Shown here piece after piece: positions 1 to 64,000 of a stretch of 64,000 bases of DNA. The position numbers and the translations under genes are program-made. Location of the stretch: NCBI RefSeq assembly GCF_010729895.1, contig NZ_AP022612.1:4774001-4838000 (forward strand), in the 5' to 3' direction. The notes below the pieces were generated by a model that was not told the origin of the DNA, did not search any database, and saw only the letters and a list, made by a program, of their open reading frames with translations. Origin of the DNA: Mycolicibacterium confluentis. GTDB lineage: Bacteria; Actinomycetota; Actinomycetes; Mycobacteriales; Mycobacteriaceae. Numbering within the stretch: the first letter of the stretch is position 1; each line of letters begins with the position of its first letter.

Positions 1-480
1 ACCCAGCGTGCAGGCATGCCCGGCGGCCAGGGATTCGGCCGCCACCCGGGCGCTGAGGTCCACATGGTCGGGAAGGGCTGTGAAGAACTCCCGGATGTTC
101 TTCACGTGCGCGGGTCCGGCCTGACCATCGGCGACGGCGGCGGCCAGGTTGGGCATGACCGGTTCCAACACCTCACCGGTCAGAGTCCGGCGCGGTCCCA
201 GCACCTCGGCGTCGGCGACGCGCTGGCGGGCCTCCTCGGCGGTGATCCGCAGTCGGTGGGTCAGGACCTTGGTGACCTTGTCCCCGCCCAGTTCGTCCGG
301 ACTGCACTCCTGCAGCCGGGCCACCAGTTTGTGGTCGACGGCGGCATCAGCCCAGGTGATCTTCTGCAGGCGTTCCATCACCGTCAGCACCTGCAGTGCG
401 GAGAGGTCATCGACGGACGCAGCGGCGAGGCGGGCGTGGACGCCCTCCAGCTCTGAGAGCAGGTCGGCCACCGAAGTCAT
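1..480 (-). CDS. DUF222 / 13E12-repeat family protein, N-terminal part (runs off the window)
   Basis: Reading the minus strand from an ATG at 480 gives 160 codons with no stop up to the window edge, starting MTSVADLLSELEGVHARLAA. The Asp-Leu-Ser-Ala-Leu segment, the Ala-Asp-Ala-Ala-Val-Asp-His-Lys-Leu segment and the later Gly-Pro-Ala-His-Val-Lys are typical of the DUF222 domain of mycobacterial 13E12-repeat proteins, which usually end in an HNH nuclease domain; that part lies outside the window. The function of the family is poorly known. A perfect SOS box sits two bases before the start codon, so expression is probably LexA-controlled, as known for several 13E12 genes of M. tuberculosis. 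A downstream GTG (codon 4) is a possible alternative start. The gene is incomplete only because the window ends. Confidence 0.85.
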   Translation of the reverse strand, partial: MTSVADLLSELEGVHARLAAASVDDLSALQVLTVMERLQKITWADAAVDHKLVARLQECSPDELGGDKVTKVLTHRLRITAEEARQRVADAEVLGPRRTLTGEVLEPVMPNLAAAVADGQAGPAHVKNIREFFTALPDHVDLSARVAAESLAAGHACTLG

Positions 481-482
481 AA

Positions 483-498
483 TCGAACACTAGTTCGA
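483..498. promoter_or_regulatory. Perfect mycobacterial SOS (LexA) box
   Basis: TCGAAC-ACTA-GTTCGA matches the mycobacterial LexA consensus TCGAAC-N4-GTTCGA at all twelve fixed positions. It ends two bases before the ATG of the DUF222 gene, which leaves no room for a Shine-Dalgarno sequence. The transcript is therefore probably leaderless or the true start is slightly downstream. Confidence 0.85.
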
Positions 499-551
499 AC
501 CACCGACAAAAACGCAGATGTGACACGAGAAACCAAAGAGACAGAAGGGAT

Positions 552-1202
552 TCAGGCCCACGGCGTTGGAGCCGGTGTCGCGACCGCCTCCTGTGGCGAA
601 ATCGAAGTTCGGTCCGGACCGGCGGCCCGACGCTCGCGAGCAAGCACCATCGACCGCAGCAACATCATCGGGACGAGCCCCAATACCAACGTCATGGCCC
701 CAACCCCGATCACGACTCCGACACCACCGTCGGCGTCATTGATCGCGGTGAATGACCCAAAGAAGGTGAAAACGCAGAGACAGGCCCACGCGAACACCAC
801 GTAGTAGAGGACTCGGAGCACTCTGGCGGCACGGGACCGCAGATGCCTCCTCAACAGCACCTCATCCAACACGCTCCGCCGAGCATGATCGATCGCTTTC
901 AGTGCGCTCTTTTCAAGCTGCTCCTCCGGTTGCTGGCTGAGGGCTTGCGCACGCGCAATTGAATCGAGCGCCGCCGTGATGATCGCATAAGCCCGCTCGC
1001 GCGCCGGGTCCCCACTCAGATTCTCCAAAAGCGGTTGCACGGCGGCGATCTGGTTGTGTGCCATTTCGACGATCCTTCCGCGGCGAACCTCCAGATCCCG
1101 CTCGCTTCGGATTCTTTCCAGAGCAATCCCGCCCGCCGTGACCAAGCCAGTGACGATCGGGACTGAAAGCGCCTTCACCACCTCAAGGGATTCGGTGTTC
1201 AC
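552..1202 (-). CDS. Hypothetical membrane protein with central helical domain
   Basis: 216 aa, no family recognised. Residues about 9-28 form one hydrophobic segment (ALSVPIVTGLVTAGGIALER). A charged, Arg/Glu-rich, probably helical region follows (about 30-125). Two hydrophobic segments lie near 132-152 and 160-185, separated by a short Asp-rich loop. The tail is Arg-rich and ends in a low-complexity Ala/Pro/Thr stretch. The predicted topology is a membrane-anchored protein with a cytosolic helical domain. It stands alone between the DUF222 gene and the fructosamine-kinase-like gene, all on the minus strand, with gaps of about 70 bases on both sides, so it is probably its own unit. No catalytic motif is visible. 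Confidence 0.55.
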   Translation of the reverse strand: MNTESLEVVKALSVPIVTGLVTAGGIALERIRSERDLEVRRGRIVEMAHNQIAAVQPLLENLSGDPARERAYAIITAALDSIARAQALSQQPEEQLEKSALKAIDHARRSVLDEVLLRRHLRSRAARVLRVLYYVVFAWACLCVFTFFGSFTAINDADGGVGVVIGVGAMTLVLGLVPMMLLRSMVLARERRAAGPDRTSISPQEAVATPAPTPWA

Positions 1203-1274
1203 GCTGCACCTCCGCTACTGCTGGCGTACAGAACCAGTGTCGCCAGCCCCGTGCCTGATCACCCGCGTAGTCGG

Positions 1275-2051
1275 CTACCCCAGATCCGCGCTGCCGAGTG
1301 CCCGCCTCGCCGCAGCGTGCGTCTGCTGCGCATACCCGACACCGAACAACACCACGTGAGCGAGCAACGGATACAGCTGATGAAGTGCGATTCGATCGCG
1401 CCAGCCCGGTCGCAGCGGGTGCGCGCTTTGATACCCGTCGACAATCTCGCTCAGATAGGGGCATCCGAACAGGTGAAGCATCGCCAGATCGGTCTCGCGG
1501 TGGCCGCCGCAGGCTGCCGGGTCGATCAGCACCACCCCGTCACCCGTCCACATCAGGTTGCCGCTCCACAGGTCCCCATGCAGCCGGGAGGGTGTGTCCT
1601 CATCATCGAACTCACCTGCACGACAGCGCGTTATGACGTCGCTGATGTCCCGCGCCGCGCTGTCCGTGAGTACAGGGTGCGCGCGCTCGAGAATCGGAGC
1701 CAGACGCTCGTCGGCGTAGAACCGACCCCACGTGTCATGTACCGCGAAGGTGATGGGCAGCGGATGACTCAACGGTCCGAAGTAACCCGGGCCGGACCAA
1801 CCCTCGGGCGGCGAGCCCCAGCCGTCGGCGCCGGCGTCGTGTGTCCTCGCCAATGCCCCGCCGAACTCGGAAGCGGCTTCGCGGGTCGGAGACACGGACT
1901 CCAGACGACGAAGCGTGAGGCTGATGTCGTCGTGTCCCAGCACCTCGACACACAACGCCCCTCCTGACACCGAAAGCCATTGCAGACCAGCGGCTTCGCA
2001 GGCGAAGAACCCCGGCGGTGCAGTGAGGCTGCGCTTGACGAATGTCTCCAT
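1275..2051 (-). CDS. Fructosamine kinase family protein (FN3K-like)
   Basis: 258 aa from the chosen ATG at 2051; the frame stays open 13 codons further, but METFVKRSLTAPPGFFACEA matches the usual N-terminus of the family. The kinase-like core is visible: HGDLWSGN (about 158-165, catalytic loop) and the following LIDPAACGGHRETDLAM (about 175-191, metal-binding DP and family signature). These fit the bacterial fructosamine-3-kinase/ketosamine kinase family (PF03881), which phosphorylates sugar-amine adducts and is thought to repair glycated proteins or use Amadori compounds. The substrate here is unknown. A strong hairpin terminator (2069-2104) separates it from the upstream paralogue-1 gene, so it should have its own promoter within a short space or depend on read-through. 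Confidence 0.8.
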   Translation of the reverse strand: METFVKRSLTAPPGFFACEAAGLQWLSVSGGALCVEVLGHDDISLTLRRLESVSPTREAASEFGGALARTHDAGADGWGSPPEGWSGPGYFGPLSHPLPITFAVHDTWGRFYADERLAPILERAHPVLTDSAARDISDVITRCRAGEFDDEDTPSRLHGDLWSGNLMWTGDGVVLIDPAACGGHRETDLAMLHLFGCPYLSEIVDGYQSAHPLRPGWRDRIALHQLYPLLAHVVLFGVGYAQQTHAAARRALGSADLG

Positions 2052-2068
2052 GATCCAAGTATGAAACG

Positions 2069-2104
2069 CGAGAGCCCCTGCGGTGTGCACCGCAGGGGAT
2101 CTCG
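2069..2104 (-). terminator. Hairpin terminator of PE-PPE-like paralogue 1
   Basis: Perfect 10-bp arms CCCCTGCGGT (2075-2084) and ACCGCAGGGG (2089-2098) with a 4-base loop, extended after one G-A mismatch by CGAGA/TCTCG. It lies 11 bases past the stop of the 2115-5075 gene. No long U-tract follows, which is usual for mycobacteria. Confidence 0.7.
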
Positions 2105-2114
2105 TGCTGGCTGA

Positions 2115-5075
2115 TCACTCAGCGGTTTCGGACTTCTGCTTCTTCTTCGGCGTGACGGCCTTCTTCACCTTGTCGACGGCTTTGTCCACGGCCTTCTTCA
2201 CGTCGGCTCCGGCCTTCTTGATACCGGCCTCGGCCTTCTTCACCGCGTCCTTGACCGGCGTCTTGCGGGCGGAGTCGGAACCGTCCGACAACGCGAGTTT
2301 GTCCTTGCCGCCAGCCTTCTCGAGACGATCCCGCAGGTCGTTGGCAAAGGCCGTCGCCCGCGCTGAAAGCTCATCGGCGCGGTCCTTGACCGCCTTGGCC
2401 GCCTTACCGACCTCACGCTGACCCGCTGCGAGCTGCGTCTGCTGTTCACCGAAGGAAGGCTGCCGAAGTTCCTTCGGCAGCTTCGGTTCCACGGCCCCCA
2501 CCACGCCGGTGAGGAACTTGCTGACACCCTTGCCGACTTCGGAGCTGACCTTGGTGATTGCGTTACCGACCACAGGCACGGACTTCTCCCACGCCTCCTT
2601 CAGTTCGGCCGGCAGCGTCACGTTGAGCGCACCGAGAAGCTTCTCCACCTGCCCCAGGAAGCGACCGTTTATGTCGGTGATCTCGGCGCCGATGCCAGCC
2701 CCCAGGATGCTGATGACGTCACCGGCCAGCTGAGCCTTCTGGGCGCGGGTCATCGTCTGGGTGCCGAACAGGGTCGGGACGTGCATCTGATCCAGCGTTC
2801 GGTCGTAGGTGATGGTGCCGTCGGCCTCCACCACACGCTCCCAGTCCGTGTACGAGACGTTGGTCAACGTCTTCAACAGCGGCTCAAGCGCGTCGGCCAG
2901 CGGGGTGTTGATGTCTGTCCCGGTTGCGGTGCCGAGCGCGCCGGCCACGAGTCGGATCGGTGAGAGCAGCGGCAACTCGTCGAGGGTGACGGTGCCGTAG
3001 ATGGTGCCGTCGGGACCCGTGTAGCTGTTGAAGTCCAGTCCGCTGTCCTCGTAGTTGACCAGCGCCGACGCCAAGTTCACCGCCAGCAGCGCCGCAACCG
3101 CCGAGTTCGCCCACGCCACCGGGCTTGCCGTCACCGGAGCATCGGAGAGCAGGTCGTACTCCCAGGTCAGATCGGTCTTGATGGTAATCACCATGGGCTT
3201 GCCGTCGGCACTCTCCATGACCGCCACCAGATTGCCGAGGTCATCGAGTTGGATGTTCGGCGCCCCACCCTCACCGAGCAGCAGCTTGGCGATGTCCAGG
3301 CCCTCCAGCCCCTCCGGCAGCACATTCTGGCTGTCCGGAGACACCGGATTGACGCCGGTGAGCTCCTGATAGATCGGCGCGAAGCGGGCGTACAGACCGC
3401 CGTTGGCGCGCCCCGGATTACGCAGCAGCGTCAGCGTGAACAGATGAAGGTCGATCACCCCACCCGGAATCTCGGTGTACGCCGGGTAGCGCGGACTGCC
3501 GTCCGGATTGGTCGGCACGCCCGGGAAGTTCAGGTCGCCGGGCAGCGGGTAGGACGTGATGATCTCGTCGATACCCCCGTCGCCGACGGTGTGGTTCACC
3601 TCCTGCACCACGGGATTGCCGTTCGCGTCGGTGGTGATCTTGATGTAACGGCCGTCGGTCTGCGGTTCGCCGGCCTTGATCTCGCCGGAGGTCACCGCGT
3701 CGATGAACTTCTGGTAGGCCAGGCCGGCAGTGATGGCCCCGTCGCCGTAGCCGATCAGATTGGTGTTGTAGATGTAGGTGGTCCAATTGAGCAGGGGCGC
3801 AAGGAATCCCAGGTCACCGGACAGGTAGTACGCCAGATCACGCGTGGACAGTCCAGTCAGCGCGCTCAAATTCTCCAGATCGAGGTCCCCGCTGAGCAGC
3901 GCGGAGAGGTCCAGGTCCTGCAATCCGGTGATGTCATTGGTCGGTGACACCCACTGGCCGAAGGTGTTGGTGGTCCAACCGCCGGGGATCCAGCCCTCAA
4001 CGGGTTGCGTCTCGTAGATCTGCTTCGGGATGCTCGGGTCGACGGCGTCTTCGGCGCGCTGTTCCCAGCTCTCGCCGGGCAGGCTGAACTTAGTGCGGTC
4101 GAACGAATACTCGTAGGTGCCAGCGTTGATTGGCTTGACAACGTTACTCTTCAGCCAGTCATAGGCGAGTCCCGCGGTACCAGAAGGCCTCGTAACGCCA
4201 AGCGCCGCAAGAGGGTCGTTAATGACCACAGGGTATGTGCCCGTGTACTCACCGGTTTCGAGAAATGCGTCGAGTTTGGCTGGGTCGTTCTTAAACGGGT
4301 TGTCGATGGTGACCGTCGTCTCGATGGGGCTGGTCACCGGCTTGCCGAAGATCTTCTGATTCGACCAACTGCCGAAGATGCTCGCCAGGCTGAATTTGGT
4401 GATGACGATCGAATACTCCTTCTTCCACCAATCCGGCTCTGTCACCGTGTAGGAGAACGTGACGTTGATCGTGTCCGCCGCGAGGACCTTGTCCTTGTCC
4501 GCCTTGATGACCTCTGCGAGCGCCGCCTCGTACGCCTCTTGATACTCCGGGTTGTCGACCAGCACCTGCTGAGTGCCGGTCTGCCCCCACGTCCGCGGCG
4601 TGTAGTACTGATCGTTGCCTGGATTCTGCAGTTCACCGAGATCCATCTGGCCCAGCAGAGCGGCGAAGTCGCCGGCGGTCAGATCCTCAAGATCGATGTC
4701 GCTCAGGTCCAGGCCACCCAGATTCGGGTTGTACCACTGCACCCAGGTCGGGTTGAGATCAACGCCGCCGGTGCCCCAGCCGACCAGGGTGAAATCCGGG
4801 TTTTCCCGATCTTTGACGATGTTGTTGTAGATCGTCTCGGCGTCATTCTCGACGTTGTTGACACCCAGCCAGTCCGGCGCCCCGACGATGTAGGTCGCGG
4901 CGTCCGCTGTGAACGGTGCGACGCTGACAGCCATCGCGCTGGCCAAGGCCACACCACTCAGTGCGACCTTCGTGGCATTCCCCTTCAGCACGGTTGCTGT
5001 GGCCGCCGCACTCCCTGCGTCCTTCTTCGCCCGCGCCCGACGCTGCCTACGATTTCCCAGATCTCCGTTGACCAC
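2115..5075 (-). CDS. Exported PE-PPE-like pseudo-hydrolase, paralogue 1 (with large insertion and Lys-rich tail)
   Basis: 986 aa, GTG start. An Arg/Lys-rich N-region and hydrophobic stretch end in ADA-A near residue 59, a likely signal peptide. The C-terminal two thirds resemble the PE-PPE (PF08237) alpha/beta hydrolase domain: GYGDGA (442-447) stands where that family has GYSQGA, so the nucleophile Ser is Gly. NPGRANGGL (553-561), YDLLSDAP (640-647) and LPLLSPIR (701-708) match other conserved blocks, and the usual His after the Asp block is not seen. Compared with its neighbours it has about 200 extra residues between signal and domain, including two Leu/Asp-rich stretches (about 120-150 and 383-422). 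Residues about 940-982 are Lys/Ala repeats of histone-H1 type. A hydrolase is unlikely; a structural or binding role in the envelope is inference. Confidence 0.7.
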   Translation of the reverse strand: MVNGDLGNRRQRRARAKKDAGSAAATATVLKGNATKVALSGVALASAMAVSVAPFTADAATYIVGAPDWLGVNNVENDAETIYNNIVKDRENPDFTLVGWGTGGVDLNPTWVQWYNPNLGGLDLSDIDLEDLTAGDFAALLGQMDLGELQNPGNDQYYTPRTWGQTGTQQVLVDNPEYQEAYEAALAEVIKADKDKVLAADTINVTFSYTVTEPDWWKKEYSIVITKFSLASIFGSWSNQKIFGKPVTSPIETTVTIDNPFKNDPAKLDAFLETGEYTGTYPVVINDPLAALGVTRPSGTAGLAYDWLKSNVVKPINAGTYEYSFDRTKFSLPGESWEQRAEDAVDPSIPKQIYETQPVEGWIPGGWTTNTFGQWVSPTNDITGLQDLDLSALLSGDLDLENLSALTGLSTRDLAYYLSGDLGFLAPLLNWTTYIYNTNLIGYGDGAITAGLAYQKFIDAVTSGEIKAGEPQTDGRYIKITTDANGNPVVQEVNHTVGDGGIDEIITSYPLPGDLNFPGVPTNPDGSPRYPAYTEIPGGVIDLHLFTLTLLRNPGRANGGLYARFAPIYQELTGVNPVSPDSQNVLPEGLEGLDIAKLLLGEGGAPNIQLDDLGNLVAVMESADGKPMVITIKTDLTWEYDLLSDAPVTASPVAWANSAVAALLAVNLASALVNYEDSGLDFNSYTGPDGTIYGTVTLDELPLLSPIRLVAGALGTATGTDINTPLADALEPLLKTLTNVSYTDWERVVEADGTITYDRTLDQMHVPTLFGTQTMTRAQKAQLAGDVISILGAGIGAEITDINGRFLGQVEKLLGALNVTLPAELKEAWEKSVPVVGNAITKVSSEVGKGVSKFLTGVVGAVEPKLPKELRQPSFGEQQTQLAAGQREVGKAAKAVKDRADELSARATAFANDLRDRLEKAGGKDKLALSDGSDSARKTPVKDAVKKAEAGIKKAGADVKKAVDKAVDKVKKAVTPKKKQKSETAE

Positions 5076-5087
5076 AGCCCCCCCGCC

Positions 5088-5106
5088 TTTCTCAGTTAGT
5101 TCTCAG
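5088..5106. promoter_or_regulatory. 11-bp-period direct repeat upstream of paralogue 1
   Basis: TTCTCAG occurs at 5089-5095 and again at 5100-5106, exactly 11 bases apart, 13 to 31 bases before the GTG at 5075. The same arrangement is found before the three other paralogues, which suggests an OmpR/PhoB-type response-regulator site. Confidence 0.45.
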
Positions 5107-5624
5107 CTTGTGCCAGGGACGCTAACACTCGATTGACGCGTGTGCATATTTTCCAACCTTCAGCGTTAAGGGATGTTTGAGTTTTCAAGCTAATCGTCAT
5201 GGCAAACGCCACCCGCTACAAACCAGGTCTTTGAGAACCCGCAATAACTTCACGGGCTCCCACAGTTCGCCGAAGTGGAACAGGACGGCGGAATTGCCAC
5301 AACAACCGCGCTTTCCCCCGCTGGCTATCTATTCGCTCAGATAACCGCAGACTGTTGAAAACGCAACATTCAGCAGCCATAACGGCGCGACGGCACTCGA
5401 TCACAGATTGATCAGCTAATGCACGTAGCGAGCGTTTGTAGCAACATTCGTCTCAGATCGCGCCATCCAGATGTTTGCGAATGCACGACGCCCCAGGGCA
5501 GCAGTTGGAACGAAATGGCACCATCAGTGACCGCAGATGAGAAAATCACAGAATCCCGACACCCACCGCCGGGATCGTCGCCGAGCGTCGCTGAGGACCG
5601 CTCAAATTTAAACTGGCAAGATTG
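5107..5624. other. Intergenic region without convincing gene
   Basis: About 520 bases of lower GC than the flanking genes. It must hold the promoter of paralogue 1. Short open frames on both strands (for example 5216-5404 and 5419-5628) have no ribosome binding site, atypical composition and no recognisable motif. I see no RNA gene or repeat beyond the direct repeat at 5088-5106. Confidence 0.5.
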
Positions 5625-6368
5625 CTAGCTCAGCCACTCCACGAACTGAGCAGAACTGATCACCGGGGCGAAGAAGTTGTTGATCCGCTCAAATGCGGCG
5701 GGCTCCTGATCGGGCCGGACGGCGCCCGTCGCGTCACCGATGACAATCGGCAGCAGGCCATGGTCGCGCGCCGCACGGGCGTTGCCCTCCACGCACCAAT
5801 CCAGGTGGATGCCCGTGATCACGACCACCTCGACTTTCTGCCTGGCCAACGCCCCGGGAAGGTCGGTGCCGACAAAGGCTGTCTGCAGTGCCTTCTCATA
5901 GAACTCGTTGTCTCCGGGCTCTACCAATTCACGAAGCTCACCGACAAGCTCGTTGTCCCAGGCGATCTGCTCCGGCGTGGCGTCCAGATGACCGGTCCAC
6001 CCGGCATACTGCACGCGATCGAAGTCCGTCTGCGGGTACTCGTCGCGGAACACGGTGTAGCCAATCCAGTTGAAGGATCGGAAGTTCGGTGCCTTCCGTG
6101 CGGCTTGGACGGACTTCACTGTCGCCTCAAGGCTTCCGCGCAGTGCGTGCCCTTCCGCGTACTGCACGCCGCCGGGCTTGTACAGCGAGTTCGACTGGCT
6201 GATCGACAGAAACGCTGCCGGGCGCGAGAGGATCTCGCGGAAGTCCAACTGCTGCCACTGCGGAGCCAGCGGCGGAATGGACGCGACGTTCGAGGCGGGA
6301 AGGTCCGCATCGAGGACGACCGGTTCCAGCGGGGTGGTGCGAGCGGCGGTGTCAGAGACGGCGGTCAT
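5625..6368 (-). CDS. Isochorismatase-like cysteine hydrolase, lacking the usual N-terminal Asp
   Basis: 247 aa from the ATG at 6368 (MTAVSD); an in-frame ATG eight codons upstream is also possible. The C-terminal half has the family signature: a catalytic Lys region (EKALQTAFVGTDL) and TGIHLDWCVEGNARAARDHG with the putative nucleophile Cys, then the IGDATGA segment. In most members the third triad residue is Asp in a V-D-M-Q motif near the N-terminus; here the corresponding strand reads AAFLSISQSN, so Asp appears replaced by Ser. The substrate could be an amide such as nicotinamide or a ureido compound, or activity may be altered. It sits inside the paralogue array between copies 1 and 2, same strand, after the terminator at 6424-6462, so it needs its own promoter. 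Confidence 0.75.
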   Translation of the reverse strand: MTAVSDTAARTTPLEPVVLDADLPASNVASIPPLAPQWQQLDFREILSRPAAFLSISQSNSLYKPGGVQYAEGHALRGSLEATVKSVQAARKAPNFRSFNWIGYTVFRDEYPQTDFDRVQYAGWTGHLDATPEQIAWDNELVGELRELVEPGDNEFYEKALQTAFVGTDLPGALARQKVEVVVITGIHLDWCVEGNARAARDHGLLPIVIGDATGAVRPDQEPAAFERINNFFAPVISSAQFVEWLS

Positions 6369-6423
6369 GCCGCGATCATTCCTGACCGGCAACGACGTGC
6401 CGAGTCTTGTATTCGTGCAGATT

Positions 6424-6462
6424 CGAAAGAGGGCCCCGCCGCAACGGCGGGGCCCTCTTTCG
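6424..6462 (-). terminator. Strong hairpin terminator of paralogue 2
   Basis: Perfect 17-bp inverted repeat: CGAAAGAGGGCCCCGCC (6424-6440) and its complement (6446-6462) around a 5-base loop, eight bases after the stop of the 6471-8819 gene. The outer arms provide a short U-rich end on either strand. It insulates the isochorismatase-like gene from paralogue 2. Confidence 0.85.
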
Positions 6463-6470
6463 TCAACCTG

Positions 6471-8819
6471 TTATTCAGTGTCGTTCTGCGGCGCCTTCTT
6501 CGGCGGGGTCAGGGCCTTGCGCACCTTCTCACCGGCCTTGTCGACGGCCGCCTTGACCTTGGCGCCCGCCTTCTCGACGCGCTTCTTGGCGTCATCACCG
6601 GCCTGCTCCGCACGCTTCTTGGCCTCGTCGCCGGCCTTCTTGAGCTCAGCCCGCACCTTCTGCAGGGAATCTTTGAGCTTGGCCTTCTCGGCCGCTCCCG
6701 GCTTCACCCCTGAATCGTCGAACGACGGCAACAGCGCGCGGGGATCCTCGAAGCGGTCACGCAGTTCATGGGCGGCGTCCCGCGCCTCGACCAGGGCCTT
6801 GCCGACCTGCTTCTGCACATCGGCGATCTGTGCCTGGGTGGGAGGAGGCGGCAGGGCAGGCAACTGGGCATCGATTTCACGGACATACTTCGTCACGCCG
6901 TCGCCAATCTCCTTGGCCCGCTCCGTGATCGAGGTACCCACCGCAGCGAGGGACTGGTTCAGCTCCTCCTTCTGCGCAGCAGTCAGTTCGATGTTGAGCG
7001 CCTTGGCGAGTTCGGCTGCCGCCACCGGAAGCACCTCGTTCAATTCGGTGCCCACGCCGCGACCCAGCGCGGTGATCAGGTCACCGGCCAGGTAGGCCGC
7101 CTGCTCGCGGGTGAGCGTCGGCGTGCCGAACAGCGTTGGGACCCCCGCCTGGTCGAGCGTTCTGGTCCAGGTGCCGTCCTCATTGCGAACCACGTCGGTG
7201 TAGGCGCTGTTGACCAGGATCTTCAGCATCGGCTCAAGCGCATCCGCAATCGGAGTATTGATCGAGTTCGGGTTCTGGTTCTGCAACGTGCCCAACAACT
7301 GTGCGGGAAGCCGCAGCGGAGCCAGCAGCGGCAGTTGGTTGACCGGGATGGTGTAGTAGATCGTCCCGTCGGGTCCAACGTGGCCGCCGTCACCGAGGTC
7401 GTCGAGGTCGACACCGGTGAGCAGATTGGTCAGCATCAGCGCCGAGGCCACCGAGTTGGCCCACGCGATCGGGTTGGCGGTCGCCGGTGCGTCGGAGAGC
7501 AGGTCGTACTGCCATCCGACATCCGCCTTGAGGGTGACGACAATCGGCTTGCCATCGGCGTTTTCGAGAACCGCCTGCAGATTGCCGAGTTCGTCGAGGC
7601 TGAGGTTACTGGTGTCGCCCTTCAGCAGGTTCGTCAGCAGCGCCGGATCGACACCCTCGGGCAGCACGTCTTGGCGGTCCGGGCTGACCGGGTTGACTCC
7701 AGTGAGCTCTTGGTAGATCGGCGCGAAGCGCGCATACAGTCCGCCGTTCGCCCGCCCCGGGTTGCGCAGCAGCACCAGGGACAACACCGTCATGTCGAGA
7801 ACACCTCCGCCCTGGGCGGATTCGTAGGCCGGCGGCTGGCCCGAGCCTGGGTACACGATGTCGGGCAGATCGGTCGGATCGTTGGTCTCTTGGACGGTGA
7901 TCAGGGTGACCTGGCCCTGCGCGTCGACGAACACGATCTTGCGGGGTCCGGTCAGCGCCCCACCAACGGTGTACGGGTCGTAGCCCTCATGGGTCTCACC
8001 GTTGACGCTGTCGATGAACGCCTGGTACGCCTGCCCCGCGGCGATGGCACCGTCGCCGTACGCGATGAGGTTCACATTGCTCAGGTACGCCGTCCAGTTC
8101 AGAAGCGGTGCGAGCGCACTCAGGTCACTGTTCTGCAGAACGTAGGCGGCATAGGCCAATTGCCCGGCGGTCGGAAGATCATCGATGTCGGTGCCCGTGA
8201 CCCACTGCCCCGCGGTGACCGTGGTCCAGTAGCCGTCCTCGATGACGCCGAAGTCCGGCACCGTGATGCTGATGTTGATCATCTTGGGGATGTCTTTGAC
8301 AGCGTTCGACGCATCCTGTGCCGCCTTCTGCTGAGCGATCGGACGAGCCTTGTTCTCTGCGCAGCTCCGTCCGCAGTTCCAACTCAGCGCCTTCACCGTC
8401 TCCGCGGCAAAGTGCGCCGCGTAGGCCGCGTTGTAAGCCACGTCATAGGCAGGCTGGTAGGCCGGGTTCACACCCTGGTAGGTCTCGACGTGCGAACCGG
8501 TCTGCCCGACCTCGGGCAGCGTGTACTCCGGCACTCCGTCGACCCAACGCACCCAGACCGGGCGCAGGTCGACCCCACCGGTCCCCCACCCGATCAGCGG
8601 GTTCTTGTCCTTCGCCGCGACGATCGCGTCGTTGATCGCGACCGCGTCAGACGGCAGAACCGATCCGTCGCCGATGGGCAGCCAGTCGGGGAAGCCCACG
8701 AAATAGGTCTCTGTCGACGCCGCGTTCGCCGCGATCGGCGTCAGGCCGACAGCGACGGCCGACATCGACGCCGCACCCGCGAGTGCCAGCCTTTTCATGC
8801 GCGATCTCCGGTGTGACAT
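6471..8819 (-). CDS. Exported PE-PPE-like pseudo-hydrolase, paralogue 2
   Basis: 782 aa. A basic start (MSHRRSRMKR) and hydrophobic core end in ANA-A near residue 33: a clear signal peptide. An ATG at codon 8 with GGAG nine bases before it is an equally good start. Diverged PE-PPE domain: AYGDGA (253-258) replaces GYSQGA, so the nucleophile Ser is Gly; NPGRANGG (353-360), YDLLSDAP (438-445) and LPLLAPLR (496-503) are conserved. This copy alone keeps a His (480) near the position of the catalytic His. A Cys pair (149, 153) could form a disulphide outside the cell. Residues about 714-776 are Lys/Ala/Glu-rich repeats (KKAGDEAKKRAEQAGDDAKK) predicted to be one long amphipathic helix. It has its own terminator and an 11-bp direct repeat upstream. 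Function unknown. Confidence 0.72.
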   Translation of the reverse strand: MSHRRSRMKRLALAGAASMSAVAVGLTPIAANAASTETYFVGFPDWLPIGDGSVLPSDAVAINDAIVAAKDKNPLIGWGTGGVDLRPVWVRWVDGVPEYTLPEVGQTGSHVETYQGVNPAYQPAYDVAYNAAYAAHFAAETVKALSWNCGRSCAENKARPIAQQKAAQDASNAVKDIPKMINISITVPDFGVIEDGYWTTVTAGQWVTGTDIDDLPTAGQLAYAAYVLQNSDLSALAPLLNWTAYLSNVNLIAYGDGAIAAGQAYQAFIDSVNGETHEGYDPYTVGGALTGPRKIVFVDAQGQVTLITVQETNDPTDLPDIVYPGSGQPPAYESAQGGGVLDMTVLSLVLLRNPGRANGGLYARFAPIYQELTGVNPVSPDRQDVLPEGVDPALLTNLLKGDTSNLSLDELGNLQAVLENADGKPIVVTLKADVGWQYDLLSDAPATANPIAWANSVASALMLTNLLTGVDLDDLGDGGHVGPDGTIYYTIPVNQLPLLAPLRLPAQLLGTLQNQNPNSINTPIADALEPMLKILVNSAYTDVVRNEDGTWTRTLDQAGVPTLFGTPTLTREQAAYLAGDLITALGRGVGTELNEVLPVAAAELAKALNIELTAAQKEELNQSLAAVGTSITERAKEIGDGVTKYVREIDAQLPALPPPPTQAQIADVQKQVGKALVEARDAAHELRDRFEDPRALLPSFDDSGVKPGAAEKAKLKDSLQKVRAELKKAGDEAKKRAEQAGDDAKKRVEKAGAKVKAAVDKAGEKVRKALTPPKKAPQNDTE

Positions 8820-8826
8820 GCCGCCC

Positions 8827-8856
8827 TTTCAGGTTTTTCTCAGGTTTTTCCTAAGG
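8827..8856. promoter_or_regulatory. Triple 11-bp-period direct repeat upstream of paralogue 2
   Basis: Three related units, TTTCAGG (8827-8833), TCTCAGG (8838-8844) and CCTAAGG (8850-8856), are spaced 11 bases apart, 8 to 37 bases before the start codon. The first unit overlaps the putative ribosome binding site (AAAGGG on the coding strand). Confidence 0.5.
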
Positions 8857-8953
8857 AATTCTGAGGCAGATCTACGACACGGGTCGAGCCCACGAGGGCA
8901 TCCGCAGTGCTGGTCATTGCATTTTCAACTACTTTGCGGACGGAGGTGTCGCG

Positions 8954-8977
8954 GCGACGTAAGTTCAGTTACGTCGC
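8954..8977. promoter_or_regulatory. Inverted repeat, candidate operator upstream of paralogue 2
   Basis: GCGACGTAA (8954-8962) and TTACGTCGC (8969-8977) form perfect 9-bp arms around a 6-base spacer, about 135 bases before the paralogue-2 start. No gene ends here, so an operator is more likely than a terminator. Confidence 0.4.
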
Positions 8978-9534
8978 ATTCACGGCGCGGCCGACGGGTT
9001 GGCGAACCCATCGAGTATTGCCGTGACACCAGGTCACGGTCGCGACTGCTCGACCACCCCCTAGCACGTGCAGGTTTCCCGACAATGACTTGGCCGGCCA
9101 TCGATTTGCCGCAAACGTGAGCGGGGAAGATGCAGGAACCTAACGGCTGGGTCCGCCGCACACAATCGACCTGGCTCGGTGCAACTTAGGCGGGCTCAAA
9201 AGTTGTTGCCGAGAAGTCGCAGCCCGGCACGCGTGAGTGGTGGGGCCACAGCAGCGGAAGGGGTGCCAGATTATCTGTCCACCTGTTCAGATGTTCATGG
9301 TAAGTTGGTGCCCACGGGCCGGCCGCGGCACAGACGTCGATGCAGCACATCAGGGGTCACGCCATCACACGGGTGGCGCCGCGGCCGGCGCACACACACA
9401 CTTCACCCTCGCAGGGTTCGCGGACCCAGTTGTCCGTCAAGGCCTGCGGCTCCCGCACGATTGCCAGCCACATTCACTGCGTCGCTGAGACCACAGCCCC
9501 GTGGGCGATTTCGGGAGCCCGAAACGAGACCCGG
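8978..9534. other. Intergenic region without convincing gene
   Basis: About 560 bases between paralogues 2 and 3. Open frames on both strands are short, lack ribosome binding sites and read as low-complexity Arg/His/Pro peptides. Apart from the small hairpin at 9509-9524 I see nothing definable. Confidence 0.45.
9509..9524 (-). terminator. Weak hairpin after paralogue 3
   Basis: TTTCGGG and CCCGAAA arms (7 bp) separated by two bases, 11 bases past the stop of the 9535-11883 gene. In practice it would form a 6-bp stem with a 4-base loop. Weaker than the other terminators of the array. Confidence 0.3.
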
Positions 9535-11883
9535 CTAGTCGGTGTCATTCGCAGGCGCCTTGTTCGGCTCGCTGTCATTACCCGTGCCACCATCGTTCGG
9601 CTGGTCGCGATCCTCACGCGTGAGGGTTGTTCCCCCAGAGGGAGTTTCGTTGTCTGCATTGTCGCGGTTCACTTCCACGCCGCCTCCTCGATGAGCACCG
9701 ATGCGCACCGAAGCCGACAATTCACCGGCAGCGCTCACTCTTTCGCGCTCCAGCTTCCGCTTCAGCTCCCATACCGTTGGCCGCTTACTCGCGCCCTGGC
9801 CAGTCTCCGGGCCGCCTGCAGGCAGACTGCCGGCTGTGACGGCTGAGTCCGGCTCGGCGGGATCTGAGCCAAAGGCTTTCTGCTCGATCGCAGCAGCCCG
9901 GAAGCCCGATGACTCCTCAGACTCCTCCTCAGACTGCTCGTCGAACGACTCGGTGGTTCCGGCGGCATTCAACGCCTGCGAGCCCGAACCCGCACTCGTC
10001 GTTCCGAGCAGGCTTCCGATCAGCTCCCCCACGGCCCCCTCAGCCGCATCGACGATCGGGGAGACGACCTTGTCGGCAGCCTGAATGATTGGAGCGACGA
10101 CGGGAGCGACCACCTCCTGGCGCTTGCGGAGCTCAGACTGGCTGGGGTCAGGCAATTCTGGCAGCACCGGGCCGATGGCGTGCAGGAAGTCCGACACACC
10201 GTTGCCGACACCTCGGCTGACGGTCTTGATGGCTTCGCCTGGCAATCCCAGCAGTTGACCCAGCTGTTGCACCTGTTGCTGCGGTACCTGGATTCCCACC
10301 GCGCCGAGGAGTTGGACGACACCGCCGAGCACACGTGTCAGCACATCGGTGAGCTCGTCTCCTACCCCTCGTCCCAACGCGGCGATCAGATCGCCGGGCA
10401 GGTACAGCGCCTGATCCTTTGTCAGAGTGCGGGTTCCGAACAGAGTGGGGTCCCCGAACTTGTCCAACGTCCGGTCCCAGGTCCCGTCCGGGTTGCGGAC
10501 GACGTCTGCGTAGGCGATGTCGGTCAGGATTCGCAGGAACGGTTCGATCGCATCCGAGAACGGGGTGTTGATGTTCTGGCCGGTGATCAAGCTCAGCAGT
10601 TGGGCTGGCAGGCGGAGTGGGGCCAGCAGCGGCAGTTGACCGGCCGGAAGTGTGTAGTAGATGGTGCCGTCGCGAGGGTCGATGAACCCTCCCCCGCCCA
10701 GGTCATTGAGATCGAGCCCCAAAAGGTTCGTGATCAGGAACGACGAGGCGATCGCATTGGCCCACGCGATGGGATTGGCAGTGGCCGGGGCGTCCGACAG
10801 GAGGTCGTACTCCCAGGTGACGTCCGCCTTGATGGTGATGATCGTCTTCTTGCCATCACCGTCATTCGTGAGTGCGTTGAGCAGATCCAGAAGGTCCTGG
10901 ACATCGACGTCGCTGACGTCACCGGTGAGGATCTTGGTGATCAGGTCCGGGTCGACGCCAATCGGCAGCACGTCCTGGCGGTCCGGCGTGACCGGGTTGA
11001 CCCCTGTGACCGCCTCGTAGATAGGCGCGAACCGGGCGAACAGGCCGCCGTTGGCCCGGCCCGGATTTCGCAGCAGGATGAGCGACAGCAGCGTGATATC
11101 AACGACGCCACCGGGTTTGACGATGTCATAGACCGGAGACCCCTCGGGCGGAAAGTACCAGAACGGGAGGCCGAGACCGCCGGGATAGATGCCCTCGACC
11201 ACTGTGTGGTGCACCGGATTCCCCGGTGCACCGGGGACGCTGATCTCCCGGGGCCCGGTCTGGGGCGCCCCCGCTTCGATCTCATCGGCGCGCACCGCGT
11301 CGATGAAGGCCTGATACGCCGTTCCGGCCGCGATCGCCCCCTCTCCGAGGCCGACGAGGTTGACGTTCTGCAGGTACCAGGTCCAGTTGGTCAGCGGGGC
11401 GACCGTGGCAGCGGCCGCGGCGTCGAGGAACTCCACCGGGTAGGACCGCGGGTCAACCCATTGCCCGGCGAGTCTCGTCCACGTGCGTAGGTTGCCGCTT
11501 AATATGTTGCCGGTCGTGAAGATCTCCCCGGCGGTCCGGCGCCACACCGGCGCGACCGTGACCGGTGGCGTGTGCTCGCCACCGAGAAGCTCGGTCGGCA
11601 GGCCCGTGTAGAACAGATCGTCCTGCGCACCCGCGAGTGCGTCGGAGATCGCGCCGGGGTTCGACGGAAGCGTTTGGATCGGCCCGAGCAGACCCTGGAT
11701 CGGTAACCACCCAGGGATGCCCACCAAGTAGGTCTCACTGATCGCAGCATTGGCCATCGCTGGCGTCAGGCCAACAGCCACCGCAGTTGCTGCGGATACG
11801 CCGACGAGAGTTAGTTTCTTTGCCTGAATCTCACGTCGACGTCGTCTATGCGACTGAGCAGATGCAGAATGCTTGCCAGACAT
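9535..11883 (-). CDS. Exported PE-PPE-like pseudo-hydrolase, paralogue 3 (acidic tail)
   Basis: 782 aa, ATG with GGGGGGA just upstream. A very basic N-region (SHRRRRREIQAKK) and hydrophobic stretch end in ANA-A near residue 46: signal peptide. The PE-PPE-like domain has GLGEGA (178-183) in place of GYSQGA, then NPGRANGG (273-280), YDLLSDAP (359-366) and LPLLAPLR (417-424); no His is visible at the usual site. Unlike copies 1, 2 and 4 the tail after about residue 620 is not Lys/Ala-repetitive. It is Ser/Glu/Asp-rich (EEESEESS, later many Asp, Asn, Gly) and looks disordered. Membership in the array is clear from the shared core with copy 2, including the segment ENADGK-like/DGDGKK, the DRTLDK-type block and ALGRGVG. 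Function unknown. Confidence 0.72.
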   Translation of the reverse strand: MSGKHSASAQSHRRRRREIQAKKLTLVGVSAATAVAVGLTPAMANAAISETYLVGIPGWLPIQGLLGPIQTLPSNPGAISDALAGAQDDLFYTGLPTELLGGEHTPPVTVAPVWRRTAGEIFTTGNILSGNLRTWTRLAGQWVDPRSYPVEFLDAAAAATVAPLTNWTWYLQNVNLVGLGEGAIAAGTAYQAFIDAVRADEIEAGAPQTGPREISVPGAPGNPVHHTVVEGIYPGGLGLPFWYFPPEGSPVYDIVKPGGVVDITLLSLILLRNPGRANGGLFARFAPIYEAVTGVNPVTPDRQDVLPIGVDPDLITKILTGDVSDVDVQDLLDLLNALTNDGDGKKTIITIKADVTWEYDLLSDAPATANPIAWANAIASSFLITNLLGLDLNDLGGGGFIDPRDGTIYYTLPAGQLPLLAPLRLPAQLLSLITGQNINTPFSDAIEPFLRILTDIAYADVVRNPDGTWDRTLDKFGDPTLFGTRTLTKDQALYLPGDLIAALGRGVGDELTDVLTRVLGGVVQLLGAVGIQVPQQQVQQLGQLLGLPGEAIKTVSRGVGNGVSDFLHAIGPVLPELPDPSQSELRKRQEVVAPVVAPIIQAADKVVSPIVDAAEGAVGELIGSLLGTTSAGSGSQALNAAGTTESFDEQSEEESEESSGFRAAAIEQKAFGSDPAEPDSAVTAGSLPAGGPETGQGASKRPTVWELKRKLERERVSAAGELSASVRIGAHRGGGVEVNRDNADNETPSGGTTLTREDRDQPNDGGTGNDSEPNKAPANDTD

Positions 11884-11900
11884 ATTCCCCCCAATGCGCC

Positions 11901-11917
11901 TTCAGCGAATTCCCAGG
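11901..11917. promoter_or_regulatory. 11-bp-period direct repeat upstream of paralogue 3
   Basis: TTCAGCG (11901-11907) and CCCAGGA (starting 11912) place their CAG cores at 11903 and 11914, 11 bases apart, 18 to 35 bases before the ATG. The match to the motif of the other paralogues is weaker here. Confidence 0.35.
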
Positions 11918-12279
11918 AACCTAACATCGGAATTGACGTGTGGGCAACAATTCCGTAGCTTGCCTTCCCATTTGCTTGCTTGCGCAATGACCGGAGAATC
12001 GCGCTTCTAGCCACCCTGCCGACGAAGAACCCATATTCACTGCAGGTGACAGGCGTTATTACGCCCGATGGCCCCATGCAGAATCAAGGACAGCGGTGTT
12101 GATTTTCCATCCCGATAAACATCGACCGAAAATCGCCGCGATTCCCGATTTCACCGATTCCGCGGCCTGGATGACCCGCATGAGAAAATGATCTTGAAAA
12201 TCCACTCCAGTTCGCCAAGCGATCAGACGCGATCCGCAGACGGCACCCGCCAGAATTTACGAGAACCACCTCACCCGTG
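11918..12279. other. Intergenic region without convincing gene
   Basis: About 360 bases of relatively AT-rich sequence upstream of paralogue 3. It must contain that gene's promoter. No ORF with a ribosome binding site or recognisable product is seen. Confidence 0.4.
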
Positions 12280-12423
12280 TTACATGGCTTTGCTGTATGC
12301 CCACCAACGGGCGCCCGCCACCACCCCACTCGCCGCGCCCGCGGTCAGCGGGGAGCGCCCTAGTTCGAACAGCCCGCCTCCCAGCGACCTCACTGCAGTC
12401 GCCACCGCGCGACGCCGGCTCAT
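12280..12423 (-). CDS. Candidate small protein of 47 aa
   Basis: An ATG at 12423 opens a 47-codon frame ending TAA at 12280-12282. The peptide begins MSRRRAVATAVRSLGGGLFE and ends in ARWWAYSKAM. It has a basic start, a Gly/Leu/Ala-rich middle and an aromatic C-terminus, compatible with a small membrane-associated or secreted protein. Codon third positions are GC-rich like those of real genes. There is no clear Shine-Dalgarno sequence, so it could be leaderless or spurious. It lies directly downstream of the terminator of paralogue 4, on the same strand. Confidence 0.4.
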   Translation of the reverse strand: MSRRRAVATAVRSLGGGLFELGRSPLTAGAASGVVAGARWWAYSKAM

Positions 12424-12458
12424 GGTCACTGTCAGCGTGAGTGGCCGCGAAAAGGAGA

Positions 12459-12485
12459 ACCGCCCCCGGCGATGCCGAAGGCGGT
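12459..12485 (-). terminator. Hairpin terminator of paralogue 4
   Basis: ACCGCC (12459-12464) pairs with GGCGGT (12480-12485), and an inner GGC/GCC pair lies in the loop. It is 43 bases after the stop of the 12528-14663 gene. Moderate strength. Confidence 0.4.
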
Positions 12486-12527
12486 CCCTCCCCCAACTTT
12501 GTAGGGTTAAGCGGCGGGCGCGCGATG

Positions 12528-14663
12528 TCAGCTGGCTTCTGCGAGCGCTTTCTTGGCCGGCTTCGGCTTGGCGTTGTCGACCGCTTGCTTCACCGAGTCA
12601 CCCGCCTTGTCGACGTTCTTCTTGACGTTGTTGACGGCCTTCTCCACCGCATCGCCGGTCTTCTTGAGCTCCTTCTGAATCTTGTCGCCTGCCTCCTTGA
12701 GGTCCGCGCGAACCTGCGCACGCTGCTTCTTCAAGGCAGCGGCCGTGGCTTTCGCGCTCTTGGCGAGGTCCGAGTCCTCCAGCAGGTCGACCGAATTCAG
12801 TTCGGCCAGTGCGCTCTTGAGCGACGTGGGCTTCTTGGGCTCGGGAGCGCCCTGATCGCCTTCTGGCGCGAGTTTGCCGTCGGCCTCGAGGGCACGAGCG
12901 TTGGTGGTGTCCAGGGCCTGAATCTTGGCGAACGAACTTGAACCGCCCACGCCCAGTGCGTCGTCGACCGCGCCTTCGGTCTGTGCGTTGAACCCGTCGG
13001 CAGCCTGAAGCAGTGGCTTCAACGCTGTCTGGAGTCCGTCGAACGCACCATTCGCCAGCCCCTGCGCGCCGTCGATGCCTTGGTTGACGAGCGCCGACAC
13101 CGCCAGCGCGATCTGGTTCTGGATCAGCGCTTTCATCATGTCGTTGAACGCGGCCTGCCCGAACACGCTCGGGGTCCAGGCGACGGGGTTGAGCAGGTTG
13201 GCCTGGATGTCATCGAGCAGTCGGTTGGCGATGATCTGTCCGCCCTCGACCTGTTGGCTCGGCGTCAGCGGTGAGTGCCACAGCAGAGCCTGCTCGCCGC
13301 CCATATCGAATCCGCGCAGCAGCGTGGCCGGATCGACATCCTGGTAGCCCGTGTTGACCGCCAGACGCAGCGCCCCCTCGATCGAATTCAGCAACGGCTG
13401 CGGGACATTCACACCGAGAATTCCAAGCAGGCGTGGTCCGAGGTCGAACGGTTCGAGCAGCGGGAGGTTGCCCGAGTCGTAGGTGATGAAGGTGTCCTTG
13501 CCGACGATGCCGGGGAGCGGCTTGAGTTGCAGGAGGTCGAAGATCTTGTTGATCAGCGGGATCACCGCGGACCCCTGGCCGCCGGTGATGTCCACCATCA
13601 CGCCCGCGCCGTTGAGGAGGCCTAGTGCCAACGGCCCAACCTGGCTGCCGAGGTTGGTATTGCCGAAGTTCAGATCATCGGGAATGAGATAGGTCAGCAG
13701 GATCGACCCGGCGATGGCGTTGGCCCAGGCCAATGGGTTGAGGGTGCTGGGTGCGTCCGAGGTTGCGTTGTAGGCCCAACTGATGTCGAGGACCGACGTG
13801 TTGAGGATCTTGGTGATCTTGCCGTTGCTGTCCTTGTTGGTGTAGCTGCCGGCCGCCGGAGTGGTGAGGTCGACGCCGAAGAGATTGGTGAACGGGGTTG
13901 CCAGAGATAACAATCCGCCGCCGGGTCGGCTGACGTTGTTGAGGAAGATCAGCCACTGCGCCGTGACGCCCTCGCCCCAGTCGGGATCGTTCGACGTGAC
14001 GGCCTCGATCATGTCGCGATAGGCCAGCGACGTCGACAGCGCGCCGAGACCCTCGGAGAAGATGATGGCGCGGCGCTGATTGAGAATCGGGGTGGCCTTC
14101 ACGATGGCCTTCGCGGCATCTTCGACTGTAAATCCCGAGTTCGGAATGTTGGTGCCGAACAAGTCGTTCAGAGCCTCCGCGACCGGCCCCACAATTGGCA
14201 GGTTCTTCACGAGCGGTGGCACCGCGCCGAGGATTGGACCCAACACCAGATCGCCGGTGTAGCTCAACCCGTTCACTGAGTCGTAGATGTCGCCGGGCAG
14301 CGGCCCAGGCGCACCCGTCTCCACCACCAGGCCGACCACAGTGAGGATCTGTTGGACGGCAGCTGTGATGGTCGGGTTGTCGAGCAGTCCGACGGCGCCG
14401 AGGATGACGTTCTCCGGAGTGATGCCCAGCGCGTCAGCGATCCAGAAGACGGGCCCCACACCGTAGAGGCCGACGATCGCCGCCAGTTCCACCTCGGCGG
14501 TGATGGCTCGCTGCTCCACACCGACGCTCACCCGCTCCACCTGCGCCTGGAAGGCAGGCGAGGTGACCCCAAGGGTCAATGCCGCGGTCGTGGCCATCGC
14601 CGCGGCGGTGACCGCCGCGGTCTTAGCCATGGCCAGCTTGGGCGGTGTGGGGGCTGAAGTCAT
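12528..14663 (-). CDS. Exported PE-PPE-like pseudo-hydrolase, paralogue 4 (most diverged, Lys-rich tail)
   Basis: 711 aa, ATG at 14663 with GGGAGAG upstream. An Ala/Thr-rich hydrophobic stretch (13-38) ends in AFQA: probable signal peptide. It is the most distant copy of the array. EGLGA (204-208) aligns with the nucleophile elbow and again lacks Ser. SRPGGGLL (245-252) aligns with NPGRANGGL. YNATSDAP (298-305) aligns with YDLLSDAP, so even the conserved Asp is Asn here. LPLLEPF (400-406) matches the LPLL block. Residues about 615-706 form a Lys/Ala/Asp heptad-like tail (for example VEKAVNNVKKNVDKAGDSVK), predicted coiled-coil or amphipathic helix. A truncated relative of this copy lies immediately upstream at 14967-15247. 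Role unknown; all three expected catalytic residues seem absent. Confidence 0.68.
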   Translation of the reverse strand: MTSAPTPPKLAMAKTAAVTAAAMATTAALTLGVTSPAFQAQVERVSVGVEQRAITAEVELAAIVGLYGVGPVFWIADALGITPENVILGAVGLLDNPTITAAVQQILTVVGLVVETGAPGPLPGDIYDSVNGLSYTGDLVLGPILGAVPPLVKNLPIVGPVAEALNDLFGTNIPNSGFTVEDAAKAIVKATPILNQRRAIIFSEGLGALSTSLAYRDMIEAVTSNDPDWGEGVTAQWLIFLNNVSRPGGGLLSLATPFTNLFGVDLTTPAAGSYTNKDSNGKITKILNTSVLDISWAYNATSDAPSTLNPLAWANAIAGSILLTYLIPDDLNFGNTNLGSQVGPLALGLLNGAGVMVDITGGQGSAVIPLINKIFDLLQLKPLPGIVGKDTFITYDSGNLPLLEPFDLGPRLLGILGVNVPQPLLNSIEGALRLAVNTGYQDVDPATLLRGFDMGGEQALLWHSPLTPSQQVEGGQIIANRLLDDIQANLLNPVAWTPSVFGQAAFNDMMKALIQNQIALAVSALVNQGIDGAQGLANGAFDGLQTALKPLLQAADGFNAQTEGAVDDALGVGGSSSFAKIQALDTTNARALEADGKLAPEGDQGAPEPKKPTSLKSALAELNSVDLLEDSDLAKSAKATAAALKKQRAQVRADLKEAGDKIQKELKKTGDAVEKAVNNVKKNVDKAGDSVKQAVDNAKPKPAKKALAEAS

Positions 14664-14724
14664 CGTCGACTCTCCCGTCAGTTTGTGATCTGGCTTACAT
14701 GGTTGCCGAACTGTAGCAAACCCC

Positions 14725-14740
14725 CTCAGGTTTTTCTAAG
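14725..14740. promoter_or_regulatory. 11-bp-period direct repeat upstream of paralogue 4
   Basis: CTCAGG (14725-14730) and CTAAG (14736-14740) are 11 bases apart and joined by a T-run, closely resembling the second and third units before paralogue 2 (TCTCAGG, T-run, CTAAGG). It is 62 to 77 bases before the ATG. Confidence 0.45.
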
Positions 14741-14917
14741 TAACTTTGCCAGCACGCTGATTTTCGGCGAACGATGCAGCCTATACAGGGTAGTTACCTA
14801 CAGGCACGAAGCATCTTGAGGGCTCTAGCCGATACAGATCAACACCTTGCGACAACAACAGCAACAACCGGTCACCTTATGCCATTCGTTCCTGTGTGAC
14901 AGTAGCCGTGGCGCAGA

Positions 14918-14957
14918 CGACGATGGGCCCCCGCCTCTGGCGGGGGGCCCATCGTCG
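14918..14957 (-). terminator. Long hairpin downstream of the decayed fifth copy
   Basis: Arms of 18 and 19 bases (14918-14935 and 14939-14957) are complementary except for one extra G; the loop is TCT. It lies 10 bases past the remnant stop of the pseudogene and is probably its original terminator, preserved. Confidence 0.75.
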
Positions 14958-14966
14958 GGGAAGGGG

Positions 14967-15247
14967 TCAGCTGGCTTCGGCCAAGTCCCCTCTTCGGAAT
15001 GCGCCTCTCGGCCTTCTCGGCCCGTTTCTCCCTCGCCTTCTCTGCCGACTGCTTCACGGAATCGCCGGCTCGCTCGACGCTGGACTTCCGCGCGCGCCGA
15101 GGACGCGCCGGCCGACCGTGCCGAATCGAGGTTCTGCACCCCGAGGGCGTTGTCGATCGTCCCCTCGACAGTCGCATTGAGCCCGTCTGCCGCATCGAGG
15201 ACAGACTTGAAGGCGATCTTCAGGCGGTCGTAGATGTCAGGGTACAA
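14967..15247 (-). pseudogene. Decayed 3' remnant of a paralogue-4-like gene
   Basis: The frame starting near 15247 reads YDRLKIAFKSVLDAADGL and NALGV, matching residues about 541-572 of paralogue 4 (FDGLQTALKPLLQAADGF, DALGV). The similarity then continues in a second frame with ERAGDSVKQSAEKA (compare DKAGDSVKQAVDNA). It ends in the third frame with LAEAS and TGA at 14967-14969, identical to the paralogue-4 C-terminus (LAEAS). So at least two frameshifts, an internal loss of about 80 codons and loss of the first 535 or so codons have occurred. A TGA stands just upstream of 15247 in frame. It shows the array once had at least five members. Confidence 0.8.
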
Positions 15248-15422
15248 AGAGTCTCAGGCAGCTCCCAGCATTCGCCCCGCCAGAGTCCTGAGATCGCAAA
15301 TTTGCAGCGCGACAATGTCGTTGCCAAACCTAATGAGTTCAGAGCAACTGGTCGGCGCCCTCAGAATTTCGGTCTGAACGGCGCTACCGCAACGCAGACA
15401 CCTACGAAATCCGCAGCAGCAC

Positions 15423-16247
15423 TCAGGGCTGGCCCAGCACCTTGCGGACCAGCACGTCAGACACCGACGACGGCAGTCGGTTGAGCACAGCCATCTGCAC
15501 CGCCGGGCTCAGTCCCACCGGATAGCGCGCATGCGGGCGCTTGGCGGTCAGCGCTTCTTCGACGACCTTGGCGACGTTGTCGACGGGCACCGCGATGCGC
15601 CGCGACAATGGGATCATCTTTCGAAATCCGGCGACGTGCTTCGCATACAGCACGCGTTGTTCGGCACTCATGGCCGCCTCCAGATCGTCGGCGGTCTGCT
15701 CCGCGTTCTCCCAGAGATCGGTGTCGGTCTGCGCGGGTTCGACCACGTGGACGCCGATATGCCAGGGGCGCAACTCCATTCGAAGCGCATCCGCAGCCGC
15801 CTCCAGCGCGAACTTGGAGGCACAATAGGCACCCAGCAGCGGAGTGGAGATCCGGCCATTCACGCTGGAGATGAACACAATCCGGCCCCGCGAGGCGCGC
15901 AGTCGCGGCAGCACCGCCTGGGTGACAGCCATCTGCCCGACGACGTTGACCTCAAGTTGCCGCCGCAGCTCGTCGACCCCGATGGTCTCCATGGGGCCAC
16001 CCACCACGATGCCGGCATTGTTGACCACCGCATCCAAACGTGCCGGCAGGGCCGCGTCGAGTGCCTCGAGGTCGTCGGAGTTCGTGACGTCCAACCGCAC
16101 CGCCGACACCCGGGGCAGCGATCCCAGCACCGCCGCATCCTCGGAACGACGCACACCGGCGATGACATCCCAGCCCAACGTCGACAGATGCGACACGATG
16201 GCCCGACCGATTCCTCGGGAGGCGCCGGTCACCAGGACAGCAGGCAT
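15423..16247 (-). CDS. Short-chain dehydrogenase/reductase (SDR)
   Basis: 274 aa. Classical SDR motifs: TGASRGIG (7-14, NAD(P) binding), D in the acidic-residue loop after VRLDV, NNAG (about 75-78), a Ser in ISSVNG (about 126) and YCASK (about 141-145, catalytic Tyr and Lys). The C-terminal part contains the PAQTDTDLWENA region typical of oxidoreductases acting on small carbonyl compounds. Substrate unknown. The start at 16247 has a GACC-ATG context without strong ribosome binding site. It is followed after nine bases upstream by the DUF1275 gene on the same strand, so the two probably form one transcript. Confidence 0.85.
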   Translation of the reverse strand: MPAVLVTGASRGIGRAIVSHLSTLGWDVIAGVRRSEDAAVLGSLPRVSAVRLDVTNSDDLEALDAALPARLDAVVNNAGIVVGGPMETIGVDELRRQLEVNVVGQMAVTQAVLPRLRASRGRIVFISSVNGRISTPLLGAYCASKFALEAAADALRMELRPWHIGVHVVEPAQTDTDLWENAEQTADDLEAAMSAEQRVLYAKHVAGFRKMIPLSRRIAVPVDNVAKVVEEALTAKRPHARYPVGLSPAVQMAVLNRLPSSVSDVLVRKVLGQP

Positions 16248-16256
16248 GACCTGACC

Positions 16257-16955
16257 CTAGTCCGTGCCGACTTCCGCCGAAGCCGGTTCAGGTCCATACC
16301 GGAAGACCAGCATCGCCGCCAGCACCACACATGCCGCGAGCGCAATCACCGGCGCGACCGTGAACCTCGTCAGCGTGGCGCCCACTACGGCACCCCCGAG
16401 CATCGTCAAAACCACTGTGTAGCGGAGCTTCTCACGCGCTCCGGAGCCACCGGCCAGGCGGGAGTCGACGCCGATTCCGACGATCGTCGACGTCAGCACC
16501 GTGGTGCTGAGTTCCTGAACACCGAATTGGCGCGCGGCCGCGTTCTGCGATCCGAACGCGACGGCCAATCCGGCGATCAGGATCAGCTTCGAGTCATCGC
16601 GGTAGTCGAGGACACCCGTGCCGCCCAGCACCGCCAGGATCACCAGAAGTAAGGCCTCAGCGCCCAGGGACACCGTGATCCATTGCCGAGTATGGCGATC
16701 CAGGTGCCGGGCGAACCGGCCGCCGGCCACCGTCCCCACCAGGAAGCCGGCGAACGCGATGATCGCGGCAGTCAGGTCCACACCGGAATGCGGTACGAAC
16801 CAGAACCCGAGAAAGATCACATTGCCGGTCATATTCGCAACGAAGACATGACCGAGAACGAGGACGCTGACCGCGTCGATGAGTCCGGTGGCGAAGGTCA
16901 GCAGCAGAAGCGCGACGGTGGTGAGTTTCTCGGACACCGGAGAGGCGATGGCCAT
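16257..16955 (-). CDS. DUF1275 (YoaK-type) integral membrane protein
   Basis: 232 aa with about six hydrophobic segments. The N-terminal part (TGLIDAVSVLVLGHVFVANMTGNVIF, given here in part) with the Gly-His-Val-Phe-Xaa-Ala-Asn-Met-Thr-Gly-Asn signature is diagnostic of the DUF1275 family. No biochemical function is established for it. A second conserved segment is GSQNAAARQFGVQELSTTVLT around 145-165. It is the upstream partner of the SDR gene (spacing nine bases). Upstream sequence (16956-17110) holds the promoter and a short inverted repeat at 17085-17097. Confidence 0.8.
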   Translation of the reverse strand: MAIASPVSEKLTTVALLLLTFATGLIDAVSVLVLGHVFVANMTGNVIFLGFWFVPHSGVDLTAAIIAFAGFLVGTVAGGRFARHLDRHTRQWITVSLGAEALLLVILAVLGGTGVLDYRDDSKLILIAGLAVAFGSQNAAARQFGVQELSTTVLTSTIVGIGVDSRLAGGSGAREKLRYTVVLTMLGGAVVGATLTRFTVAPVIALAACVVLAAMLVFRYGPEPASAEVGTD

Positions 16956-17084
16956 ACGTCTCAGTATCGCCTGCCCGGTGTCCGCCCCCGACCTGGTACG
17001 GATCGGCGTGGCCGACTCGCGTCGGCTTCTCCGGTCCTCTCAGCTCGCAGCGGCAAATTTACACCACCGAAGACGACTTATTGA

Positions 17085-17097
17085 CGTAAACGTTACG
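17085..17097. promoter_or_regulatory. Small inverted repeat between mce1 operon end and DUF1275 gene
   Basis: CGTAA-ACG-TTACG, perfect 5-bp arms, 14 bases past the last mce1 operon gene and about 130 bases before the DUF1275 start. Could be an operator; too short to act as a terminator alone. Confidence 0.2.
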
Positions 17098-17110
17098 AAT
17101 CATGACTCGT

Positions 17111-17956
17111 TCAAATCTGGGGCGTGAGGTCCAAGCTGGTGACCGGAGCCATGCCCGTGACGAGCCATCGGGTCCCGTCGCGATGCAGTGTCAGTCGCCA
17201 CGACAGATACCGCAGCGACGGGATGTTCTTGCTCAACGGACTGGTCGAGGTGGAATTCGTGTAGACGATGGCCGTGGCTTCCGTGGCGGACAACGACTCC
17301 ACGGCCGCCCCCACCACCTCGGTACTGTTGCTGACCTGAGCCTGTTTGTTCGTCGGCACGATCGCGTCGATGTACTTGCGGTACTCGGTCGCGAAGTCCC
17401 CACCGAGATAACCCGCCGCCCGGTCGCCCAACTGGTCCATGTTCTCGGGGGTGTACGTCCACAGCGTGGTGATCGCACCGGAGGCCGTGCGCGCGATCTC
17501 GAGCTTGGTTGCCGTCGCGGCACGGTCGGCCAGCACGGGTTGCAGTGCGGCCCCGGCGAACGCCGCGAACCCGACGAACAGCACGGCGGCGGCGACCAGA
17601 GCCACCACCGCGACGCGTCCGGGCCTGCGGACCGCGGTCGGCGCCAGGTCGGGACTCTCGGTGTCGGAATCGACCGTGGGTGCGGCCTCCTCCAGGTCGC
17701 TCGAGGCTCCCGGGTCGGCCGGGCGGCCCGCGTCGCCCCGCTCGCCCGAGGCTTCCGGGTCGGCCGGGCCGCCCGCGTCGCCCTGCTCGCCCGAGGCTTC
17801 CGGCTCGGCCGCGACCGTGCCCGAATCGGTTGAGGCCACCGATCTCCGCGCGGCTTTACCGCGCGGCGTCCGCTGCGCAGCGTCGGTCACCTCAGGGGCG
17901 TCAGCCACGCCGGCGTCGTCGCTCAGATCACCGGTTTCAGGTCGCTGATTCTCCAC
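17111..17956 (-). CDS. Mce-associated membrane protein (Rv0178-like), last gene of the mce1 operon
   Basis: 281 aa, GTG start overlapping the previous gene by 34 bases. Residues 1-110 are cytoplasmic, acidic and repetitive: a 15-residue unit (PEASGERGDAGRPAD) is present twice and in part a third time. One transmembrane segment follows (about 115-138, VAVVALVAAAVLFVGFAAFAG), then an extracytoplasmic domain ending in a WRLTLHRDGTRWLVTGM-type strand. That fold is typical of Mce-associated (Mas) proteins. Mas proteins are needed for stable Mce complexes in mycobacteria; the exact role is unclear. Position at the operon end matches Rv0178 in M. tuberculosis. Codon repetition in the 5' part is unusual and may vary between strains. 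Confidence 0.82.
   Translation of the reverse strand: MENQRPETGDLSDDAGVADAPEVTDAAQRTPRGKAARRSVASTDSGTVAAEPEASGEQGDAGGPADPEASGERGDAGRPADPGASSDLEEAAPTVDSDTESPDLAPTAVRRPGRVAVVALVAAAVLFVGFAAFAGAALQPVLADRAATATKLEIARTASGAITTLWTYTPENMDQLGDRAAGYLGGDFATEYRKYIDAIVPTNKQAQVSNSTEVVGAAVESLSATEATAIVYTNSTSTSPLSKNIPSLRYLSWRLTLHRDGTRWLVTGMAPVTSLDLTPQI
17703..17805. repeat. 45-bp in-frame tandem repeat inside the Rv0178-like gene
   Basis: Unit starts at 17703, 17748 and 17793 (third partial), beginning GAGGCT(T/C)CCGG. Units 1 and 2 are nearly identical. Each adds 15 residues rich in Pro, Gly, Asp and Ala to the cytoplasmic arm. Confidence 0.85.
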
Positions 17957-18465
17957 TGCCCTCCCTCCTCGATCGCCATCGCCAACCAGCGACCTCCGCT
18001 CTCGATCACGGCGCCGTCGGGCATCGTCGTCACGGTCTTGGTGACCGCGACGACGCTCGCGCTGCCGTCGTCGTTCCAGCGCTCCACCCCCGCGTCGACC
18101 ACCTCACCCTTGGTCGGTTCGGAGCGCGCCACCGCGATGACGACCTCGTTGAGCCGGGACTTGAACTCCTGCTCCAGCTTTCCCGTCGCCTGCCCCAGGA
18201 CGCCCTCGGCATAGGCGTTCGCGTTGAACGGATCGGTCGTGGTGAACTGCGTCAGAAAAGACCGTACGTATTGGATGGCCTGCACGTCCTTGACCGCTGC
18301 CCGGCGGTGCTGCTCGTGCGTGATCAACACCGTGGCACTGACGGCGACGGCGGCGATCAGGACGACCACCGCCGCGGCCACTCCCGCCACGGCCATCAGG
18401 GATCGAGGCCGGCGGGTCGGCAGGTCGACGAACTCCGGGGCATCGGCCCTGCGCCGCGGGCTCAT
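17923..18465 (-). CDS. Mce-associated membrane protein (Rv0177-like)
   Basis: 180 aa from ATG at 18465, chosen because it overlaps the preceding stop (ATGA); the frame itself stays open much further upstream, but those codons are the shadow of the neighbouring gene. A short basic cytoplasmic arm precedes one transmembrane segment (about 23-47) and a globular extracytoplasmic domain with alternating helices and strands, closing with GGRWLAMAIEEGGQWRISDL. The domain is of the SnoaL/NTF2-like type common in Mas proteins. It is in the middle of the four-gene mas block, translationally coupled on both sides. Confidence 0.82.
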   Translation of the reverse strand: MSPRRRADAPEFVDLPTRRPRSLMAVAGVAAAVVVLIAAVAVSATVLITHEQHRRAAVKDVQAIQYVRSFLTQFTTTDPFNANAYAEGVLGQATGKLEQEFKSRLNEVVIAVARSEPTKGEVVDAGVERWNDDGSASVVAVTKTVTTMPDGAVIESGGRWLAMAIEEGGQWRISDLKPVI

Positions 18466-19433
18466 CCGCCACCTCCGGCCGGTTTCGGTGTGGCCAGCGG
18501 AGTCAGTCCGTCGACCTTCCACTGGCCGTCCCCACCACGGACGAACTGCACCTTCACCGTCGCGGAGATCATCCGGTGATTCGGCGGAACACCGCGCTGC
18601 CCCTGCAGCAGAACGAGCATCAACCCGCGGTCCTCCTCGGCTTCCAGCACCGCGGAATTCGGGGACCAGTAGTCGTTGTCGACGGCACCAGCCTGCTGGA
18701 TCGCCTTCTGCTGTTCCTCCAGCTGAGGCCAATAGGAGTCCGTGACCACGGATCTGGCCCGGTCGAAGTCGGCCTGCAGGGACGCGGCCTGATAACTGAG
18801 CATGTCGCTGACAAGTTTGGGTCCCTGCACCGCGAGTTGTTCGCGGGCCTCGGCGGCGCGCAGATCCGGTCGCTGGACCGTCAGGACACCCAGCGCCGCC
18901 ACCACCGCCGCCACCAGGGAAGCCGTCGAGATCGCCACGACGGCACTGCGTTTCACACCAGCAGGTTTCGCAGATGCGGTGTGCACCTCGGTGCGGGCCA
19001 CGATGTCGGCGAACGTCCGGCGCCGACCGTCCCACCACGGCCACAGCCAGCCGAGCAGCAGTGGCGCCGTGTCTGCGAGGTGGACCAGATCCCTGACCAG
19101 CAGCCGCCACGGTCCGATGGGCACGCCGTCGCTGCGCACCACCGTGATTCCAAGCAGTCCCCTGCCCAGGCTCCACCCCCACAACACGGGAGCCAACAGA
19201 CGATTGAGCGCCACCGCCAGCACCGCGACACCCGCGGTCACCACGCACAGCCACCACAACCAACTGCGCTGCGGCGCGGACCAGGCGACAAGAACCGCTG
19301 TCACGACGACAGCCAGGCCGACTCCCACATCGATCAGCAGGGCCGCAGCACGAAAGGTCCACGGCGCCAACGGCTCCCCCGCTGAAGCCACGGGGTCCAC
19401 CACGTCCTCGTCGTGAGTGATCACGTCGGTCAC
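18462..19433 (-). CDS. RDD-domain Mce-associated transmembrane protein (Rv0176-like)
   Basis: 323 aa, GTG start overlapping the previous stop (GTGA). The N-terminal half is an RDD membrane domain: FRAAALLIDVGVGL carries the Arg-Asp pattern, followed by further helices, WGWSLGRGLLGI and RDLVHLADTAP. A further transmembrane helix (about 165-185) leads to an extracytoplasmic Mas-type domain with the conserved tail GDGQWKVDGLTPL. This two-part architecture is that of Rv0176 (322 aa). RDD domains are found in membrane proteins of uncertain transport role. It presumably stabilises the Mce1 complex at the membrane. Confidence 0.85.
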   Translation of the reverse strand: MTDVITHDEDVVDPVASAGEPLAPWTFRAAALLIDVGVGLAVVVTAVLVAWSAPQRSWLWWLCVVTAGVAVLAVALNRLLAPVLWGWSLGRGLLGITVVRSDGVPIGPWRLLVRDLVHLADTAPLLLGWLWPWWDGRRRTFADIVARTEVHTASAKPAGVKRSAVVAISTASLVAAVVAALGVLTVQRPDLRAAEAREQLAVQGPKLVSDMLSYQAASLQADFDRARSVVTDSYWPQLEEQQKAIQQAGAVDNDYWSPNSAVLEAEEDRGLMLVLLQGQRGVPPNHRMISATVKVQFVRGGDGQWKVDGLTPLATPKPAGGGG

Positions 19434-20074
19434 TTGGTCACCTGGTCGAGCCTGGCGATCTTGTAGGTGCCGCCGTCAGGAGCCATCTGCACCCGGAGGC
19501 GGTACCCGCTCTCCTGGTCCGAGATGTTGGCGTTGCTCATCTTCACGCGCAGAGCCACCAGCACATCCATCGACCCGTCATCGTTGTGACGTTCGACCGC
19601 AGCCCGAATGTTGGACACCTGCACCTGCGCCTTGGCGGCCGCATAGGCGTCGACGAGGACACCGCTGTACAGCGCGGCCTGCGCCGCGAAATCGCCTGTG
19701 GAGCACTCGATGATCTTGCGTTGGCTCGCTGCCATGGCCGCGGCGTCGGGAGCCTGCGTGGCGATCACGCAGTCCTTGGCCGCCTGCACCGCCGCGGCCT
19801 CGTTCCCGCGACTGTCGCCCGCGCGGTTGCCCGCGATCGTCGCGAGGAGACCGCCACCGGCGATCAGAGCGCTGAGCAGGAGCAGCACGACACATCCCGC
19901 GACCACCCAGCCGCGGGTTGCCAGTCGGGAGTCAGGTCCGGGGTCCTCGACGACACCTGGTGCGAATTCGTCGTTTGACGCCGCAGAATCGAGAGTCGTC
20001 TCCCCGGAATCCAATTCGTCGTCCTCGGGAGCCAAGGTCGGGTTCAGCCGGCTGGCGCCAGCATCTCCTTCCAT
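19430..20074 (-). CDS. Mce-associated membrane protein (Rv0175-like)
   Basis: 214 aa. ATG at 20074 chosen: it overlaps the end of mce1F by 31 bases and gives the expected length of the family; the open frame above it is a shadow of mce1F. An acidic cytoplasmic arm (1-52) precedes one transmembrane helix (about 56-80, WVVAGCVVLLLLSALIAGGG) and an extracytoplasmic domain of about 130 residues ending in a YRLRVQMAPDGGTYKIARLD strand pair. Two Cys (about 102 and 124) may pair. First gene of the mas block after mce1F, part of the same transcript. Confidence 0.82.
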   Translation of the reverse strand: MEGDAGASRLNPTLAPEDDELDSGETTLDSAASNDEFAPGVVEDPGPDSRLATRGWVVAGCVVLLLLSALIAGGGLLATIAGNRAGDSRGNEAAAVQAAKDCVIATQAPDAAAMAASQRKIIECSTGDFAAQAALYSGVLVDAYAAAKAQVQVSNIRAAVERHNDDGSMDVLVALRVKMSNANISDQESGYRLRVQMAPDGGTYKIARLDQVTK

Positions 20075-21594
20075 CCATCGTCTCCTGTGCTGGTGGAACT
20101 GTCGACGGTGTACTTGACCCCGTCGGGTCCGACGACTTCGCCGCTCTGCGGGTTGTACACCGCTGCGGCGCTTGATGTCGGAGTGTAGATGCACGGGTTG
20201 GGCTGCTGGCCGCTGCACTGCACCGTGCCACTGCCCGGCGGCGACAGCGGGTCGCTGACGATCGGCGGGGCGGGCGGCAGCATCTCGGCGGGCAGGGGGT
20301 TCATGCCGTTGTTGATCGACGGGGCCGGAATCACCCGCCCCGGATCGACCGGTTGATCGCAGCGCGCACCCGGCGCCGGGCAGTTCAGCACCTGGTTGGG
20401 ATCGCCGTACCAGGGGTTGGTTCCCAACGGCACATATGGCTCGTCGCTGCGACATTCGCGCGGTGTCGCGGCACGCTTGCCCGGCACGTCGACGCACGGG
20501 TAGTTGCGGGCACCGCGCACCACGTTCGGGGCGTCCTTGGGGATCTTGCAGTAGGTGCCAGTGGGCAGCGGCTCGGTCCTGGTGTCCGCGGGCGACCGCC
20601 ATTCGGTGGCCGGCAGGAACCCGGTGAGGCAGGGCGGTGGTTGGTTGATGGTCAGGCTGAAGTTCAGCGCGGCGGCGTTCTTGAAGGGGGCGGCGACGGC
20701 CTGCGCCACCGAAGCGCCCTGCGGCAGAATCACCAGCGTCTGCTCGAGGCCCTTGTGGTAGCGCTTGAGCATGTCGATGACGATCGCGAGATTGGCGAGC
20801 GTCTGCGGCAACGCCTCCCGCACATCGCTGAAGACCGCGTTCACCGCGTCGGCCGTCGGGGCCGCATTGGTCAACGTGTTGCGCAGCACCTGATCCTGCG
20901 CCGCGGTCTGTGACGTGATGCTGTTGAGGTTGGCCGCCCAACGGGCAATGGCGTCACCGGAATTCACCTGGCTGTCCAGGATGGGTGCCGAGTTGTCGAT
21001 GATGTCGTTGACGTCACCGATGTTGGTCTCGAAGTCGCCGACGATGGCCTGAGTGCCGTCCACCAGGCGTTGCAGGGCCGGCCCGAGGCCGCCGACCGCC
21101 AGTGCGGTCTCGTCGAGCAGCGAGCCGATCTTCTCCTTCGGCAGCACCGCCAGACCACGGTTGGCGGTGTCGAGGGCGGGACCGATCTCGCGCGGCACCG
21201 TGCCCTCGGTGATGGTCTGTCCGGGCTCGAAGTACTTGCCGCCCCCACCGTCGGACACCAGATCCAGGTACTGCTCGCCGATCGCCGACACCGAATGCAC
21301 GTTCGCCGTCGTGTTCAGGGGAATCCGGTAGTTGTCTGCGATGCTCAACGTGGCCAGCGCACCACGTTCGGTGGGCTGGATGTCGGTGACCTTTCCGATC
21401 GTGATGCCGCGGTAGGTCACGTTCGCGGTCCGGTACAGACCGCCGGAGGCCGGCAGGTCCGCCTTGAGCGTGTACTGCCCGATCCCGGCCACGGACGGCA
21501 GTTTCAGGTAGTACCAGCCCAACGTCAGGAGTGCGACCACCGTGAGAACGGTGAACAGCACCAACTGGATTCGAATGAGACGGGTCAGCATCAT
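20044..21594 (-). CDS. mce1F: Mce family protein Mce1F
   Basis: 516 aa. One N-terminal transmembrane helix (about 11-31) is followed by the MCE/MlaD domain, with the pattern GLYRTANVTYRGITIGKV near 53-70, then a long helical (DUF3407-type) region and a Pro-rich, Cys-containing C-terminal part that ends with a DGVKYTVDSS segment. Mce1A-F form the hexameric periplasmic tunnel of an ABC-type lipid importer; F is the last subunit. Length fits M. tuberculosis Mce1F (about 515). It overlaps mce1E by four bases at the start and the Rv0175-like gene at the end, so the operon is translationally coupled. Confidence 0.93.
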   Translation of the reverse strand: MMLTRLIRIQLVLFTVLTVVALLTLGWYYLKLPSVAGIGQYTLKADLPASGGLYRTANVTYRGITIGKVTDIQPTERGALATLSIADNYRIPLNTTANVHSVSAIGEQYLDLVSDGGGGKYFEPGQTITEGTVPREIGPALDTANRGLAVLPKEKIGSLLDETALAVGGLGPALQRLVDGTQAIVGDFETNIGDVNDIIDNSAPILDSQVNSGDAIARWAANLNSITSQTAAQDQVLRNTLTNAAPTADAVNAVFSDVREALPQTLANLAIVIDMLKRYHKGLEQTLVILPQGASVAQAVAAPFKNAAALNFSLTINQPPPCLTGFLPATEWRSPADTRTEPLPTGTYCKIPKDAPNVVRGARNYPCVDVPGKRAATPRECRSDEPYVPLGTNPWYGDPNQVLNCPAPGARCDQPVDPGRVIPAPSINNGMNPLPAEMLPPAPPIVSDPLSPPGSGTVQCSGQQPNPCIYTPTSSAAAVYNPQSGEVVGPDGVKYTVDSSTSTGDDGWKEMLAPAG

Positions 21595-22745
21595 TCGCCT
21601 CGTTCCACGAGCGGGCCACCCTCGACGGAGTTCGGGTTGGGGGTGTACCGGACGTCGGGGATCATCGTCTCCGGATCGCGGCCCCAGGACTGCTCGAGCG
21701 CCCGCAGCATCCCGGAAACACCGGTGCCGGTGAGGAACGCGTTATCCAACGTGCTCAACGTCAGGTCGAATGTCGCGGACGTGTTGATGTAGTCGCCGCG
21801 CACCACTTTCGGCACATTGTCGATGTTGAAGGGCGCCGTCAGCAGCAGCTTGAGGGCCCCGACGACGTAGGGCGACGCCTTCTCCAGCTGCTTGAGCGGA
21901 CGCTGCAGCAGCCGCAGGTTGGTCTCCACATCACCCCGGGCCGCCGCCAAGGTCTCATGGGTGACCTCGGAGAACCGGCCCAACGAGATGACCGCATCGG
22001 CGAACACGTCGCGCTGGTTGGCGAAATACTCGATCAGCGGCGGGATCTCGGTGAGCACCCGGTCCAACGTCTCGTTGCGGTCGGCCACGATGGTCAGCAG
22101 TTCATTCGTGGAGTCGATCGCACGGGTCAGGTCCTCGCGCTGCTCGTTGAGCCTTCGCGTGAACGTCTGCAGCTTGCCGAGGAAGGCCCGGATCTGCTCG
22201 GCGTTGCCGTCGAGGATGTTGTAGACCTCGGTCTGGACCACCTCGAGGTTCGGGATACCGCCACCGTGCAGCACCGACGCGATGCTCGCCAGTGTCCGTT
22301 CGGTGGTGGGGAACGCCGAGGAGTTCTTCAACTCGATGGTGTCACCGTCGCTCAACCGCCCCGACGACGGTTTCTCGGGCGCGGCCAACTCGATGTGCTG
22401 GCTGCCCAACAGACTGGTCTGGCCGATCCGCGCCGTCGCATTCCTCGGCAGCTGCACGTCGGACTGCATGTCCAAGGTCAGGGTGGCAATCCAGTTCTTC
22501 AACTCGATCTTGCGCACCGAGCCGACGTTGACGTCGGCCACGCGCACCTTGCTGTTGACGTTGAGCGCCAGGGTGTCCGGCATCTGCACGTAGACCGTCA
22601 TCTTCTCCGCACCCGTGCCGGGTCCACCCGGCAGAGGCACGTTGGCGATACCGCGCCACCCACACGACGCGAGCGTCAGCACCGCGACGACCAGCGCCGA
22701 GATGCGCCACACCAAGCGGCCGAAAGCCCTGCGCCTGTTCATCAT
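21591..22745 (-). CDS. mce1E: Mce family lipoprotein Mce1E (LprK-type)
   Basis: 384 aa. Signal peptide with lipobox LASC (Cys about 28), so the mature protein is lipid-anchored rather than held by a transmembrane helix. This is the hallmark of the E subunit. The MCE/MlaD domain spans about 48-130 (NVNSKVRVADVNVGSVRKIE), then come long helices that build the tunnel and a short tail. It overlaps mce1D and mce1F by four bases each (ATGA), indicating coupled translation of stoichiometric subunits. Confidence 0.93.
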   Translation of the reverse strand: MMNRRRAFGRLVWRISALVVAVLTLASCGWRGIANVPLPGGPGTGAEKMTVYVQMPDTLALNVNSKVRVADVNVGSVRKIELKNWIATLTLDMQSDVQLPRNATARIGQTSLLGSQHIELAAPEKPSSGRLSDGDTIELKNSSAFPTTERTLASIASVLHGGGIPNLEVVQTEVYNILDGNAEQIRAFLGKLQTFTRRLNEQREDLTRAIDSTNELLTIVADRNETLDRVLTEIPPLIEYFANQRDVFADAVISLGRFSEVTHETLAAARGDVETNLRLLQRPLKQLEKASPYVVGALKLLLTAPFNIDNVPKVVRGDYINTSATFDLTLSTLDNAFLTGTGVSGMLRALEQSWGRDPETMIPDVRYTPNPNSVEGGPLVERGE

Positions 22746-24388
22746 TGACCACCCACTTCAGCCGGGAGCGCAGGACCGGCGGGTGCTGGCGCCGGTGCGG
22801 GACCCGCGCCCGGGCCCGGATTCTGCTGCGCGGGGTTGGTGCCCGGCAACTGCTGTGACACCGGCAGCGGTCCCGGGACCACCTCGGGCGCGGGGCCCGG
22901 CTGCGGGCCCGGCTGCGGATACCACGGCGGCGGCAGCGGGTTGTTCTGGTCGTAGGCGTTGGGCGGCGCGCCACCGCGCGGTCCTGCGGGCGGAATCGAC
23001 GACGGGTCCGGTCCACCCATCAAGGCCGCCAACGAATCCGGGGTGAGCATGTTCTTGGTGAACTGCTGCACCTGCACGCCCTGCATGCCGGGCGCCACGA
23101 TCCAGCCCGGTTCGTGGTTGCCATGGGAGAACAGCGTGTCCCGCGAGAAGATGCCGGGCACGGTGGTGTCCTTGTAGCCCGGCGGCGGACGCAGGCGCTC
23201 CTCGGAGTACGCGACCGACTTGGGCAGTGTGACGGCCGTGGACACCTGGTTCACGCCGAACGGCGGGAAGTTGAACTTGATCGCGTCGAGGATCGGGGCC
23301 AGGTACTGCGCGCACAGTTCGGCGGACTCCTGGTACCCCAGTCGGCTGCCGGCCTGGATCGAACTGCAGATGAACTGCATGGGGTTGGCGAAGCTGGCGA
23401 CCACCGGAACGGCCGACAGCGAGCCACTGTTCGGTTCGTAGATGGAGACGAGATTGGCCGCGAGGTTGGGGAACACATGCAGCGCGGTCTCGAGGCCGTC
23501 TCGGGGTTCCGGCTGCAGCAGCGCCGTGGTGGCCTCGGCGAGGTTGTTGACGTCGTGCGCCAGCACCTCGCCGTTCTCGTCGATGAACGACCTGGCCGTC
23601 GTCAGCAGGCTGTCGATCTGTTTGAGGGTGTCGGCCAACTGCTGATCGGACTGGTTAAACTTGCCGGTGAACTCGGCCAGGTTGTCGTTGAGCGCGACGA
23701 ACTGCTGATCGCTGCGGTGCAGTGCGTTGACGAACAGCGCCAGACTCTTGGTCACCGCGAAGAAGTCACCGCGTCCCTCATTGAGGGCCGTGATGGCGTC
23801 CGACAGCGCCGTCAGGGTGGTGTTGAGCTGCTTGCCCTTTCCGTCGAGGCCGTCGGCGAAGGACTCGATGACGTCGCCGAACGGACCCTTGGGCTGTTCC
23901 GGTGTGGGGCCGAGTTGCCCGACGATGTCGGTGATCTGGTTGCGCAGGTCGTCCCACTCGACCGGAACCTGGGTCTTCTCGAACGGGATGACCGCGTTGT
24001 TCTGCAGCACGTCGCCGCCGGTGTAGGCGGGCGACAGCTGGATGGTGCGGGACGCGACGAGGCTGGGGTTCAGAATCGAGGCGGTGACGTCGGCCGGCAC
24101 CTTGTACTTGTTGTTGTAGTGGAACGTGACCCGCATCTTGTCGCCCGCGGGCTCGATCTTGTCGATCGCCCCGACCCGCACGCCCATGATCTGGACCTTG
24201 TCTCCGGGGTACAGCGCCAGGGCCTGCTCGAAGTACGCCACGGCCGTGTTGTTCGTCAGGCGCTTGTACAGCTGCCAACCGGCAACGCCGGCCACCAGAC
24301 CGAGCACGATCAGCAGCGATCCGATCACGACCGCCATCTTCGACACATGCGGCAGCTTGAGGTTGCGGATGTTGAATGCAGTGGACAC
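22742..24388 (-). CDS. mce1D: Mce family protein Mce1D
   Basis: 548 aa. Transmembrane helix about 18-40, then the MCE domain (VQIMGVRVGAIDKIEP near 68-83), a helical domain of about 200 residues and a Pro/Gly/Ala-rich C-terminal tail from about 450 (PGPQPGPAPEVVPGP). Such tails are usual for Mce C and D subunits and may be exposed at the outer membrane. It begins three bases after the mce1C stop and overlaps mce1E. Subunit of the Mce1 lipid importer. Confidence 0.93.
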   Translation of the reverse strand: MSTAFNIRNLKLPHVSKMAVVIGSLLIVLGLVAGVAGWQLYKRLTNNTAVAYFEQALALYPGDKVQIMGVRVGAIDKIEPAGDKMRVTFHYNNKYKVPADVTASILNPSLVASRTIQLSPAYTGGDVLQNNAVIPFEKTQVPVEWDDLRNQITDIVGQLGPTPEQPKGPFGDVIESFADGLDGKGKQLNTTLTALSDAITALNEGRGDFFAVTKSLALFVNALHRSDQQFVALNDNLAEFTGKFNQSDQQLADTLKQIDSLLTTARSFIDENGEVLAHDVNNLAEATTALLQPEPRDGLETALHVFPNLAANLVSIYEPNSGSLSAVPVVASFANPMQFICSSIQAGSRLGYQESAELCAQYLAPILDAIKFNFPPFGVNQVSTAVTLPKSVAYSEERLRPPPGYKDTTVPGIFSRDTLFSHGNHEPGWIVAPGMQGVQVQQFTKNMLTPDSLAALMGGPDPSSIPPAGPRGGAPPNAYDQNNPLPPPWYPQPGPQPGPAPEVVPGPLPVSQQLPGTNPAQQNPGPGAGPAPAPAPAGPALPAEVGGQ

Positions 24389-24391
24389 CGG

Positions 24392-25981
24392 TTATGCACC
24401 TCCCGTGTCCGGGATCAGGAACGGCGGATTGCCGGGCAGCGGCGCCACGGTGTTGGGCGAGAGCTGCTGGCCGGGCCCTGCGGGCGGCACCCCCTGCTCG
24501 GGCGGCACGGGCGGCACGGCGACCGGAGCGGGTCCCGGACCCGGCGCAGGGCCCAACGGCACCGTCCGCGAATTGATCGGGCCCTCCTGCATCGGGACGG
24601 GGGTGCCCGGCAGGGCGGGCGCGGGCTGTCCCGGTTCGGCGGCGATCGGCAGACCCGGCGCCGGGGGCGGTGCGTTCGGGTTCGGCGGTGACGTGAGGAC
24701 GCCGTCGGGCCCCGTGTAGTTGGGTCCGTACGGATTGTCGCCATACGGCCCGACCGTCAGGCCCGCGCAGGGCAGCGGGTTCGCCGGTGACGGAATGCCG
24801 TCTGCGGGAGGTGTGTACGAGCACGGGGAGCCCGGTGGGACGGCAGGGCCCGGATGGTCCGGGGTGCCCTCCAGCACCCGGGGCGCCGGCGGCGGTGCTC
24901 CGTTGGCCTGCCGCTGCCCGTTCGGGTCGGGGAACTGGAACGCCGGCAGTCCCGCGTTGCGCCAGAACTGCTCCGGGTCGATTCCACGCTTCTTGAACGC
25001 CGCGTCGATGAAGGGCTGAAGCACCTGGCCGGCGAGCAGGTTGACCACCAACACCTTGAAGTAGGGACCCGAACCCAGCGCCTCGGCCAGTGAGGCCGTG
25101 AACTTGCTGAGCGTGATCAGCACTTCCTGCAGGTCGTACTTGTGCTTGACGAGCAGGTCGGTGACGACGCGCAACTGCTCGAGGACGTGGTTCAGATTCG
25201 GGTTGTCGTTGATCAGGCCCTGGAACTGCGCGGACACGAGTTGAACGTTAGACAGCAGGTTTGTGATGGCCTGCCCGCGCGCGTTGACCGCGGCGAGCAG
25301 CGTCTTGCTGTTGACCAGGAGGTCGTTGACCTGTCCGCTGCGATCGCCGAGGACCTCGGCCACCTTGTTGGCGTTCGCCAGCAGCTTCTTGAACTGTTCG
25401 TCGCGCTTGCCGATGGTGTCGGAGAACCGGGCCACCCCGTCCAGTGCCGCGCTCAGGTTCGGGTAGGTCGCATCGATGGTCTCCGACAACACATTCAGTG
25501 ACCGCTTGACGGTCTGGATGTCCCAGCCGCCCGCGGCCTTGGTGACGTCGAAGAAGGCGTCGTAGATCTGGTACGGCGTCGTGCTCTGCCCGACTGGGAG
25601 TTCACCGCTGGCCCGCAGGATCTCGCTGCCGCGCGGTTCGACCTCGAGCACCTTCTTGCCGAGGATCGTGTCGGTGCGGATGGCCAGGCGGCTGTCGGTG
25701 CCGATCTGGTTGGTGCCCAGCGTGAATCCCATGACGACGTGGTCACCGTCGATAGCCACCGACTGAACGGTGCCGACGTCGAGGCCCGCGATGCGCACCT
25801 TGTCGCCCGTGAGCAGCCCACCCGAATCGGTGAACGCGCCGTAATAGACCGGCTGCGCGAACAGCATCGGCACACTCGAAAAGCTCTGGCCCACACCGAT
25901 CACGAGGATCACGATCATGATTCCGACCAGGCCGTTGCGGATCCGGTTGGACCCTTCCAATGTCCTCATTGCGGCGTGCAC
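24392..25981 (-). CDS. mce1C: Mce family protein Mce1C
   Basis: 529 aa from the start at 25981; ATG five codons in (MRTLEGSNRIRNGLVG) is an alternative start that would still overlap mce1B slightly. Transmembrane helix about 17-37, MCE domain with LLTGDKVRIAGLDVGTV (about 56-72), helical region, then a long Pro-rich tail (from about 375) that ends near residue 529. Position, length and tail match Mce1C of M. tuberculosis (about 515). Overlaps mce1B by 16 bases. Confidence 0.93.
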   Translation of the reverse strand: MHAAMRTLEGSNRIRNGLVGIMIVILVIGVGQSFSSVPMLFAQPVYYGAFTDSGGLLTGDKVRIAGLDVGTVQSVAIDGDHVVMGFTLGTNQIGTDSRLAIRTDTILGKKVLEVEPRGSEILRASGELPVGQSTTPYQIYDAFFDVTKAAGGWDIQTVKRSLNVLSETIDATYPNLSAALDGVARFSDTIGKRDEQFKKLLANANKVAEVLGDRSGQVNDLLVNSKTLLAAVNARGQAITNLLSNVQLVSAQFQGLINDNPNLNHVLEQLRVVTDLLVKHKYDLQEVLITLSKFTASLAEALGSGPYFKVLVVNLLAGQVLQPFIDAAFKKRGIDPEQFWRNAGLPAFQFPDPNGQRQANGAPPPAPRVLEGTPDHPGPAVPPGSPCSYTPPADGIPSPANPLPCAGLTVGPYGDNPYGPNYTGPDGVLTSPPNPNAPPPAPGLPIAAEPGQPAPALPGTPVPMQEGPINSRTVPLGPAPGPGPAPVAVPPVPPEQGVPPAGPGQQLSPNTVAPLPGNPPFLIPDTGGA

Positions 25982-27006
25982 CTGCCCGTCGGCTGGGTGA
26001 ACACCTTCACGGTGCGGACCGGGCCTCCCGGCTGGGCGCCGTTGAGTTTGAGGTTCAGGTCGCAGAGGTAAAAGTTGAAGAAGTCACCGTAGACGCCGCC
26101 CGCTCGGCCGATGATCTTCAGGGATGTCGGCAGTTTCGTTAAGACGTCATCGACCTGCGCCTGCTGGTCGACCAGTGGCTGCGCGATGCCCTCCAGGCGG
26201 GCGATGGTGTCCTTGAGGATCGGGCGGTTGTCGGCCAACAGGTCGCCCAGCGTGCCCGCGGCGTTGCTGATGCTCGCGGTCGAGTCGGCGATCGGGTCGG
26301 CGCGGTTCTTCAGTCCGGTGATCAGCTTCTCGAAGTTGACCACGGTCTCGTCGAAGTCCTTCTGGTGCTTGACCGTGGTCGCCAGCACGGTGTTGAGGTT
26401 CTCGATCACCTCACCGATGGCCTGATCGCGGTCGGCCAGCGCCGACGTCAGCTGAGCGGTCTGGTCAAGGATGTCGCTGATCGTGCCGCCCTGCCCCTGG
26501 AAGACCGTGATGATCGACTGTGCGATCGTGTTCACCTTCTCGGGATCCAGGGCGCGGAAGACGGGCTTGAACCCGCCGATGAGAGCGTCGAGGTCGAGCG
26601 CGGGGGTGGTCCGCGACAACGGAATGAACCCGCCGGGCGGCAGGACCTTGTCCGCACCTTCACCCTGGCCTCGCGCAAGATCCATGTAGCGGTTGCCGAT
26701 CAGGTCCTGATACCGGATCTGGGCCGTCGTCGACTGGTACAGCGGAAGGTTCCGGTCGACGTTGAAGGTGACCTTGACCCGCTGTCCGCCATCGACGAGT
26801 TCGATGTCCTCGACCTTGCCGACCTCGACTCCCGAGGCACGGACGAACTGGCCCGCACGAAGCCCGCTGGCGGTCTTGAACTCCGCGGAGTAGGTGCTGG
26901 TGCGGTCGAATCGGATCTGGCCGAAGACCACGATGATGATCGCCGTGAAGAGCAGCAGCACCAGGGAGAAGGCGCCGAGTTTGATTGCGGTTCCGGTGAT
27001 TTTCAT
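25966..27006 (-). CDS. mce1B: Mce family protein Mce1B
   Basis: 346 aa, the same length as M. tuberculosis Mce1B. N-terminal helix (about 10-30), MCE domain with GLRAGQFVRASGVEVGKVED (about 48-67), then helices to the end and a Cys near residue 317. It lacks the Pro-rich tail of C and D, as usual for B. ATGA overlap with mce1A (27003-27006). Confidence 0.93.
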   Translation of the reverse strand: MKITGTAIKLGAFSLVLLLFTAIIIVVFGQIRFDRTSTYSAEFKTASGLRAGQFVRASGVEVGKVEDIELVDGGQRVKVTFNVDRNLPLYQSTTAQIRYQDLIGNRYMDLARGQGEGADKVLPPGGFIPLSRTTPALDLDALIGGFKPVFRALDPEKVNTIAQSIITVFQGQGGTISDILDQTAQLTSALADRDQAIGEVIENLNTVLATTVKHQKDFDETVVNFEKLITGLKNRADPIADSTASISNAAGTLGDLLADNRPILKDTIARLEGIAQPLVDQQAQVDDVLTKLPTSLKIIGRAGGVYGDFFNFYLCDLNLKLNGAQPGGPVRTVKVFTQPTGRCTPQ

Positions 27007-28235
27007 GGGTTGATCGTGTTCTCCCCGACTTGGCGTCCCCAGACGTACTCGGTGAGGATGGGCTGCCCGAGTTCAATGTGGTTGTAGGGCGCGATCGAGG
27101 CACCGGTGTCCATCACGAGATACGGGGCGGGCCACAGGTTCCGATCGATCGACTGCCAGCATCCCGGCGCACCGCCCGGACCGCCGCGCGCGTTGACCCT
27201 CGGAAGGTTGTCGGGATACACGTACGGATTCTCGGCCCCGAGGAAAGTGGTGTTGGTGTTCAACGAATACCCGTTGCCACCAAGCGAATCGGCCACCTTG
27301 GGCGCCACTCCGGCGTAGTTGCGCACCGTGCAGAACAGCGCGGGACTGTAGGTGTCGAGCAGTTGTGCGGTCGGCACCAGGTCGGCCGCACCGCGGATCA
27401 GATAGGGCCCGCCCCGCTCGAACACGTCCGCGCCGGTGTTACCGAATCCGGCGGCCGCCAGCAGGGCCGCATCGAGCTCGCCGCGCCGCTCATTGAAGGT
27501 GCGGGCCGTGGTCACCGCGCCCTCGAGCGAGTTCCACAGGTCCGGGGACGCCGCGGAGTAGACGTCAGAAAGGTCAGCCAATCGCTGTAGGTCGTAACGG
27601 ATCTGCGGCATCTTCGGATTGATGTCGTCGAGGATCGTGTTGCCGTTGACCAGCGACTGACCGAACTTGTCACCGAGGCCGGTGAGTGACTCGGCCGCGG
27701 CCGACAACGTCAGGTTGAGTTTGATCGGGTCGATCTGCTCGGCGATCGAGGTGATGGTCTCGAACAGCGTGTTGAACTCGGTCGTCACGCCGGTCACGTC
27801 GATCACGTCGTCCGCGGTGATCCGCTGCGGGTCGGGGTCATCCGGTGAGGTGAAGGACACGTACTTGTTGCCGAACACCGTGGTGGCCTGGATGTTGGTG
27901 ACCACGTTGGCCGGGATCAGGTCGATGTAGCGGGGATCGACGTCGAGGGTCAGCTTGGCCCGTGTGGTGCCGTCCTGGTCGAGCGGGTCCACCGCGGCGA
28001 CGCGGCCGACCTGCACACCGTTGAACGTCACCTTGGACCCCGGGTCCATCACGAGGCCGGCGCGGTCGGAGACCAGCGTCAACTCGGTCTTGGAGTCGAA
28101 GCCGCCGCGGAACTGGATGTAGAGCGCGGTGGCCACGAGGACCGTGATGAGAAGCAGCACCAGACCCGCGAGCTTGTACGGCGGCGTGCGGGGTTTGTTC
28201 TCCCCCATCCGGACCTGGTCCATGTTCGCCGTCAT
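27003..28235 (-). CDS. mce1A: Mce family protein Mce1A
   Basis: 410 aa. Transmembrane helix about 22-42, MCE domain with MDPGSKVTFNGVQVGRVA (about 61-78), helical tunnel-forming region and a short C-terminal part containing two Cys (about 300 and 352). In M. tuberculosis Mce1A is a surface-exposed subunit linked with host-cell entry; by analogy it is the first tunnel subunit here. M. tuberculosis Mce1A is longer (about 454), so the tail is shorter in this species. Starts four bases after yrbE1B stop. Confidence 0.93.
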   Translation of the reverse strand: MTANMDQVRMGENKPRTPPYKLAGLVLLLITVLVATALYIQFRGGFDSKTELTLVSDRAGLVMDPGSKVTFNGVQVGRVAAVDPLDQDGTTRAKLTLDVDPRYIDLIPANVVTNIQATTVFGNKYVSFTSPDDPDPQRITADDVIDVTGVTTEFNTLFETITSIAEQIDPIKLNLTLSAAAESLTGLGDKFGQSLVNGNTILDDINPKMPQIRYDLQRLADLSDVYSAASPDLWNSLEGAVTTARTFNERRGELDAALLAAAGFGNTGADVFERGGPYLIRGAADLVPTAQLLDTYSPALFCTVRNYAGVAPKVADSLGGNGYSLNTNTTFLGAENPYVYPDNLPRVNARGGPGGAPGCWQSIDRNLWPAPYLVMDTGASIAPYNHIELGQPILTEYVWGRQVGENTINP

Positions 28236-28239
28236 GGCG

Positions 28240-29109
28240 CTACACCGTGAGGTTGAAGTTCGGGTCGGTGCCGTAGAGCGCCAACGATGCGAACAGGACG
28301 ACCACCACGATGGCCACCAGCGAGGTGCGCATCGACTTGCCGACCGCCTCCCCCACGCCCACGGCGCCGCCGCTGGCGAAATAGCCGAAATAGCAGTGGT
28401 TCAGCATCACGATGATCGACATGATGATCACTTCGAGAAAGGACCAGAAGACGTCGTCGACGCGCAGGAACGTGTTGAAGTAGTGCGAGTAGGTGCCGAC
28501 GGACTGGGCGTAGAAGACCGTGGTCACCAACTGCGCGGAGAAGAACGACAGCAGAATGGCCATGGCGTACAGCGGGATGATGACGACCGCGCCGGCCAGG
28601 ATCCGCGTCGAGACCAGATACGAGATCGACTTGATGCCCATGACTTCGAGCGCGTCGATCTCCTCGCTGATGCGCATGGCACCGAGTTCGGCTGTGGCAC
28701 CGGCCCCCACTGTCGCGGCCAAAGCCTGGCCCGTCACGATGGGCGCAACGACGCGGACGTTGGCCAGGGCCGCGAAGAAGCCGGTGAACGCCTCCACACC
28801 GATGTTGCCCAGCGAAGCGAAACCCTGGATGGCGATCAGCGAGCCCGCGGACAGCGTGACGAAACCGATGATCGCGACGGTGCCGCCGATGACCGCCATG
28901 GCGCCTGTGCCCATGCCAATCTCGGCGATCAGGCGCAGGAGTTCGCGGCGATAGTTGCGCAGCGCGTGCGGGATCGAGCCCACCGCGGTCAGCGCGAACC
29001 ATGCGACGTGGCCCAGGGTGTCGAGGAACCGCCCCGGCCATCCCGCGACCTTCGTGACCTCGGTGTACCCCCGGGGGAAGCGACTTCGCAGGACTTGGGT
29101 CGTCGACAC
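28240..29109 (-). CDS. yrbE1B: YrbE1B, permease subunit of the Mce1 transporter
   Basis: 289 aa from a GTG at 29109 (MSTTQVLRSRFPRGYTEV), chosen over the open codons upstream because it follows the yrbE1A stop by one base and matches the N-terminus usual for YrbE1B. MlaE/YrbE permease family: five to six membrane helices and the motif ELGAMRISEEIDALEVMGI (mid-protein), which couples to the MceG ATPase encoded elsewhere. With YrbE1A it forms the inner-membrane channel through which lipid is imported. Confidence 0.93.
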   Translation of the reverse strand: MSTTQVLRSRFPRGYTEVTKVAGWPGRFLDTLGHVAWFALTAVGSIPHALRNYRRELLRLIAEIGMGTGAMAVIGGTVAIIGFVTLSAGSLIAIQGFASLGNIGVEAFTGFFAALANVRVVAPIVTGQALAATVGAGATAELGAMRISEEIDALEVMGIKSISYLVSTRILAGAVVIIPLYAMAILLSFFSAQLVTTVFYAQSVGTYSHYFNTFLRVDDVFWSFLEVIIMSIIVMLNHCYFGYFASGGAVGVGEAVGKSMRTSLVAIVVVVLFASLALYGTDPNFNLTV

Positions 29110-29110
29110 G

Positions 29111-29908
29111 TCAGTTCCCCGTTCCGAACCGCACACCAATTGTCGTGAGCACGACGTTCACCGCGAACAGTGCGACCACGCACAGCACCAGGGTCTCGTT
29201 GACAGCCGTGCCGACACCCTTCGCGCCGCCCGCGACCGTCAGACCGCGGTAACAGCCGACGAGGCCCGCGATCAGCCCGAAGGTCAGCGCCTTGATCACC
29301 GAGATGAGCACCTCGGGAAGTCCCGTGATGAGGGTCAGCGTCGAGACATACGCACCCGCAGAGACGTTCTGGATGTAGACGCCGAAGATGAAGCCGCCCA
29401 CCAGACCGATGGTGATGACCGCGCCGTTGAGCAGGAATGCGACGAACGTCGAGGCGACCACGCGGGGCAGCACCAGACGGTGGATGGGATCGATGCCGAG
29501 CACCTCGAGCGCGTCGATCTCCTCGCGGATGGTCCGGGCTCCCAGGTCGGCGCAGATGGCCGTCGACCCCGCGCCTGCCACCACGAGAACCGTGACGAGC
29601 GGGCCCAACTGGGTGACCGCGCCGAGCGCGGCCCCGGCGCCGGACACGTCGGCCGCGCCGAACTCCGCCAGCAGGATGTTCAGCGTGAAGATGATCAGCA
29701 CGGTCAGCGGAATGGAGACGGCGACGGTGGGCAGGAACGCCACCCGCATCAGAAACCAGCTCTGCTCGATGAATTCGCGCCATTCGAACGGGCGCAGCAG
29801 TGCCTTTCCGGTGAGCACGCACATGCGGAAGAAGCCGCCGACCAACTCAAGGGGTGTGCGCAGCTGGTCGCGCACATAGCCGGTGAGTCCGCCCGTCGAC
29901 GCCGTCAC
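29111..29908 (-). CDS. yrbE1A: YrbE1A, permease subunit of the Mce1 transporter
   Basis: 265 aa, GTG start. MlaE/YrbE family with the coupling motif DLGARTIREEIDALEVLGI around 120-138 and five to six hydrophobic helices. It is the first gene of the transport part of the operon, preceded by a 272-base gap after fadD5 that may hold a second promoter. Partner of YrbE1B; energised by MceG (not in this window). Confidence 0.93.
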   Translation of the reverse strand: MTASTGGLTGYVRDQLRTPLELVGGFFRMCVLTGKALLRPFEWREFIEQSWFLMRVAFLPTVAVSIPLTVLIIFTLNILLAEFGAADVSGAGAALGAVTQLGPLVTVLVVAGAGSTAICADLGARTIREEIDALEVLGIDPIHRLVLPRVVASTFVAFLLNGAVITIGLVGGFIFGVYIQNVSAGAYVSTLTLITGLPEVLISVIKALTFGLIAGLVGCYRGLTVAGGAKGVGTAVNETLVLCVVALFAVNVVLTTIGVRFGTGN

Positions 29909-30180
29909 AGAGCCGTCCCAACCCGGACGGCCGTGTGGCCGTGCAACGCTAAGCGGAACTCCACGCCCCCTCCTGCCCCCCGCCCCGAATACGTGACGGC
30001 CGCCTCCCTACCCGGGAGTAGTAAGGCGGACCACAGGAATGTACCTGATCTTGGTGCGGCGGTGTGGCCCATCGGTGGGAATGACCCACCTTTGTGACCT
30101 CGGCGTTTTCTTCGCCTACGTCAATCGGATTCAGCCGCCCCCGAAAGCCTTGAATCCGAACCCAATCCGCACCTAGAACA
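29909..30180 (-). promoter_or_regulatory. fadD5-yrbE1A intergenic region, possible internal promoter
   Basis: 272 bases without an ORF of its own, while all other junctions of the operon overlap or nearly touch. In M. tuberculosis an internal promoter has been described between fadD5 and yrbE1A, and the spacing here fits. I cannot pick a specific -10 element with confidence. Confidence 0.4.
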
Positions 30181-31776
30181 TCATTCTCCGCCGGTGGCGA
30201 ACCGCGTGCGCAACTCGGTCTTCAACACCTTCCCGGCCGGATTCCTGGGCAGCGCGTCGACGATCTCGAGTGCCTTCGGGTGCTTGTAGCGGGCCAGTCG
30301 CTCGTTGAGGAAGTCCTCCAGGTCGGCCAGCGCCAACTGATCCGACACGGCCGCCACGGCCACCGGAACCTCGCCCCACTTCTCGTGCACGCGCCCGATC
30401 ACGGCGACCTCGACGATCGCCGGATGGGCGGCCAGCACGTTCTCGACCTCGGCGCAGTAGATGTTCTCGCCGCCGGAGATGATCATGTCCTTCTTGCGGT
30501 CGACGACCCAGACGTAGCCCTCCTCGTCCTGGCGGACCAGGTCGCCGGAGTGGAACCACCCGCCCGCGAACGCCTCGGCGGTGGCCTGCGGGTTATTCCA
30601 GTACCCGGCCATCAGAGTCGGTGCACGATAGACGATTTCACCCACCTCGCCGATCGGGACGTCGTTCATGTTCTCGTCGACGACACGGGCCGCCACGGTC
30701 GGGATCACCCGACCGACCGAGCCCAGCTTCCGCAGCGCGTCCTCGCCCAGCAGCATGCAGGTCACAGGCGACATCTCGGTCTGGCCGAACGCGGCCAGGA
30801 TCTTGGTGTCGGGGAAGGTCTCAGCCATATCGCGCAGCAGCGTGTCCGAGGCCGGTGCCGCACCCCAGGACATGACGCGCAGCCTGAGGTTGCGTGGTTG
30901 TGCCCGCTGGGCTTCGCACACCGCCTGCCACTGCGCGGGCACCAGGAAGATGCCGGTCACCTGCTCGGCTTCGAGGACGTCGAGAAGCTGGCCCGGATCG
31001 AAGGCGCCGAGCGGGTGGATCACCGTCGGGTGACCGAGGGTCAGGCCGGTCAGCATGTTGCCGACGCCGGCGATGTGGAACAGCGGCACACCGATGAAAC
31101 CGACGTCGTTGTTCAGGTCGGCACCGTTGGTGAACAGCGCCGTCATGGTCTGGCCGAACAGGTTGGCGTGCGTCAGCACGGCGCCCTTGGGCCGACCCGT
31201 GGTGCCCGACGTGTACATGATCAGCGCGGGGTGGTCGTTCGGAATGTCGACCACCGAATGGGCGTCACCCTCCTCAGCGAGCAGGTCCTCGTACCCGAGC
31301 AGATCGCCTTCGGTCGGCGCGCCGGCGACGATCACGGTCTCGGCCAGTGGCGCGATCTCACGCACGGCGCTGGCGACGGGGGCCAGCAGGGGCTCGGTGA
31401 CGACGACGCGCGATTCGCAGTCCTCGACCAGGAATCCGAGTTCCGGCGGGGTGAGCCGGAAGTTGACCGGGACGGCGATGGCACCCAGCCGGTTGGCGGC
31501 CAGCACGGTCTCCATGAACTCGGGGCGGTTGAGCATCAGGATCATCACGCGGTCGCCGAACGCGACGCCGCGGCGGCTCAGGGCGTCGGCCAGCGCGCTG
31601 ACCCGCCGGTCGAGTTCGGCCCACGTGATGCTCTTGCCCATGAAGCGGATCGCGGTGTCCTCGGGCTGCATGAGGGCGTGCCGTGACAGCTGGTTGGTCC
31701 AGTTCTGCCGACGGGCCAGGTAGGGCTGTTCGGTGGGCGTCTGGGCACCCACGGCTTGAGCCAGCTGCGCGGTCAA
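30181..31776 (-). CDS. fadD5: Fatty-acid-CoA/AMP ligase FadD5
   Basis: 531 aa from TTG at 31776, chosen because GAGGGG stands eight bases before it; the frame stays open 19 codons further without a ribosome binding site. ANL superfamily: the ATP-binding P-loop YTSGTTGRPKG (about 188-198), GQTEMSP (A5-type motif), GYWNNP and the hinge motif HSGDLVRQDEEGYVWVVDRKKD, and the C-terminal Lys in PRNPAGKVLK. It activates fatty acids to acyl-CoA, linked in M. tuberculosis to use of lipids imported by or released near Mce1. First gene of the mce1 operon and divergent from mce1R. Confidence 0.92.
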   Translation of the reverse strand: MTAQLAQAVGAQTPTEQPYLARRQNWTNQLSRHALMQPEDTAIRFMGKSITWAELDRRVSALADALSRRGVAFGDRVMILMLNRPEFMETVLAANRLGAIAVPVNFRLTPPELGFLVEDCESRVVVTEPLLAPVASAVREIAPLAETVIVAGAPTEGDLLGYEDLLAEEGDAHSVVDIPNDHPALIMYTSGTTGRPKGAVLTHANLFGQTMTALFTNGADLNNDVGFIGVPLFHIAGVGNMLTGLTLGHPTVIHPLGAFDPGQLLDVLEAEQVTGIFLVPAQWQAVCEAQRAQPRNLRLRVMSWGAAPASDTLLRDMAETFPDTKILAAFGQTEMSPVTCMLLGEDALRKLGSVGRVIPTVAARVVDENMNDVPIGEVGEIVYRAPTLMAGYWNNPQATAEAFAGGWFHSGDLVRQDEEGYVWVVDRKKDMIISGGENIYCAEVENVLAAHPAIVEVAVIGRVHEKWGEVPVAVAAVSDQLALADLEDFLNERLARYKHPKALEIVDALPRNPAGKVLKTELRTRFATGGE

Positions 31777-31825
31777 CGTCGTTCCCCTCACTTCGGATCT
31801 GTGCGGACTTGCGCGAATATTACAT

Positions 31826-31835
31826 TTGATCAAAC
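31826..31835. promoter_or_regulatory. Palindrome in the fadD5/mce1R divergent region, candidate Mce1R operator
   Basis: TTTGATCAAA is a perfect 10-base palindrome midway between the fadD5 start (31776) and the mce1R start (31907), in the only AT-rich patch of the 130-base gap. GntR/FCD regulators bind short palindromes in such divergent promoters. Direct evidence for Mce1R binding is lacking. Confidence 0.45.
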
Positions 31836-31906
31836 ATTGGGGTAGTCCTGGTCACACTATGAGTTCAAATCGGTCCAGACAAGCCCGAAGGATGTAGAAC
31901 CACACT

Positions 31907-32605
31907 GTGAACGCACCGGCCAAGTCGCAGCGGTCCGCGCTGCAGCGGCCAAAGCTGCGCCGCGAACAGCTGTCCGAGGAAGTCGCCGCGCACCTGCGCG
32001 CCGAGATCATGTCGGGCGCCCTGCGGCCCGGGACGTTCATCCGCCTCGACGAGACCGCAGCCCAACTCGGCGTGAGCATCACGCCCGTCCGCGAGGCTCT
32101 GCTGACGCTGCGCGGTGAGGGCATGGTCGAACTCGAACCGCACCGCGGGCACGTCGTGGTGCCCCTGGACCGCCAGGACGTCGAGGACATCTTCTGGCTG
32201 CAGGCCACGATCGCCAAGGAGTTGGCGTCCTCGACCGTCGAGCACATCACCGACGAGCAGATCGACCATCTCGACAGCCTCACCACCACGCTCGCCGAGG
32301 CGGTGCAGGCCGCCGACGTCGACGCCGTCATCAACGCGGAGTTCGAGTTCCACCGCGCGCTCAACCGCAGCGCGGGCCGGATCAAGCTGGCATGGTTCCT
32401 GCTGCATGTGTCGCGCTACATGCCGCCGCGGGTCTACGCGGGTGACCCGACGTGGGGCACCGACGCCGTCGAACACCACCGCAAGCTGATCGGCGCGCTG
32501 CGCGAACGCAACCTGCCCGCGGTGGCGGAGCTGACCGAATGGCAGTTCACCGACGGCGTCACGCGGTTGACCAGCATGCTGGAGAAGACCGGGATCTGGG
32601 AGTAG
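31907..32605 (+). CDS. mce1R: GntR-family (FCD) regulator, Mce1R-like
   Basis: 232 aa, GTG start. An N-terminal winged helix (about 20-85) with LDETAAQLGVSITPVREALLTL and the wing LEPHRGHVVVP is followed by an FCD all-helical ligand-binding domain (about 95-225) containing the metal-binding style pattern EFEFHRALNRSA and EHHRKLIGALRERN. By position, divergent from fadD5 at the head of the mce1 operon, it corresponds to Mce1R (Rv0165c), a repressor of mce1; the ligand is probably a fatty acid or acyl-CoA. Convergent with the SRPBCC gene at its 3' end. Confidence 0.88.
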   Translation: MNAPAKSQRSALQRPKLRREQLSEEVAAHLRAEIMSGALRPGTFIRLDETAAQLGVSITPVREALLTLRGEGMVELEPHRGHVVVPLDRQDVEDIFWLQATIAKELASSTVEHITDEQIDHLDSLTTTLAEAVQAADVDAVINAEFEFHRALNRSAGRIKLAWFLLHVSRYMPPRVYAGDPTWGTDAVEHHRKLIGALRERNLPAVAELTEWQFTDGVTRLTSMLEKTGIWE

Positions 32606-32626
32606 CTCCACACCCCGGCCTCAGAA

Positions 32627-33064
32627 CTAGACCGCGAGCTCCTCCGCACGCTTCTTCAGGTTGTCCGCAAGATGTTCGAGGGCCTCGTTGGCCACCTTCT
32701 TGACCATCATGGCGGGCACCGGGAACGTGGTCTCGACGTCCATGTCGACCGTCAGCAGCGACGTCGGGCCCATGCCCACGACACTGAACAACTGTTCCTG
32801 CTTGGAGAAGTGCTCACCCTGCTGCATCACGGTCTGGATCTGATTGGGCGCCGGGTAGTAGACGGCCTGGATGTAGGTGCCCGCGTTGCCCTGGATCAGG
32901 GTGTCGAGCCGCAACTGACTGGGCCGGCCGTCGTCGTAACGGTGCAGGATCCAGCAGCCCTGGACCTCTTCGTTCCACTGCGGGTAGGCCTCGAAGTCGG
33001 CGACGATCCCCAGGATCACGTTCTCGTCGGCGGCCACCTCGACGGTCTTGCTCACGATTGGCAT
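32627..33064 (-). CDS. SRPBCC/START-like protein (Rv0164-like)
   Basis: 145 aa. The polyketide cyclase/START-like fold is recognisable from the opening VSKTVEVAADENVILGIVADFEAYPQW (given in part), the central ILHRYDDGRPSQLRL strand pair and a long C-terminal helix (ANEALEHLADNLKKRAEELA). Such proteins bind hydrophobic ligands in a cavity. The close match in length and position (next to mce1R) suggests the counterpart of Rv0164 (TB18.5). It lies 26 bases after the TetR gene on the same strand, so both are probably co-transcribed. Confidence 0.82.
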   Translation of the reverse strand: MPIVSKTVEVAADENVILGIVADFEAYPQWNEEVQGCWILHRYDDGRPSQLRLDTLIQGNAGTYIQAVYYPAPNQIQTVMQQGEHFSKQEQLFSVVGMGPTSLLTVDMDVETTFPVPAMMVKKVANEALEHLADNLKKRAEELAV

Positions 33065-33090
33065 GCGATGAGTGTAGGAGGGCCGAACCG

Positions 33091-33732
33091 TCAGGCCCGA
33101 GCCACCGAGCCTTCGCCCAACGGCGTCTCGACGCGGACCTTCTCGTCGCGGATCAGGCCACGCAGCAGCGCGGTGCTGAACTCGGCGGCGATCTCCTTCT
33201 CACTGCGGCGGCCGTGCGGGCGCAACCAGCGGTAGGCACCGAGGGTCATCCCGATGTAGCCCAGGGCCAGCACATGCGAATCGCACGGGTAGAACTCCCC
33301 GCTGGCGATGCCCCGGTCGATCAGACCGTGCACGTGCTCGTAGACCTGGGTCTCCTTCTCCCGAACCATGGCCACCTGCTCCTCGGTGAACCATTCGGTG
33401 ATGTAGGGCTGCTCCTGGAAGTAGACCGCGGCACCCTCGGGGTTCTCCGCGATCTGCTCGAGCAGGCGCACGGTGTACTGGTACAGCGCCTCACGCGCCG
33501 ACCACGTCGGGTCGTCGTGCACGGCGGCCAGCGTGCGTTCGGCGGCACGCTGATAGATGTCGAAGAGGATCAGCGACTTGCTGGCGTAGTAGTGGTACAC
33601 CGTCGCCTTGTTCAGGCCCACGACGTCGGCCACATCGTCCATGCGCGTGCCGTGGTACCCCCGGGCCGCGAACAGCTTGGTGGCCACGGCCAGAAGCTCT
33701 TCGCGGCGGCTCAAACCGTTCTCAGGCGGCAT
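33091..33732 (-). CDS. TetR-family transcriptional regulator
   Basis: 213 aa from ATG at 33732 (MPPENGLSRREELLAVA); the upstream in-frame codons lack a ribosome binding site. N-terminal HTH: ATKLFAARGYHGTRMDDVAD followed by VVGLNKATVYHYYASKSLI, the TetR recognition helix. The C-terminal helical domain is of the KstR2/FadR-like type (TetR_C), with an FQEQPYITEWFTEEQ segment. The ligand is unknown; acyl-CoA is plausible given the lipid context. The palindrome at 33776-33791, 43 bases upstream, is a good candidate for its own operator and for the divergent micro-ORF/HAD unit. Confidence 0.85.
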   Translation of the reverse strand: MPPENGLSRREELLAVATKLFAARGYHGTRMDDVADVVGLNKATVYHYYASKSLILFDIYQRAAERTLAAVHDDPTWSAREALYQYTVRLLEQIAENPEGAAVYFQEQPYITEWFTEEQVAMVREKETQVYEHVHGLIDRGIASGEFYPCDSHVLALGYIGMTLGAYRWLRPHGRRSEKEIAAEFSTALLRGLIRDEKVRVETPLGEGSVARA

Positions 33733-33775
33733 ACTCGACTCTCTGTCCCGGCCGGGGTCCCCCAGCCTCCCAATC

Positions 33776-33791
33776 AACTAGTTGGCTAGTT
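33776..33791. promoter_or_regulatory. Inverted repeat, candidate TetR operator
   Basis: AACTAG-TTGG-CTAGTT, perfect 6-bp arms, between the divergent TetR gene (start 33732) and the micro-ORF (start 33870). Location and symmetry fit TetR autoregulation. Confidence 0.5.
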
Positions 33792-33869
33792 TATGCAATG
33801 CCGCCGATAAGTACTGCGTCGGTGCCCGCGTGGTTAGACTGCTCACACCGGTGACTGGGAGGTTGGCTG

Positions 33870-33980
33870 ATGGATCCGAATCCGGATTATGACGCGAGCG
33901 ACGAGATTGAGTACTTCTTCTCGTGGCTCCCGTGGGCGCTGCGCGGCGCCTATCCGCCCCCCGCATACCCGCCGGTCTAA
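33870..33980 (+). CDS. Small protein of 36 aa (Pro/Tyr-rich)
   Basis: ATG at 33870 with GGGAGG eight bases before it and TAA at 33978-33980. The peptide starts MDPNPDYDASDEIEYFFSWL and ends in a Pro-Tyr-Pro-Pro run. Acidic N-terminus, aromatic core (FFSWLPWAL), Pro-rich C-terminus. The ribosome binding site and the nine-base spacing to the HAD gene argue for real translation, perhaps coupled to it. A small conserved ORF (Rv0157A) exists in the same area of the M. tuberculosis map, but I cannot confirm homology. Confidence 0.6.
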   Translation: MDPNPDYDASDEIEYFFSWLPWALRGAYPPPAYPPV

Positions 33981-33989
33981 ATCGCGGGA

Positions 33990-34763
33990 GTGCGCTCGAC
34001 CTCGCAGTGTTGGCTCACCGACATGGACGGTGTGCTGGTCCATGAGGATCGGGCCCTTCCCGGCGCCGCGGAATTCCTGGCCCGCCTCATTGAGAAGGCC
34101 AGACCGTTTCTGGTTCTGACGAACAATTCGATCTACACGCCGCGTGACCTGGCCGCACGCTTGGCCCGCACGGGCCTCTCGGTCCCCGAGCAGGCGATCT
34201 GGACGTCGGCGCTGGCCACCGCGACGTTCCTCGACGACCAACTCCCCGGCGGATCGGCCTACGTCATCGGCGAGGCCGGCCTGACGACCGCACTGCACGA
34301 GGTCGGCTACACCCTGACTGATGTCGACCCGGATTTCGTCGTCCTCGGCGAAACCCGCACCTACTCGTTCGAGGCGATCACCCGCGCCGTCCGACTGATC
34401 GGCAACGGGGCGCGGTTCATCGCCACCAACCCCGACGTCACGGGCCCCTCGGCCGAGGGTCCACTGCCCGCGACCGGAAGTGTCGCCGCGATGATCACCA
34501 AGGCGACGGGCCGAGAGCCCTATTTCGTCGGCAAACCCAACCCGATGATGTTTCGCAGCGCACTCAACCGGATCGAGGCGCATTCGGAGAGCACGACCAT
34601 GATCGGCGACCGGATGGACACCGATGTGGTGGCCGGCATCGAGGCGGGCCTCGACACGATCCTGGTGCTCACGGGTTCGACCCGCGAGGCCGACGTCGAG
34701 CGCTATCCGTTTCGTCCCGGCCGGGTGCTGCCGTCGATCGCCGAGGTCATCGACCTGGTGTGA
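33990..34763 (+). CDS. HAD-superfamily phosphatase, subclass IIA (NagD-like)
   Basis: 257 aa, GTG start nine bases after the micro-ORF. HAD motif I DMDGVL (about 11-16), motif II in LTNNS (about 43-47, with NS), motif III Lys in VGKPNP (about 178-183), and motif IV MIGDRMDTDV (about 199-208). The cap between motifs II and III is of the C2a type, typical of NagD, phosphoglycolate phosphatase and p-nitrophenyl phosphatase proteins. The physiological substrate is unknown; sugar phosphates or nucleotides are likely. Downstream is the convergent tauB gene. Confidence 0.87.
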   Translation: MRSTSQCWLTDMDGVLVHEDRALPGAAEFLARLIEKARPFLVLTNNSIYTPRDLAARLARTGLSVPEQAIWTSALATATFLDDQLPGGSAYVIGEAGLTTALHEVGYTLTDVDPDFVVLGETRTYSFEAITRAVRLIGNGARFIATNPDVTGPSAEGPLPATGSVAAMITKATGREPYFVGKPNPMMFRSALNRIEAHSESTTMIGDRMDTDVVAGIEAGLDTILVLTGSTREADVERYPFRPGRVLPSIAEVIDLV

Positions 34764-34841
34764 CGGCTCGTCCGTCGAAAAGGCGAAATGGCGAGTCACA
34801 CTCGCACTGTCGCACCCAAAGCCTTGGGCGGGAGAAGCGCG

Positions 34842-35615
34842 CTATGCCGCGGCGGCCTTGACGGCCTTGCCCACCTCGACCCGAAGCTTCGTGTACTCGG
34901 GTGAGCGCCGCAGCTCGTCGGGGTCCACGCCGGTGCGCGGCAGGTCGACGGGCAGGTCCAGGGCCACCTTGCCGGGCCGCCGCGTCAGCACCACGATGCG
35001 CGAGCCCAGGAAGGCGGCCTCGTCGGCGCTGTGGGTGACGAACACCGTGGTGCGTCCCGACTCCGCGCTGACCTGCCGGACATCCTCCTGCAGACGTTCC
35101 CGAGTCAGCGCATCCAGCGCCGCGAACGGTTCATCCAGCAGGAACAACGGCGTCTCGGCCGCCAGCGCCCGCGCGATCGCGACACGCTGCTGCTGACCGC
35201 CGCTGATCTCCCAGATCTTGCGGTCCGCAGTGCCCTCGAGGCCGACCCGCTCAAGCAGTTCTGCGCGACGCTGCGCGCGTCGGTCCCGTGGCACCTTCGC
35301 GTACTTCAGCGCCAGATCGACGTTCCCGCCGACCGATCGCCACGGGAACAGGCGCGGCTGCTGGAACACCACACCCGCGGTGACGCCCGGCGTGGGCGTG
35401 CGCCCGGACACCTCGACCTGTCCCTGCGTGGGCGACTCGAAGCCGGCGATCAGCCGCAGCAGCGTGCTCTTGCCGCAGCCGGACGCGCCCACGAGTACGA
35501 GGAACGCGCCCGGCTCGACGTCGAGGTCGACGGGACCCAGCGCCGTCACATCGCCGTAGCGGTGCTCGACACTGTTGATGCGCAGAGCACCGTCGGCGTC
35601 ACTGGGTGATGGCAC
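34842..35615 (-). CDS. tauB: ABC transporter ATPase, taurine/sulfonate type
   Basis: 257 aa. Walker A GASGCGKST (about 43-51), Q-loop VFQQPRLFPW, signature SGGQQQR (about 138-144), Walker B LFLLDEPFAALDALT, and H-loop FVTHSADEA. TauB/SsuB family of aliphatic-sulfonate importers. Start overlaps the end of the binding-protein gene by 17 bases. With the permease and TauA-like protein it forms a three-gene operon in the order permease, binding protein, ATPase. Confidence 0.88.
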   Translation of the reverse strand: MPSPSDADGALRINSVEHRYGDVTALGPVDLDVEPGAFLVLVGASGCGKSTLLRLIAGFESPTQGQVEVSGRTPTPGVTAGVVFQQPRLFPWRSVGGNVDLALKYAKVPRDRRAQRRAELLERVGLEGTADRKIWEISGGQQQRVAIARALAAETPLFLLDEPFAALDALTRERLQEDVRQVSAESGRTTVFVTHSADEAAFLGSRIVVLTRRPGKVALDLPVDLPRTGVDPDELRRSPEYTKLRVEVGKAVKAAAA

Positions 35616-36636
35616 CCGGCAGCCCCTTGGTGTAGATCGCCTCCTGGAAGACCTCCAGTGGTGCGGCCGACGGGATCTGCTTCTGGTCGGCGAGGAACTG
35701 CGAGGCGCTCTGCAGGTTCGTTGCGAGGTTGCCCGGCTTGCCCTCGGTGCCCAGCCACTCCTCCGAGACCACCTCGGCCGGCGTCAGGAACACGGTCTGC
35801 TTGATCTGACCCGCGACGTCCTCAGGCGTCAGGCCGATCTCGGCGGCGATGGCCTTGGCCGCGACCTCGGGCTCGTCGTGAATCACGTTGAGCGCCCGGG
35901 CCTCCTGCTGGCGCCAGACGTCGACCACCTCGGGATGCGCGGACGCGAACTCGTCGGAGACCGTCGCCAGGTCCAGCGTGGGCTTGCCTGCCTCGGCGAG
36001 CTGGCGGCTGGAGATCAGGTCCTTGCCGGTCTTGCGCAGCTCGTCCAGCGTGGGCAGCCAGGAGTAGGCCGCATCGATGTCACCGCGCTCCCAGCCCGCC
36101 AGGATGGCCTGCGGCTGCAGGTCGATCAACTGAACGTCCTTGGCGGACAACCCCTCCTGGTCCAGCGCGGCCAGCAGGCTGTAGTGCGCGGTGGACGCGA
36201 ACGGCGTGGCGATGCGCTTGCCCTTGAGGTCGGCGACGGTGTCGATGCCGGAGCCGTCACGGGCCACAAGGGCCTCGTTCTCGCCGGCGACGCCCAGGAT
36301 GAACGCGACCTTGTACGGAATGTTCAGCGGCTCAGACAGACCGCGGGCGACCGGGCTGGAACCCAGCGTGCCGAAGTCCAGTTCGTTGGCGATGAACGCG
36401 GTGTTGACGTCGGCGCCGGAGTCGAACTTGGTCCACTTGATGTTGTAGTCCGGCAGGGCCTCTTCGAGCCACTTGTTGTTCTTGACGATCAGGTCACCAC
36501 TGATCAGCGCCTGGTAGCCGATGCGCAGGGTGGGCTTGTCGGCGCTGTGTTCCGACTTGTCGACCGAGCAGGCCGAAAGGCCGACCACAGCAAGCGAACT
36601 CGCCGCAATCGCGGCAACCAGGGATTTGATCTTCAT
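35599..36636 (-). CDS. tauA: ABC transporter substrate-binding lipoprotein, TauA-like
   Basis: 345 aa from ATG at 36636, preceded by GGAGAGGAAAG and overlapping the permease stop (ATGA). Lipoprotein signal with LSAC (Cys about 23). Mature part: LRIGYQALISGDLIVKNNKW, DLGTLGSSPVARGL-type strand, DGSGIDTVADLKGKRIATPF and STAHYSLLAAL. The last segments closely match, from memory, E. coli TauA (NGSGID..DL.GK, STSHYSLLGAL), so taurine or a related sulfonate is the best guess. No sulfur-starvation regulator is seen next to it. Confidence 0.87.
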   Translation of the reverse strand: MKIKSLVAAIAASSLAVVGLSACSVDKSEHSADKPTLRIGYQALISGDLIVKNNKWLEEALPDYNIKWTKFDSGADVNTAFIANELDFGTLGSSPVARGLSEPLNIPYKVAFILGVAGENEALVARDGSGIDTVADLKGKRIATPFASTAHYSLLAALDQEGLSAKDVQLIDLQPQAILAGWERGDIDAAYSWLPTLDELRKTGKDLISSRQLAEAGKPTLDLATVSDEFASAHPEVVDVWRQQEARALNVIHDEPEVAAKAIAAEIGLTPEDVAGQIKQTVFLTPAEVVSEEWLGTEGKPGNLATNLQSASQFLADQKQIPSAAPLEVFQEAIYTKGLPGAITQ

Positions 36637-37496
36637 ATCTTTCCTCTCCAGGGAACAGCGCGCCGTTCGAGGGCGCGAAGCAGACCGTCGATCACCAGGC
36701 CGGAGAATCCGATGGCGAAGATTCCGACCAGGACGACGGGGGTGTTGTTGTAGTTGCTGGCGTCTTTGACCAGGCCGCCCACGCCGGGGATGCCGTTGAA
36801 CAGTTCGGCCGCGACCACCGACGAGTACGCCATGCCGACGGCCAGGCGAATGCCGGTGAAGGTCTCGGGCAGCGCCGAGGGCACCACGACGTCGCGGATC
36901 ACCTCTGCGCGACTGGCGCCCAGCGCGCGGGCGGCCTCCTGCAGGCCGACCGGCGCCGCGACGACTGCGGCCGTGGTCGCGACCGCGGCGGGCGGCAGCG
37001 CGGCCAGCGCCAGCAGCGTGATCTTGGGCGCCTCGTCGATGCCCAGCCAGATCACCAGCAGGAAGAAGTACGCCAGCGGCGGCAGCGCGCGCAGAAACGT
37101 CAGCCAGGGCTCCAGCACGCTGCGCACCCAACTGACCGAACCCATCACCAGACCCAGCAGCACACCGACCGTGACGCCGATGAGGACACCGGCGAACACG
37201 CGTCGCAGCGTCATGTAGAGGTGTTCCCACAGCAGGTAGCCGGCGTAGCCGCGGACCCCGTCGTGCGTGCTCGAGATCTCCAGGAAGGCGCGCCACACCG
37301 TGGCCGGGTACGGCACGAAGGTCTGGTTCCACACTCCGGTGGCCGCGGCGATCTGCCAGGCGGCAAGGAAGACCAGCACCGACAGCACGGGCAGCGCGGC
37401 CCGGGTCAGCCGACCCTTCCAGGGATTCTTCCGGGCGGCCGCGACCGCAGGGGTGTCGGCGGCGTCAGGAGGCGTGATGTCTACGAAGACGGACAC
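36633..37496 (-). CDS. tauC: ABC transporter permease, TauC-like
   Basis: 287 aa, GTG start. Six predicted membrane helices (first about 34-52). The binding-protein-dependent permease EAA loop is visible as EAARALGASRAEVIRDVVVPSALP (given in part), about two thirds along. First gene of the operon; the 230 bases upstream, shared with the divergent MpaB-like gene, hold its promoter. No riboswitch motif was recognised there. Confidence 0.87.
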   Translation of the reverse strand: MSVFVDITPPDAADTPAVAAARKNPWKGRLTRAALPVLSVLVFLAAWQIAAATGVWNQTFVPYPATVWRAFLEISSTHDGVRGYAGYLLWEHLYMTLRRVFAGVLIGVTVGVLLGLVMGSVSWVRSVLEPWLTFLRALPPLAYFFLLVIWLGIDEAPKITLLALAALPPAAVATTAAVVAAPVGLQEAARALGASRAEVIRDVVVPSALPETFTGIRLAVGMAYSSVVAAELFNGIPGVGGLVKDASNYNNTPVVLVGIFAIGFSGLVIDGLLRALERRAVPWRGKI

Positions 37497-37723
37497 GTGG
37501 GGTTCCTTCGGGACTGAGGGCAGGAGAGGACGAGTGACCAGCCTTCAGCGACAACAGCAGTGCCCCGACGTGTTCTTCACCGCAAAGAGGTACCGCGCCT
37601 CCGACACCAGCGGCAATATTCCGACTCATCGTGAATCTAAACGCCCCCTCGCCTTGACGGCAGGCGCTGCCCGTGCGGATGGCTCCACGATCCCGGCGAC
37701 CCACAGCGCTGATTCGTGCCACC

Positions 37724-38692
37724 ATGGGTGTCATGCCCACCCACGGCAGCTCCGGCAGTGACATGAAGTCACGCCGAATCGACTTGGGGCCGGCGTCCCT
37801 GCTGTGGCGCTGGGCCGGCGACATGCGCATCGCCTTCGAGGGCGGGACGGCCGGGCTGATGCAGACCATGCACCCCGCGATCGGCCAGGGTCTGATCGAT
37901 CACTCGAACTTCTTCGACGATCCCGTCGACCGGGTGTTCCGTTCTCTACCAGGGATTCTGGGGACGGTGTACGAGGGGCCGACCGCATACGACACCGGAG
38001 CGAGGGTCCGCGACTTCCACCGCGACATCAAGGGCGTCCTGCCCTCCGGCCAGCGTTACCACGCGCTGACGCCCGAGACCTACTGGTGGGCGCACGCGAC
38101 CTTCCAGATGATGGTGCACCGCCTGGCTGAACACTGGGACACCCACAGGCTCACCAACGCCGAGCGGGAACAGCTCTATCTGGAGGGCTGCGAGTGGTAT
38201 CGGCGCTACGGGATGACCGAGTCGGTGCTGCCGCCCACCTTGACCGAGTTCAACCGTGAGTACGAGCGCTACTGCGGCGAAGTGCTGCAGCCCAATCCGG
38301 CATCGGACTACCTCATCGAATTCATCGGGCGCCCAGCCATTCCCGACATGAGCATGTCACCGGACTACCCGACGCACCCAATGATGAAGCCGCTCACGGA
38401 CCGCCTGCTGCCCAGCCTGCCGGTGCGTGTCGCGCTCGCCCCGCCGATGCGTCTGGTGATCTTCGGCGGTCTCCCACCCCTTGTTCGCGAGCGGTTCGGC
38501 ATTCGGTGGCGGCGGGCCGACGAGTCGAGCTACCGCGCGGTGCGCACCGCCATCAGGTCGGGCTGGCGCACCATGCCGGCGTCGTTGAGGTGGCACAAGG
38601 CCGCTCGCAAGGGCTGGCTCCGCGAACTCGGCCGGGTGCCGCGCACCGCCCCCGTCAGCGCCCCGCGGTCTCCGGCAGCGCGAGCACGCTGA
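37724..38692 (+). CDS. MpaB-like oxygenase (DUF2236 family)
   Basis: 322 aa from ATG at 37724; ATG three codons later (37733) is equally possible, and neither has a clear ribosome binding site, suggesting leaderless expression. The DUF2236 (latex-oxygenase/MpaB) signatures are visible: LMQTMHPAIGQGLIDHS near residue 45-60, FRDIKG-like RDFHRDIKG, and TYWWAHATFQM with the conserved His. These proteins bind a b-type heme and in known members cleave or hydroxylate isoprenoids; the substrate here is unknown. Its 3' end overlaps the convergent MFS gene by 38 bases. Confidence 0.82.
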   Translation: MGVMPTHGSSGSDMKSRRIDLGPASLLWRWAGDMRIAFEGGTAGLMQTMHPAIGQGLIDHSNFFDDPVDRVFRSLPGILGTVYEGPTAYDTGARVRDFHRDIKGVLPSGQRYHALTPETYWWAHATFQMMVHRLAEHWDTHRLTNAEREQLYLEGCEWYRRYGMTESVLPPTLTEFNREYERYCGEVLQPNPASDYLIEFIGRPAIPDMSMSPDYPTHPMMKPLTDRLLPSLPVRVALAPPMRLVIFGGLPPLVRERFGIRWRRADESSYRAVRTAIRSGWRTMPASLRWHKAARKGWLRELGRVPRTAPVSAPRSPAARAR

Positions 38693-39935
38693 CGAGACTG
38701 ACCGTCGCGAGCGCGCCCATCATCACCGCGAGCGACCATCCGCCGTAGGCGTTCAACAGCATCGGTGAGACCACCGGGGGCAGCGCGCCACCGATCACCG
38801 CGCCGAAGGTGTGGCACAGCGCGGACCCGGAGTAGCGGTACTGCGGCGCGAAGATCTCCGGAAGGAACGCGGCCATGGGTCCCATGCACACGCCGATCAG
38901 CGCGTAGGTGGCCACGATTGCCACGCCGAACACCGCCTGGCTGCCCGTCTCCACCAACGGGAAGAGCGCGAATGACCAGGGCACCGCGATGGCGAACCCG
39001 ATCGCGAGGATGCGCTTGCGTCCGTAGATGTCACTGAGCATCGCCGAGGCCACCACCAACAGCACCTCACACAACCCGCCGAGCACGCCCGTCAGCAGCA
39101 CGAAGTTCGTCGAGAAGTGCAGATGATCGGTCGCGTAGTGCGTGAAGAACGTAGTGGCCTGGAACACCAGCATCGGCGCACACACCGCGACACCGGCGGC
39201 CAGCAGCACCTGGCGGCCCTGCCGTCGCACCAGGGCGATGATCGGGGTTGCCGGGTCGGCGGGCGTCTCGTCGGATACCGGCGACTCCTCGACGCGCAGT
39301 CGGATGTAGAGCGCCGTCACGATCAGTACCGCCGACAGTAAGAACGGAATACGCCAGCCCCACTGCAGGAAGGCCTCGCTGCCCTCGCCGAAACCGAAGT
39401 GCACGAGCAGGAACACCAGGTTCGCCATCACCACCGCGGTGCCCAGTCCAAGTTGGGTGAACATGCCGAAGAAGCCGCGCCGGTGCGCCGGCGCGTTCTC
39501 CGCGCTGAGCAGCACCGAACCGGCCCATTCGCCGCCGACGGCGAAGCCCTGGATCAGCCGCAGCGTGATCAGCAGCAGCGGTGCGGCGACACCGATCGAC
39601 GCGGTGCTCGGGATCAGGCCCACGCCGACGGTGGCGACACCCATCAGCAGCAGCGTCACCACCAGCGTCTGCTTGCGGCCGATGCGGTCGCCGAAGTGGC
39701 CGAACACCGCCGCGCCCACGGGGCGCGCCAGGAACGCCGCGGCGAATGCACCCAGTGAGGCCGTCATGGCCATCACATGACCCAGTTCCGGGAAGAACAC
39801 CGTCGGGAACACCAACGCCGCGGCGGTCCCGTAGATGAAGAAGTCGTAGAACTCGATGGCCGACCCGACGTAGCTCGCCATCGAGATGCGGCGCAACGAC
39901 GGGGAGGGGGCGGTTGGCACCGTCACTGAAGTCAT
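38655..39935 (-). CDS. MFS transporter, metabolite:H+ symporter type
   Basis: 426 aa from ATG at 39935 (MTSVTVPTAPSPSLRR); the upstream frame is open 12 codons more. Twelve predicted helices. The MHS-family motifs are present: ASYVGSAIEFYDFFIYGTAAAL in helix 1, FGHFGDRIGRKQTL (loop 2-3) and RLIQGFAVGGEWAG in helix 4. Family members (ShiA, KgtP, ProP-like) take up organic acids, shikimate or osmolytes with protons. Substrate unknown. Single gene between divergent pntA and convergent MpaB-like gene. Confidence 0.87.
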   Translation of the reverse strand: MTSVTVPTAPSPSLRRISMASYVGSAIEFYDFFIYGTAAALVFPTVFFPELGHVMAMTASLGAFAAAFLARPVGAAVFGHFGDRIGRKQTLVVTLLLMGVATVGVGLIPSTASIGVAAPLLLITLRLIQGFAVGGEWAGSVLLSAENAPAHRRGFFGMFTQLGLGTAVVMANLVFLLVHFGFGEGSEAFLQWGWRIPFLLSAVLIVTALYIRLRVEESPVSDETPADPATPIIALVRRQGRQVLLAAGVAVCAPMLVFQATTFFTHYATDHLHFSTNFVLLTGVLGGLCEVLLVVASAMLSDIYGRKRILAIGFAIAVPWSFALFPLVETGSQAVFGVAIVATYALIGVCMGPMAAFLPEIFAPQYRYSGSALCHTFGAVIGGALPPVVSPMLLNAYGGWSLAVMMGALATVSLVSVLALPETAGR

Positions 39936-40155
39936 GGCGTCGATAATCGCGCGATCCGCGCGCATGCTCATCGGGCGGTTGGTGGAACGTCCGGGGGAAT
40001 GCGTTGTCCCCCAATCGGAGGACCCTCACCTCTGCGTCCGGGGCGCGGTGTACTGCACCGATACAGACTGGTACCGGGGGTTACTGCTTGTGGCCTGCTC
40101 CTACACTTGCATCTTTGACCCCGCCCTGAGCCAACGAGATCGGATCTGACAAACG

Positions 40156-41691
40156 ATGATCATCGGGATACCACGCGAGTCCCTGCCTGGGGAGACGCGT
40201 GTCGCAGCCACGCCCGCGACGGTCGCGCAGCTGATCAAGCTCGGCTATTCCGTGCTGGTGGAATCCGGCGCGGGAACCGCCGCGAGTTTCTCCGACGGTG
40301 CCTACAGCGAGGCAGGGGCTGAGATCGGCACCGCCGAACAGGCCCTGGCCTCCGACGTGGTGCTCAAGGTCAACGCCCCCGACAACGGTGAGATCGCGGC
40401 CCTGCGCGACGGCGCAACGCTGATCAGCCTGCTCTCCCCGGCCCTCAAGCCCGAGCTTGTCGAGCAGTTGGCCACCCGCCCGATCACCGCGCTGGCCATG
40501 GACGCTGTCCCGCGCATCTCGCGCGCACAGTCACTCGACGTGCTGTCCTCGATGGCCAACATCGCCGGCTACCGCGCCGTCGTCGAGGCCGCGCACACCT
40601 TCGGTCGGTTCTTCACCGGTCAGGTGACCGCCGCGGGCAAGGTGCCGCCGGCGAAGGTGCTCGTAGTCGGCGCTGGCGTCGCCGGTCTGGCCGCCATCGG
40701 CGCCGCGGGCAGCCTGGGGGCGATCGTGCGCGCCACGGATCCGCGTCCAGAGGTCGCCGACCAGGTCAAGTCCCTGGGTGGGGAGTACCTGGCGGTGGAC
40801 CCAGCGGCGGCCGAGGTGTCGGCCACGGGCTACGCCAAAGAGATGGGCGACGACTACAAGGCCCGCGAGGCGAAGCTCTACGCCGAGCAGGCCGGCGACG
40901 TCGACATCATCATCACCACGGCGCTGATCCCCGGTAAGCCCGCACCGCGCATCATCACCGCCGAGATGGTGGCGTCGATGAAGGCCGGCAGCGTGATCGT
41001 CGACATGGCCGCGGCCAACGGCGGAAACGTCGAGGGCACCGTCAAGGACCAGGCCGTCGTCACCGACAACGGCGTGACCATCATCGGCTACACCGACCTG
41101 GCCGGCCGACTGCCCGCGCAGGCCTCCCAGCTGTACGGCACCAACCTGGTGAACCTGCTCAAGCTGCTGACCCCGGAGAAAGATGGGACTCTCCTCCTAG
41201 ATTTCGACGACGTCGTGCAGCGGTCGGTGACCGTGGTCCGCGACGGCGAGATCACCTGGCCGCCGCCGCCGGTACAGGTCTCGGCCGCGCCCGCGGCCGC
41301 GGCCGCTGCCGCACCGGTGGCGCAGAAGCCGGCCAAAGAGCCCATCTCGACCGGACGCCGCCTCGGGCTGACCTTCGGGGTCGCCGCCGTGCTGTTCGCG
41401 CTGATCGCGCTGTCGCCCACCGCGCTGCAGGTGCACCTGACGGTGTTCGCGCTCGCGATCGTGATCGGCTACTACGTGATCGGCAACGTCCACCATGCGC
41501 TGCACACCCCGCTGATGTCGGTGACCAACGCCATCTCCGGAATCATCGTGGTCGGCGCGCTGCTGCAGATCGGGCACGGCAACGTCCCGATCACCGCTCT
41601 GGCCTTCGTGGCGATCCTGCTCGCCAGCATCAACATCTTCGGCGGTTTCGCGGTCACGCGCCGCATGTTGGCCATGTTCTCCCGCAGCTAG
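40156..41691 (+). CDS. pntA: Proton-translocating NAD(P) transhydrogenase, fused alpha subunit
   Basis: 511 aa. N-terminal NAD(H)-binding domain I (1 to about 375) begins [18 protein letters not shown] and contains the Rossmann turn [14 protein letters not shown] (about 171-184). An Ala/Pro-rich linker (about 374-400) joins it to four membrane helices (about 405-505). E. coli PntA has the same layout (510 aa), whereas M. tuberculosis splits this protein into PntAa and PntAb. Together with PntB it transfers hydride from NADH to NADP using the proton gradient. The gene starts 220 bases from the divergent MFS gene and is followed after 36 bases by pntB. Confidence 0.93.
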
Positions 41692-41727
41692 ACGCCTGCA
41701 TCCACCCACACTTTTCGGAACGGATTC

Positions 41728-43149
41728 ATGTTCACTCTGGAAACCGCCGCCACCGCGGCCTACGTCGTTGCGGCCCTGCTGTTCATCCTCGCGCTGGCCG
41801 GCCTGTCCAAGCACGAGACGTCGCGGGCGGGAAACACCTTCGGCATCACAGGCATGGCGGTCGCGCTGGTCGCCACCATCGCGCTGGCCATCAACCACCA
41901 GATCGAGCCGCTCGGCCTGGCACTGCTGATCGGCGCGATGGCCGTCGGTGCCGCGATCGGGTTGTGGCGGGCCAAGGTCGTCGAGATGACCGGCATGCCC
42001 GAACTCATCGCGCTGCTGCACTCGTTCGTCGGCCTGGCCGCGGTCCTCGTCGGCTGGAACGGCTACCTGCACGTCGAAGGTGACGCCGGCGGGGCCGAGG
42101 CCGCGCTTCTGAGCGAGCAGGGCATGCTCGGCATCCACTCGGCCGAAGTCGTCATCGGCGTGTTCATCGGCGCCGTGACCTTCACGGGTTCGATCGTGGC
42201 CAACCTCAAGCTCTCGGCGCGCATCAAGTCCGCGCCGATGATGCTGCCCGGCAAGAACATCCTCAATGTCGGCGCGCTGGTGGCATTCCTGGCGCTGACG
42301 GTGTGGTTCGTCATCGACCCGTCGCTGTGGCTTCTCGTCGCGGTGACCGTGTTGGCGCTGCTGCTGGGCTGGCACCTGGTCGCCTCCATCGGTGGCGGCG
42401 ACATGCCCGTCGTCGTGTCGATGCTCAACAGCTACTCCGGCTGGGCCGCGGCCGCCTCGGGCTTCCTGCTCGGCAACGACCTGCTGATCATCACCGGCGC
42501 ACTGGTCGGCTCCTCGGGTGCCTACCTGTCCTACATCATGTGCAAAGCCATGAACCGATCGTTCATCTCGGTGATCGCAGGCGGCTTCGGCATCGAAGCA
42601 GGCCCCAGCGAAGACAAGGACTACGGCGAGCACCGCGAGATCAACGCCGAGGCCGCCGCTGACATGCTCACGTCCGCGAGCTCGGTGATCATCACCCCGG
42701 GCTACGGCATGGCCGTCGCCCAGGCTCAGTACGGCGTCGCCGACCTGACCCGCAAGCTGCGCGACCGCGGCATCGACGTCCGCTTCGGCATCCACCCGGT
42801 CGCCGGACGCCTGCCCGGGCACATGAACGTGCTCCTGGCCGAGGCCAAGGTGCCCTACGACATCGTGCTCGAGATGGACGAGATCAACGACGACTTCGAC
42901 GGCACCTCCGTCGTCCTGGTGATCGGCGCCAACGACACCGTGAACCCGGCCGCCTCCGAGGATCCCAGCAGCCCCATCGCCGGCATGCCGGTGCTCACGG
43001 TGTGGGACGCCGACAACGTCATCGTGTTCAAGCGTTCCATGGCTTCCGGTTACGCCGGCGTGCAGAACCCGCTGTTCTTCCGGGACAACACCCAGATGCT
43101 CTTCGGCGACGCCAAAGACCGGGTCGACGCGATCCTGGCCGCGCTGTAG
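41728..43149 (+). CDS. pntB: NAD(P) transhydrogenase subunit beta
   Basis: 473 aa. About eight to nine membrane helices in residues 1-260, then the NADP(H)-binding domain III with [16 protein letters not shown] (about 330-345), [18 protein letters not shown] and [12 protein letters not shown], all strongly conserved in PntB. Forms with PntA the membrane proton pump that makes NADPH. Operon partner of pntA. Its stop is one base from the convergent alpha/beta hydrolase stop. Confidence 0.94.
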
Positions 43150-43150
43150 G

Positions 43151-44071
43151 TCAGTCGCGCACGAAATCGCTGATCGCGGCGAGGAACTCATCGGGCTTCT
43201 CGACCATCGGGGTGTGCCCCGACCCGTCGATCAGCACCGGCGCCAGGCCCACCGCGGTGTAGCGCTCGACGTTCGCGGCGGTCGGCGTCAGCACGTCGCG
43301 CTCACCCCAGATCACCAGCGCGGGCTGTTCCAGCGCGGCCAGGCGATCGGCGATGTCCTGCTGCCCGTCGAGATCCTGGACCACGTTGGAGTCGCACACC
43401 CCGGTGTGGGTCAGCCGCTGCAGTGACCGGTAGGCGAAGTCGGGTACGGGATAGTCGTCGGCGAATCCGGTCTGCAGTGAGCTGGTGTCGAACGCGTCGA
43501 TGGCGCGGAACCGATCGAGCGCTGGACCCACGACGGGCCAGCAGACCATCTCCTTGAGCAGCGGCAGCGCACCCTGGTCGACCCCGGCGGGGGTGTCTGA
43601 GACGACGATCCGCTCCACCAGTTCGGGCTCGTCCTCCGCGACCGCGACGGCCACCGCGCCGCCCATCGAATGGCCCACCAGCACCGCCTGCCGGATTCCC
43701 AGGGCGTGCAGCGCCCCGCGGACCGCACCCGACTGGCCGGCCGCCCCGTAGGCGTCCTCGTCGCGGGGCGCTTCGGATCCCCCGTGACCGACCAGGTCGA
43801 TGGCGACGACCCGGCGACCGTCAGCCGCCAGGGCCGGAGCGACCTGGTCCCACCACTGGACCGAGGCCGAGTAGCCGTGCAGCAGCACGATCGCCGTGTC
43901 GCTGTCTGCCCGCCCGTACTCCCGGACATTGAGGTCAGGCCCGTCGAGTGGCAGCACCCGGCCGCCACCGAAGGGTTCGGCCACATGACTGTCCCGATCC
44001 ACAGCGACGGCGTTGACCAGCAGACCGGCGGCGACAACGGCCAGCACACCCACGACGATCTTGATGCCCAC
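43151..44071 (-). CDS. Membrane-anchored alpha/beta hydrolase
   Basis: 306 aa from GTG at 44071 (MGIKIVVGVLAVVAAG), chosen because GGCGGAG precedes it and it gives a hydrophobic N-terminal anchor (about 4-22); the long open frame above is the antisense of fadE2. Alpha/beta hydrolase fold: HGYSAS (oxyanion loop), GHSMGG (nucleophile Ser about 126), Asp in WGERDVLTP and His in GSGHTPMVEKP complete a serine triad. Probably an exported, anchored esterase or lipase-like enzyme; substrate unknown. Divergent from fadE2. Confidence 0.85.
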   Translation of the reverse strand: MGIKIVVGVLAVVAAGLLVNAVAVDRDSHVAEPFGGGRVLPLDGPDLNVREYGRADSDTAIVLLHGYSASVQWWDQVAPALAADGRRVVAIDLVGHGGSEAPRDEDAYGAAGQSGAVRGALHALGIRQAVLVGHSMGGAVAVAVAEDEPELVERIVVSDTPAGVDQGALPLLKEMVCWPVVGPALDRFRAIDAFDTSSLQTGFADDYPVPDFAYRSLQRLTHTGVCDSNVVQDLDGQQDIADRLAALEQPALVIWGERDVLTPTAANVERYTAVGLAPVLIDGSGHTPMVEKPDEFLAAISDFVRD

Positions 44072-44191
44072 GGGGCCGAATGCTCCGCCGAAGGTCGGCC
44101 CCCCGTCAAGCCATTTCGGCGCTGCAATATCGTGGAGCGCGCAGCGACCAACCAATCGGTTGGGAGCATCTCGGAACGAGAGGCCATTCGG

Positions 44192-45421
44192 ATGGATTTC
44201 GCGATGTCGGCGAAGGGTCAGGACTACCACAAGCGGCTCACCGAGTTCATGGTTGAGCACGTCCTGCCCGCCGAGAAGTCCTACGACGAGTACCGCGAGG
44301 AGAAGGGCCGCAAGGACTTCACGGTCCCGCCCGTCGTCGAGGAACTCAAGAAGATCGCCAAGTCCCAGGGCCTGTGGAACCTGTTCCTGCCCTCGGTGTC
44401 CGGGCTGACCAACCTCGAGTACGCGCCGCTGGCCGAGATCTCTGGGTGGAGCACCGAGATCGCCCCCGAGGCCATCAACTGCGCCGCACCCGACACCGGC
44501 AACATGGAGACCCTGCACCTGTTCGCCACCGAGGAACAGCGCAAGCAGTGGCTCGAACCGCTGCTGGCCGGTGAGATCCGCTCGGCGTTCTCGATGACCG
44601 AACCCGCCGTGGCGTCCAGCGACGCCCGCAACATCCAGACCGAGATCGTCCGCGACGGCGACCATTACGTCATCAACGGTCGCAAGTGGTGGACCTCGGG
44701 CGCCAACGATCCGCGCTGCAAGCTGCTGATCGTGATGGGCCGCACCAACCCCGAGGCCGCCAGCCATCAGCAGCAGTCGATGATCCTGGTCCCCTCCGAC
44801 ACCCCCGGTGTCAACATCCTGCGCTCGACGTCGGTGTTCGGTTGGCAGGACCAGCACGGCCACGCCGAGATCGTCTATGACAACGTCCGCGTCCCGGCCA
44901 CCAACCTGCTGGCCGAGGAGGGCATGGGCTTCGCGATCGCCCAGGCCCGTCTGGGCCCGGGCCGCATCCACCACTGCATGCGCGCCATCGGTGTGGCCGA
45001 GCGCGCACTGGCGCTGATGGTCGACCGCGTGCAGAACCGCATCGCCTTCGGCAAGCCGCTGGCCGAGCAGGGCATGGTGCAGCACGCGATCGCGTTGTCC
45101 CGCAACGAGATCGACCAGGCCCGCATGCTGTGCCACAAGGCCGCCTGGGTCATCGACCAGCACGGCAACAAGGCCGCGCACGGCCTGGTGTCGCAGATCA
45201 AGGCCGTCGCTCCGCAGATGGCCTGCAACGTGATCGACCGCGCCATCCAGACCCATGGCGCCGCGGGCGTCTCCGACGACACGGTCCTGGCCAAGATGTA
45301 CGGCTGGCAGCGCGCCATGCGGATCTTCGACGGCCCAGACGAGGTGCACCTGCGCACCATCGCGCGCCACGAACTCGGTGCCGAGAAGAGCCCGCTGGCC
45401 GCGGCGGTCACCCCCAAGTGA
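44192..45421 (+). CDS. fadE2: Acyl-CoA dehydrogenase, FadE2-like
   Basis: 409 aa from ATG at 44192 (MDFAMSAKGQDYHKRL); ATG at 44204 is an alternative. Acyl-CoA dehydrogenase fold: FSMTEPAVASSDA (FAD-binding signature, mid-protein), GRKWWTSGAND, NRIAFGKPLAEQGMVQ and QTHGAAGVSDDTVLAKMYGWQRAM. The last resembles ACAD10/11-type enzymes more than short-chain ACADs. It catalyses alpha,beta-dehydrogenation in fatty-acid breakdown. Followed by ptbB with GTGA overlap, as in M. tuberculosis (Rv0154c-Rv0153c). Confidence 0.9.
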   Translation: MDFAMSAKGQDYHKRLTEFMVEHVLPAEKSYDEYREEKGRKDFTVPPVVEELKKIAKSQGLWNLFLPSVSGLTNLEYAPLAEISGWSTEIAPEAINCAAPDTGNMETLHLFATEEQRKQWLEPLLAGEIRSAFSMTEPAVASSDARNIQTEIVRDGDHYVINGRKWWTSGANDPRCKLLIVMGRTNPEAASHQQQSMILVPSDTPGVNILRSTSVFGWQDQHGHAEIVYDNVRVPATNLLAEEGMGFAIAQARLGPGRIHHCMRAIGVAERALALMVDRVQNRIAFGKPLAEQGMVQHAIALSRNEIDQARMLCHKAAWVIDQHGNKAAHGLVSQIKAVAPQMACNVIDRAIQTHGAAGVSDDTVLAKMYGWQRAMRIFDGPDEVHLRTIARHELGAEKSPLAAAVTPK

Positions 45422-46224
45422 CGGCAGAACTGTCCGGGGGCTGGAACTTCCGCGATGTCTCCACGTCGACCTCGCAGGCCATCGCTCCCGGACGTCTCTT
45501 CCGCGCTGGTGAGCTGAGCCAGCTCGACGACACGGGCGTGCAGCAGTTGCGCACGCTCGGCGTCACCGACGTCGCTGACCTGCGCACCGCGATCGAAGTC
45601 GAGAAGCACGGCGCCGACCTGGTTCCTGACGGGATCGTCGTGCACCTGCTGCCGTTCGTCGAGGTCGTCGTGTCGGTCGACGGGGATGCCCCGCACGAGA
45701 ACGCCTTCCAGCGGCTGATGACCGAGAAGCCCGACGAGGAGTCGATGTTCGACGCCGCGCAGCGCTACATGACCGAGGAGTACACGCGCTTCGCGAAGGC
45801 GCCCGGCGCCGCGCGGGCCGTGAACCGCATGGTCACGCTGCTCGCCGGCGGATCGTCGGTGCTGACGCACTGCTTCGCGGGCAAGGACCGCACGGGCTTC
45901 TCCGTCGCGGTGATCCTCGAGGCCGCGGGCATCGACCGCGACACCGTGATGGCCGACTATCTGGCCAGCAATGCCAGCGCACCGCGCCTTCGTGAGCTGA
46001 TCATGGAGCGCATCGCCCAACGCTTCGACGGCCAGATCCCCGACGAAGCACGCGAATTCACCGAGGCCCGACTCTCCGACGACGTGCTCGGTGTCCGCGC
46101 GGAGTACCTGGAGGCCGCCCTGCGCACGATCGAGACCGACTTCGGTTCGGTCGAGGGGTATGTGCGCTCGACATCGGTCAGCGACGAGGACCTCGCGCGC
46201 CTGCGCACCGCCCTCCGCGGGTGA
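45418..46224 (+). CDS. ptbB: Protein tyrosine/lipid phosphatase PtpB (MptpB-like)
   Basis: 268 aa, GTG start overlapping the fadE2 stop. The active-site P-loop HCFAGKDRTG (151-160, nucleophile Cys152) carries the extra Lys and Asp that mark the atypical MptpB family with dual protein and phosphoinositide phosphatase activity. An N-terminal RDVST segment and the FRAGELSQL strand also match. In M. tuberculosis the secreted enzyme dampens host signalling; in an environmental species the role is likely different. The stop TGA lies within the left arm of the 46221-46273 palindrome, which probably ends transcription. Confidence 0.9.
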   Translation: MTAELSGGWNFRDVSTSTSQAIAPGRLFRAGELSQLDDTGVQQLRTLGVTDVADLRTAIEVEKHGADLVPDGIVVHLLPFVEVVVSVDGDAPHENAFQRLMTEKPDEESMFDAAQRYMTEEYTRFAKAPGAARAVNRMVTLLAGGSSVLTHCFAGKDRTGFSVAVILEAAGIDRDTVMADYLASNASAPRLRELIMERIAQRFDGQIPDEAREFTEARLSDDVLGVRAEYLEAALRTIETDFGSVEGYVRSTSVSDEDLARLRTALRG

Positions 46225-46273
46225 TTTCGGCGCGGTAGAAGGCGCCCAGCGCCGGAAAGCGCGCCGAAATCAC
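46221..46273. terminator. Long palindrome (copy 1), bidirectional terminator carrying both stop codons
   Basis: GTGATTTCGGCGCG (46221-46234) and its exact complement (46260-46273) enclose a second hairpin, GGCGC-CCA-GCGCC (46241-46253). The TGA in the left arm is the stop of ptbB (46222-46224), and the TGA read from the right arm is the stop of the convergent 46270-46542 gene. The same arms recur at 51661-51715. Confidence 0.85.
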
Positions 46274-46542
46274 GCGCTCTCAAGCGCCTCCCCGACCTCC
46301 TCCACCATCCTGCTGTGCTCGTTCTGCATCAGCAGGTGCCCGGCGCCGACAAGCAGCGCGACCGGCCAGTCGATGATCTCAAGCGCTGCCAGAATGCCGA
46401 GCGCGCCGTAGTAGGCCAGCTGCTCGGGCGGCGGCACCTGCACTCGGCCGAGCACCGGCAGCGTCGCGGTGAACCCACGCGCGTTACGCACGACGTGCAC
46501 CGCGTCGCGATGCCCCTTGACCTGTGTCGAGTTTTCGGCCAT
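46270..46542 (-). CDS. Small protein of the ctpI operon with WP helix motif
   Basis: 90 aa, ATG at 46542 with GGGAAGG upstream, 14 bases after the ctpI stop. A charged N-terminal half (VKGHRDAVHVVRNARGF) is followed by a PPPEQLAYYGALGILAALE stretch and IIDWPVALLVGAGHLLMQNEH, one hydrophobic helical hairpin. The Ile-Xaa-Trp-Pro segment resembles one in the gene upstream of ctpI (51008-51523). No known domain. Its place right after ctpI suggests an accessory subunit or regulator of that P-type ATPase. The stop codon is part of the palindrome at 46221-46273. Confidence 0.7.
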   Translation of the reverse strand: MAENSTQVKGHRDAVHVVRNARGFTATLPVLGRVQVPPPEQLAYYGALGILAALEIIDWPVALLVGAGHLLMQNEHSRMVEEVGEALESA

Positions 46543-46556
46543 TGGTCACCTTCCCG

Positions 46557-49500
46557 TCATGTCGACGTCGACGATTCGACGCGTCGAGTCCGCAACGTGA
46601 GTGGCGTGAAAGCACTAGGTTCAGGCGCGGCCGCCGATCCATTGACCGACGCCGTCACCCGCGCCCTGGTTGTTCCGCTGCGGGAGTTGTACGCGGTGCT
46701 GTGGCGCTGGGGACTGCTCGACATCGACGACTGAGCTGACTCGGTCGGGGGCGGCGGGTTGAATCTCGTCAGGAGCCTGGGAGCGGCCGCGGCAACACCG
46801 GTGGCCAGTCCCGCCGCGGTGAGCGCCTGCGCCCACCCCAGTGGGTCCAGCGGTGTGCATCCCAGCAGTTGGCTGATCCCGGGCGTGCTGATCACGGCTC
46901 CCAACGTCAGCAGGGACCCGGCCGCGGTGGCCACCACCAGGGGGCTGTGCGAATCGATCAGGGTCTGAGCAAGCTGAGTGGACACCAACGCCACCAACGC
47001 CACGGTGGACGCCCGGCGCGGTGCCACCGGAAATCCCGAGACCAGCCAGGCGCCGGTGGCCGCACCCGCGGTCGCGGCACCACGGATCGCCACGGTTCGC
47101 CACAGCTGCGCTTCGCGGGGACCGTGCAGGGCAGCCGAGGACCCAGCCCTGGTGGGGCTGACCGCCAGCGCGGCGGCCGGCAGCGCATCGGTCATCATGT
47201 TCACCAACAACAGTTGCCGAGTGTTGAGCGGTGATCGGCCGGTGAGTGCGCTGCCGACGATGGAGAACGCCACCTCGCCCGCGTTGCCACCCAGCAGCAC
47301 CGACACCGCGGCCTGAACCCGGTGCCACAACTGCTGACCCTCATCCAGGGCGTCGATCAGCGAGCCGATGCGCCCGTCGAGCAGCAGCACGTCGGCCGAG
47401 CTGCGCGCGGGGTCGCTGCCGCGTGCGGCCACCCCGATCCCCACGGTGGCCGCCCGGATTGCGGCGGCGTCGTTGGCCCCGTCACCGACCATGGCGCAGA
47501 CCCGGCCGGCGCGTTCCAGGGTCTGCACGACCTGCACCTTGTGCTCCGGTGTCATCCGGGCGAACACACGGAGTTCCCGCACGGCACGCTCCTGGCTGCG
47601 ACGTGACATCGCCGCCCATTCCTCACCGCTGATGACCTGGTCGGAAGAGACGGGCAGGCCCAACTCCGCAGCGATCGCCTTTGCGGTGACAGGATGGTCT
47701 CCGGTGATCAGACGCACCCCGATCTTCCTCTGCTGCAACGTCTTCAACACCTCAGCGGCGTCAGGTCGCGGGGTGTCGGACAATCCCAGCAGGCCGACGA
47801 ACCGCAACCGGCTGCCGCACAGCGCGGCGAGTTGGTCGGCGTCGGCTCGGCCCCGTTCGGCCTGCGCCGGGGTCAACGTGCGACGGGCGACCGCCAGCAC
47901 CCGCAGACCGTCGCGCGCCATCTTCTCGACTGCCCGCCCGACCGCGGGGTCCAGCTCCCGGCATGCGGCCAAGACCACCTCGGGCGCCCCTTTGATCGCC
48001 AGCTCGTCGCCGATCATCGCCGCCGAGAATTTCCGGCCGGATCGGAACGGCAGGTGACTGCCGATCTCTGCGGCGGCCGGACGACCCGCTGCCGCCTCAG
48101 CGATGGCGGAGTCGGTCGCGTGTTCATGATGAGCGCCGTTCTTGGGCGGCGTGGCACGCGCGGCGCAGTCCAGTACGTCCTGCTCGGAGGCCGCTCCGCC
48201 TACCGTGCTCACCCGCGACACGCGCAGTCGGTTCTCGCTCAGGGTGCCGGTCTTGTCGAAGCACACGACGTCCACGCGGCCCAATGCCTCGACCGATCGT
48301 GGGCTGCGGACCAGCGCTCCAGCAGTGGTCAGCCGCCGCGCCGAAGCCTGCTGAGCCAGGGTGGCCACCAGCGGAAGCCCCTCCGGCACCGCCGCCACCG
48401 CAACCGCGACACCGCTGGTCACCGCACTGCGCAGGGGCAGCCGGTGCAGCAGACCCAGCCCGCTGACCAGTGCGCCACCGGCCATGCTGTAGGGCAGGGC
48501 GCGGTTGGTCAGTTCCCGCAGCTGGGTCTGTAGGCCGACCGTGGGCCCGGCACCGCGCCCGACGTCGGTGGCGCGCCGCGCCTGCGTCGCGCCACCCGCC
48601 TCGGTCACCACCGCAACGACTCGTCCGGCGACCAGCGTCGTCGTGGCGTGCAGCATGCAGTGCCGTTCGGCAAGCACCGCGCCGGGCGTGGCCGCGGCCT
48701 GTTTGGGCACCGGCAGGGATTCCCCGGTGAGCGCAGCTTCATCGGCCTCGGCGTCGAGCGCCTCGATGATCCGCGCGTCGGCCGGAACGACCTCCCCCGG
48801 CCACACCTCGATGATGTCGCCGGGTCGCAGCGCGGTGGCCGGCACGTTCTGGTAATCGACATGGTCGGGGCCACCGACGACCCTGCGGGCGGTGGGATCC
48901 TGCACGGCGAGCAGCCGACGCAGCAGCCGCTCCGCCCGAACCTGTTGAGTCGCGGCCAGCAGGGCGTTGCCGGTCAGCACCGAGCCGACCAATACGGCGT
49001 CGACCGGTGAGCCGAGCATGGCGCTGGCGACCGAGCCCACCGCGAGCACGGGAGTCAGTGGATCGCCGAGTTCGGCCCGCAGTGCCGTGACGAACTCGGT
49101 CACACGTTGCGGCATGACAGCACCTCGTCCCCGCCCGCCGACGCTCTTCGCCGAGCGCTGCACAGCCGCCGCAGCCCGACCGTCACCAAGGCGCTCGAGC
49201 ACCTGCTCGGCGCTCATCGCATGCCAATCCTCGACCGACTCCGGCTCGGGTTCAGGATCCCGGAGCACACCGCGGGCCAGCCAAAGTCCACTCACCAGGC
49301 CCATCACGGCGCCCGCGGACACCGGCCCCGGGCCCCGCCCGCGCACGCCCGGGACCATCAGCAGCGCGCCCAACAGCGTGCCGCCGATGGCGAGTTCCAC
49401 CCCGCGCTCGCTTGCCCGCCGTGCGGCGGGCAGGGCATGCAAGAGGCGCCACACCGCCATCAGGTCGGTGGCCAGGACGTCGGCGTGCCACGGAATGACA

Positions 49501-51011
49501 GGGCCCTGGCCGAGCACGCCGACCGCGAAGTCCGCGGCCAGGAGTGCACGAGGTGCAGCGGCCGAGAGCACCGCCACCGTGCGACCTTCGCGCTGCAGCG
49601 TGTCGACCGCCCGCGCCAATGCCGCATCGATACCGTCGCCACCGGGGTGCAGATCGTCGAACGACGAACGCAGCTCGCCGAGTTGGTCTAAGTCCACAGA
49701 CACCGCGTGCACTCCGGCCCGGCGCATCTCGGCAAGCACCGGGCGGGCCAGTGGGTCGTGCCTGTTGCGCACCAGCACCCGTCCCCGGGCCCCGCCGTTC
49801 GTTGTCACGGTGTCGAACTTCGGCGCCACCTCGTGCCAGCCGGCGGCCAGCCGGCCCGCGCGCAGCTGCTCCTGCGCCCACTGCCAGACCGCCGCGCGAT
49901 TCGATTCGTCCACATCGCGAAACTCCCCGACCTTCAGCTCGTCCCCGGCCAGCACGCGCGGGTCGACGACCACCGTGTCGACTCGATCAAGCATGCGTAA
50001 TGCGTTGGCCTGTAACGGGATGAATTCGTTTCGATCAGCCAGGCCACGCCCCAAGGTGCTGGCGAACGCCTCCCGCGAACAGCGCGCCGCCTTGGGCGCG
50101 GTCACCGCGGCCGCGATCGCAGCCGAGTCGAGATCTCGCGTCAGCAGACCGACCGCCGCCGCGGCGGCCACTTGAGCCTGCGCGCAACGTTCGGCATGCC
50201 GCTCCAGCGGCCCATCCGGCAGTGCGCAGGGCCGGGGCGCGACGGGGGTTGCGGTGCGGCACTCGGCGTTCGCCGCCAACCTGGGTTCCATTGCCTGCCA
50301 GGCATTTGCGCCTGCGGCCGCCTCGGCCAGCTGCGACAGGTGCCGCAGGAATTCCACGGTGACCGCGGCGGGAGCTTGAGTCAGGGCGTAGATCGTGGCC
50401 ACGCCCAGGCTCAGCGCGGCGTCGGCGGCCTGCGTGCCGAGCCGTCCCTCCACCAGAGCCCGCACCTTCGGTTGGTAGTCGACGGCGGCGAGTACGGCGC
50501 TCACACCGGTGGGCAGTCGTGGCAGCATCAACGTCCTTCCAGCGACCGCCACACCCACACCGACACCGCTGGCGACTGCGGAGATGCCCTTGAGCGCCAA
50601 GAGAATTCCGTCCCCCGGCAGATCGTTGGGCCGCCGACTCGCCGCCTGGTTCCCCGCCGCAGACTCAGCCGCGGCGACCAGCTCACGCAACCGAGCCAGC
50701 TCGGGCACGTCGGGACGGGTGCCGTCGAGTTCGACGACAACGCGTGACAACGGACAGTTCAACCGCGCTGAGCGCACCCCCGGCTGGGCCCGGAGTCCTT
50801 TCAGCACCGCCGACCCGACGCGACGGCCACCGGGGTCGTTCAGTCCGCGCACCTCGATCCAACACCGGTCCGCCCCCTGCCAGCAGCGACGGGCCGGTGG
50901 CCCACCGGCCATCTCCACGGCCGCGGCCAGGACCGTCTGCACGGGCTGCGCCAAGGGCGACACCGCCAGCGCGACGGCGCCCTGGACCTTCCGGCCGAGC
51001 GCGGTGATCAC
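46557..51011 (-). CDS. ctpI: P-type cation-transporting ATPase CtpI
   Basis: 1484 aa, GTG start overlapping the upstream stop. The C-terminal half is a complete P-type ATPase: TGES (762-765), PEGLP (875-879, membrane helix 4), phosphorylation motif DKTGT (919-923) and GDGAND (1176-1181). The N-terminal half (about 250-590) looks like a degenerate second copy of the catalytic part: VVVDPRVL (about 347-354) stands where DKTGT would be, and GRTVAVLSAAAPRALLAADFAVGVL resembles the hinge region. The first 100 residues are HMA-like (CWIEVRGLND). Length and layout fit Rv0107c of M. tuberculosis. The ion is not established. The last 55 or so residues are Ser/Thr/Arg-rich and antisense to a possible small gene. 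Confidence 0.9.
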   Translation of the reverse strand: MITALGRKVQGAVALAVSPLAQPVQTVLAAAVEMAGGPPARRCWQGADRCWIEVRGLNDPGGRRVGSAVLKGLRAQPGVRSARLNCPLSRVVVELDGTRPDVPELARLRELVAAAESAAGNQAASRRPNDLPGDGILLALKGISAVASGVGVGVAVAGRTLMLPRLPTGVSAVLAAVDYQPKVRALVEGRLGTQAADAALSLGVATIYALTQAPAAVTVEFLRHLSQLAEAAAGANAWQAMEPRLAANAECRTATPVAPRPCALPDGPLERHAERCAQAQVAAAAAVGLLTRDLDSAAIAAAVTAPKAARCSREAFASTLGRGLADRNEFIPLQANALRMLDRVDTVVVDPRVLAGDELKVGEFRDVDESNRAAVWQWAQEQLRAGRLAAGWHEVAPKFDTVTTNGGARGRVLVRNRHDPLARPVLAEMRRAGVHAVSVDLDQLGELRSSFDDLHPGGDGIDAALARAVDTLQREGRTVAVLSAAAPRALLAADFAVGVLGQGPVIPWHADVLATDLMAVWRLLHALPAARRASERGVELAIGGTLLGALLMVPGVRGRGPGPVSAGAVMGLVSGLWLARGVLRDPEPEPESVEDWHAMSAEQVLERLGDGRAAAAVQRSAKSVGGRGRGAVMPQRVTEFVTALRAELGDPLTPVLAVGSVASAMLGSPVDAVLVGSVLTGNALLAATQQVRAERLLRRLLAVQDPTARRVVGGPDHVDYQNVPATALRPGDIIEVWPGEVVPADARIIEALDAEADEAALTGESLPVPKQAAATPGAVLAERHCMLHATTTLVAGRVVAVVTEAGGATQARRATDVGRGAGPTVGLQTQLRELTNRALPYSMAGGALVSGLGLLHRLPLRSAVTSGVAVAVAAVPEGLPLVATLAQQASARRLTTAGALVRSPRSVEALGRVDVVCFDKTGTLSENRLRVSRVSTVGGAASEQDVLDCAARATPPKNGAHHEHATDSAIAEAAAGRPAAAEIGSHLPFRSGRKFSAAMIGDELAIKGAPEVVLAACRELDPAVGRAVEKMARDGLRVLAVARRTLTPAQAERGRADADQLAALCGSRLRFVGLLGLSDTPRPDAAEVLKTLQQRKIGVRLITGDHPVTAKAIAAELGLPVSSDQVISGEEWAAMSRRSQERAVRELRVFARMTPEHKVQVVQTLERAGRVCAMVGDGANDAAAIRAATVGIGVAARGSDPARSSADVLLLDGRIGSLIDALDEGQQLWHRVQAAVSVLLGGNAGEVAFSIVGSALTGRSPLNTRQLLLVNMMTDALPAAALAVSPTRAGSSAALHGPREAQLWRTVAIRGAATAGAATGAWLVSGFPVAPRRASTVALVALVSTQLAQTLIDSHSPLVVATAAGSLLTLGAVISTPGISQLLGCTPLDPLGWAQALTAAGLATGVAAAAPRLLTRFNPPPPTESAQSSMSSSPQRHSTAYNSRSGTTRARVTASVNGSAAAPEPSAFTPLTLRTRRVESSTST
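46597..46734 (+). CDS. Candidate 45-aa ORF antisense to the ctpI tail
   Basis: GTG at 46597 (or in-frame GTG at 46606), stop TGA at 46732-46734. The peptide ends in LRELYAVLWRWGLLDIDD, a well-formed amphipathic segment, in contrast with the low-complexity CtpI tail encoded on the other strand. No Shine-Dalgarno sequence is obvious. Either it is a real small gene, and CtpI's tail is its shadow, or the reverse. The close spacing of the 90-aa gene behind the ctpI stop argues that the CtpI frame is translated to the end. Confidence 0.3.
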   Translation: MSGVKALGSGAAADPLTDAVTRALVVPLRELYAVLWRWGLLDIDD

Positions 51012-51523
51012 CGCGAGCGGGTTGCTGCCCCAGCGCGGCGGGCCGCAGTTTTAGCGGCGCCGGTGGTGGAGGCGGGCCGCTTGGCTGTCCTCGACGACGA
51101 CTTCGCTGACGACTTCGACGGCGACCGAGACGACGACCTCGGCGACGACCCGGACGACGTCGACCGGGACGAGGATCCTGCCGCCGAAGAGGTCGACGCC
51201 GCCGATGCCGGCGGTCCCGATGATCTCTCGACCTGCCCGTCGTGGGCACGCTTGTTCAGTTCGTGGACGACGAGCGCAGTGCCGCCGACGGTCAACAGCA
51301 GCGGCCACTCGATCAGACCCGCGGCACCCACGGCGGCCAACGTGAGTGCGGCCGCCGTGGACGAGTGGCTGCCTTCACTCATTCCGTTGCGAATTCCGGC
51401 GCCGACACCCTTTACTCCTCCAATCACCCCGTTGATCGCAGCCCCGCCGATCGCGCCGGCAGTCGCGGTGGCGGCGTCCGCGGTCCGGCTGACCATCTGG
51501 GTGGCCCCTGAGACGATGTTCAT
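51008..51523 (-). CDS. Helical-hairpin protein with Ser/Arg/Lys tail, upstream of ctpI
   Basis: 171 aa from ATG at 51523 with GGGAGGAG before it. Residues 1-65 are Ala/Gly-rich with MVSRTADAATATAGAIGGAA and GVIGGVKGVGAGIRNG, predicted helical. A hydrophobic segment AAGLIEWPLLLTVGGTALVV (about 70-89) shares the Ile-Glu/Asp-Trp-Pro pattern with the 90-aa gene downstream of ctpI. The rest is a basic disordered tail of Ser, Arg, Lys, Thr and Ala (about 105-171). GTGA overlap with ctpI indicates coupling. Likely a partner of CtpI; no known domain. Confidence 0.75.
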   Translation of the reverse strand: MNIVSGATQMVSRTADAATATAGAIGGAAINGVIGGVKGVGAGIRNGMSEGSHSSTAAALTLAAVGAAGLIEWPLLLTVGGTALVVHELNKRAHDGQVERSSGPPASAASTSSAAGSSSRSTSSGSSPRSSSRSPSKSSAKSSSRTAKRPASTTGAAKTAARRAGAATRSR

Positions 51524-51660
51524 TTCGGTCTCCTCCCGTTGACCGACTTCCTCACTACTCCGTATACCCAGGTTGGGAGGGGTTATCGGGGAAGTGTCAC
51601 GAAAAACCAAGGAACCGCGACTGACATCACGCGCTCACGGCCACGACTGGATCCCTCGCA

Positions 51661-51715
51661 GGTGATTTCGGCGCGGTTACCGGCGCACAGCGCGGGAGAA
51701 CGCGCCGAAATCACC
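51661..51715. terminator. Long palindrome (copy 2)
   Basis: GGTGATTTCGGCGCG (51661-51675) and its exact complement (51701-51715), 15-bp arms with a 25-base centre that can form a short inner hairpin. The right arm read on the minus strand supplies the TGA of the DUF456 gene (stop 51711-51713). Arms identical to copy 1 at 46221-46273; centres differ. Confidence 0.85.
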
Positions 51716-52193
51716 AGAGGACGACCGACACCGCCCAGACGATCGCAGAAAGCAGGGCGCCGGTGAACTCCACACCCACCGACAAGGCCACGCCCTTGAG
51801 CGCGTGCACCGTCGAGACCCAGGCCCTCCGGGTGTCCTGACGCGAAGCCAATTCTGAGACAAAGACTCCCAGCACGAAGCCGATCAGCAGGCCGATCACC
51901 GGGATCACGAAGAATCCGATGACGCCGCACACCGCGCCGATCACCAGGATCGACGTGCGCACCTGCGCCTCCCGCATGCGCCGGACGGGCCAGGTGTACT
52001 TGATCACCTCGGAGGCGATGAACAGCGCCGCGCAGATGCCGAGCGTGACCCATGCCGCGGTGGTCTGCTCGACGATCGCCCACACGATGATCGCCCCGAT
52101 CACCAGCAGGCCCCCGGGCAGGATCGGAATGATGATGCCAGCCAGGCCGACAGCGATCGCCAGGGCGACCAGGGTGATCCCGAGCGTGCTCAT
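51711..52193 (-). CDS. DUF456 domain membrane protein
   Basis: 160 aa with five predicted helices. The opening LGITLVALAIAVGLAGIIIPILPGG and the later PVIGLLIGFVLGVFVSEL (both given in part) carry the Gly/Pro-rich pattern of DUF456, a small membrane family of unknown function. The stop codon is part of the copy-2 palindrome. The start at 52193 is directly next to the stop of the quinone oxidoreductase gene (52194), so the two are probably one transcript. Confidence 0.82.
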   Translation of the reverse strand: MSTLGITLVALAIAVGLAGIIIPILPGGLLVIGAIIVWAIVEQTTAAWVTLGICAALFIASEVIKYTWPVRRMREAQVRTSILVIGAVCGVIGFFVIPVIGLLIGFVLGVFVSELASRQDTRRAWVSTVHALKGVALSVGVEFTGALLSAIVWAVSVVLW

Positions 52194-53159
52194 CTACGGC
52201 TCGAGGACGAGCTTGCCGTAGACCCCGCCGTCGTCGAGGGCCTGCAGCGCTGCGGCGGCCTCGGACAGCGGGTATCGCACGGGCGGAGGGGGTTTGAGGC
52301 CCGCAGCCACCAAGCCCGCAAGACCTGAGGCGACCTCCCCGGCGGTCTCGGGATGGCGCCTGATGTATTCGCCGTAACCCACGCCGAGCACACCGACGTT
52401 GCGCAGCAGCAGACGGTTGACCTTGACGGTCGGGATGCCGCCCGCGGCGAACCCGATCACCAGCAGGCGCCCGTCGGTGGCCATGGTGCGGATCGCGTCG
52501 TCGAACGGTTCGCCACCCACCGGGTCGACCACGACGTCGACGCCGCGACCGTCCGTGGCGTCCATGACGGCCTTGGCCCATCCGTCGGCGAGCGGGATCA
52601 CGGCGTCGGGGCCCAGGGACTCGACGAACTCGACAGCGGCGGTGCGGTGCACCACCGCGATGACCTTCGCGCCCATCGCCTTGGCGATCTGGATGGCCGC
52701 GGTGCCCACTCCCCCGGCCGAACCGAGGACCAGCACCGTCTCACCAGCCTGCAGCGCAGCGCGCCGGGTGTAGGCGAAGTACATGGTGTTGTAGTTGACC
52801 AGCAGCGAAACCGCCTCGGCGTCATCGAGTTCGGCCGGGCTCGGCGTCACCGCGGTCACCGGGACGGCGACCTGTTCGGCGTAACCCCCGATGCCACACG
52901 AGGCCGAGACCCGGTCGCCGACAGCCAGTCCCGAGCCTTCGGGGGCCGCGGCCACCACGCCCGCGATCTCCATGCCCGGGGTGAACGGCGGCTCCAGGCG
53001 AAGCTGGTAGGCGCCCTTGGTCAACAGCAGATCGGGGTAGCACACGCCCGCGGCACGCACGTCCACCACAACGTGATCGGGCCCGGGAACGACGTCGGGC
53101 ACGTCCGTGAAGGACATGCCCGACGGTCCCGAAAGCTCCTGTACTACACAGGCTTTCAT
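52194..53159 (-). CDS. NADPH:quinone oxidoreductase family protein (Rv0149-like)
   Basis: 321 aa from ATG at 53159 (MKACVVQELSGPSGMSFTDV); the open codons above belong to the neighbouring SDR. MDR superfamily, zeta-crystallin/QOR branch: the structural-zinc loop is absent, the NADPH Rossmann turn is GSAGGVGTAAIQIAK (about 149-163), followed by the NYNTMYFAYTRRA entry helix. The reaction is one- or two-electron reduction of quinones or enones. It follows the SDR gene by seven bases. Gene order with the SDR and aldehyde dehydrogenase matches Rv0147-Rv0149 of M. tuberculosis. Confidence 0.87.
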   Translation of the reverse strand: MKACVVQELSGPSGMSFTDVPDVVPGPDHVVVDVRAAGVCYPDLLLTKGAYQLRLEPPFTPGMEIAGVVAAAPEGSGLAVGDRVSASCGIGGYAEQVAVPVTAVTPSPAELDDAEAVSLLVNYNTMYFAYTRRAALQAGETVLVLGSAGGVGTAAIQIAKAMGAKVIAVVHRTAAVEFVESLGPDAVIPLADGWAKAVMDATDGRGVDVVVDPVGGEPFDDAIRTMATDGRLLVIGFAAGGIPTVKVNRLLLRNVGVLGVGYGEYIRRHPETAGEVASGLAGLVAAGLKPPPPVRYPLSEAAAALQALDDGGVYGKLVLEP

Positions 53160-53166
53160 CGAATCA

Positions 53167-54030
53167 TCAACGCAGGTTGAACGATGCCTGCTTGGCGGCC
53201 GACAGATCGTCGATCTCCGACCAGCGCGACGCGATGTCGTCGACCGACGGCGGCGCGGTGAACGTGACACCCTCGTTCTGGAAAAGCGCGGTGCGCTGCA
53301 CCTTGCCGCCACCGACGATGAACACCGACGCGGTGTCCGGCACCTCTTCGGTGCACAGGTAGGCGACTACGGGAGCGACGTACTCCGGCGTGAGGTTCTT
53401 GAGCACCTCCGGTGGGAGGATGTCCTCGGTCATCCGCGTCGCGGCGATCGGGGCGACCGCGTTGGCCTTGATGTCGTACTTCGCGCCCTCCTGGGCCAGG
53501 GTGTTGATCAGACCGACGAGCCCGAGCTTGGCAGCGCCGTAGTTGGCCTGACCGAAGTTGCCGAACAGGCCGCTCGTGGAGGTGGCCACCACGATTCGGC
53601 CGAAGCCCTGCTCCCGGAAATGCGGCCAGGCGGCGCGCACGACGTTGTATCCGCCGTACAGGTGGACCTTGAGCACCGAATCCCAGTTGTCGTAGGTCAT
53701 CTTGTGGAACGTGCCGTCCCGCAGGATGCCCGCGTTGCTCACGATGCCGTCGATCTTGCCGAACTCGTCGAGCGCGGTCTTGACGATGTTCTCGGCGCCC
53801 GCGGACTCGGCGACGCTGTCGTAGTTGGCGACGGCGCGGCCACCGGCGGCCTTGATCTCCTCGACCACCTGATCGGCCATCGCCGACCCCGCACCGGTGC
53901 CGTCGCGAGCGCCACCGAGGTCGTTGACCACGACGGCAGCGCCCTCCTTCGCCAGCGTCAGGGCGTATTCACGCCCCAACCCGCCACCGGCGCCGGTGAC
54001 GACGACGACACGATCCTGAACTCCGGGCAT
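53167..54030 (-). CDS. Short-chain dehydrogenase, 17-beta-HSD4-like (Rv0148-like)
   Basis: 287 aa. TGAGGGLG (12-19), NAG in VSNAGILRDG, a Ser in TSTSGLFGNFG and YGAAK (Tyr, Lys of the active site). VVVNDLGGARDGTG after the second strand is typical of the hydroxyacyl-CoA dehydrogenase part of peroxisomal multifunctional enzyme type 2, so 3-hydroxyacyl-CoA oxidation is plausible. The usual hydratase domain is absent. Located between the aldehyde dehydrogenase (47-base gap) and the quinone oxidoreductase (7-base gap). Confidence 0.88.
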   Translation of the reverse strand: MPGVQDRVVVVTGAGGGLGREYALTLAKEGAAVVVNDLGGARDGTGAGSAMADQVVEEIKAAGGRAVANYDSVAESAGAENIVKTALDEFGKIDGIVSNAGILRDGTFHKMTYDNWDSVLKVHLYGGYNVVRAAWPHFREQGFGRIVVATSTSGLFGNFGQANYGAAKLGLVGLINTLAQEGAKYDIKANAVAPIAATRMTEDILPPEVLKNLTPEYVAPVVAYLCTEEVPDTASVFIVGGGKVQRTALFQNEGVTFTAPPSVDDIASRWSEIDDLSAAKQASFNLR

Positions 54031-54077
54031 GAGCTTCCTTTCTCGAATCCTCTACACAGCTCGGGCGGGCATCGGCC

Positions 54078-55487
54078 CTAGAAGATTCGACGGGCCAACT
54101 TCCACGCCTTCTCTGTATACGGGGGGTAGATCATGGCTGTGACGTCGGGTCGGGTCGGCTTGGTCATCACGGTCTTGCGGTGGCTGAACTCCTCGAAGCC
54201 CCACTTGCCGTGGTACGCGCCCATCCCCGATGGTCCGACGCCACCGAACGGCAGCTTCGCGGTCGCGAAATGGAACAGCAGGCTGTTGACCAGCATGCCG
54301 CCGGCGGGCACCTGCTTGACCACGCGCTCGCGGACGGCCTTCGACTTGGTGAACAGGTAGGCGGCCAGCGGTTTGGGCCGCGAGTTGACGAAAGCGATTG
54401 CCTCGTCCAGAGATTGAACGGTCACCACCGGAAGGATGGGTCCGAAGATCTCGTCGGTCATCAGCGGCTCGTCGAGCGCGGGATCGACCACGACGGTCGG
54501 GTGGATCTCGATGGCGTCGGCGTTGGACTGTCCGCCGACCACCACCTGCCCCTTCGTCGCGGACAGCGCGTTGGTCAGGCGGGCGAAGTGCCGCTCGTTG
54601 ACAATCCGCTTGCCGCCCTTGTTCTCGGCCTCGAACTTGGTGACGGCCTTTTTGAGCTCGTCGACCAGCTGATCGCGGACGCTGGCGTGGGCCAGCACGT
54701 AGTCGGGCGCGATGCAGATCTGGCCCGAGTTGATGAGCTTGGTCCAGGCGATGCGCTTGGCCGCGACCTCGACGTCGGCGTCCTGCGCCACGATGACGGG
54801 GCTCTTGCCGCCCAGTTCGAGGGTGACGGGGCTCAGGTGTGCGGCCGCGGCCTGGTAGACCTTGCGGCCGATCTCGGTGCCGCCGGTGAAGAACACGCGG
54901 TCGAAGCCCTGTTCGATGAGTTCCTGGCTGACCGCACCGTCGCCCTCGATCACGACGACGGCGTCACGGTCGAGGTAGCGCGGGACGAGTTCGGCCATCA
55001 GCGCCGACGACGCCGGGGCCACCTCGGACGGCTTGAGCACGATGGTGTTGCCCGCGGCCAGCGCGCCGACGGCCGGGCCCAGTGTGAGGGCGAACGGGAA
55101 GTTCCAGGCGCCGATGATCAGCACCGTGCCGTAGGGCTCGTACTCGACCCAACCTCGGCCCGGAAGCTGCGAGGACTCCAGCAGCTTGTACTTGCGCTTG
55201 GTCCACTTGCCGACGTTCTTGGCCGCATCCTTGGCCTCGGTGGCGGTGCTGGCGATGTCTGCCAGCCAGGCCTCGAAGGGTGAGCGGCCGAGGTCCTTGG
55301 CCAGTGCCTCGGCGATGGCGGGCTCGTTGTCCACCATGAGCTTCTCGAGGGCGAGAAGCTGCCGCTTGCGCCATTCGATGTCGCGGGTGCGGCCGGAGGC
55401 GAATGTCTTGCGAAGCCCGGCGACGACGGCCGGGATGTCGGGGGTGTCCGAGGCCTTCAGAGGCGCTTCGGAGAAGTCTGTGGTCAC
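54078..55487 (-). CDS. Aldehyde dehydrogenase (Rv0147-like)
   Basis: 469 aa from GTG at 55487 (MTTDFSEAPLKASDTPD), with AGGAAGGG nearby; upstream codons are open but lack a start signal. Class-3-like ALDH: NAD site in FTGGTEIGRKVYQ, general base Glu in LELGGKSP, nucleophile Cys in NSGQICIAPDYVL, and the C-terminal GGVGPSGMGAYHGKWGFEEFSH. Oxidises fatty or aromatic aldehydes with NAD(P). First gene of the ALDH-SDR-QOR-DUF456 run; the inverted repeat at 55539-55554 lies 52 bases upstream at a promoter-like sequence. Confidence 0.9.
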   Translation of the reverse strand: MTTDFSEAPLKASDTPDIPAVVAGLRKTFASGRTRDIEWRKRQLLALEKLMVDNEPAIAEALAKDLGRSPFEAWLADIASTATEAKDAAKNVGKWTKRKYKLLESSQLPGRGWVEYEPYGTVLIIGAWNFPFALTLGPAVGALAAGNTIVLKPSEVAPASSALMAELVPRYLDRDAVVVIEGDGAVSQELIEQGFDRVFFTGGTEIGRKVYQAAAAHLSPVTLELGGKSPVIVAQDADVEVAAKRIAWTKLINSGQICIAPDYVLAHASVRDQLVDELKKAVTKFEAENKGGKRIVNERHFARLTNALSATKGQVVVGGQSNADAIEIHPTVVVDPALDEPLMTDEIFGPILPVVTVQSLDEAIAFVNSRPKPLAAYLFTKSKAVRERVVKQVPAGGMLVNSLLFHFATAKLPFGGVGPSGMGAYHGKWGFEEFSHRKTVMTKPTRPDVTAMIYPPYTEKAWKLARRIF

Positions 55488-55538
55488 GGCGTGCCCTTCC
55501 TGGCGTTGCGGAGCCTGCAGTCCTGGGCGCCATGGTAG

Positions 55539-55554
55539 CCAACCATCCGGTTGG
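55539..55554. promoter_or_regulatory. Inverted repeat, candidate operator of the aldehyde dehydrogenase operon
   Basis: CCAACC-ATCC-GGTTGG, perfect 6-bp arms, with a TATACC -10-like hexamer nearby on the minus strand. Symmetry and spacing suit a TetR-type repressor; the TetR gene at 56681-57334 is the nearest candidate. Confidence 0.5.
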
Positions 55555-55669
55555 GCGGTATAGCGCCCAGTCCAAGGCCCGGGCAGCACACGTCGAGCGC
55601 GCGGTCAGGTACGGACTTCGGTGACGGAACCGTACCTGGCCGCACGCTCGCGGAGGGCAGGAACGAAGG

Positions 55670-56608
55670 TCAGCGCTGGGCGACGACGAAGGTCGAGAAT
55701 GCGTCGTCGTTGTCACCCGACGGCACGGTCTCCTGCCAGCGGCCGAGCCTGCGCATCTCATCGGTCGACTTCAATGCGGTCGCAGTCCAGCCGTGGGCGT
55801 TGAGCCATTCGGCGACGTCAGCACGGTTGGGATCGTCGTAGACCAGCTCGGCGATATCGACATCGGGCCGTTCGATGCCCACGGTCTCGGCCAGCTTCTC
55901 GAACCGCTCCTTCATCTGCGCACGGCGGTCCATCGACTGCTTTCCGGCGGTCTCGGCGGCGATCCGACTGCCGGGGGCACTGAGCTCACCGACGTTCTCG
56001 AACAGCCGGTCCTGAGCCTCGCCCGGCAGATACATCAGCAGACCCTCGGCCAGCCACGCCGTCGGCTGCTGCGGATCGAAGCCCGCGTCCTTGAGGGCCT
56101 TGGGCCAGTCGAAGCGCAGATCCATCGCGACCTGGATGCACTCGGCGGCGGGGGCCACGCCGTGCTCGGTCAGCCTGGCGGCCTTGTACTCGAGCACCTT
56201 GGGCTGGTCGATCTCGAAGACCCGCGTGCCCGCAGGCCACGCCAGCCGGTACGCCCGCGAGTCCAGGCCGGAGGCCAGGATCACGACCTGGCGGATGCCC
56301 GCCTCGGCAGCCTCGACGAAGAACGCGTCGAAGAAGTGCGTGCGCACCGCCTGGTAGTTGCGCATATGCCGGAAGAGGCCGGCGGCCTCGAGGTCGACGT
56401 CGGCGACCTTGGCGATGATGTCCTCCTCGAGGAGGTTCTGCCACGACAGCCCCGAGACCCCGTCGACCAGCAGCCGAGCGTAGGGATCCGAGATCAGCGG
56501 TTCGGGCAGTTCGGACTCGGCGGCACGGGCGGCGGCCACCATCACTGCGGTGCTTCCGACGCTCGAGGCGATGTCCCAGCTGTCGTCATTGGTGCGAAGA
56601 GTGCTCAT
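55670..56608 (-). CDS. SAM-dependent methyltransferase (Rv0146-like)
   Basis: 312 aa, ATG with GGGAGGA upstream. Mycobacterial class I methyltransferase of the LCMT/PPM1-related family (TIGR00027 type): start [51 protein letters not shown] (SAM-binding), [13 protein letters not shown] and [12 protein letters not shown]. tuberculosis has many such genes with unknown substrates, including a run near Rv0146. It lies between the TetR gene and the aldehyde dehydrogenase, separated from the latter by 180 bases. Confidence 0.9.
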
Positions 56609-56638
56609 GAATCCTCCCAGAGTTCATCAGCCAGCCTA

Positions 56639-56653
56639 CCTAATAAACTTAGG
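56639..56653. promoter_or_regulatory. Inverted repeat upstream of the methyltransferase
   Basis: CCTAA-TAAAC-TTAGG, perfect 5-bp arms, 31 bases before the methyltransferase ATG and between it and the TetR stop. Superficially iron-box-like but does not fit the 19-bp IdeR consensus. Confidence 0.3.
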
Positions 56654-56680
56654 CAAACTATCCGATGCCCCGGAGGAGCG

Positions 56681-57334
56681 TCACTCGGCGACCGTCGGGT
56701 CGGTCCGCAGCTGCCACAACCGCTGCTCGAGCAGCAGCGACAGCTGCTCGGTGATGCTCTCGAGTTCCTCGTGGCCGCCGACGAAGCCAGCATAGAAACC
56801 CATGCCCCACAGGACTGCCACCAGCATCTCGACCACTGCGTCGACGTCGGTCTCCACGGTCAGTTCGCCGGAGGAGATCGCCTCTTCGACGGCCCACTTC
56901 ACGAACTGACGTGAACTCTCCAGCGCGTCGTTCTGGCTCAGCTTCAACTCCGGATGGCGCTGCGACTCGAGCACGGCCGTGACGAGGAACGCCGCAGCCG
57001 AGCGATCATCGGAGTCGGCCGCCACGGCGGCGGCGATGAACGCCTGTAGCCTGCCGACCAGAGACGTGGCTGCCTGCGCCCGCTCGCTGCCCGCGGCGAC
57101 AACACCTTTGTTGGTGAGCTCAAGGACTTCACCGAACAGAATCCGTTTGCTGGCAAAGTAATGGTTGATCGCGGGGCGCGTCAGATCGGCGCGGATCGCG
57201 ATTGCCTGAAAGGTTGCAGCGTCGTAACCCAATTCGCTGAAAACCTCGCGAGCGGCTCGCAAGATGCGCTCACGCGTCTCCGCAGCCTTCGCTGCTGGGG
57301 GGCGGCCTGGGCCTCGACTGGCGGTATGCGGCAC
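56681..57334 (-). CDS. TetR-family regulator (Rv0144-like)
   Basis: 217 aa from GTG at 57334 (MPHTASRGPGRPPAAKAAET); TTG at 57340 is an alternative and no ribosome binding site is visible, so translation may be leaderless. RGPGRPPAAK is an AT-hook-like arm often seen before TetR domains. The HTH spans about 18-62 with LGYDAATFQAIAIRADLTRPAINHYFASK. The C-terminal half is helical. It is upstream of the methyltransferase and, by M. tuberculosis order, corresponds to Rv0144. A palindrome overlapping its start (57330-57348) suggests autoregulation. Confidence 0.84.
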   Translation of the reverse strand: MPHTASRGPGRPPAAKAAETRERILRAAREVFSELGYDAATFQAIAIRADLTRPAINHYFASKRILFGEVLELTNKGVVAAGSERAQAATSLVGRLQAFIAAAVAADSDDRSAAAFLVTAVLESQRHPELKLSQNDALESSRQFVKWAVEEAISSGELTVETDVDAVVEMLVAVLWGMGFYAGFVGGHEELESITEQLSLLLEQRLWQLRTDPTVAE

Positions 57335-57348
57335 AGTCAAATTGTGCC
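57330..57348. promoter_or_regulatory. Inverted repeat over the TetR start codon
   Basis: GGCACA (57330-57335) and TGTGCC (57343-57348) flank seven bases and overlap the GTG start at 57334. Such placement is typical of self-repressing regulators with leaderless mRNA. Confidence 0.4.
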
Positions 57349-57479
57349 ATAACTCACCGTCGGCGAATTTCGGGATTTCCGCGAGACCGACAACCCTACG
57401 AATCCGTCTGCCGTCGTCCTGCAGGCCGACAATTTCGGCAACGACTGTCGGATTTGCCGACTGATTCGGTACTCGGCGT

Positions 57480-57496
57480 CGGCCACTGAGTGGCCG
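57480..57496. repeat. Palindrome in the divergent TetR-TetR region
   Basis: CGGCCACT-G-AGTGGCCG, perfect 8-bp arms, about 145 bases from the minus-strand TetR and 105 from the plus-strand TetR. Could be an operator for either. Confidence 0.35.
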
Positions 57497-57582
57497 AATT
57501 CGCTGACGCATCTGTGCCCCAGGGCCGTATTCGGGCTCTCGCCGGGTCCGACATGGCAGCGTGCGTGTACTGGTGAGCATTT

Positions 57583-57598
57583 GCGAACTATCGTTCGA
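57583..57598. promoter_or_regulatory. SOS-box-like inverted repeat before the TetR-FUSC unit
   Basis: GCGAAC-TATC-GTTCGA differs from the mycobacterial LexA consensus TCGAAC-N4-GTTCGA only in the first base. It ends two bases before the ATG at 57601, the same geometry as the box at 483-498. It may equally be the operator of the TetR protein it precedes. Confidence 0.45.
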
Positions 57599-57600
57599 GG

Positions 57601-58161
57601 ATGGCTACCGTCGTTTCACGGGAGGCGTACTTCCAAACGGGACTCGACGTGCTGGCCGACCAAGGCTATGGGGGTTTGAAGCTGGCCGAAGTGTGTGGCC
57701 GGCTGGGGGTGACTACGGGGTCCTTCTACCACTATTTCGCGAGCTGGTCGGCCTTCACGACCGAGTTGGTTGAGCACTGGCAGAACGACCTCACCGGTCA
57801 GCGGATCACCACGCTGCAGGAAGAACCCGACCCCCGAAGACGGATCGACCGCGTCGTGGCGATCGGTCTGGCCCTGCCGCACAGCGCCGAGGCCGCGATC
57901 CGCACGTGGAGTTCGATCGACCCGAAGGTGCGCACGCTGCAGGAGCACGTGGACCGCGAGCGCTTCGAGGTCATCAGGCAGGCGGCCATCGAAATCCTCG
58001 GCCACCCGCGGCAGGCGGAACTGTTCGCGAAGTCGATGGTCTACATCCTGGTGGGCTACGAGCAGTCGACCCTGCCGCCGGACACCCACGGCCTGGCCTG
58101 GATCAGTGCACAACTGCTCGACGCCTTGGACGACGGTCGATTCTCGACACTGCCGGACTGA
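57601..58161 (+). CDS. TetR-family regulator paired with FUSC transporter
   Basis: 186 aa. HTH near the N-terminus: LDVLADQGYGGLKLAEVCGR and LGVTTGSFYHYFASWSAF, with the TetR recognition helix. The C-terminal domain is short and helical, with a VYILVGYEQSTLPP segment. It starts right after the SOS-like repeat and lies 12 bases upstream of the FUSC gene, so it likely controls that transporter. The start ATG has GAGG directly in front, too close for a normal ribosome binding site; leaderless translation is likely. Confidence 0.85.
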   Translation: MATVVSREAYFQTGLDVLADQGYGGLKLAEVCGRLGVTTGSFYHYFASWSAFTTELVEHWQNDLTGQRITTLQEEPDPRRRIDRVVAIGLALPHSAEAAIRTWSSIDPKVRTLQEHVDRERFEVIRQAAIEILGHPRQAELFAKSMVYILVGYEQSTLPPDTHGLAWISAQLLDALDDGRFSTLPD

Positions 58162-58173
58162 CGGCCGCGCTCC

Positions 58174-60294
58174 ATGCGGGTTCCGACACCACGGCGCCTG
58201 CTCGAGCGTGTCAACGATCGTGACCCGGAACTCGACGCGCTGCGCCGCGCCGCACGGGCCGGGCTGGTCATCCCCGTCTCGGCGGCCACCGGCTTCGCGG
58301 CCGGCGGCGACCAGACCCCGCTGTTCGCGATCTTCGGATCCATCGCACTGCTGATCGCGGCCGACTTCCCCGGCAACCGGTACGGACGGGCCACCGCATA
58401 CGCGGGCCTCGCGGTGCTCGGCGCGGTCCTCATCACGCTCGGCACGCTGATCTCGCCGCACGCCTGGCTCGCGGTGCTGACAATGCTCATCCTGGGTGTG
58501 CTCGTGACCTTGGCCGGGGTGCTCAGCAGCGCGATCGCCGCGGGCCAGCGCGCCACCCTGATGACGTTCGTGCTCCCGGTGTGCACGCCGCCCGGCCCCA
58601 TCGACGAGAGACTGCTCGGCTGGCTCATCGCCGTGGCGGTGTGCGTACCCGCATCGTTGTTACTCCTGCCGCCACGACACTTCGACGATCTGCGCCGCTA
58701 CGCGGCCGAGGTGTGCGCGACGGTGGCGGCGCGACTGGAGGGCCGGGCCACGGACCGCGACGTCAACGCCGCGATGAATGCCCTCTACGCCCATTACCTC
58801 GACAGCGACTACCGCCCGGTGGGCTTGACCGCGGGCAGTCGCGCGCTGGTCCGCGTGGTCGACGACCTCGGATGGTTGAGCGACCGGGTGCACTCCGAGA
58901 CCGCGGCCGACCTCGGGGTGATGGCCGCCCCCTCGGTGCGCGTGCTGCACGCCAGTGCTCGACTCCTCCGGATCACGCGCGTGGCCGATCGGGCCGCGAG
59001 CCGGGCGGAACTCGACGACGCGCTGGCCGAGTTGCGCGCCGTGGCCCGGGGTCGGTACCGCGAGGACCTGCGCGAAATTCTGCGCGAGTCCGACGATGCC
59101 GCGGCCGTGACTGCGGGGGCGCGACTGCTGGGGCGCCGCGCATTCGGCGCAACGGTCGGGGTGACGGGCCGGGTGATCGCCGCCGCAGCGGCCGCGGACG
59201 CCCGTCCCGTCCTCATGCGCGTGCTCGGCCGCCAGCTTCCCGAGACCGGCGCCGCGGACCGCGTGCTGTCGGAGACACAGGCGATGACGACGATCCCGTC
59301 CGGATACGTGGCGACGCGGGCCGTGGTGGCCCGAAACAGCCTGCGCACGGGCCTTGGCCTGGCGGCGGCCGTCGCGACAACGCACATATTCCCTGTGCAG
59401 CATGGCTTCTGGGTGGTGCTCGCCGCGCTGTCGGTGTTGCGCAGCAGCGCGCTGACGACGGGCACCAAGGTCATGCGCGCGGTGTTGGGCACCCTGATCG
59501 GGTTCGTGATCGGCGCCCTGCTCATCGAACTTCTCGGCGTGGATCCCGTGGTGCTGTGGGTGGTGCTCCCGATGGCGGCGTTCATCGCGGCCTACGTGCC
59601 GGAAGTCGGGTCGTTCGCTGCCGGGCAGGCCGCATTCACCATGCTGGTGCTCATCGTCTTCAACCTGATCCACCCCACGGGCTGGCAGGTGGGCCTGGTA
59701 CGCATCGAGGACATCGTCGTCGGCGGCGTGGTGGGTCTGATGGTGTCGACACTGCTGTGGCCGCGCGGAACCAGTCGGGCCGTCTCCGCCGCCATCGACG
59801 CGGCGTACACCGTGGGCACGCGCTACCTGCGCACCGCGGTCACCCGTGTCACCCATGACACCTCGGCGGCTGCGGTCGGAGTCCTGAGCCACCAGGCGTT
59901 AACCGCCTCGCGCACCGTGGACAGCGCTGTGCGGCAGTATCTTTCCGACAGCGGCGGGCCGGCCGACGACCGTGCCCCGGTCATCCGGCGCGCCACCCGC
60001 GCGATCCGGCTGCGGGCCGCGGCCGACCTGATCACCGACATCCCCACACCCCCATCGCCCGGTTCCTATCCGCGGACCCGGGAGGTGCTGGATACGCACA
60101 CCGCGCTGGTCGCCGACCGGATGTCGGGCCTCTCGGACCAGCCCCTGCCGGTCACAGCCCTCGTCCACGATTTCGTCACCGCACTGCGCGCCGAGTCGAC
60201 GCAGGCGGCCCAGCCGGTCGCGGATGCGCTGCCACTTGTGACGGTGGCAGCCAACATCGGCGAACTGGAACTGCTGTACCCCGCGCCGAGATGA
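58174..60294 (+). CDS. FUSC-family membrane protein (aromatic acid/fusaric acid efflux type)
   Basis: 706 aa. Two membrane blocks (about 25-165 and 385-530) of several helices each, each followed by a soluble helical domain; this duplicated layout is that of the FUSC/YccS family. Visible family-like segments are TPLFAIFGSIALLIAADFPG and HGFWVVLAALSVLRSSALTTGT with the following GTLIGFVIGALL. Homologues export fusaric acid or aromatic acids, or are of unknown function. Co-transcribed with the TetR gene upstream. The stop is directly adjacent to the convergent pirin stop. Confidence 0.85.
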   Translation: MRVPTPRRLLERVNDRDPELDALRRAARAGLVIPVSAATGFAAGGDQTPLFAIFGSIALLIAADFPGNRYGRATAYAGLAVLGAVLITLGTLISPHAWLAVLTMLILGVLVTLAGVLSSAIAAGQRATLMTFVLPVCTPPGPIDERLLGWLIAVAVCVPASLLLLPPRHFDDLRRYAAEVCATVAARLEGRATDRDVNAAMNALYAHYLDSDYRPVGLTAGSRALVRVVDDLGWLSDRVHSETAADLGVMAAPSVRVLHASARLLRITRVADRAASRAELDDALAELRAVARGRYREDLREILRESDDAAAVTAGARLLGRRAFGATVGVTGRVIAAAAAADARPVLMRVLGRQLPETGAADRVLSETQAMTTIPSGYVATRAVVARNSLRTGLGLAAAVATTHIFPVQHGFWVVLAALSVLRSSALTTGTKVMRAVLGTLIGFVIGALLIELLGVDPVVLWVVLPMAAFIAAYVPEVGSFAAGQAAFTMLVLIVFNLIHPTGWQVGLVRIEDIVVGGVVGLMVSTLLWPRGTSRAVSAAIDAAYTVGTRYLRTAVTRVTHDTSAAAVGVLSHQALTASRTVDSAVRQYLSDSGGPADDRAPVIRRATRAIRLRAAADLITDIPTPPSPGSYPRTREVLDTHTALVADRMSGLSDQPLPVTALVHDFVTALRAESTQAAQPVADALPLVTVAANIGELELLYPAPR

Positions 60295-61266
60295 TCAGCG
60301 CATCCGGTGGGGCTTCAGGGCATCGGCCGGGATGGCGCCGAACCTGCCCGCATTGAAATCCTCGAGCGCCTCGACGATCTCGGACTTCGAGTTCATCACG
60401 AACGGCCCGTAGGCGAACATCGGCTCGCGAATCGGCTTGCCGCCCAACAACAACACTTCCATGGCAGGCCGGTTCGAATCCTGGCCCGCATCCGCCGCGA
60501 CGGTGATGCGGTCACCCGGGCCCAGCACGGCCAGCTGCCCCTGGTGAATGGGGTGCCCCACGGGCCCGACGGATCCCCGGCCCGACAACACATACACCAG
60601 TGCGTTGAAGTCGCGGTTCCACGGCAGGTTCACTCTCGCGCCGGGCTCAATGGTCGTGTGGGCCAACGTGATCGGCGTGTGCGTCAGCCCCGGTCCCGGC
60701 AGGCCGTCGAGTTCACCGGCGATGACGCGGATCAGGGAACCCCCGTCTGGGGATGCCAACAGTCTGACCTGCTGGCCCTCGATCGCCTGGTATCGCGGTG
60801 CGGCGAACTTGTCCGCCTTGGGCAGGTTGACCCACAACTGGATGCCGTGGAACAGGCCGCCGCGTTCGACGAGTTCGGCGGGGGGAGTTTCGATGTGCAG
60901 GATTCCCGACCCCGCGGTCATCCACTGCGTGGCGCCGTCGGAGATCAGACCACCGCCGCCGTGCGAATCCTGGTGGGCGAATCGGCCGTCGATCATGTAG
61001 GTGACCGTCTCGAAGCCGCGGTGCGGGTGCCAGTCGGTACCGCGAGGTTCACCGGGTTGGTACTCCACCTCGCCCATCTGGTCCATGTGGATGAACGGGT
61101 CGAGGTCGGCGGCACTCACGCCGGCGAACGCGCGCACGACGGGGAAGCCCTCCCCCTCGAAGCCGCGTGGACCGGTGGTCAGGGACCGCACGGGGCGTTC
61201 GGTGTCTCCGACGGCGGGAGCCTGCAGGCGGGGCAGGGTGACGGCGTCGGCTGTGATGGCGGGCAT
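60295..61266 (-). CDS. Pirin family protein
   Basis: 323 aa from ATG at 61266, preceded by CCAGGAGGTGCCC. Cupin fold: the N-terminal metal site DWHPHRGFETVTYMIDG (two His and later His, Glu), HQDSHGGGGLISDGATQWMTAGSGILH and ETPPAELVERGGLFHGIQLWVNLP are hallmarks of the pirin family. Bacterial pirins include quercetin 2,3-dioxygenases and redox-linked regulators of metabolism. The exact role is open. A perfect 10-bp inverted repeat sits between its start and the ptsI stop. Confidence 0.9.
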   Translation of the reverse strand: MPAITADAVTLPRLQAPAVGDTERPVRSLTTGPRGFEGEGFPVVRAFAGVSAADLDPFIHMDQMGEVEYQPGEPRGTDWHPHRGFETVTYMIDGRFAHQDSHGGGGLISDGATQWMTAGSGILHIETPPAELVERGGLFHGIQLWVNLPKADKFAAPRYQAIEGQQVRLLASPDGGSLIRVIAGELDGLPGPGLTHTPITLAHTTIEPGARVNLPWNRDFNALVYVLSGRGSVGPVGHPIHQGQLAVLGPGDRITVAADAGQDSNRPAMEVLLLGGKPIREPMFAYGPFVMNSKSEIVEALEDFNAGRFGAIPADALKPHRMR

Positions 61267-61295
61267 TGGGCACCTCCTGGTTAGAGTCACCCCAT

Positions 61296-61319
61296 ATAAC
61301 CGGACTGCGGTCCGGTTAT
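61296..61319. promoter_or_regulatory. Perfect inverted repeat between ptsI and pirin gene
   Basis: ATAACCGGAC (61296-61305) and GTCCGGTTAT (61310-61319) around TGCG. It lies 29 bases before the pirin ATG and overlaps a TATAT -10-like element on the minus strand, as expected for a TetR-type operator. It could also serve as the ptsI terminator (10 bases past its stop), although no U-run follows. Confidence 0.55.
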
Positions 61320-61329
61320 TCCGCGGGCC

Positions 61330-63018
61330 CTAACCGAGCGCTGCCAGCGCCGCGGCGCGGGCCTCCGTGGCACTCGAGGTCGCGAGCACCGCCTCGGCGG
61401 CCCGCTGACACTGTTCGAGCGTGACCGAGGCCAGCTTCGCCCCGACGGCCGTGACTGCGGCGGATGCCGCCGACAGCGAGGTGATACCCAGGCCCGTCAG
61501 CACGCAGGCCAGCAGTGGATCGGCCGCGGCCTCCCCGCACACGCCGACGGGCTTGCCCACTGCGGCCCCGGCCTTGGCGGTCATGGCGACCAGCAGAAGC
61601 ACCCCCGGCTGCCACGGGTCGGTCAGCGTCGCGAGGTCGGGCGACATCCGGTCGGCCGCCATCGTGTACTGCGCCAGGTCGTTGGTGCCGATGGACAGGA
61701 AGTCGACATGCTCGAGGATGCGGTCGGCCAGCAGGGCCGCAGCCGGAACCTCGATCATCACACCGGGCACCAGTCCGTGCGCGCGCACCTTGGCCGCGAA
61801 GTCCTTGGCCTCGTCGGCGGTCGCGATCATGGGTGCCATCACCCACGGCGAATTTCCGGTCTGCTCGGCAGCGGCGGCGATTCCCGCCAACTGGTTGTCG
61901 AGGATCGCGGGGTTGTTGAAGGACACCCGGATGCCGCGCACGCCGAGTGCCGGGTTGGCCTCCTCGGGGTGGCCGGCGAACTTCAGCGGTTTGTCGGAGC
62001 CGGCGTCCAGGGTTCGGATGACGACCTTGCGCCCCGAGAACGCCTCCAGCACGTCACTGTAGATGCGCGCCTGCTCCTCGACCGACGGCTCGGACTCCGC
62101 GTTGAGGAAGCAGAGTTCGGTGCGGAACAGACCCACGCCTTCGGCCGGAGTGTCACGCGCGGCACGGGCCGCGGCGCCGTCCTGCACGTTGGCCAGCACC
62201 CCCACCGCGTGACCGTCGGACGTGGCACCGGGGCCGTGCCAGCTTGCCGCCGCCGCAGCAGCCTCCTTGGCGGCCGCGACCGCGGCTTCGGCGGTCCCCT
62301 CATCCGGGTCGACCGCGACGGTTCCGCCCGTCCCGTCGAGCAGCACGCGGGCACCCGCGGGCACGTCGTCGAGGCCCGTGACCGCGACGACGCACGGAAT
62401 AGCCAACTGCCGAGCGATGATCGCGGTGTGGCTGGTGGGCCCGCCGAGGGTGGTCGCGAGTCCGACGATCAGGGCGGGATCCAGGCCCGCGGTGTCGGCT
62501 GGGGCGAGATCCTCGGCCAGCAGCACCGACGGCACCTCCGGCACCGGCACACCGGGTTCGGGCAGCCCACTCAGCTCCGCGATCACGCGGTCCCGGATGT
62601 CACGCAGATCGGCGACCCGCTCGGCCATCAGGCCGCCCATCTTGGTGAACATCTCGACGAACTGCTCCACGGCCTCCGCAGTGGCCTTCACCGGCGGAAC
62701 ACCCTGCCGGATCCGCTTCTCCGCGGCGCCCAGCCAGGCCCGGTCGGTGGCCAGCTGGGCCGTGGCGCCCAGCACCTCCGACGCCGCGCCGGTGGCATGC
62801 GCGGCGCGCTCACGCAGACGTTGCGCGACGGCCTCGGCGGCCGCGGTGAAGCGTGCGGCCTCCTGATCGCGATCGGACTCGGCGACCTCGCCCACCGAGA
62901 CCAGTTGGTCGATGCCAGGCAGCCGTCCGGGCCGGATGACCGGCGCGTATGCGACGCCGGGAACCACGGGAACGCCCGTCAACGCCGAGTGTGAGGTGTC
63001 CCGCGCAGCCGAAGTCAT
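61330..63018 (-). CDS. ptsI: PTS enzyme I (phosphoenolpyruvate-protein phosphotransferase)
   Basis: 562 aa from ATG at 63018; the frame is open far above but only intergenic and antisense codons. Phosphorylated His in GGPTSHTAIIARQLAIP (His about 197). Pyruvate-binding TIM-barrel domain with EGVGLFRTE, RTLDAGSDKPL and GVCGEAAADPL (catalytic Cys). It passes phosphate from PEP to HPr, the first step of PTS sugar uptake. Divergent from the DeoR-type regulator and fruK, so it is probably part of the fructose PTS locus. Shared control region 63019-63135. Confidence 0.92.
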   Translation of the reverse strand: MTSAARDTSHSALTGVPVVPGVAYAPVIRPGRLPGIDQLVSVGEVAESDRDQEAARFTAAAEAVAQRLRERAAHATGAASEVLGATAQLATDRAWLGAAEKRIRQGVPPVKATAEAVEQFVEMFTKMGGLMAERVADLRDIRDRVIAELSGLPEPGVPVPEVPSVLLAEDLAPADTAGLDPALIVGLATTLGGPTSHTAIIARQLAIPCVVAVTGLDDVPAGARVLLDGTGGTVAVDPDEGTAEAAVAAAKEAAAAAASWHGPGATSDGHAVGVLANVQDGAAARAARDTPAEGVGLFRTELCFLNAESEPSVEEQARIYSDVLEAFSGRKVVIRTLDAGSDKPLKFAGHPEEANPALGVRGIRVSFNNPAILDNQLAGIAAAAEQTGNSPWVMAPMIATADEAKDFAAKVRAHGLVPGVMIEVPAAALLADRILEHVDFLSIGTNDLAQYTMAADRMSPDLATLTDPWQPGVLLLVAMTAKAGAAVGKPVGVCGEAAADPLLACVLTGLGITSLSAASAAVTAVGAKLASVTLEQCQRAAEAVLATSSATEARAAALAALG

Positions 63019-63041
63019 GTGAACCAGATTACAGAGAATCA

Positions 63042-63053
63042 TTGACACGTCAA
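63042..63053. promoter_or_regulatory. Short inverted repeat in the ptsI/DeoR divergent region
   Basis: TTGAC-AC-GTCAA, 5-bp arms, 24 bases before the ptsI start and about 80 before the regulator. Candidate operator of the DeoR-type protein; TCAA motifs recur nearby (63051-63060 and 63079-63083). Confidence 0.4.
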
Positions 63054-63135
63054 CACAATCAAGCGTAAAACAACGCATATCAACATTCGAATCGGCCCAT
63101 CTCCCGCACGTAACCACACAAACGGAGTTGCGACG

Positions 63136-63903
63136 TTGTACCCCGAAGAACGCCAACAGGCCATCGCCTCGCTCGTGCTGGCGCGGGGTCGCGCCTCGGT
63201 GGCCGAACTCGCAGAGAGCTACGCCGTGACCACCGAGACCGTGCGCCGGGACCTGGCGGTTCTCGACCGCGCCGGCCTGGTGCGCCGCGTCCACGGCGGC
63301 GCGGTCCCCGCCCGGGCACTGCACGTCGTCGAGGCTGGAGTCTCCGAACGCGAAGGCACCCGCGCGAGCTTCAAGGACGCGATCGCCGCCGCCGCGGTCG
63401 ACTTCCTGCCGTCGTCGGGTGCCAGCGTCCTCTTCGACGCCGGCACCACCACCGCGCGGATCGCCGCGCTGCTCCCCTCGGATCGCGACCTCGTGGTCGT
63501 CACCAATTCTGTGCCGATCGCCGCACGGTTGGCCGCCGTCCCCTCGGTGACTCTGCACCTGCTTGGCGGTCGAGTCCGCGGCCTCACCCAGGCCGCGGTC
63601 GGCGAACCGGTGCTGCGCGGCCTCGACACACTGCGGGTGGATGTCGCGTTCATTGGCGCCAACGGCATCAGCGTCGGACACGGCCTGTCCACACCCGACA
63701 GCGACGAGGCGGCTGTGAAGCGGGCCATGGTTCGGAGCGCGAACTACGTTGTCGTCGCTGCGGATTCATCGAAGATCGGGCATGAGGAGTTCATCAGCTT
63801 CGCCCCGATCGAGAGCGTCGACACCGTGATCACCGACTCGGAGATCAGCGCGGCCGACCGAAAAGCACTCATCGACAACGGACTAGAGGTGGTCGTGGCA
63901 TGA
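63136..63903 (+). CDS. DeoR/GlpR-family regulator of the fructose PTS locus
   Basis: 255 aa, TTG start with ACGGAG eight bases before it. N-terminal HTH: SVAELAESYAVTTETVRRDL and the RRVHGGAV signature (about 51-58) of the DeoR family. C-terminal sugar-phosphate sensor domain: DAGTTTARIAALL, VVTNSVPIA, LLGGRVRG and IGANGISVGHGL. It probably represses fru genes until fructose 1-phosphate appears. ATGA overlap with fruK (63900-63903). Confidence 0.9.
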   Translation: MYPEERQQAIASLVLARGRASVAELAESYAVTTETVRRDLAVLDRAGLVRRVHGGAVPARALHVVEAGVSEREGTRASFKDAIAAAAVDFLPSSGASVLFDAGTTTARIAALLPSDRDLVVVTNSVPIAARLAAVPSVTLHLLGGRVRGLTQAAVGEPVLRGLDTLRVDVAFIGANGISVGHGLSTPDSDEAAVKRAMVRSANYVVVAADSSKIGHEEFISFAPIESVDTVITDSEISAADRKALIDNGLEVVVA

Positions 63904-64000
63904 GCAGTTCATCTGAGGCGACGGTGGTCACGGTCACGCCCAACCCCAGCGTCGACCGCACCGTAACCCTGCCCACCGCGCTGATCCGAGGGGCCGTGCT
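63900..64000 (+). CDS. fruK: 1-phosphofructokinase, N-terminal fragment (runs off the window)
   Basis: The first 33 codons are visible: start MSSSSEATVVTVTPNPSVDR, then TVTLPTALIRGAV. VTVTPNPSVDRTV is the N-terminal signature of PfkB-family 1-phosphofructokinase (the family has NPALD or NPSVD here). It turns fructose 1-phosphate into fructose 1,6-bisphosphate after PTS uptake. The start overlaps the regulator stop. Truncated by the window edge. Confidence 0.85.
   Translation, partial: MSSSSEATVVTVTPNPSVDRTVTLPTALIRGAV

What the first reader, a model, noticed from the sequence alone, without database searches (positions are those of the whole stretch)
2115..14663. Tandem array of exported PE-PPE-like proteins that have lost the catalytic serine
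Seen: four minus-strand paralogues share, in order, a (A/G)xGxGA elbow, NPGRANGGL, YDLLSDAP and LPLLxPLR. These align with the PE-PPE (PF08237) blocks GYSQGA, NPNRPNGGL, QYDGxADFP and LPLLxPLR that I know from M. tuberculosis PE/PPE esterases. In all four the nucleophile Ser is replaced by Gly. The His is missing in three, and copy 4 also has Asn for Asp. None has a PE or PPE domain; each has a signal peptide instead. Inference: an amplified family of exported pseudo-hydrolases, possibly lipid-binding or scaffold proteins of the outer envelope. I know of no described function.
Basis: partly seen in the sequence, partly recalled or inferred. Interest (0 to 1): 0.85.

Follow-up and report, generated by a model that had tools for sequence, protein, structure and literature searches.

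The report
Exported dead-hydrolase proteins beside mce1
Four neighbouring genes make exported mycobacterial proteins built like a fat-splitting enzyme but lacking its cutting residues; related genes sit beside the mce1 lipid-import genes in many mycobacteria, so they may hold lipids for that importer.

Summary
The four minus-strand paralogues are real, diverged relatives of the PE-PPE (PF08237) domain. Copies 1-3 keep both Asp of the YDxxxD block; copy 4 keeps only the second. The Gly is old: 118 of 120 listed family-A homologues have it. In copy 4's family 13 of 120 have Gly, and 103 have Ser with no His seen at the usual place.

New here is the context. The array lies directly downstream of the mce1 lipid-import operon. 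In 73 of 95 genomes with a listed relative, one lies 5-40 kb downstream of an mce1-type mceA, none within 100 kb upstream; strong PF08237 genes in six genomes do so in 1 of 40 cases. Three of four copies end in 11-residue amphipathic repeats of the apolipoprotein kind. The family and the PPE-SVP family seldom share a genome (9 of 297).

Best reading: exported, non-catalytic lipid binders serving Mce1 at the outer envelope. Anatomy and linkage are computed; the fold is predicted, with middling matches; lipid binding and the Mce1 partnership are inferred.

The parts
2115..5075 (-). copy 1 (family A), 986 aa exported PE-PPE-like protein, Gly444 at the nucleophile place, 11-residue repeat tail
6471..8819 (-). 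copy 2 (family A), 782 aa, Gly255 at the nucleophile place; model me362ca7006da, mean pLDDT 84.6; strongest 11-residue repeat tail
9535..11883 (-). copy 3 (family A), 782 aa, Gly180 at the nucleophile place; tail without the 11-residue period
12528..14663 (-). copy 4 (family B), 711 aa, Gly205 at the nucleophile place; 11-residue repeat tail; model m07db33f5f601 of residues 39-520
3744..3746 (-). copy 1 elbow codon GGC (Gly for Ser)
8055..8057 (-). copy 2 elbow codon GGC
11344..11346 (-). copy 3 elbow codon GGA
14049..14051 (-). copy 4 elbow codon GGT
6522..6665 (-). 33-nt (11-aa) repeats coding the amphipathic tail of copy 2; matching repeats at 2166-2255 (copy 1) and 12558-12701 (copy 4)
5625..6392 (-). 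isochorismatase-family hydrolase gene inside the array, between copies 2 and 1
1275..2090 (-). fructosamine-kinase-like gene, a recurrent neighbour of the family
15423..16247 (-). SDR oxidoreductase, recurrent neighbour between mce1 and the array
16257..16955 (-). DUF1275 membrane protein, recurrent neighbour
17111..19433 (-). two genes at 17111-17956 (no Pfam hit) and 18462-19433 (RDD), named mam-like here by position after mceF (recalled)
20044..28235 (-). mceF, E, D, C, B, A; MceA matches M. smegmatis Mce1 chain 8fed_A at 4e-188
28240..29908 (-). yrbEB and yrbEA permeases (MlaE family)
30181..31833 (-). fadD5 (NF005857, 1048.9 bits against a cut-off of 733), first gene of mce1
31907..32605 (+). 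GntR/FCD regulator, divergent from fadD5 (position of mce1R, recalled)

Best explanation
The array encodes exported proteins with a PE-PPE-type, cutinase-like alpha/beta-hydrolase core that is no longer a classical serine hydrolase: the nucleophile Ser is Gly and the usual catalytic His is gone, while the fold and at least one Asp remain (sequence shown, fold predicted). The Gly is shared across several exported families and the genes are under purifying selection (computed), so the domain was probably repurposed, not decayed. Most likely the old acyl pocket binds lipid chains without cutting them, the 11-residue amphipathic tails attach to lipid surfaces, and the proteins deliver or hold acyl lipids for the Mce1 importer encoded next door (inferred from anatomy and conserved linkage). 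The array here is a local expansion of a gene type that sits downstream of mce1 in many genomes of the genus.
Confidence: 0.46

Rival explanations
1. Surface or structural envelope proteins that use the dead hydrolase fold as a protein-protein scaffold, with no lipid cargo; the mce1 neighbourhood is inherited gene order.
For: Large divergence between copies (49, 40 and 26% identity to copy 1), varied tails (copy 3 without the period), members away from mce1 in several lineages.
Against: Linkage is one-sided and recurs for several families; amphipathic 11-residue tails are commoner than in enzyme-type PE-PPE proteins.
Confidence: 0.26
2. The proteins, or some of them, still catalyse by another arrangement (for example acyl transfer with the conserved Asp, or in family B a Ser at the elbow with a His from a different place).
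For: Both Asp are invariant in the 71-row copy-2 alignment and the second in the 60-row family-B alignment. 103 of 120 listed family-B homologues have Ser at the elbow (62), and in 95 of these a His stands in the LWHSPLT block; 5 of the 13 Gly-bearing ones have it too (120). Chp2, a PE-PPE protein, is an acyltransferase (PMC4183827, start of abstract).
Against: All four window copies have Gly at the elbow and no His at the usual column. Ser199Ala makes the PE16 enzyme inactive (PMC3562317, passages). Copy 4's only His, His463, lies beyond the part that aligns with cutinases; its distance from the elbow could not be measured.
Confidence: 0.15
3. Decaying paralogues without function.
For: Catalytic residues are lost.
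Against: All four ORFs are intact over 711-986 codons; dN/dS 0.125-0.29 for copies 1-3; elbow Gly kept in 118 of 120 listed homologues.
Confidence: 0.03

Closest known systems
PE-PPE domain serine hydrolases (PF08237), such as PE16/Rv1430
   Same: Same block order, profile-level homology, Asp in the YDxxxD block, same predicted fold class.
   Different: Ser to Gly and His to Thr or Val/Asn; Sec-type leader instead of a PE or PPE domain; 711-986 aa, three of four with an amphipathic tail; downstream of mce1.
Exported PE-PPE-domain proteins without PE/PPE (Rv1184c; Chp2 acyltransferase)
   Same: PE-PPE domain without PE or PPE; Rv1184c has a predicted signal peptide (PMC3037379, passages); Chp2 acts on the periplasmic face (PMC4183827, start of abstract).
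   Different: Rv1184c was counted among triad-bearing proteins; the window copies lack the triad.
Mycobacterial cutinase-like proteins Rv3802c (5w95) and MSMEG_6394 (3aja)
   Different: 9-16% identity; those are serine hydrolases (recalled).
Mce-associated Mam/Mas exported proteins
   Same: Exported proteins encoded downstream of mce operons, proposed as accessory ligand binders (PMC1810536, passages).
   Different: Different family; mam-like genes are a separate set in this window (17111-19433).
Apolipoprotein-type 11-residue amphipathic helices
   Same: Period of 98.5 and 98 degrees in copies 2 and 4 (97 in copy 1); weak Pfam Apolipoprotein and ApoLp-III hits.
   Different: Below Pfam cut-offs; similarity of repeat type only, no claim of kinship; LEA proteins share the repeat (recalled).

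Membership tests
PE-PPE domain (PF08237) by Pfam score | score above the gathering cut-off of 21 bits | tested here: inconclusive
   Met for copies 2 (34.2) and 3 (27.5), not for copies 1 (17.8) and 4 (19.4); with neighbouring pieces of the frame 23.4 and 23.
PE-PPE serine hydrolase | GxSxG/S nucleophile motif (PMC3037379) | tested here: not met
   Gly at the column in all four copies.
PE-PPE serine hydrolase | Ser-Asp-His triad | tested here: not met
   Ser absent and no His at the usual column in four of four; both Asp of YDxxxD kept in copies 1-3, only the second in copy 4.
PE-PPE domain, as a homologous but non-classical branch | profile-level homology over the domain | tested here: met
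   hhalign 98.9% (family A), 98.6% (B), 99.3% (C), 97.9% (E, one effective sequence).
alpha/beta hydrolase (cutinase-like) fold | strand-elbow-helix core matching known members | tested here: inconclusive
PE or PPE protein | N-terminal PE or PPE domain | tested here: not met
   None at E<=10.
mce1 locus component | conserved position in the mce1 neighbourhood | tested here: met
   86 of 97 typed matches on an mceA-bearing contig lie 5-40 kb downstream.
mce1 locus component | physical or functional interaction with Mce1 | not testable with these tools
   Needs pull-down or uptake assays.

The most novel reading that the evidence does not exclude
These proteins are a missing outer-envelope component of the Mce1 lipid-import machine: exported lipid carriers, made by disarming a PE-PPE esterase, that pass fatty or mycolic acids to the Mce1 portal. 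They would be the counterpart, in mycobacteria without PPE-SVP proteins, of the strong PF08237 proteins that some PPE-SVP-rich mycobacteria keep on the other side of mce1.
Probability: 0.25. Interest if true: 0.85.

Novelty: new variant of a known kind. Interest (0 to 1): 0.62.

Why it matters
How lipids get from the mycobacterial outer membrane into the Mce1 tunnel is an open question stated in print (PMC9882608, passages). An exported lipase-fold family without the usual catalytic residues, recurrently next to mce1, is a concrete candidate, and it can be tested in M. smegmatis, a laboratory mycobacterium that has members of the family (P0069, P0227). It also bears on database labels: many members are named 'PE-PPE domain-containing protein', some 'alpha/beta hydrolase family protein', although in family A the nucleophile Ser is missing.

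Tried and rejected
Plasmid search with copy 2: no match. PDB sequence search with copy 2: only chance helix matches; with an enzyme-type PE-PPE protein: none convincing. Literature: 'PE-PPE domain-containing'+mce+mycobacterium 0 papers (19); pseudoenzyme+mycobacteri+hydrolase+cell envelope 0 papers (68); mce1, gene cluster, PE-PPE, smegmatis, fatty acid uptake, at least 4 of 5 terms: 12 papers, none whose title or shown start of abstract describes this family (67). The mce survey of Casali and Riley has no 'PE-PPE', 'PF08237' or 'esterase' in its text (35). So I found no description in the held library; most subscription papers and all preprints on bioRxiv are outside it.

Foldseek on the copy-2 model never ran. 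Foldseek on copy 4 gave weak rows headed by the DDHD domain of Nir2 (E 0.079, probability 0.21): a lead, not evidence (118). Model coordinates are not in the Python box (75), so pocket volume and triad geometry could not be measured. First regular expressions for the family-B elbow failed (60) and were replaced (62).

The three loci that had failed the pattern (L127, L128, L134) have Ser, the first Asp and His but not the second Asp; L004 and L136 lack the first. The same check showed His-rich columns in family B; for that I moved the catalytic rival from 0.13 to 0.15, the best reading from 0.47 to 0.46 and the scaffold rival from 0.27 to 0.26.

Limits. 'Enzyme-type' means a PF08237 match at E<=1e-20; catalytic residues were read only in the 34 fetched loci (the elbow of L125 was not shown). 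Homologue lists are capped (searches list the best 120 of 124 and of 172, from 8000 scored candidates each) and include the window's own proteins and many near-identical rows. One search used 127 typed rows; I left out further pieces and second copies in genomes already entered; 30 of the 125 positive genomes had no listed row; distances are to the nearest mceA typed. The mceA lists were typed nearly but not wholly complete (for example G002 and some second copies), and says more rows exist. One search's threshold may admit distant enzyme-type hits. The Fisher values ignore relatedness and are not used as probabilities. One search picks the best window before shuffling, for families and control alike. 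The tree is a quick one with SH-aLRT only, on rows trimmed by a pattern that demands the second Asp. In one search the L006 frame was wrong. In one search one row each of B, C and E was filtered out by the program.

Full report
OBSERVATION. The four ORFs are present, intact and on the minus strand. Copies 2, 3 and 4 are 49, 40 and 26% identical to copy 1 over their alignment. PF08237 is the best or second-best Pfam hit of each; copies 2 and 3 pass the curated cut-off, copies 1 and 4 do not. The own genome holds six PF08237 matches at E<=1e-20 elsewhere, so these four can be compared with relatives in the same cell.

CATALYTIC RESIDUES. In one alignment of the four copies, 34 homologues and 13 enzyme-type PE-PPE domains, the 13 enzymes have Ser and His at the two columns; the window copies have Gly, and V/N, T, T, T. 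The elbow codons are at 3744-3746, 8055-8057, 11344-11346 and 14049-14051. Sultana and co-workers named Ser199, Asp276 and His302 in Rv1430 (PMC3037379, passages) and showed that Ser199Ala is inactive (PMC3562317, passages). By spacing their Asp276 is probably the first Asp of YDxxxD (my inference). In 34 enzyme-type loci the first Asp is present in 32 (not L004, L136) and the second in 31 (not L127, L128, L134), so either could be the catalytic one. Family A keeps both (71 of 71 rows each); family B has Asn and Asp (60 of 60 rows each). No His is invariant or nearly invariant in the 71-row alignment led by copy 2 or in the 60-row family-B alignment. Family B does have His-rich columns (42 to 50 of 60 rows), one of them kept in copy 4 as His463, its only His.

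AGE OF THE GLY. Family A (copies 1-3): Gly in 118 of 120 proteins scanned (P0001-P0120, which include some family-C rows); P0111 and P0075 did not match the pattern; by alignment 70 of 71 rows have Gly and one Asp. Family B (copy 4): Ser in 103 of 120, Gly in 13 (P0121-P0132, those closest to copy 4, and P0216), 4 unparsed. Of the 103, 95 have a His in the LWHSPLT block; of the 13, 5. In a quick tree of 51 rows the exported families form one group apart from the enzymes (SH-aLRT 100). The elbow residue needs at least four changes; rooted on the enzymes, the Ser-bearing family-B rows are nested among Gly-bearing ones, so their Ser looks regained, by parsimony only. One family-C row has Gln. Copies 1-3 against the near relative L017 give dN/dS 0.25, 0.125 and 0.29.

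TAIL. Copies 1, 2 and 4 carry 33-nt repeats in their tails. Their hydrophobicity peaks at 97, 98.5 and 98 degrees (11/3 helix: 98.2), reached by 8, 0 and 0 of 300 shuffles; copy 3 shows none, 181 of 300. With one procedure, 77 of 112 family-A, 73 of 120 family-B and 8 of 15 family-C proteins peak at 96-100 degrees with at most 2 of 200 shuffles, against 2 of 31 enzymes. Such 11-residue helices are typical of apolipoproteins, and also of LEA proteins (recalled).

mce1 CONTEXT. Upstream of the array on the same strand lie SDR, DUF1275, mam-like and RDD genes, mceF-A, yrbEB-A and fadD5. MceA matches a chain of the M. smegmatis Mce1 structure at 4e-188 (the entry code occurs in PMC9882608), and FadD5 scores 1048.9 bits; fadD5 is the first gene of mce1 (PMC2867952, abstract in the listing). 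So this is mce1. Of 297 sampled genomes of the genus, 125 have a copy-2 relative at E<=1e-5. Of 95 genomes with listed rows (the window's own among them), 73 have one within 40 kb downstream of an mce1-type mceA. Of 97 typed matches on an mceA-bearing contig, 86 lie at +5 to +40 kb, one at +65-70 kb, ten beyond 100 kb, and none within 100 kb upstream. Enzyme-type PF08237 genes in six genomes: 1 of 40 within 40 kb downstream, 2 of 40 upstream. The order mce1, mam-like, DUF1275, SDR, with a fructosamine kinase and PE-PPE-like genes following, is seen with small variations (no SDR found in G183; kinase after the PE-PPE-like genes in G012, G262, G280) in fetched stretches of G012, G042, G102, G114, G183, G246, G262 and G280. 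Against: family-A genes of G020, G077, G087 and G102 are far from any mce1-type mceA and those of G114, G138, G180 and G193 are on other contigs, although G102 and G114 have a family-C gene beside mce1.

TWO HALVES OF THE GENUS. PPE-SVP (PF12484; its tie to ESX-5 is recalled) is found in 129 of 297 genomes, the copy-2 family in 125, both in 9 (seven of these with one PPE-SVP match), neither in 52. ESX-5 is stated to occur only in slow growers (PMC4418733, abstract in the listing). In 5 of 13 single-contig PPE-SVP-rich genomes, 26 of 134 enzyme-type PF08237 genes lie within 50 kb upstream of an mce1-type mceA and none downstream; about 2.2 expected; random rotations reach five genomes in 54 of 5000. 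In the other 8 genomes none lies within 50 kb on either side. In M. tuberculosis, Rv0151c, Rv0152c, Rv0159c and Rv0160c carry the domain (PMC3037379, passages) and mce1A is Rv0169 (PMC1810536, passages). PE-PPE-type genes thus gather on one side of mce1 or the other in different lineages. Both patterns follow clades and may be few events.

MECHANISM. Shown: missing Ser and usual His, signal-like N-termini, amphipathic tails in three copies, one-sided mce1 linkage. Inferred: lipid binding, outer-envelope place, hand-over to Mce1. [quoted passage not shown] A non-cutting relative beside mce1 fits a binder or carrier.

VERDICT. A new variant of a known kind. The pseudo-hydrolase idea holds with corrections; the mce1 link is the main addition.

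Noticed in passing
window 5625-6392 (-): An isochorismatase-family hydrolase sits inside the array and is more conserved (dN/dS 0.03 against L017) than the copies around it.
   Followed up: partly
own genome, G000:C1:4100629-4101291 (L007): A further PE-PPE protein of the same genome also seems to lack the elbow Ser (SGRGSG) and reads EYAWNSSAP at the Asp block, away from mce1.
   Followed up: no
own genome, G000:C1:339033-340208 (L103): A second mce1-type mceA (62% identical) without the array's neighbours in the fetched stretch; an enzyme-type PF08237 gene lies 35 kb upstream of it (374250).
   Followed up: partly
P0133-P0240 (family B): Most listed family-B proteins carry SESLGG at the elbow: Ser at the nucleophile place, no His at the usual place, but a conserved His in the LWHSPLT block. 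What this Ser does is unexplained.
   Followed up: partly
P0113: A 951-aa protein with a Gly elbow (AYGQGS) joined to a Gly-rich tail; precomputed domain PF21526.
   Followed up: no
window 46557-51011 (-): A 1484-aa P-type ATPase with about 700 N-terminal residues without a Pfam hit at E<=1e-5.
   Followed up: no
G006:C1:534690-549715: Seven strong PF08237 genes in a tandem array 29-43 kb upstream of an mce1-type mceA (578088).
   Followed up: partly
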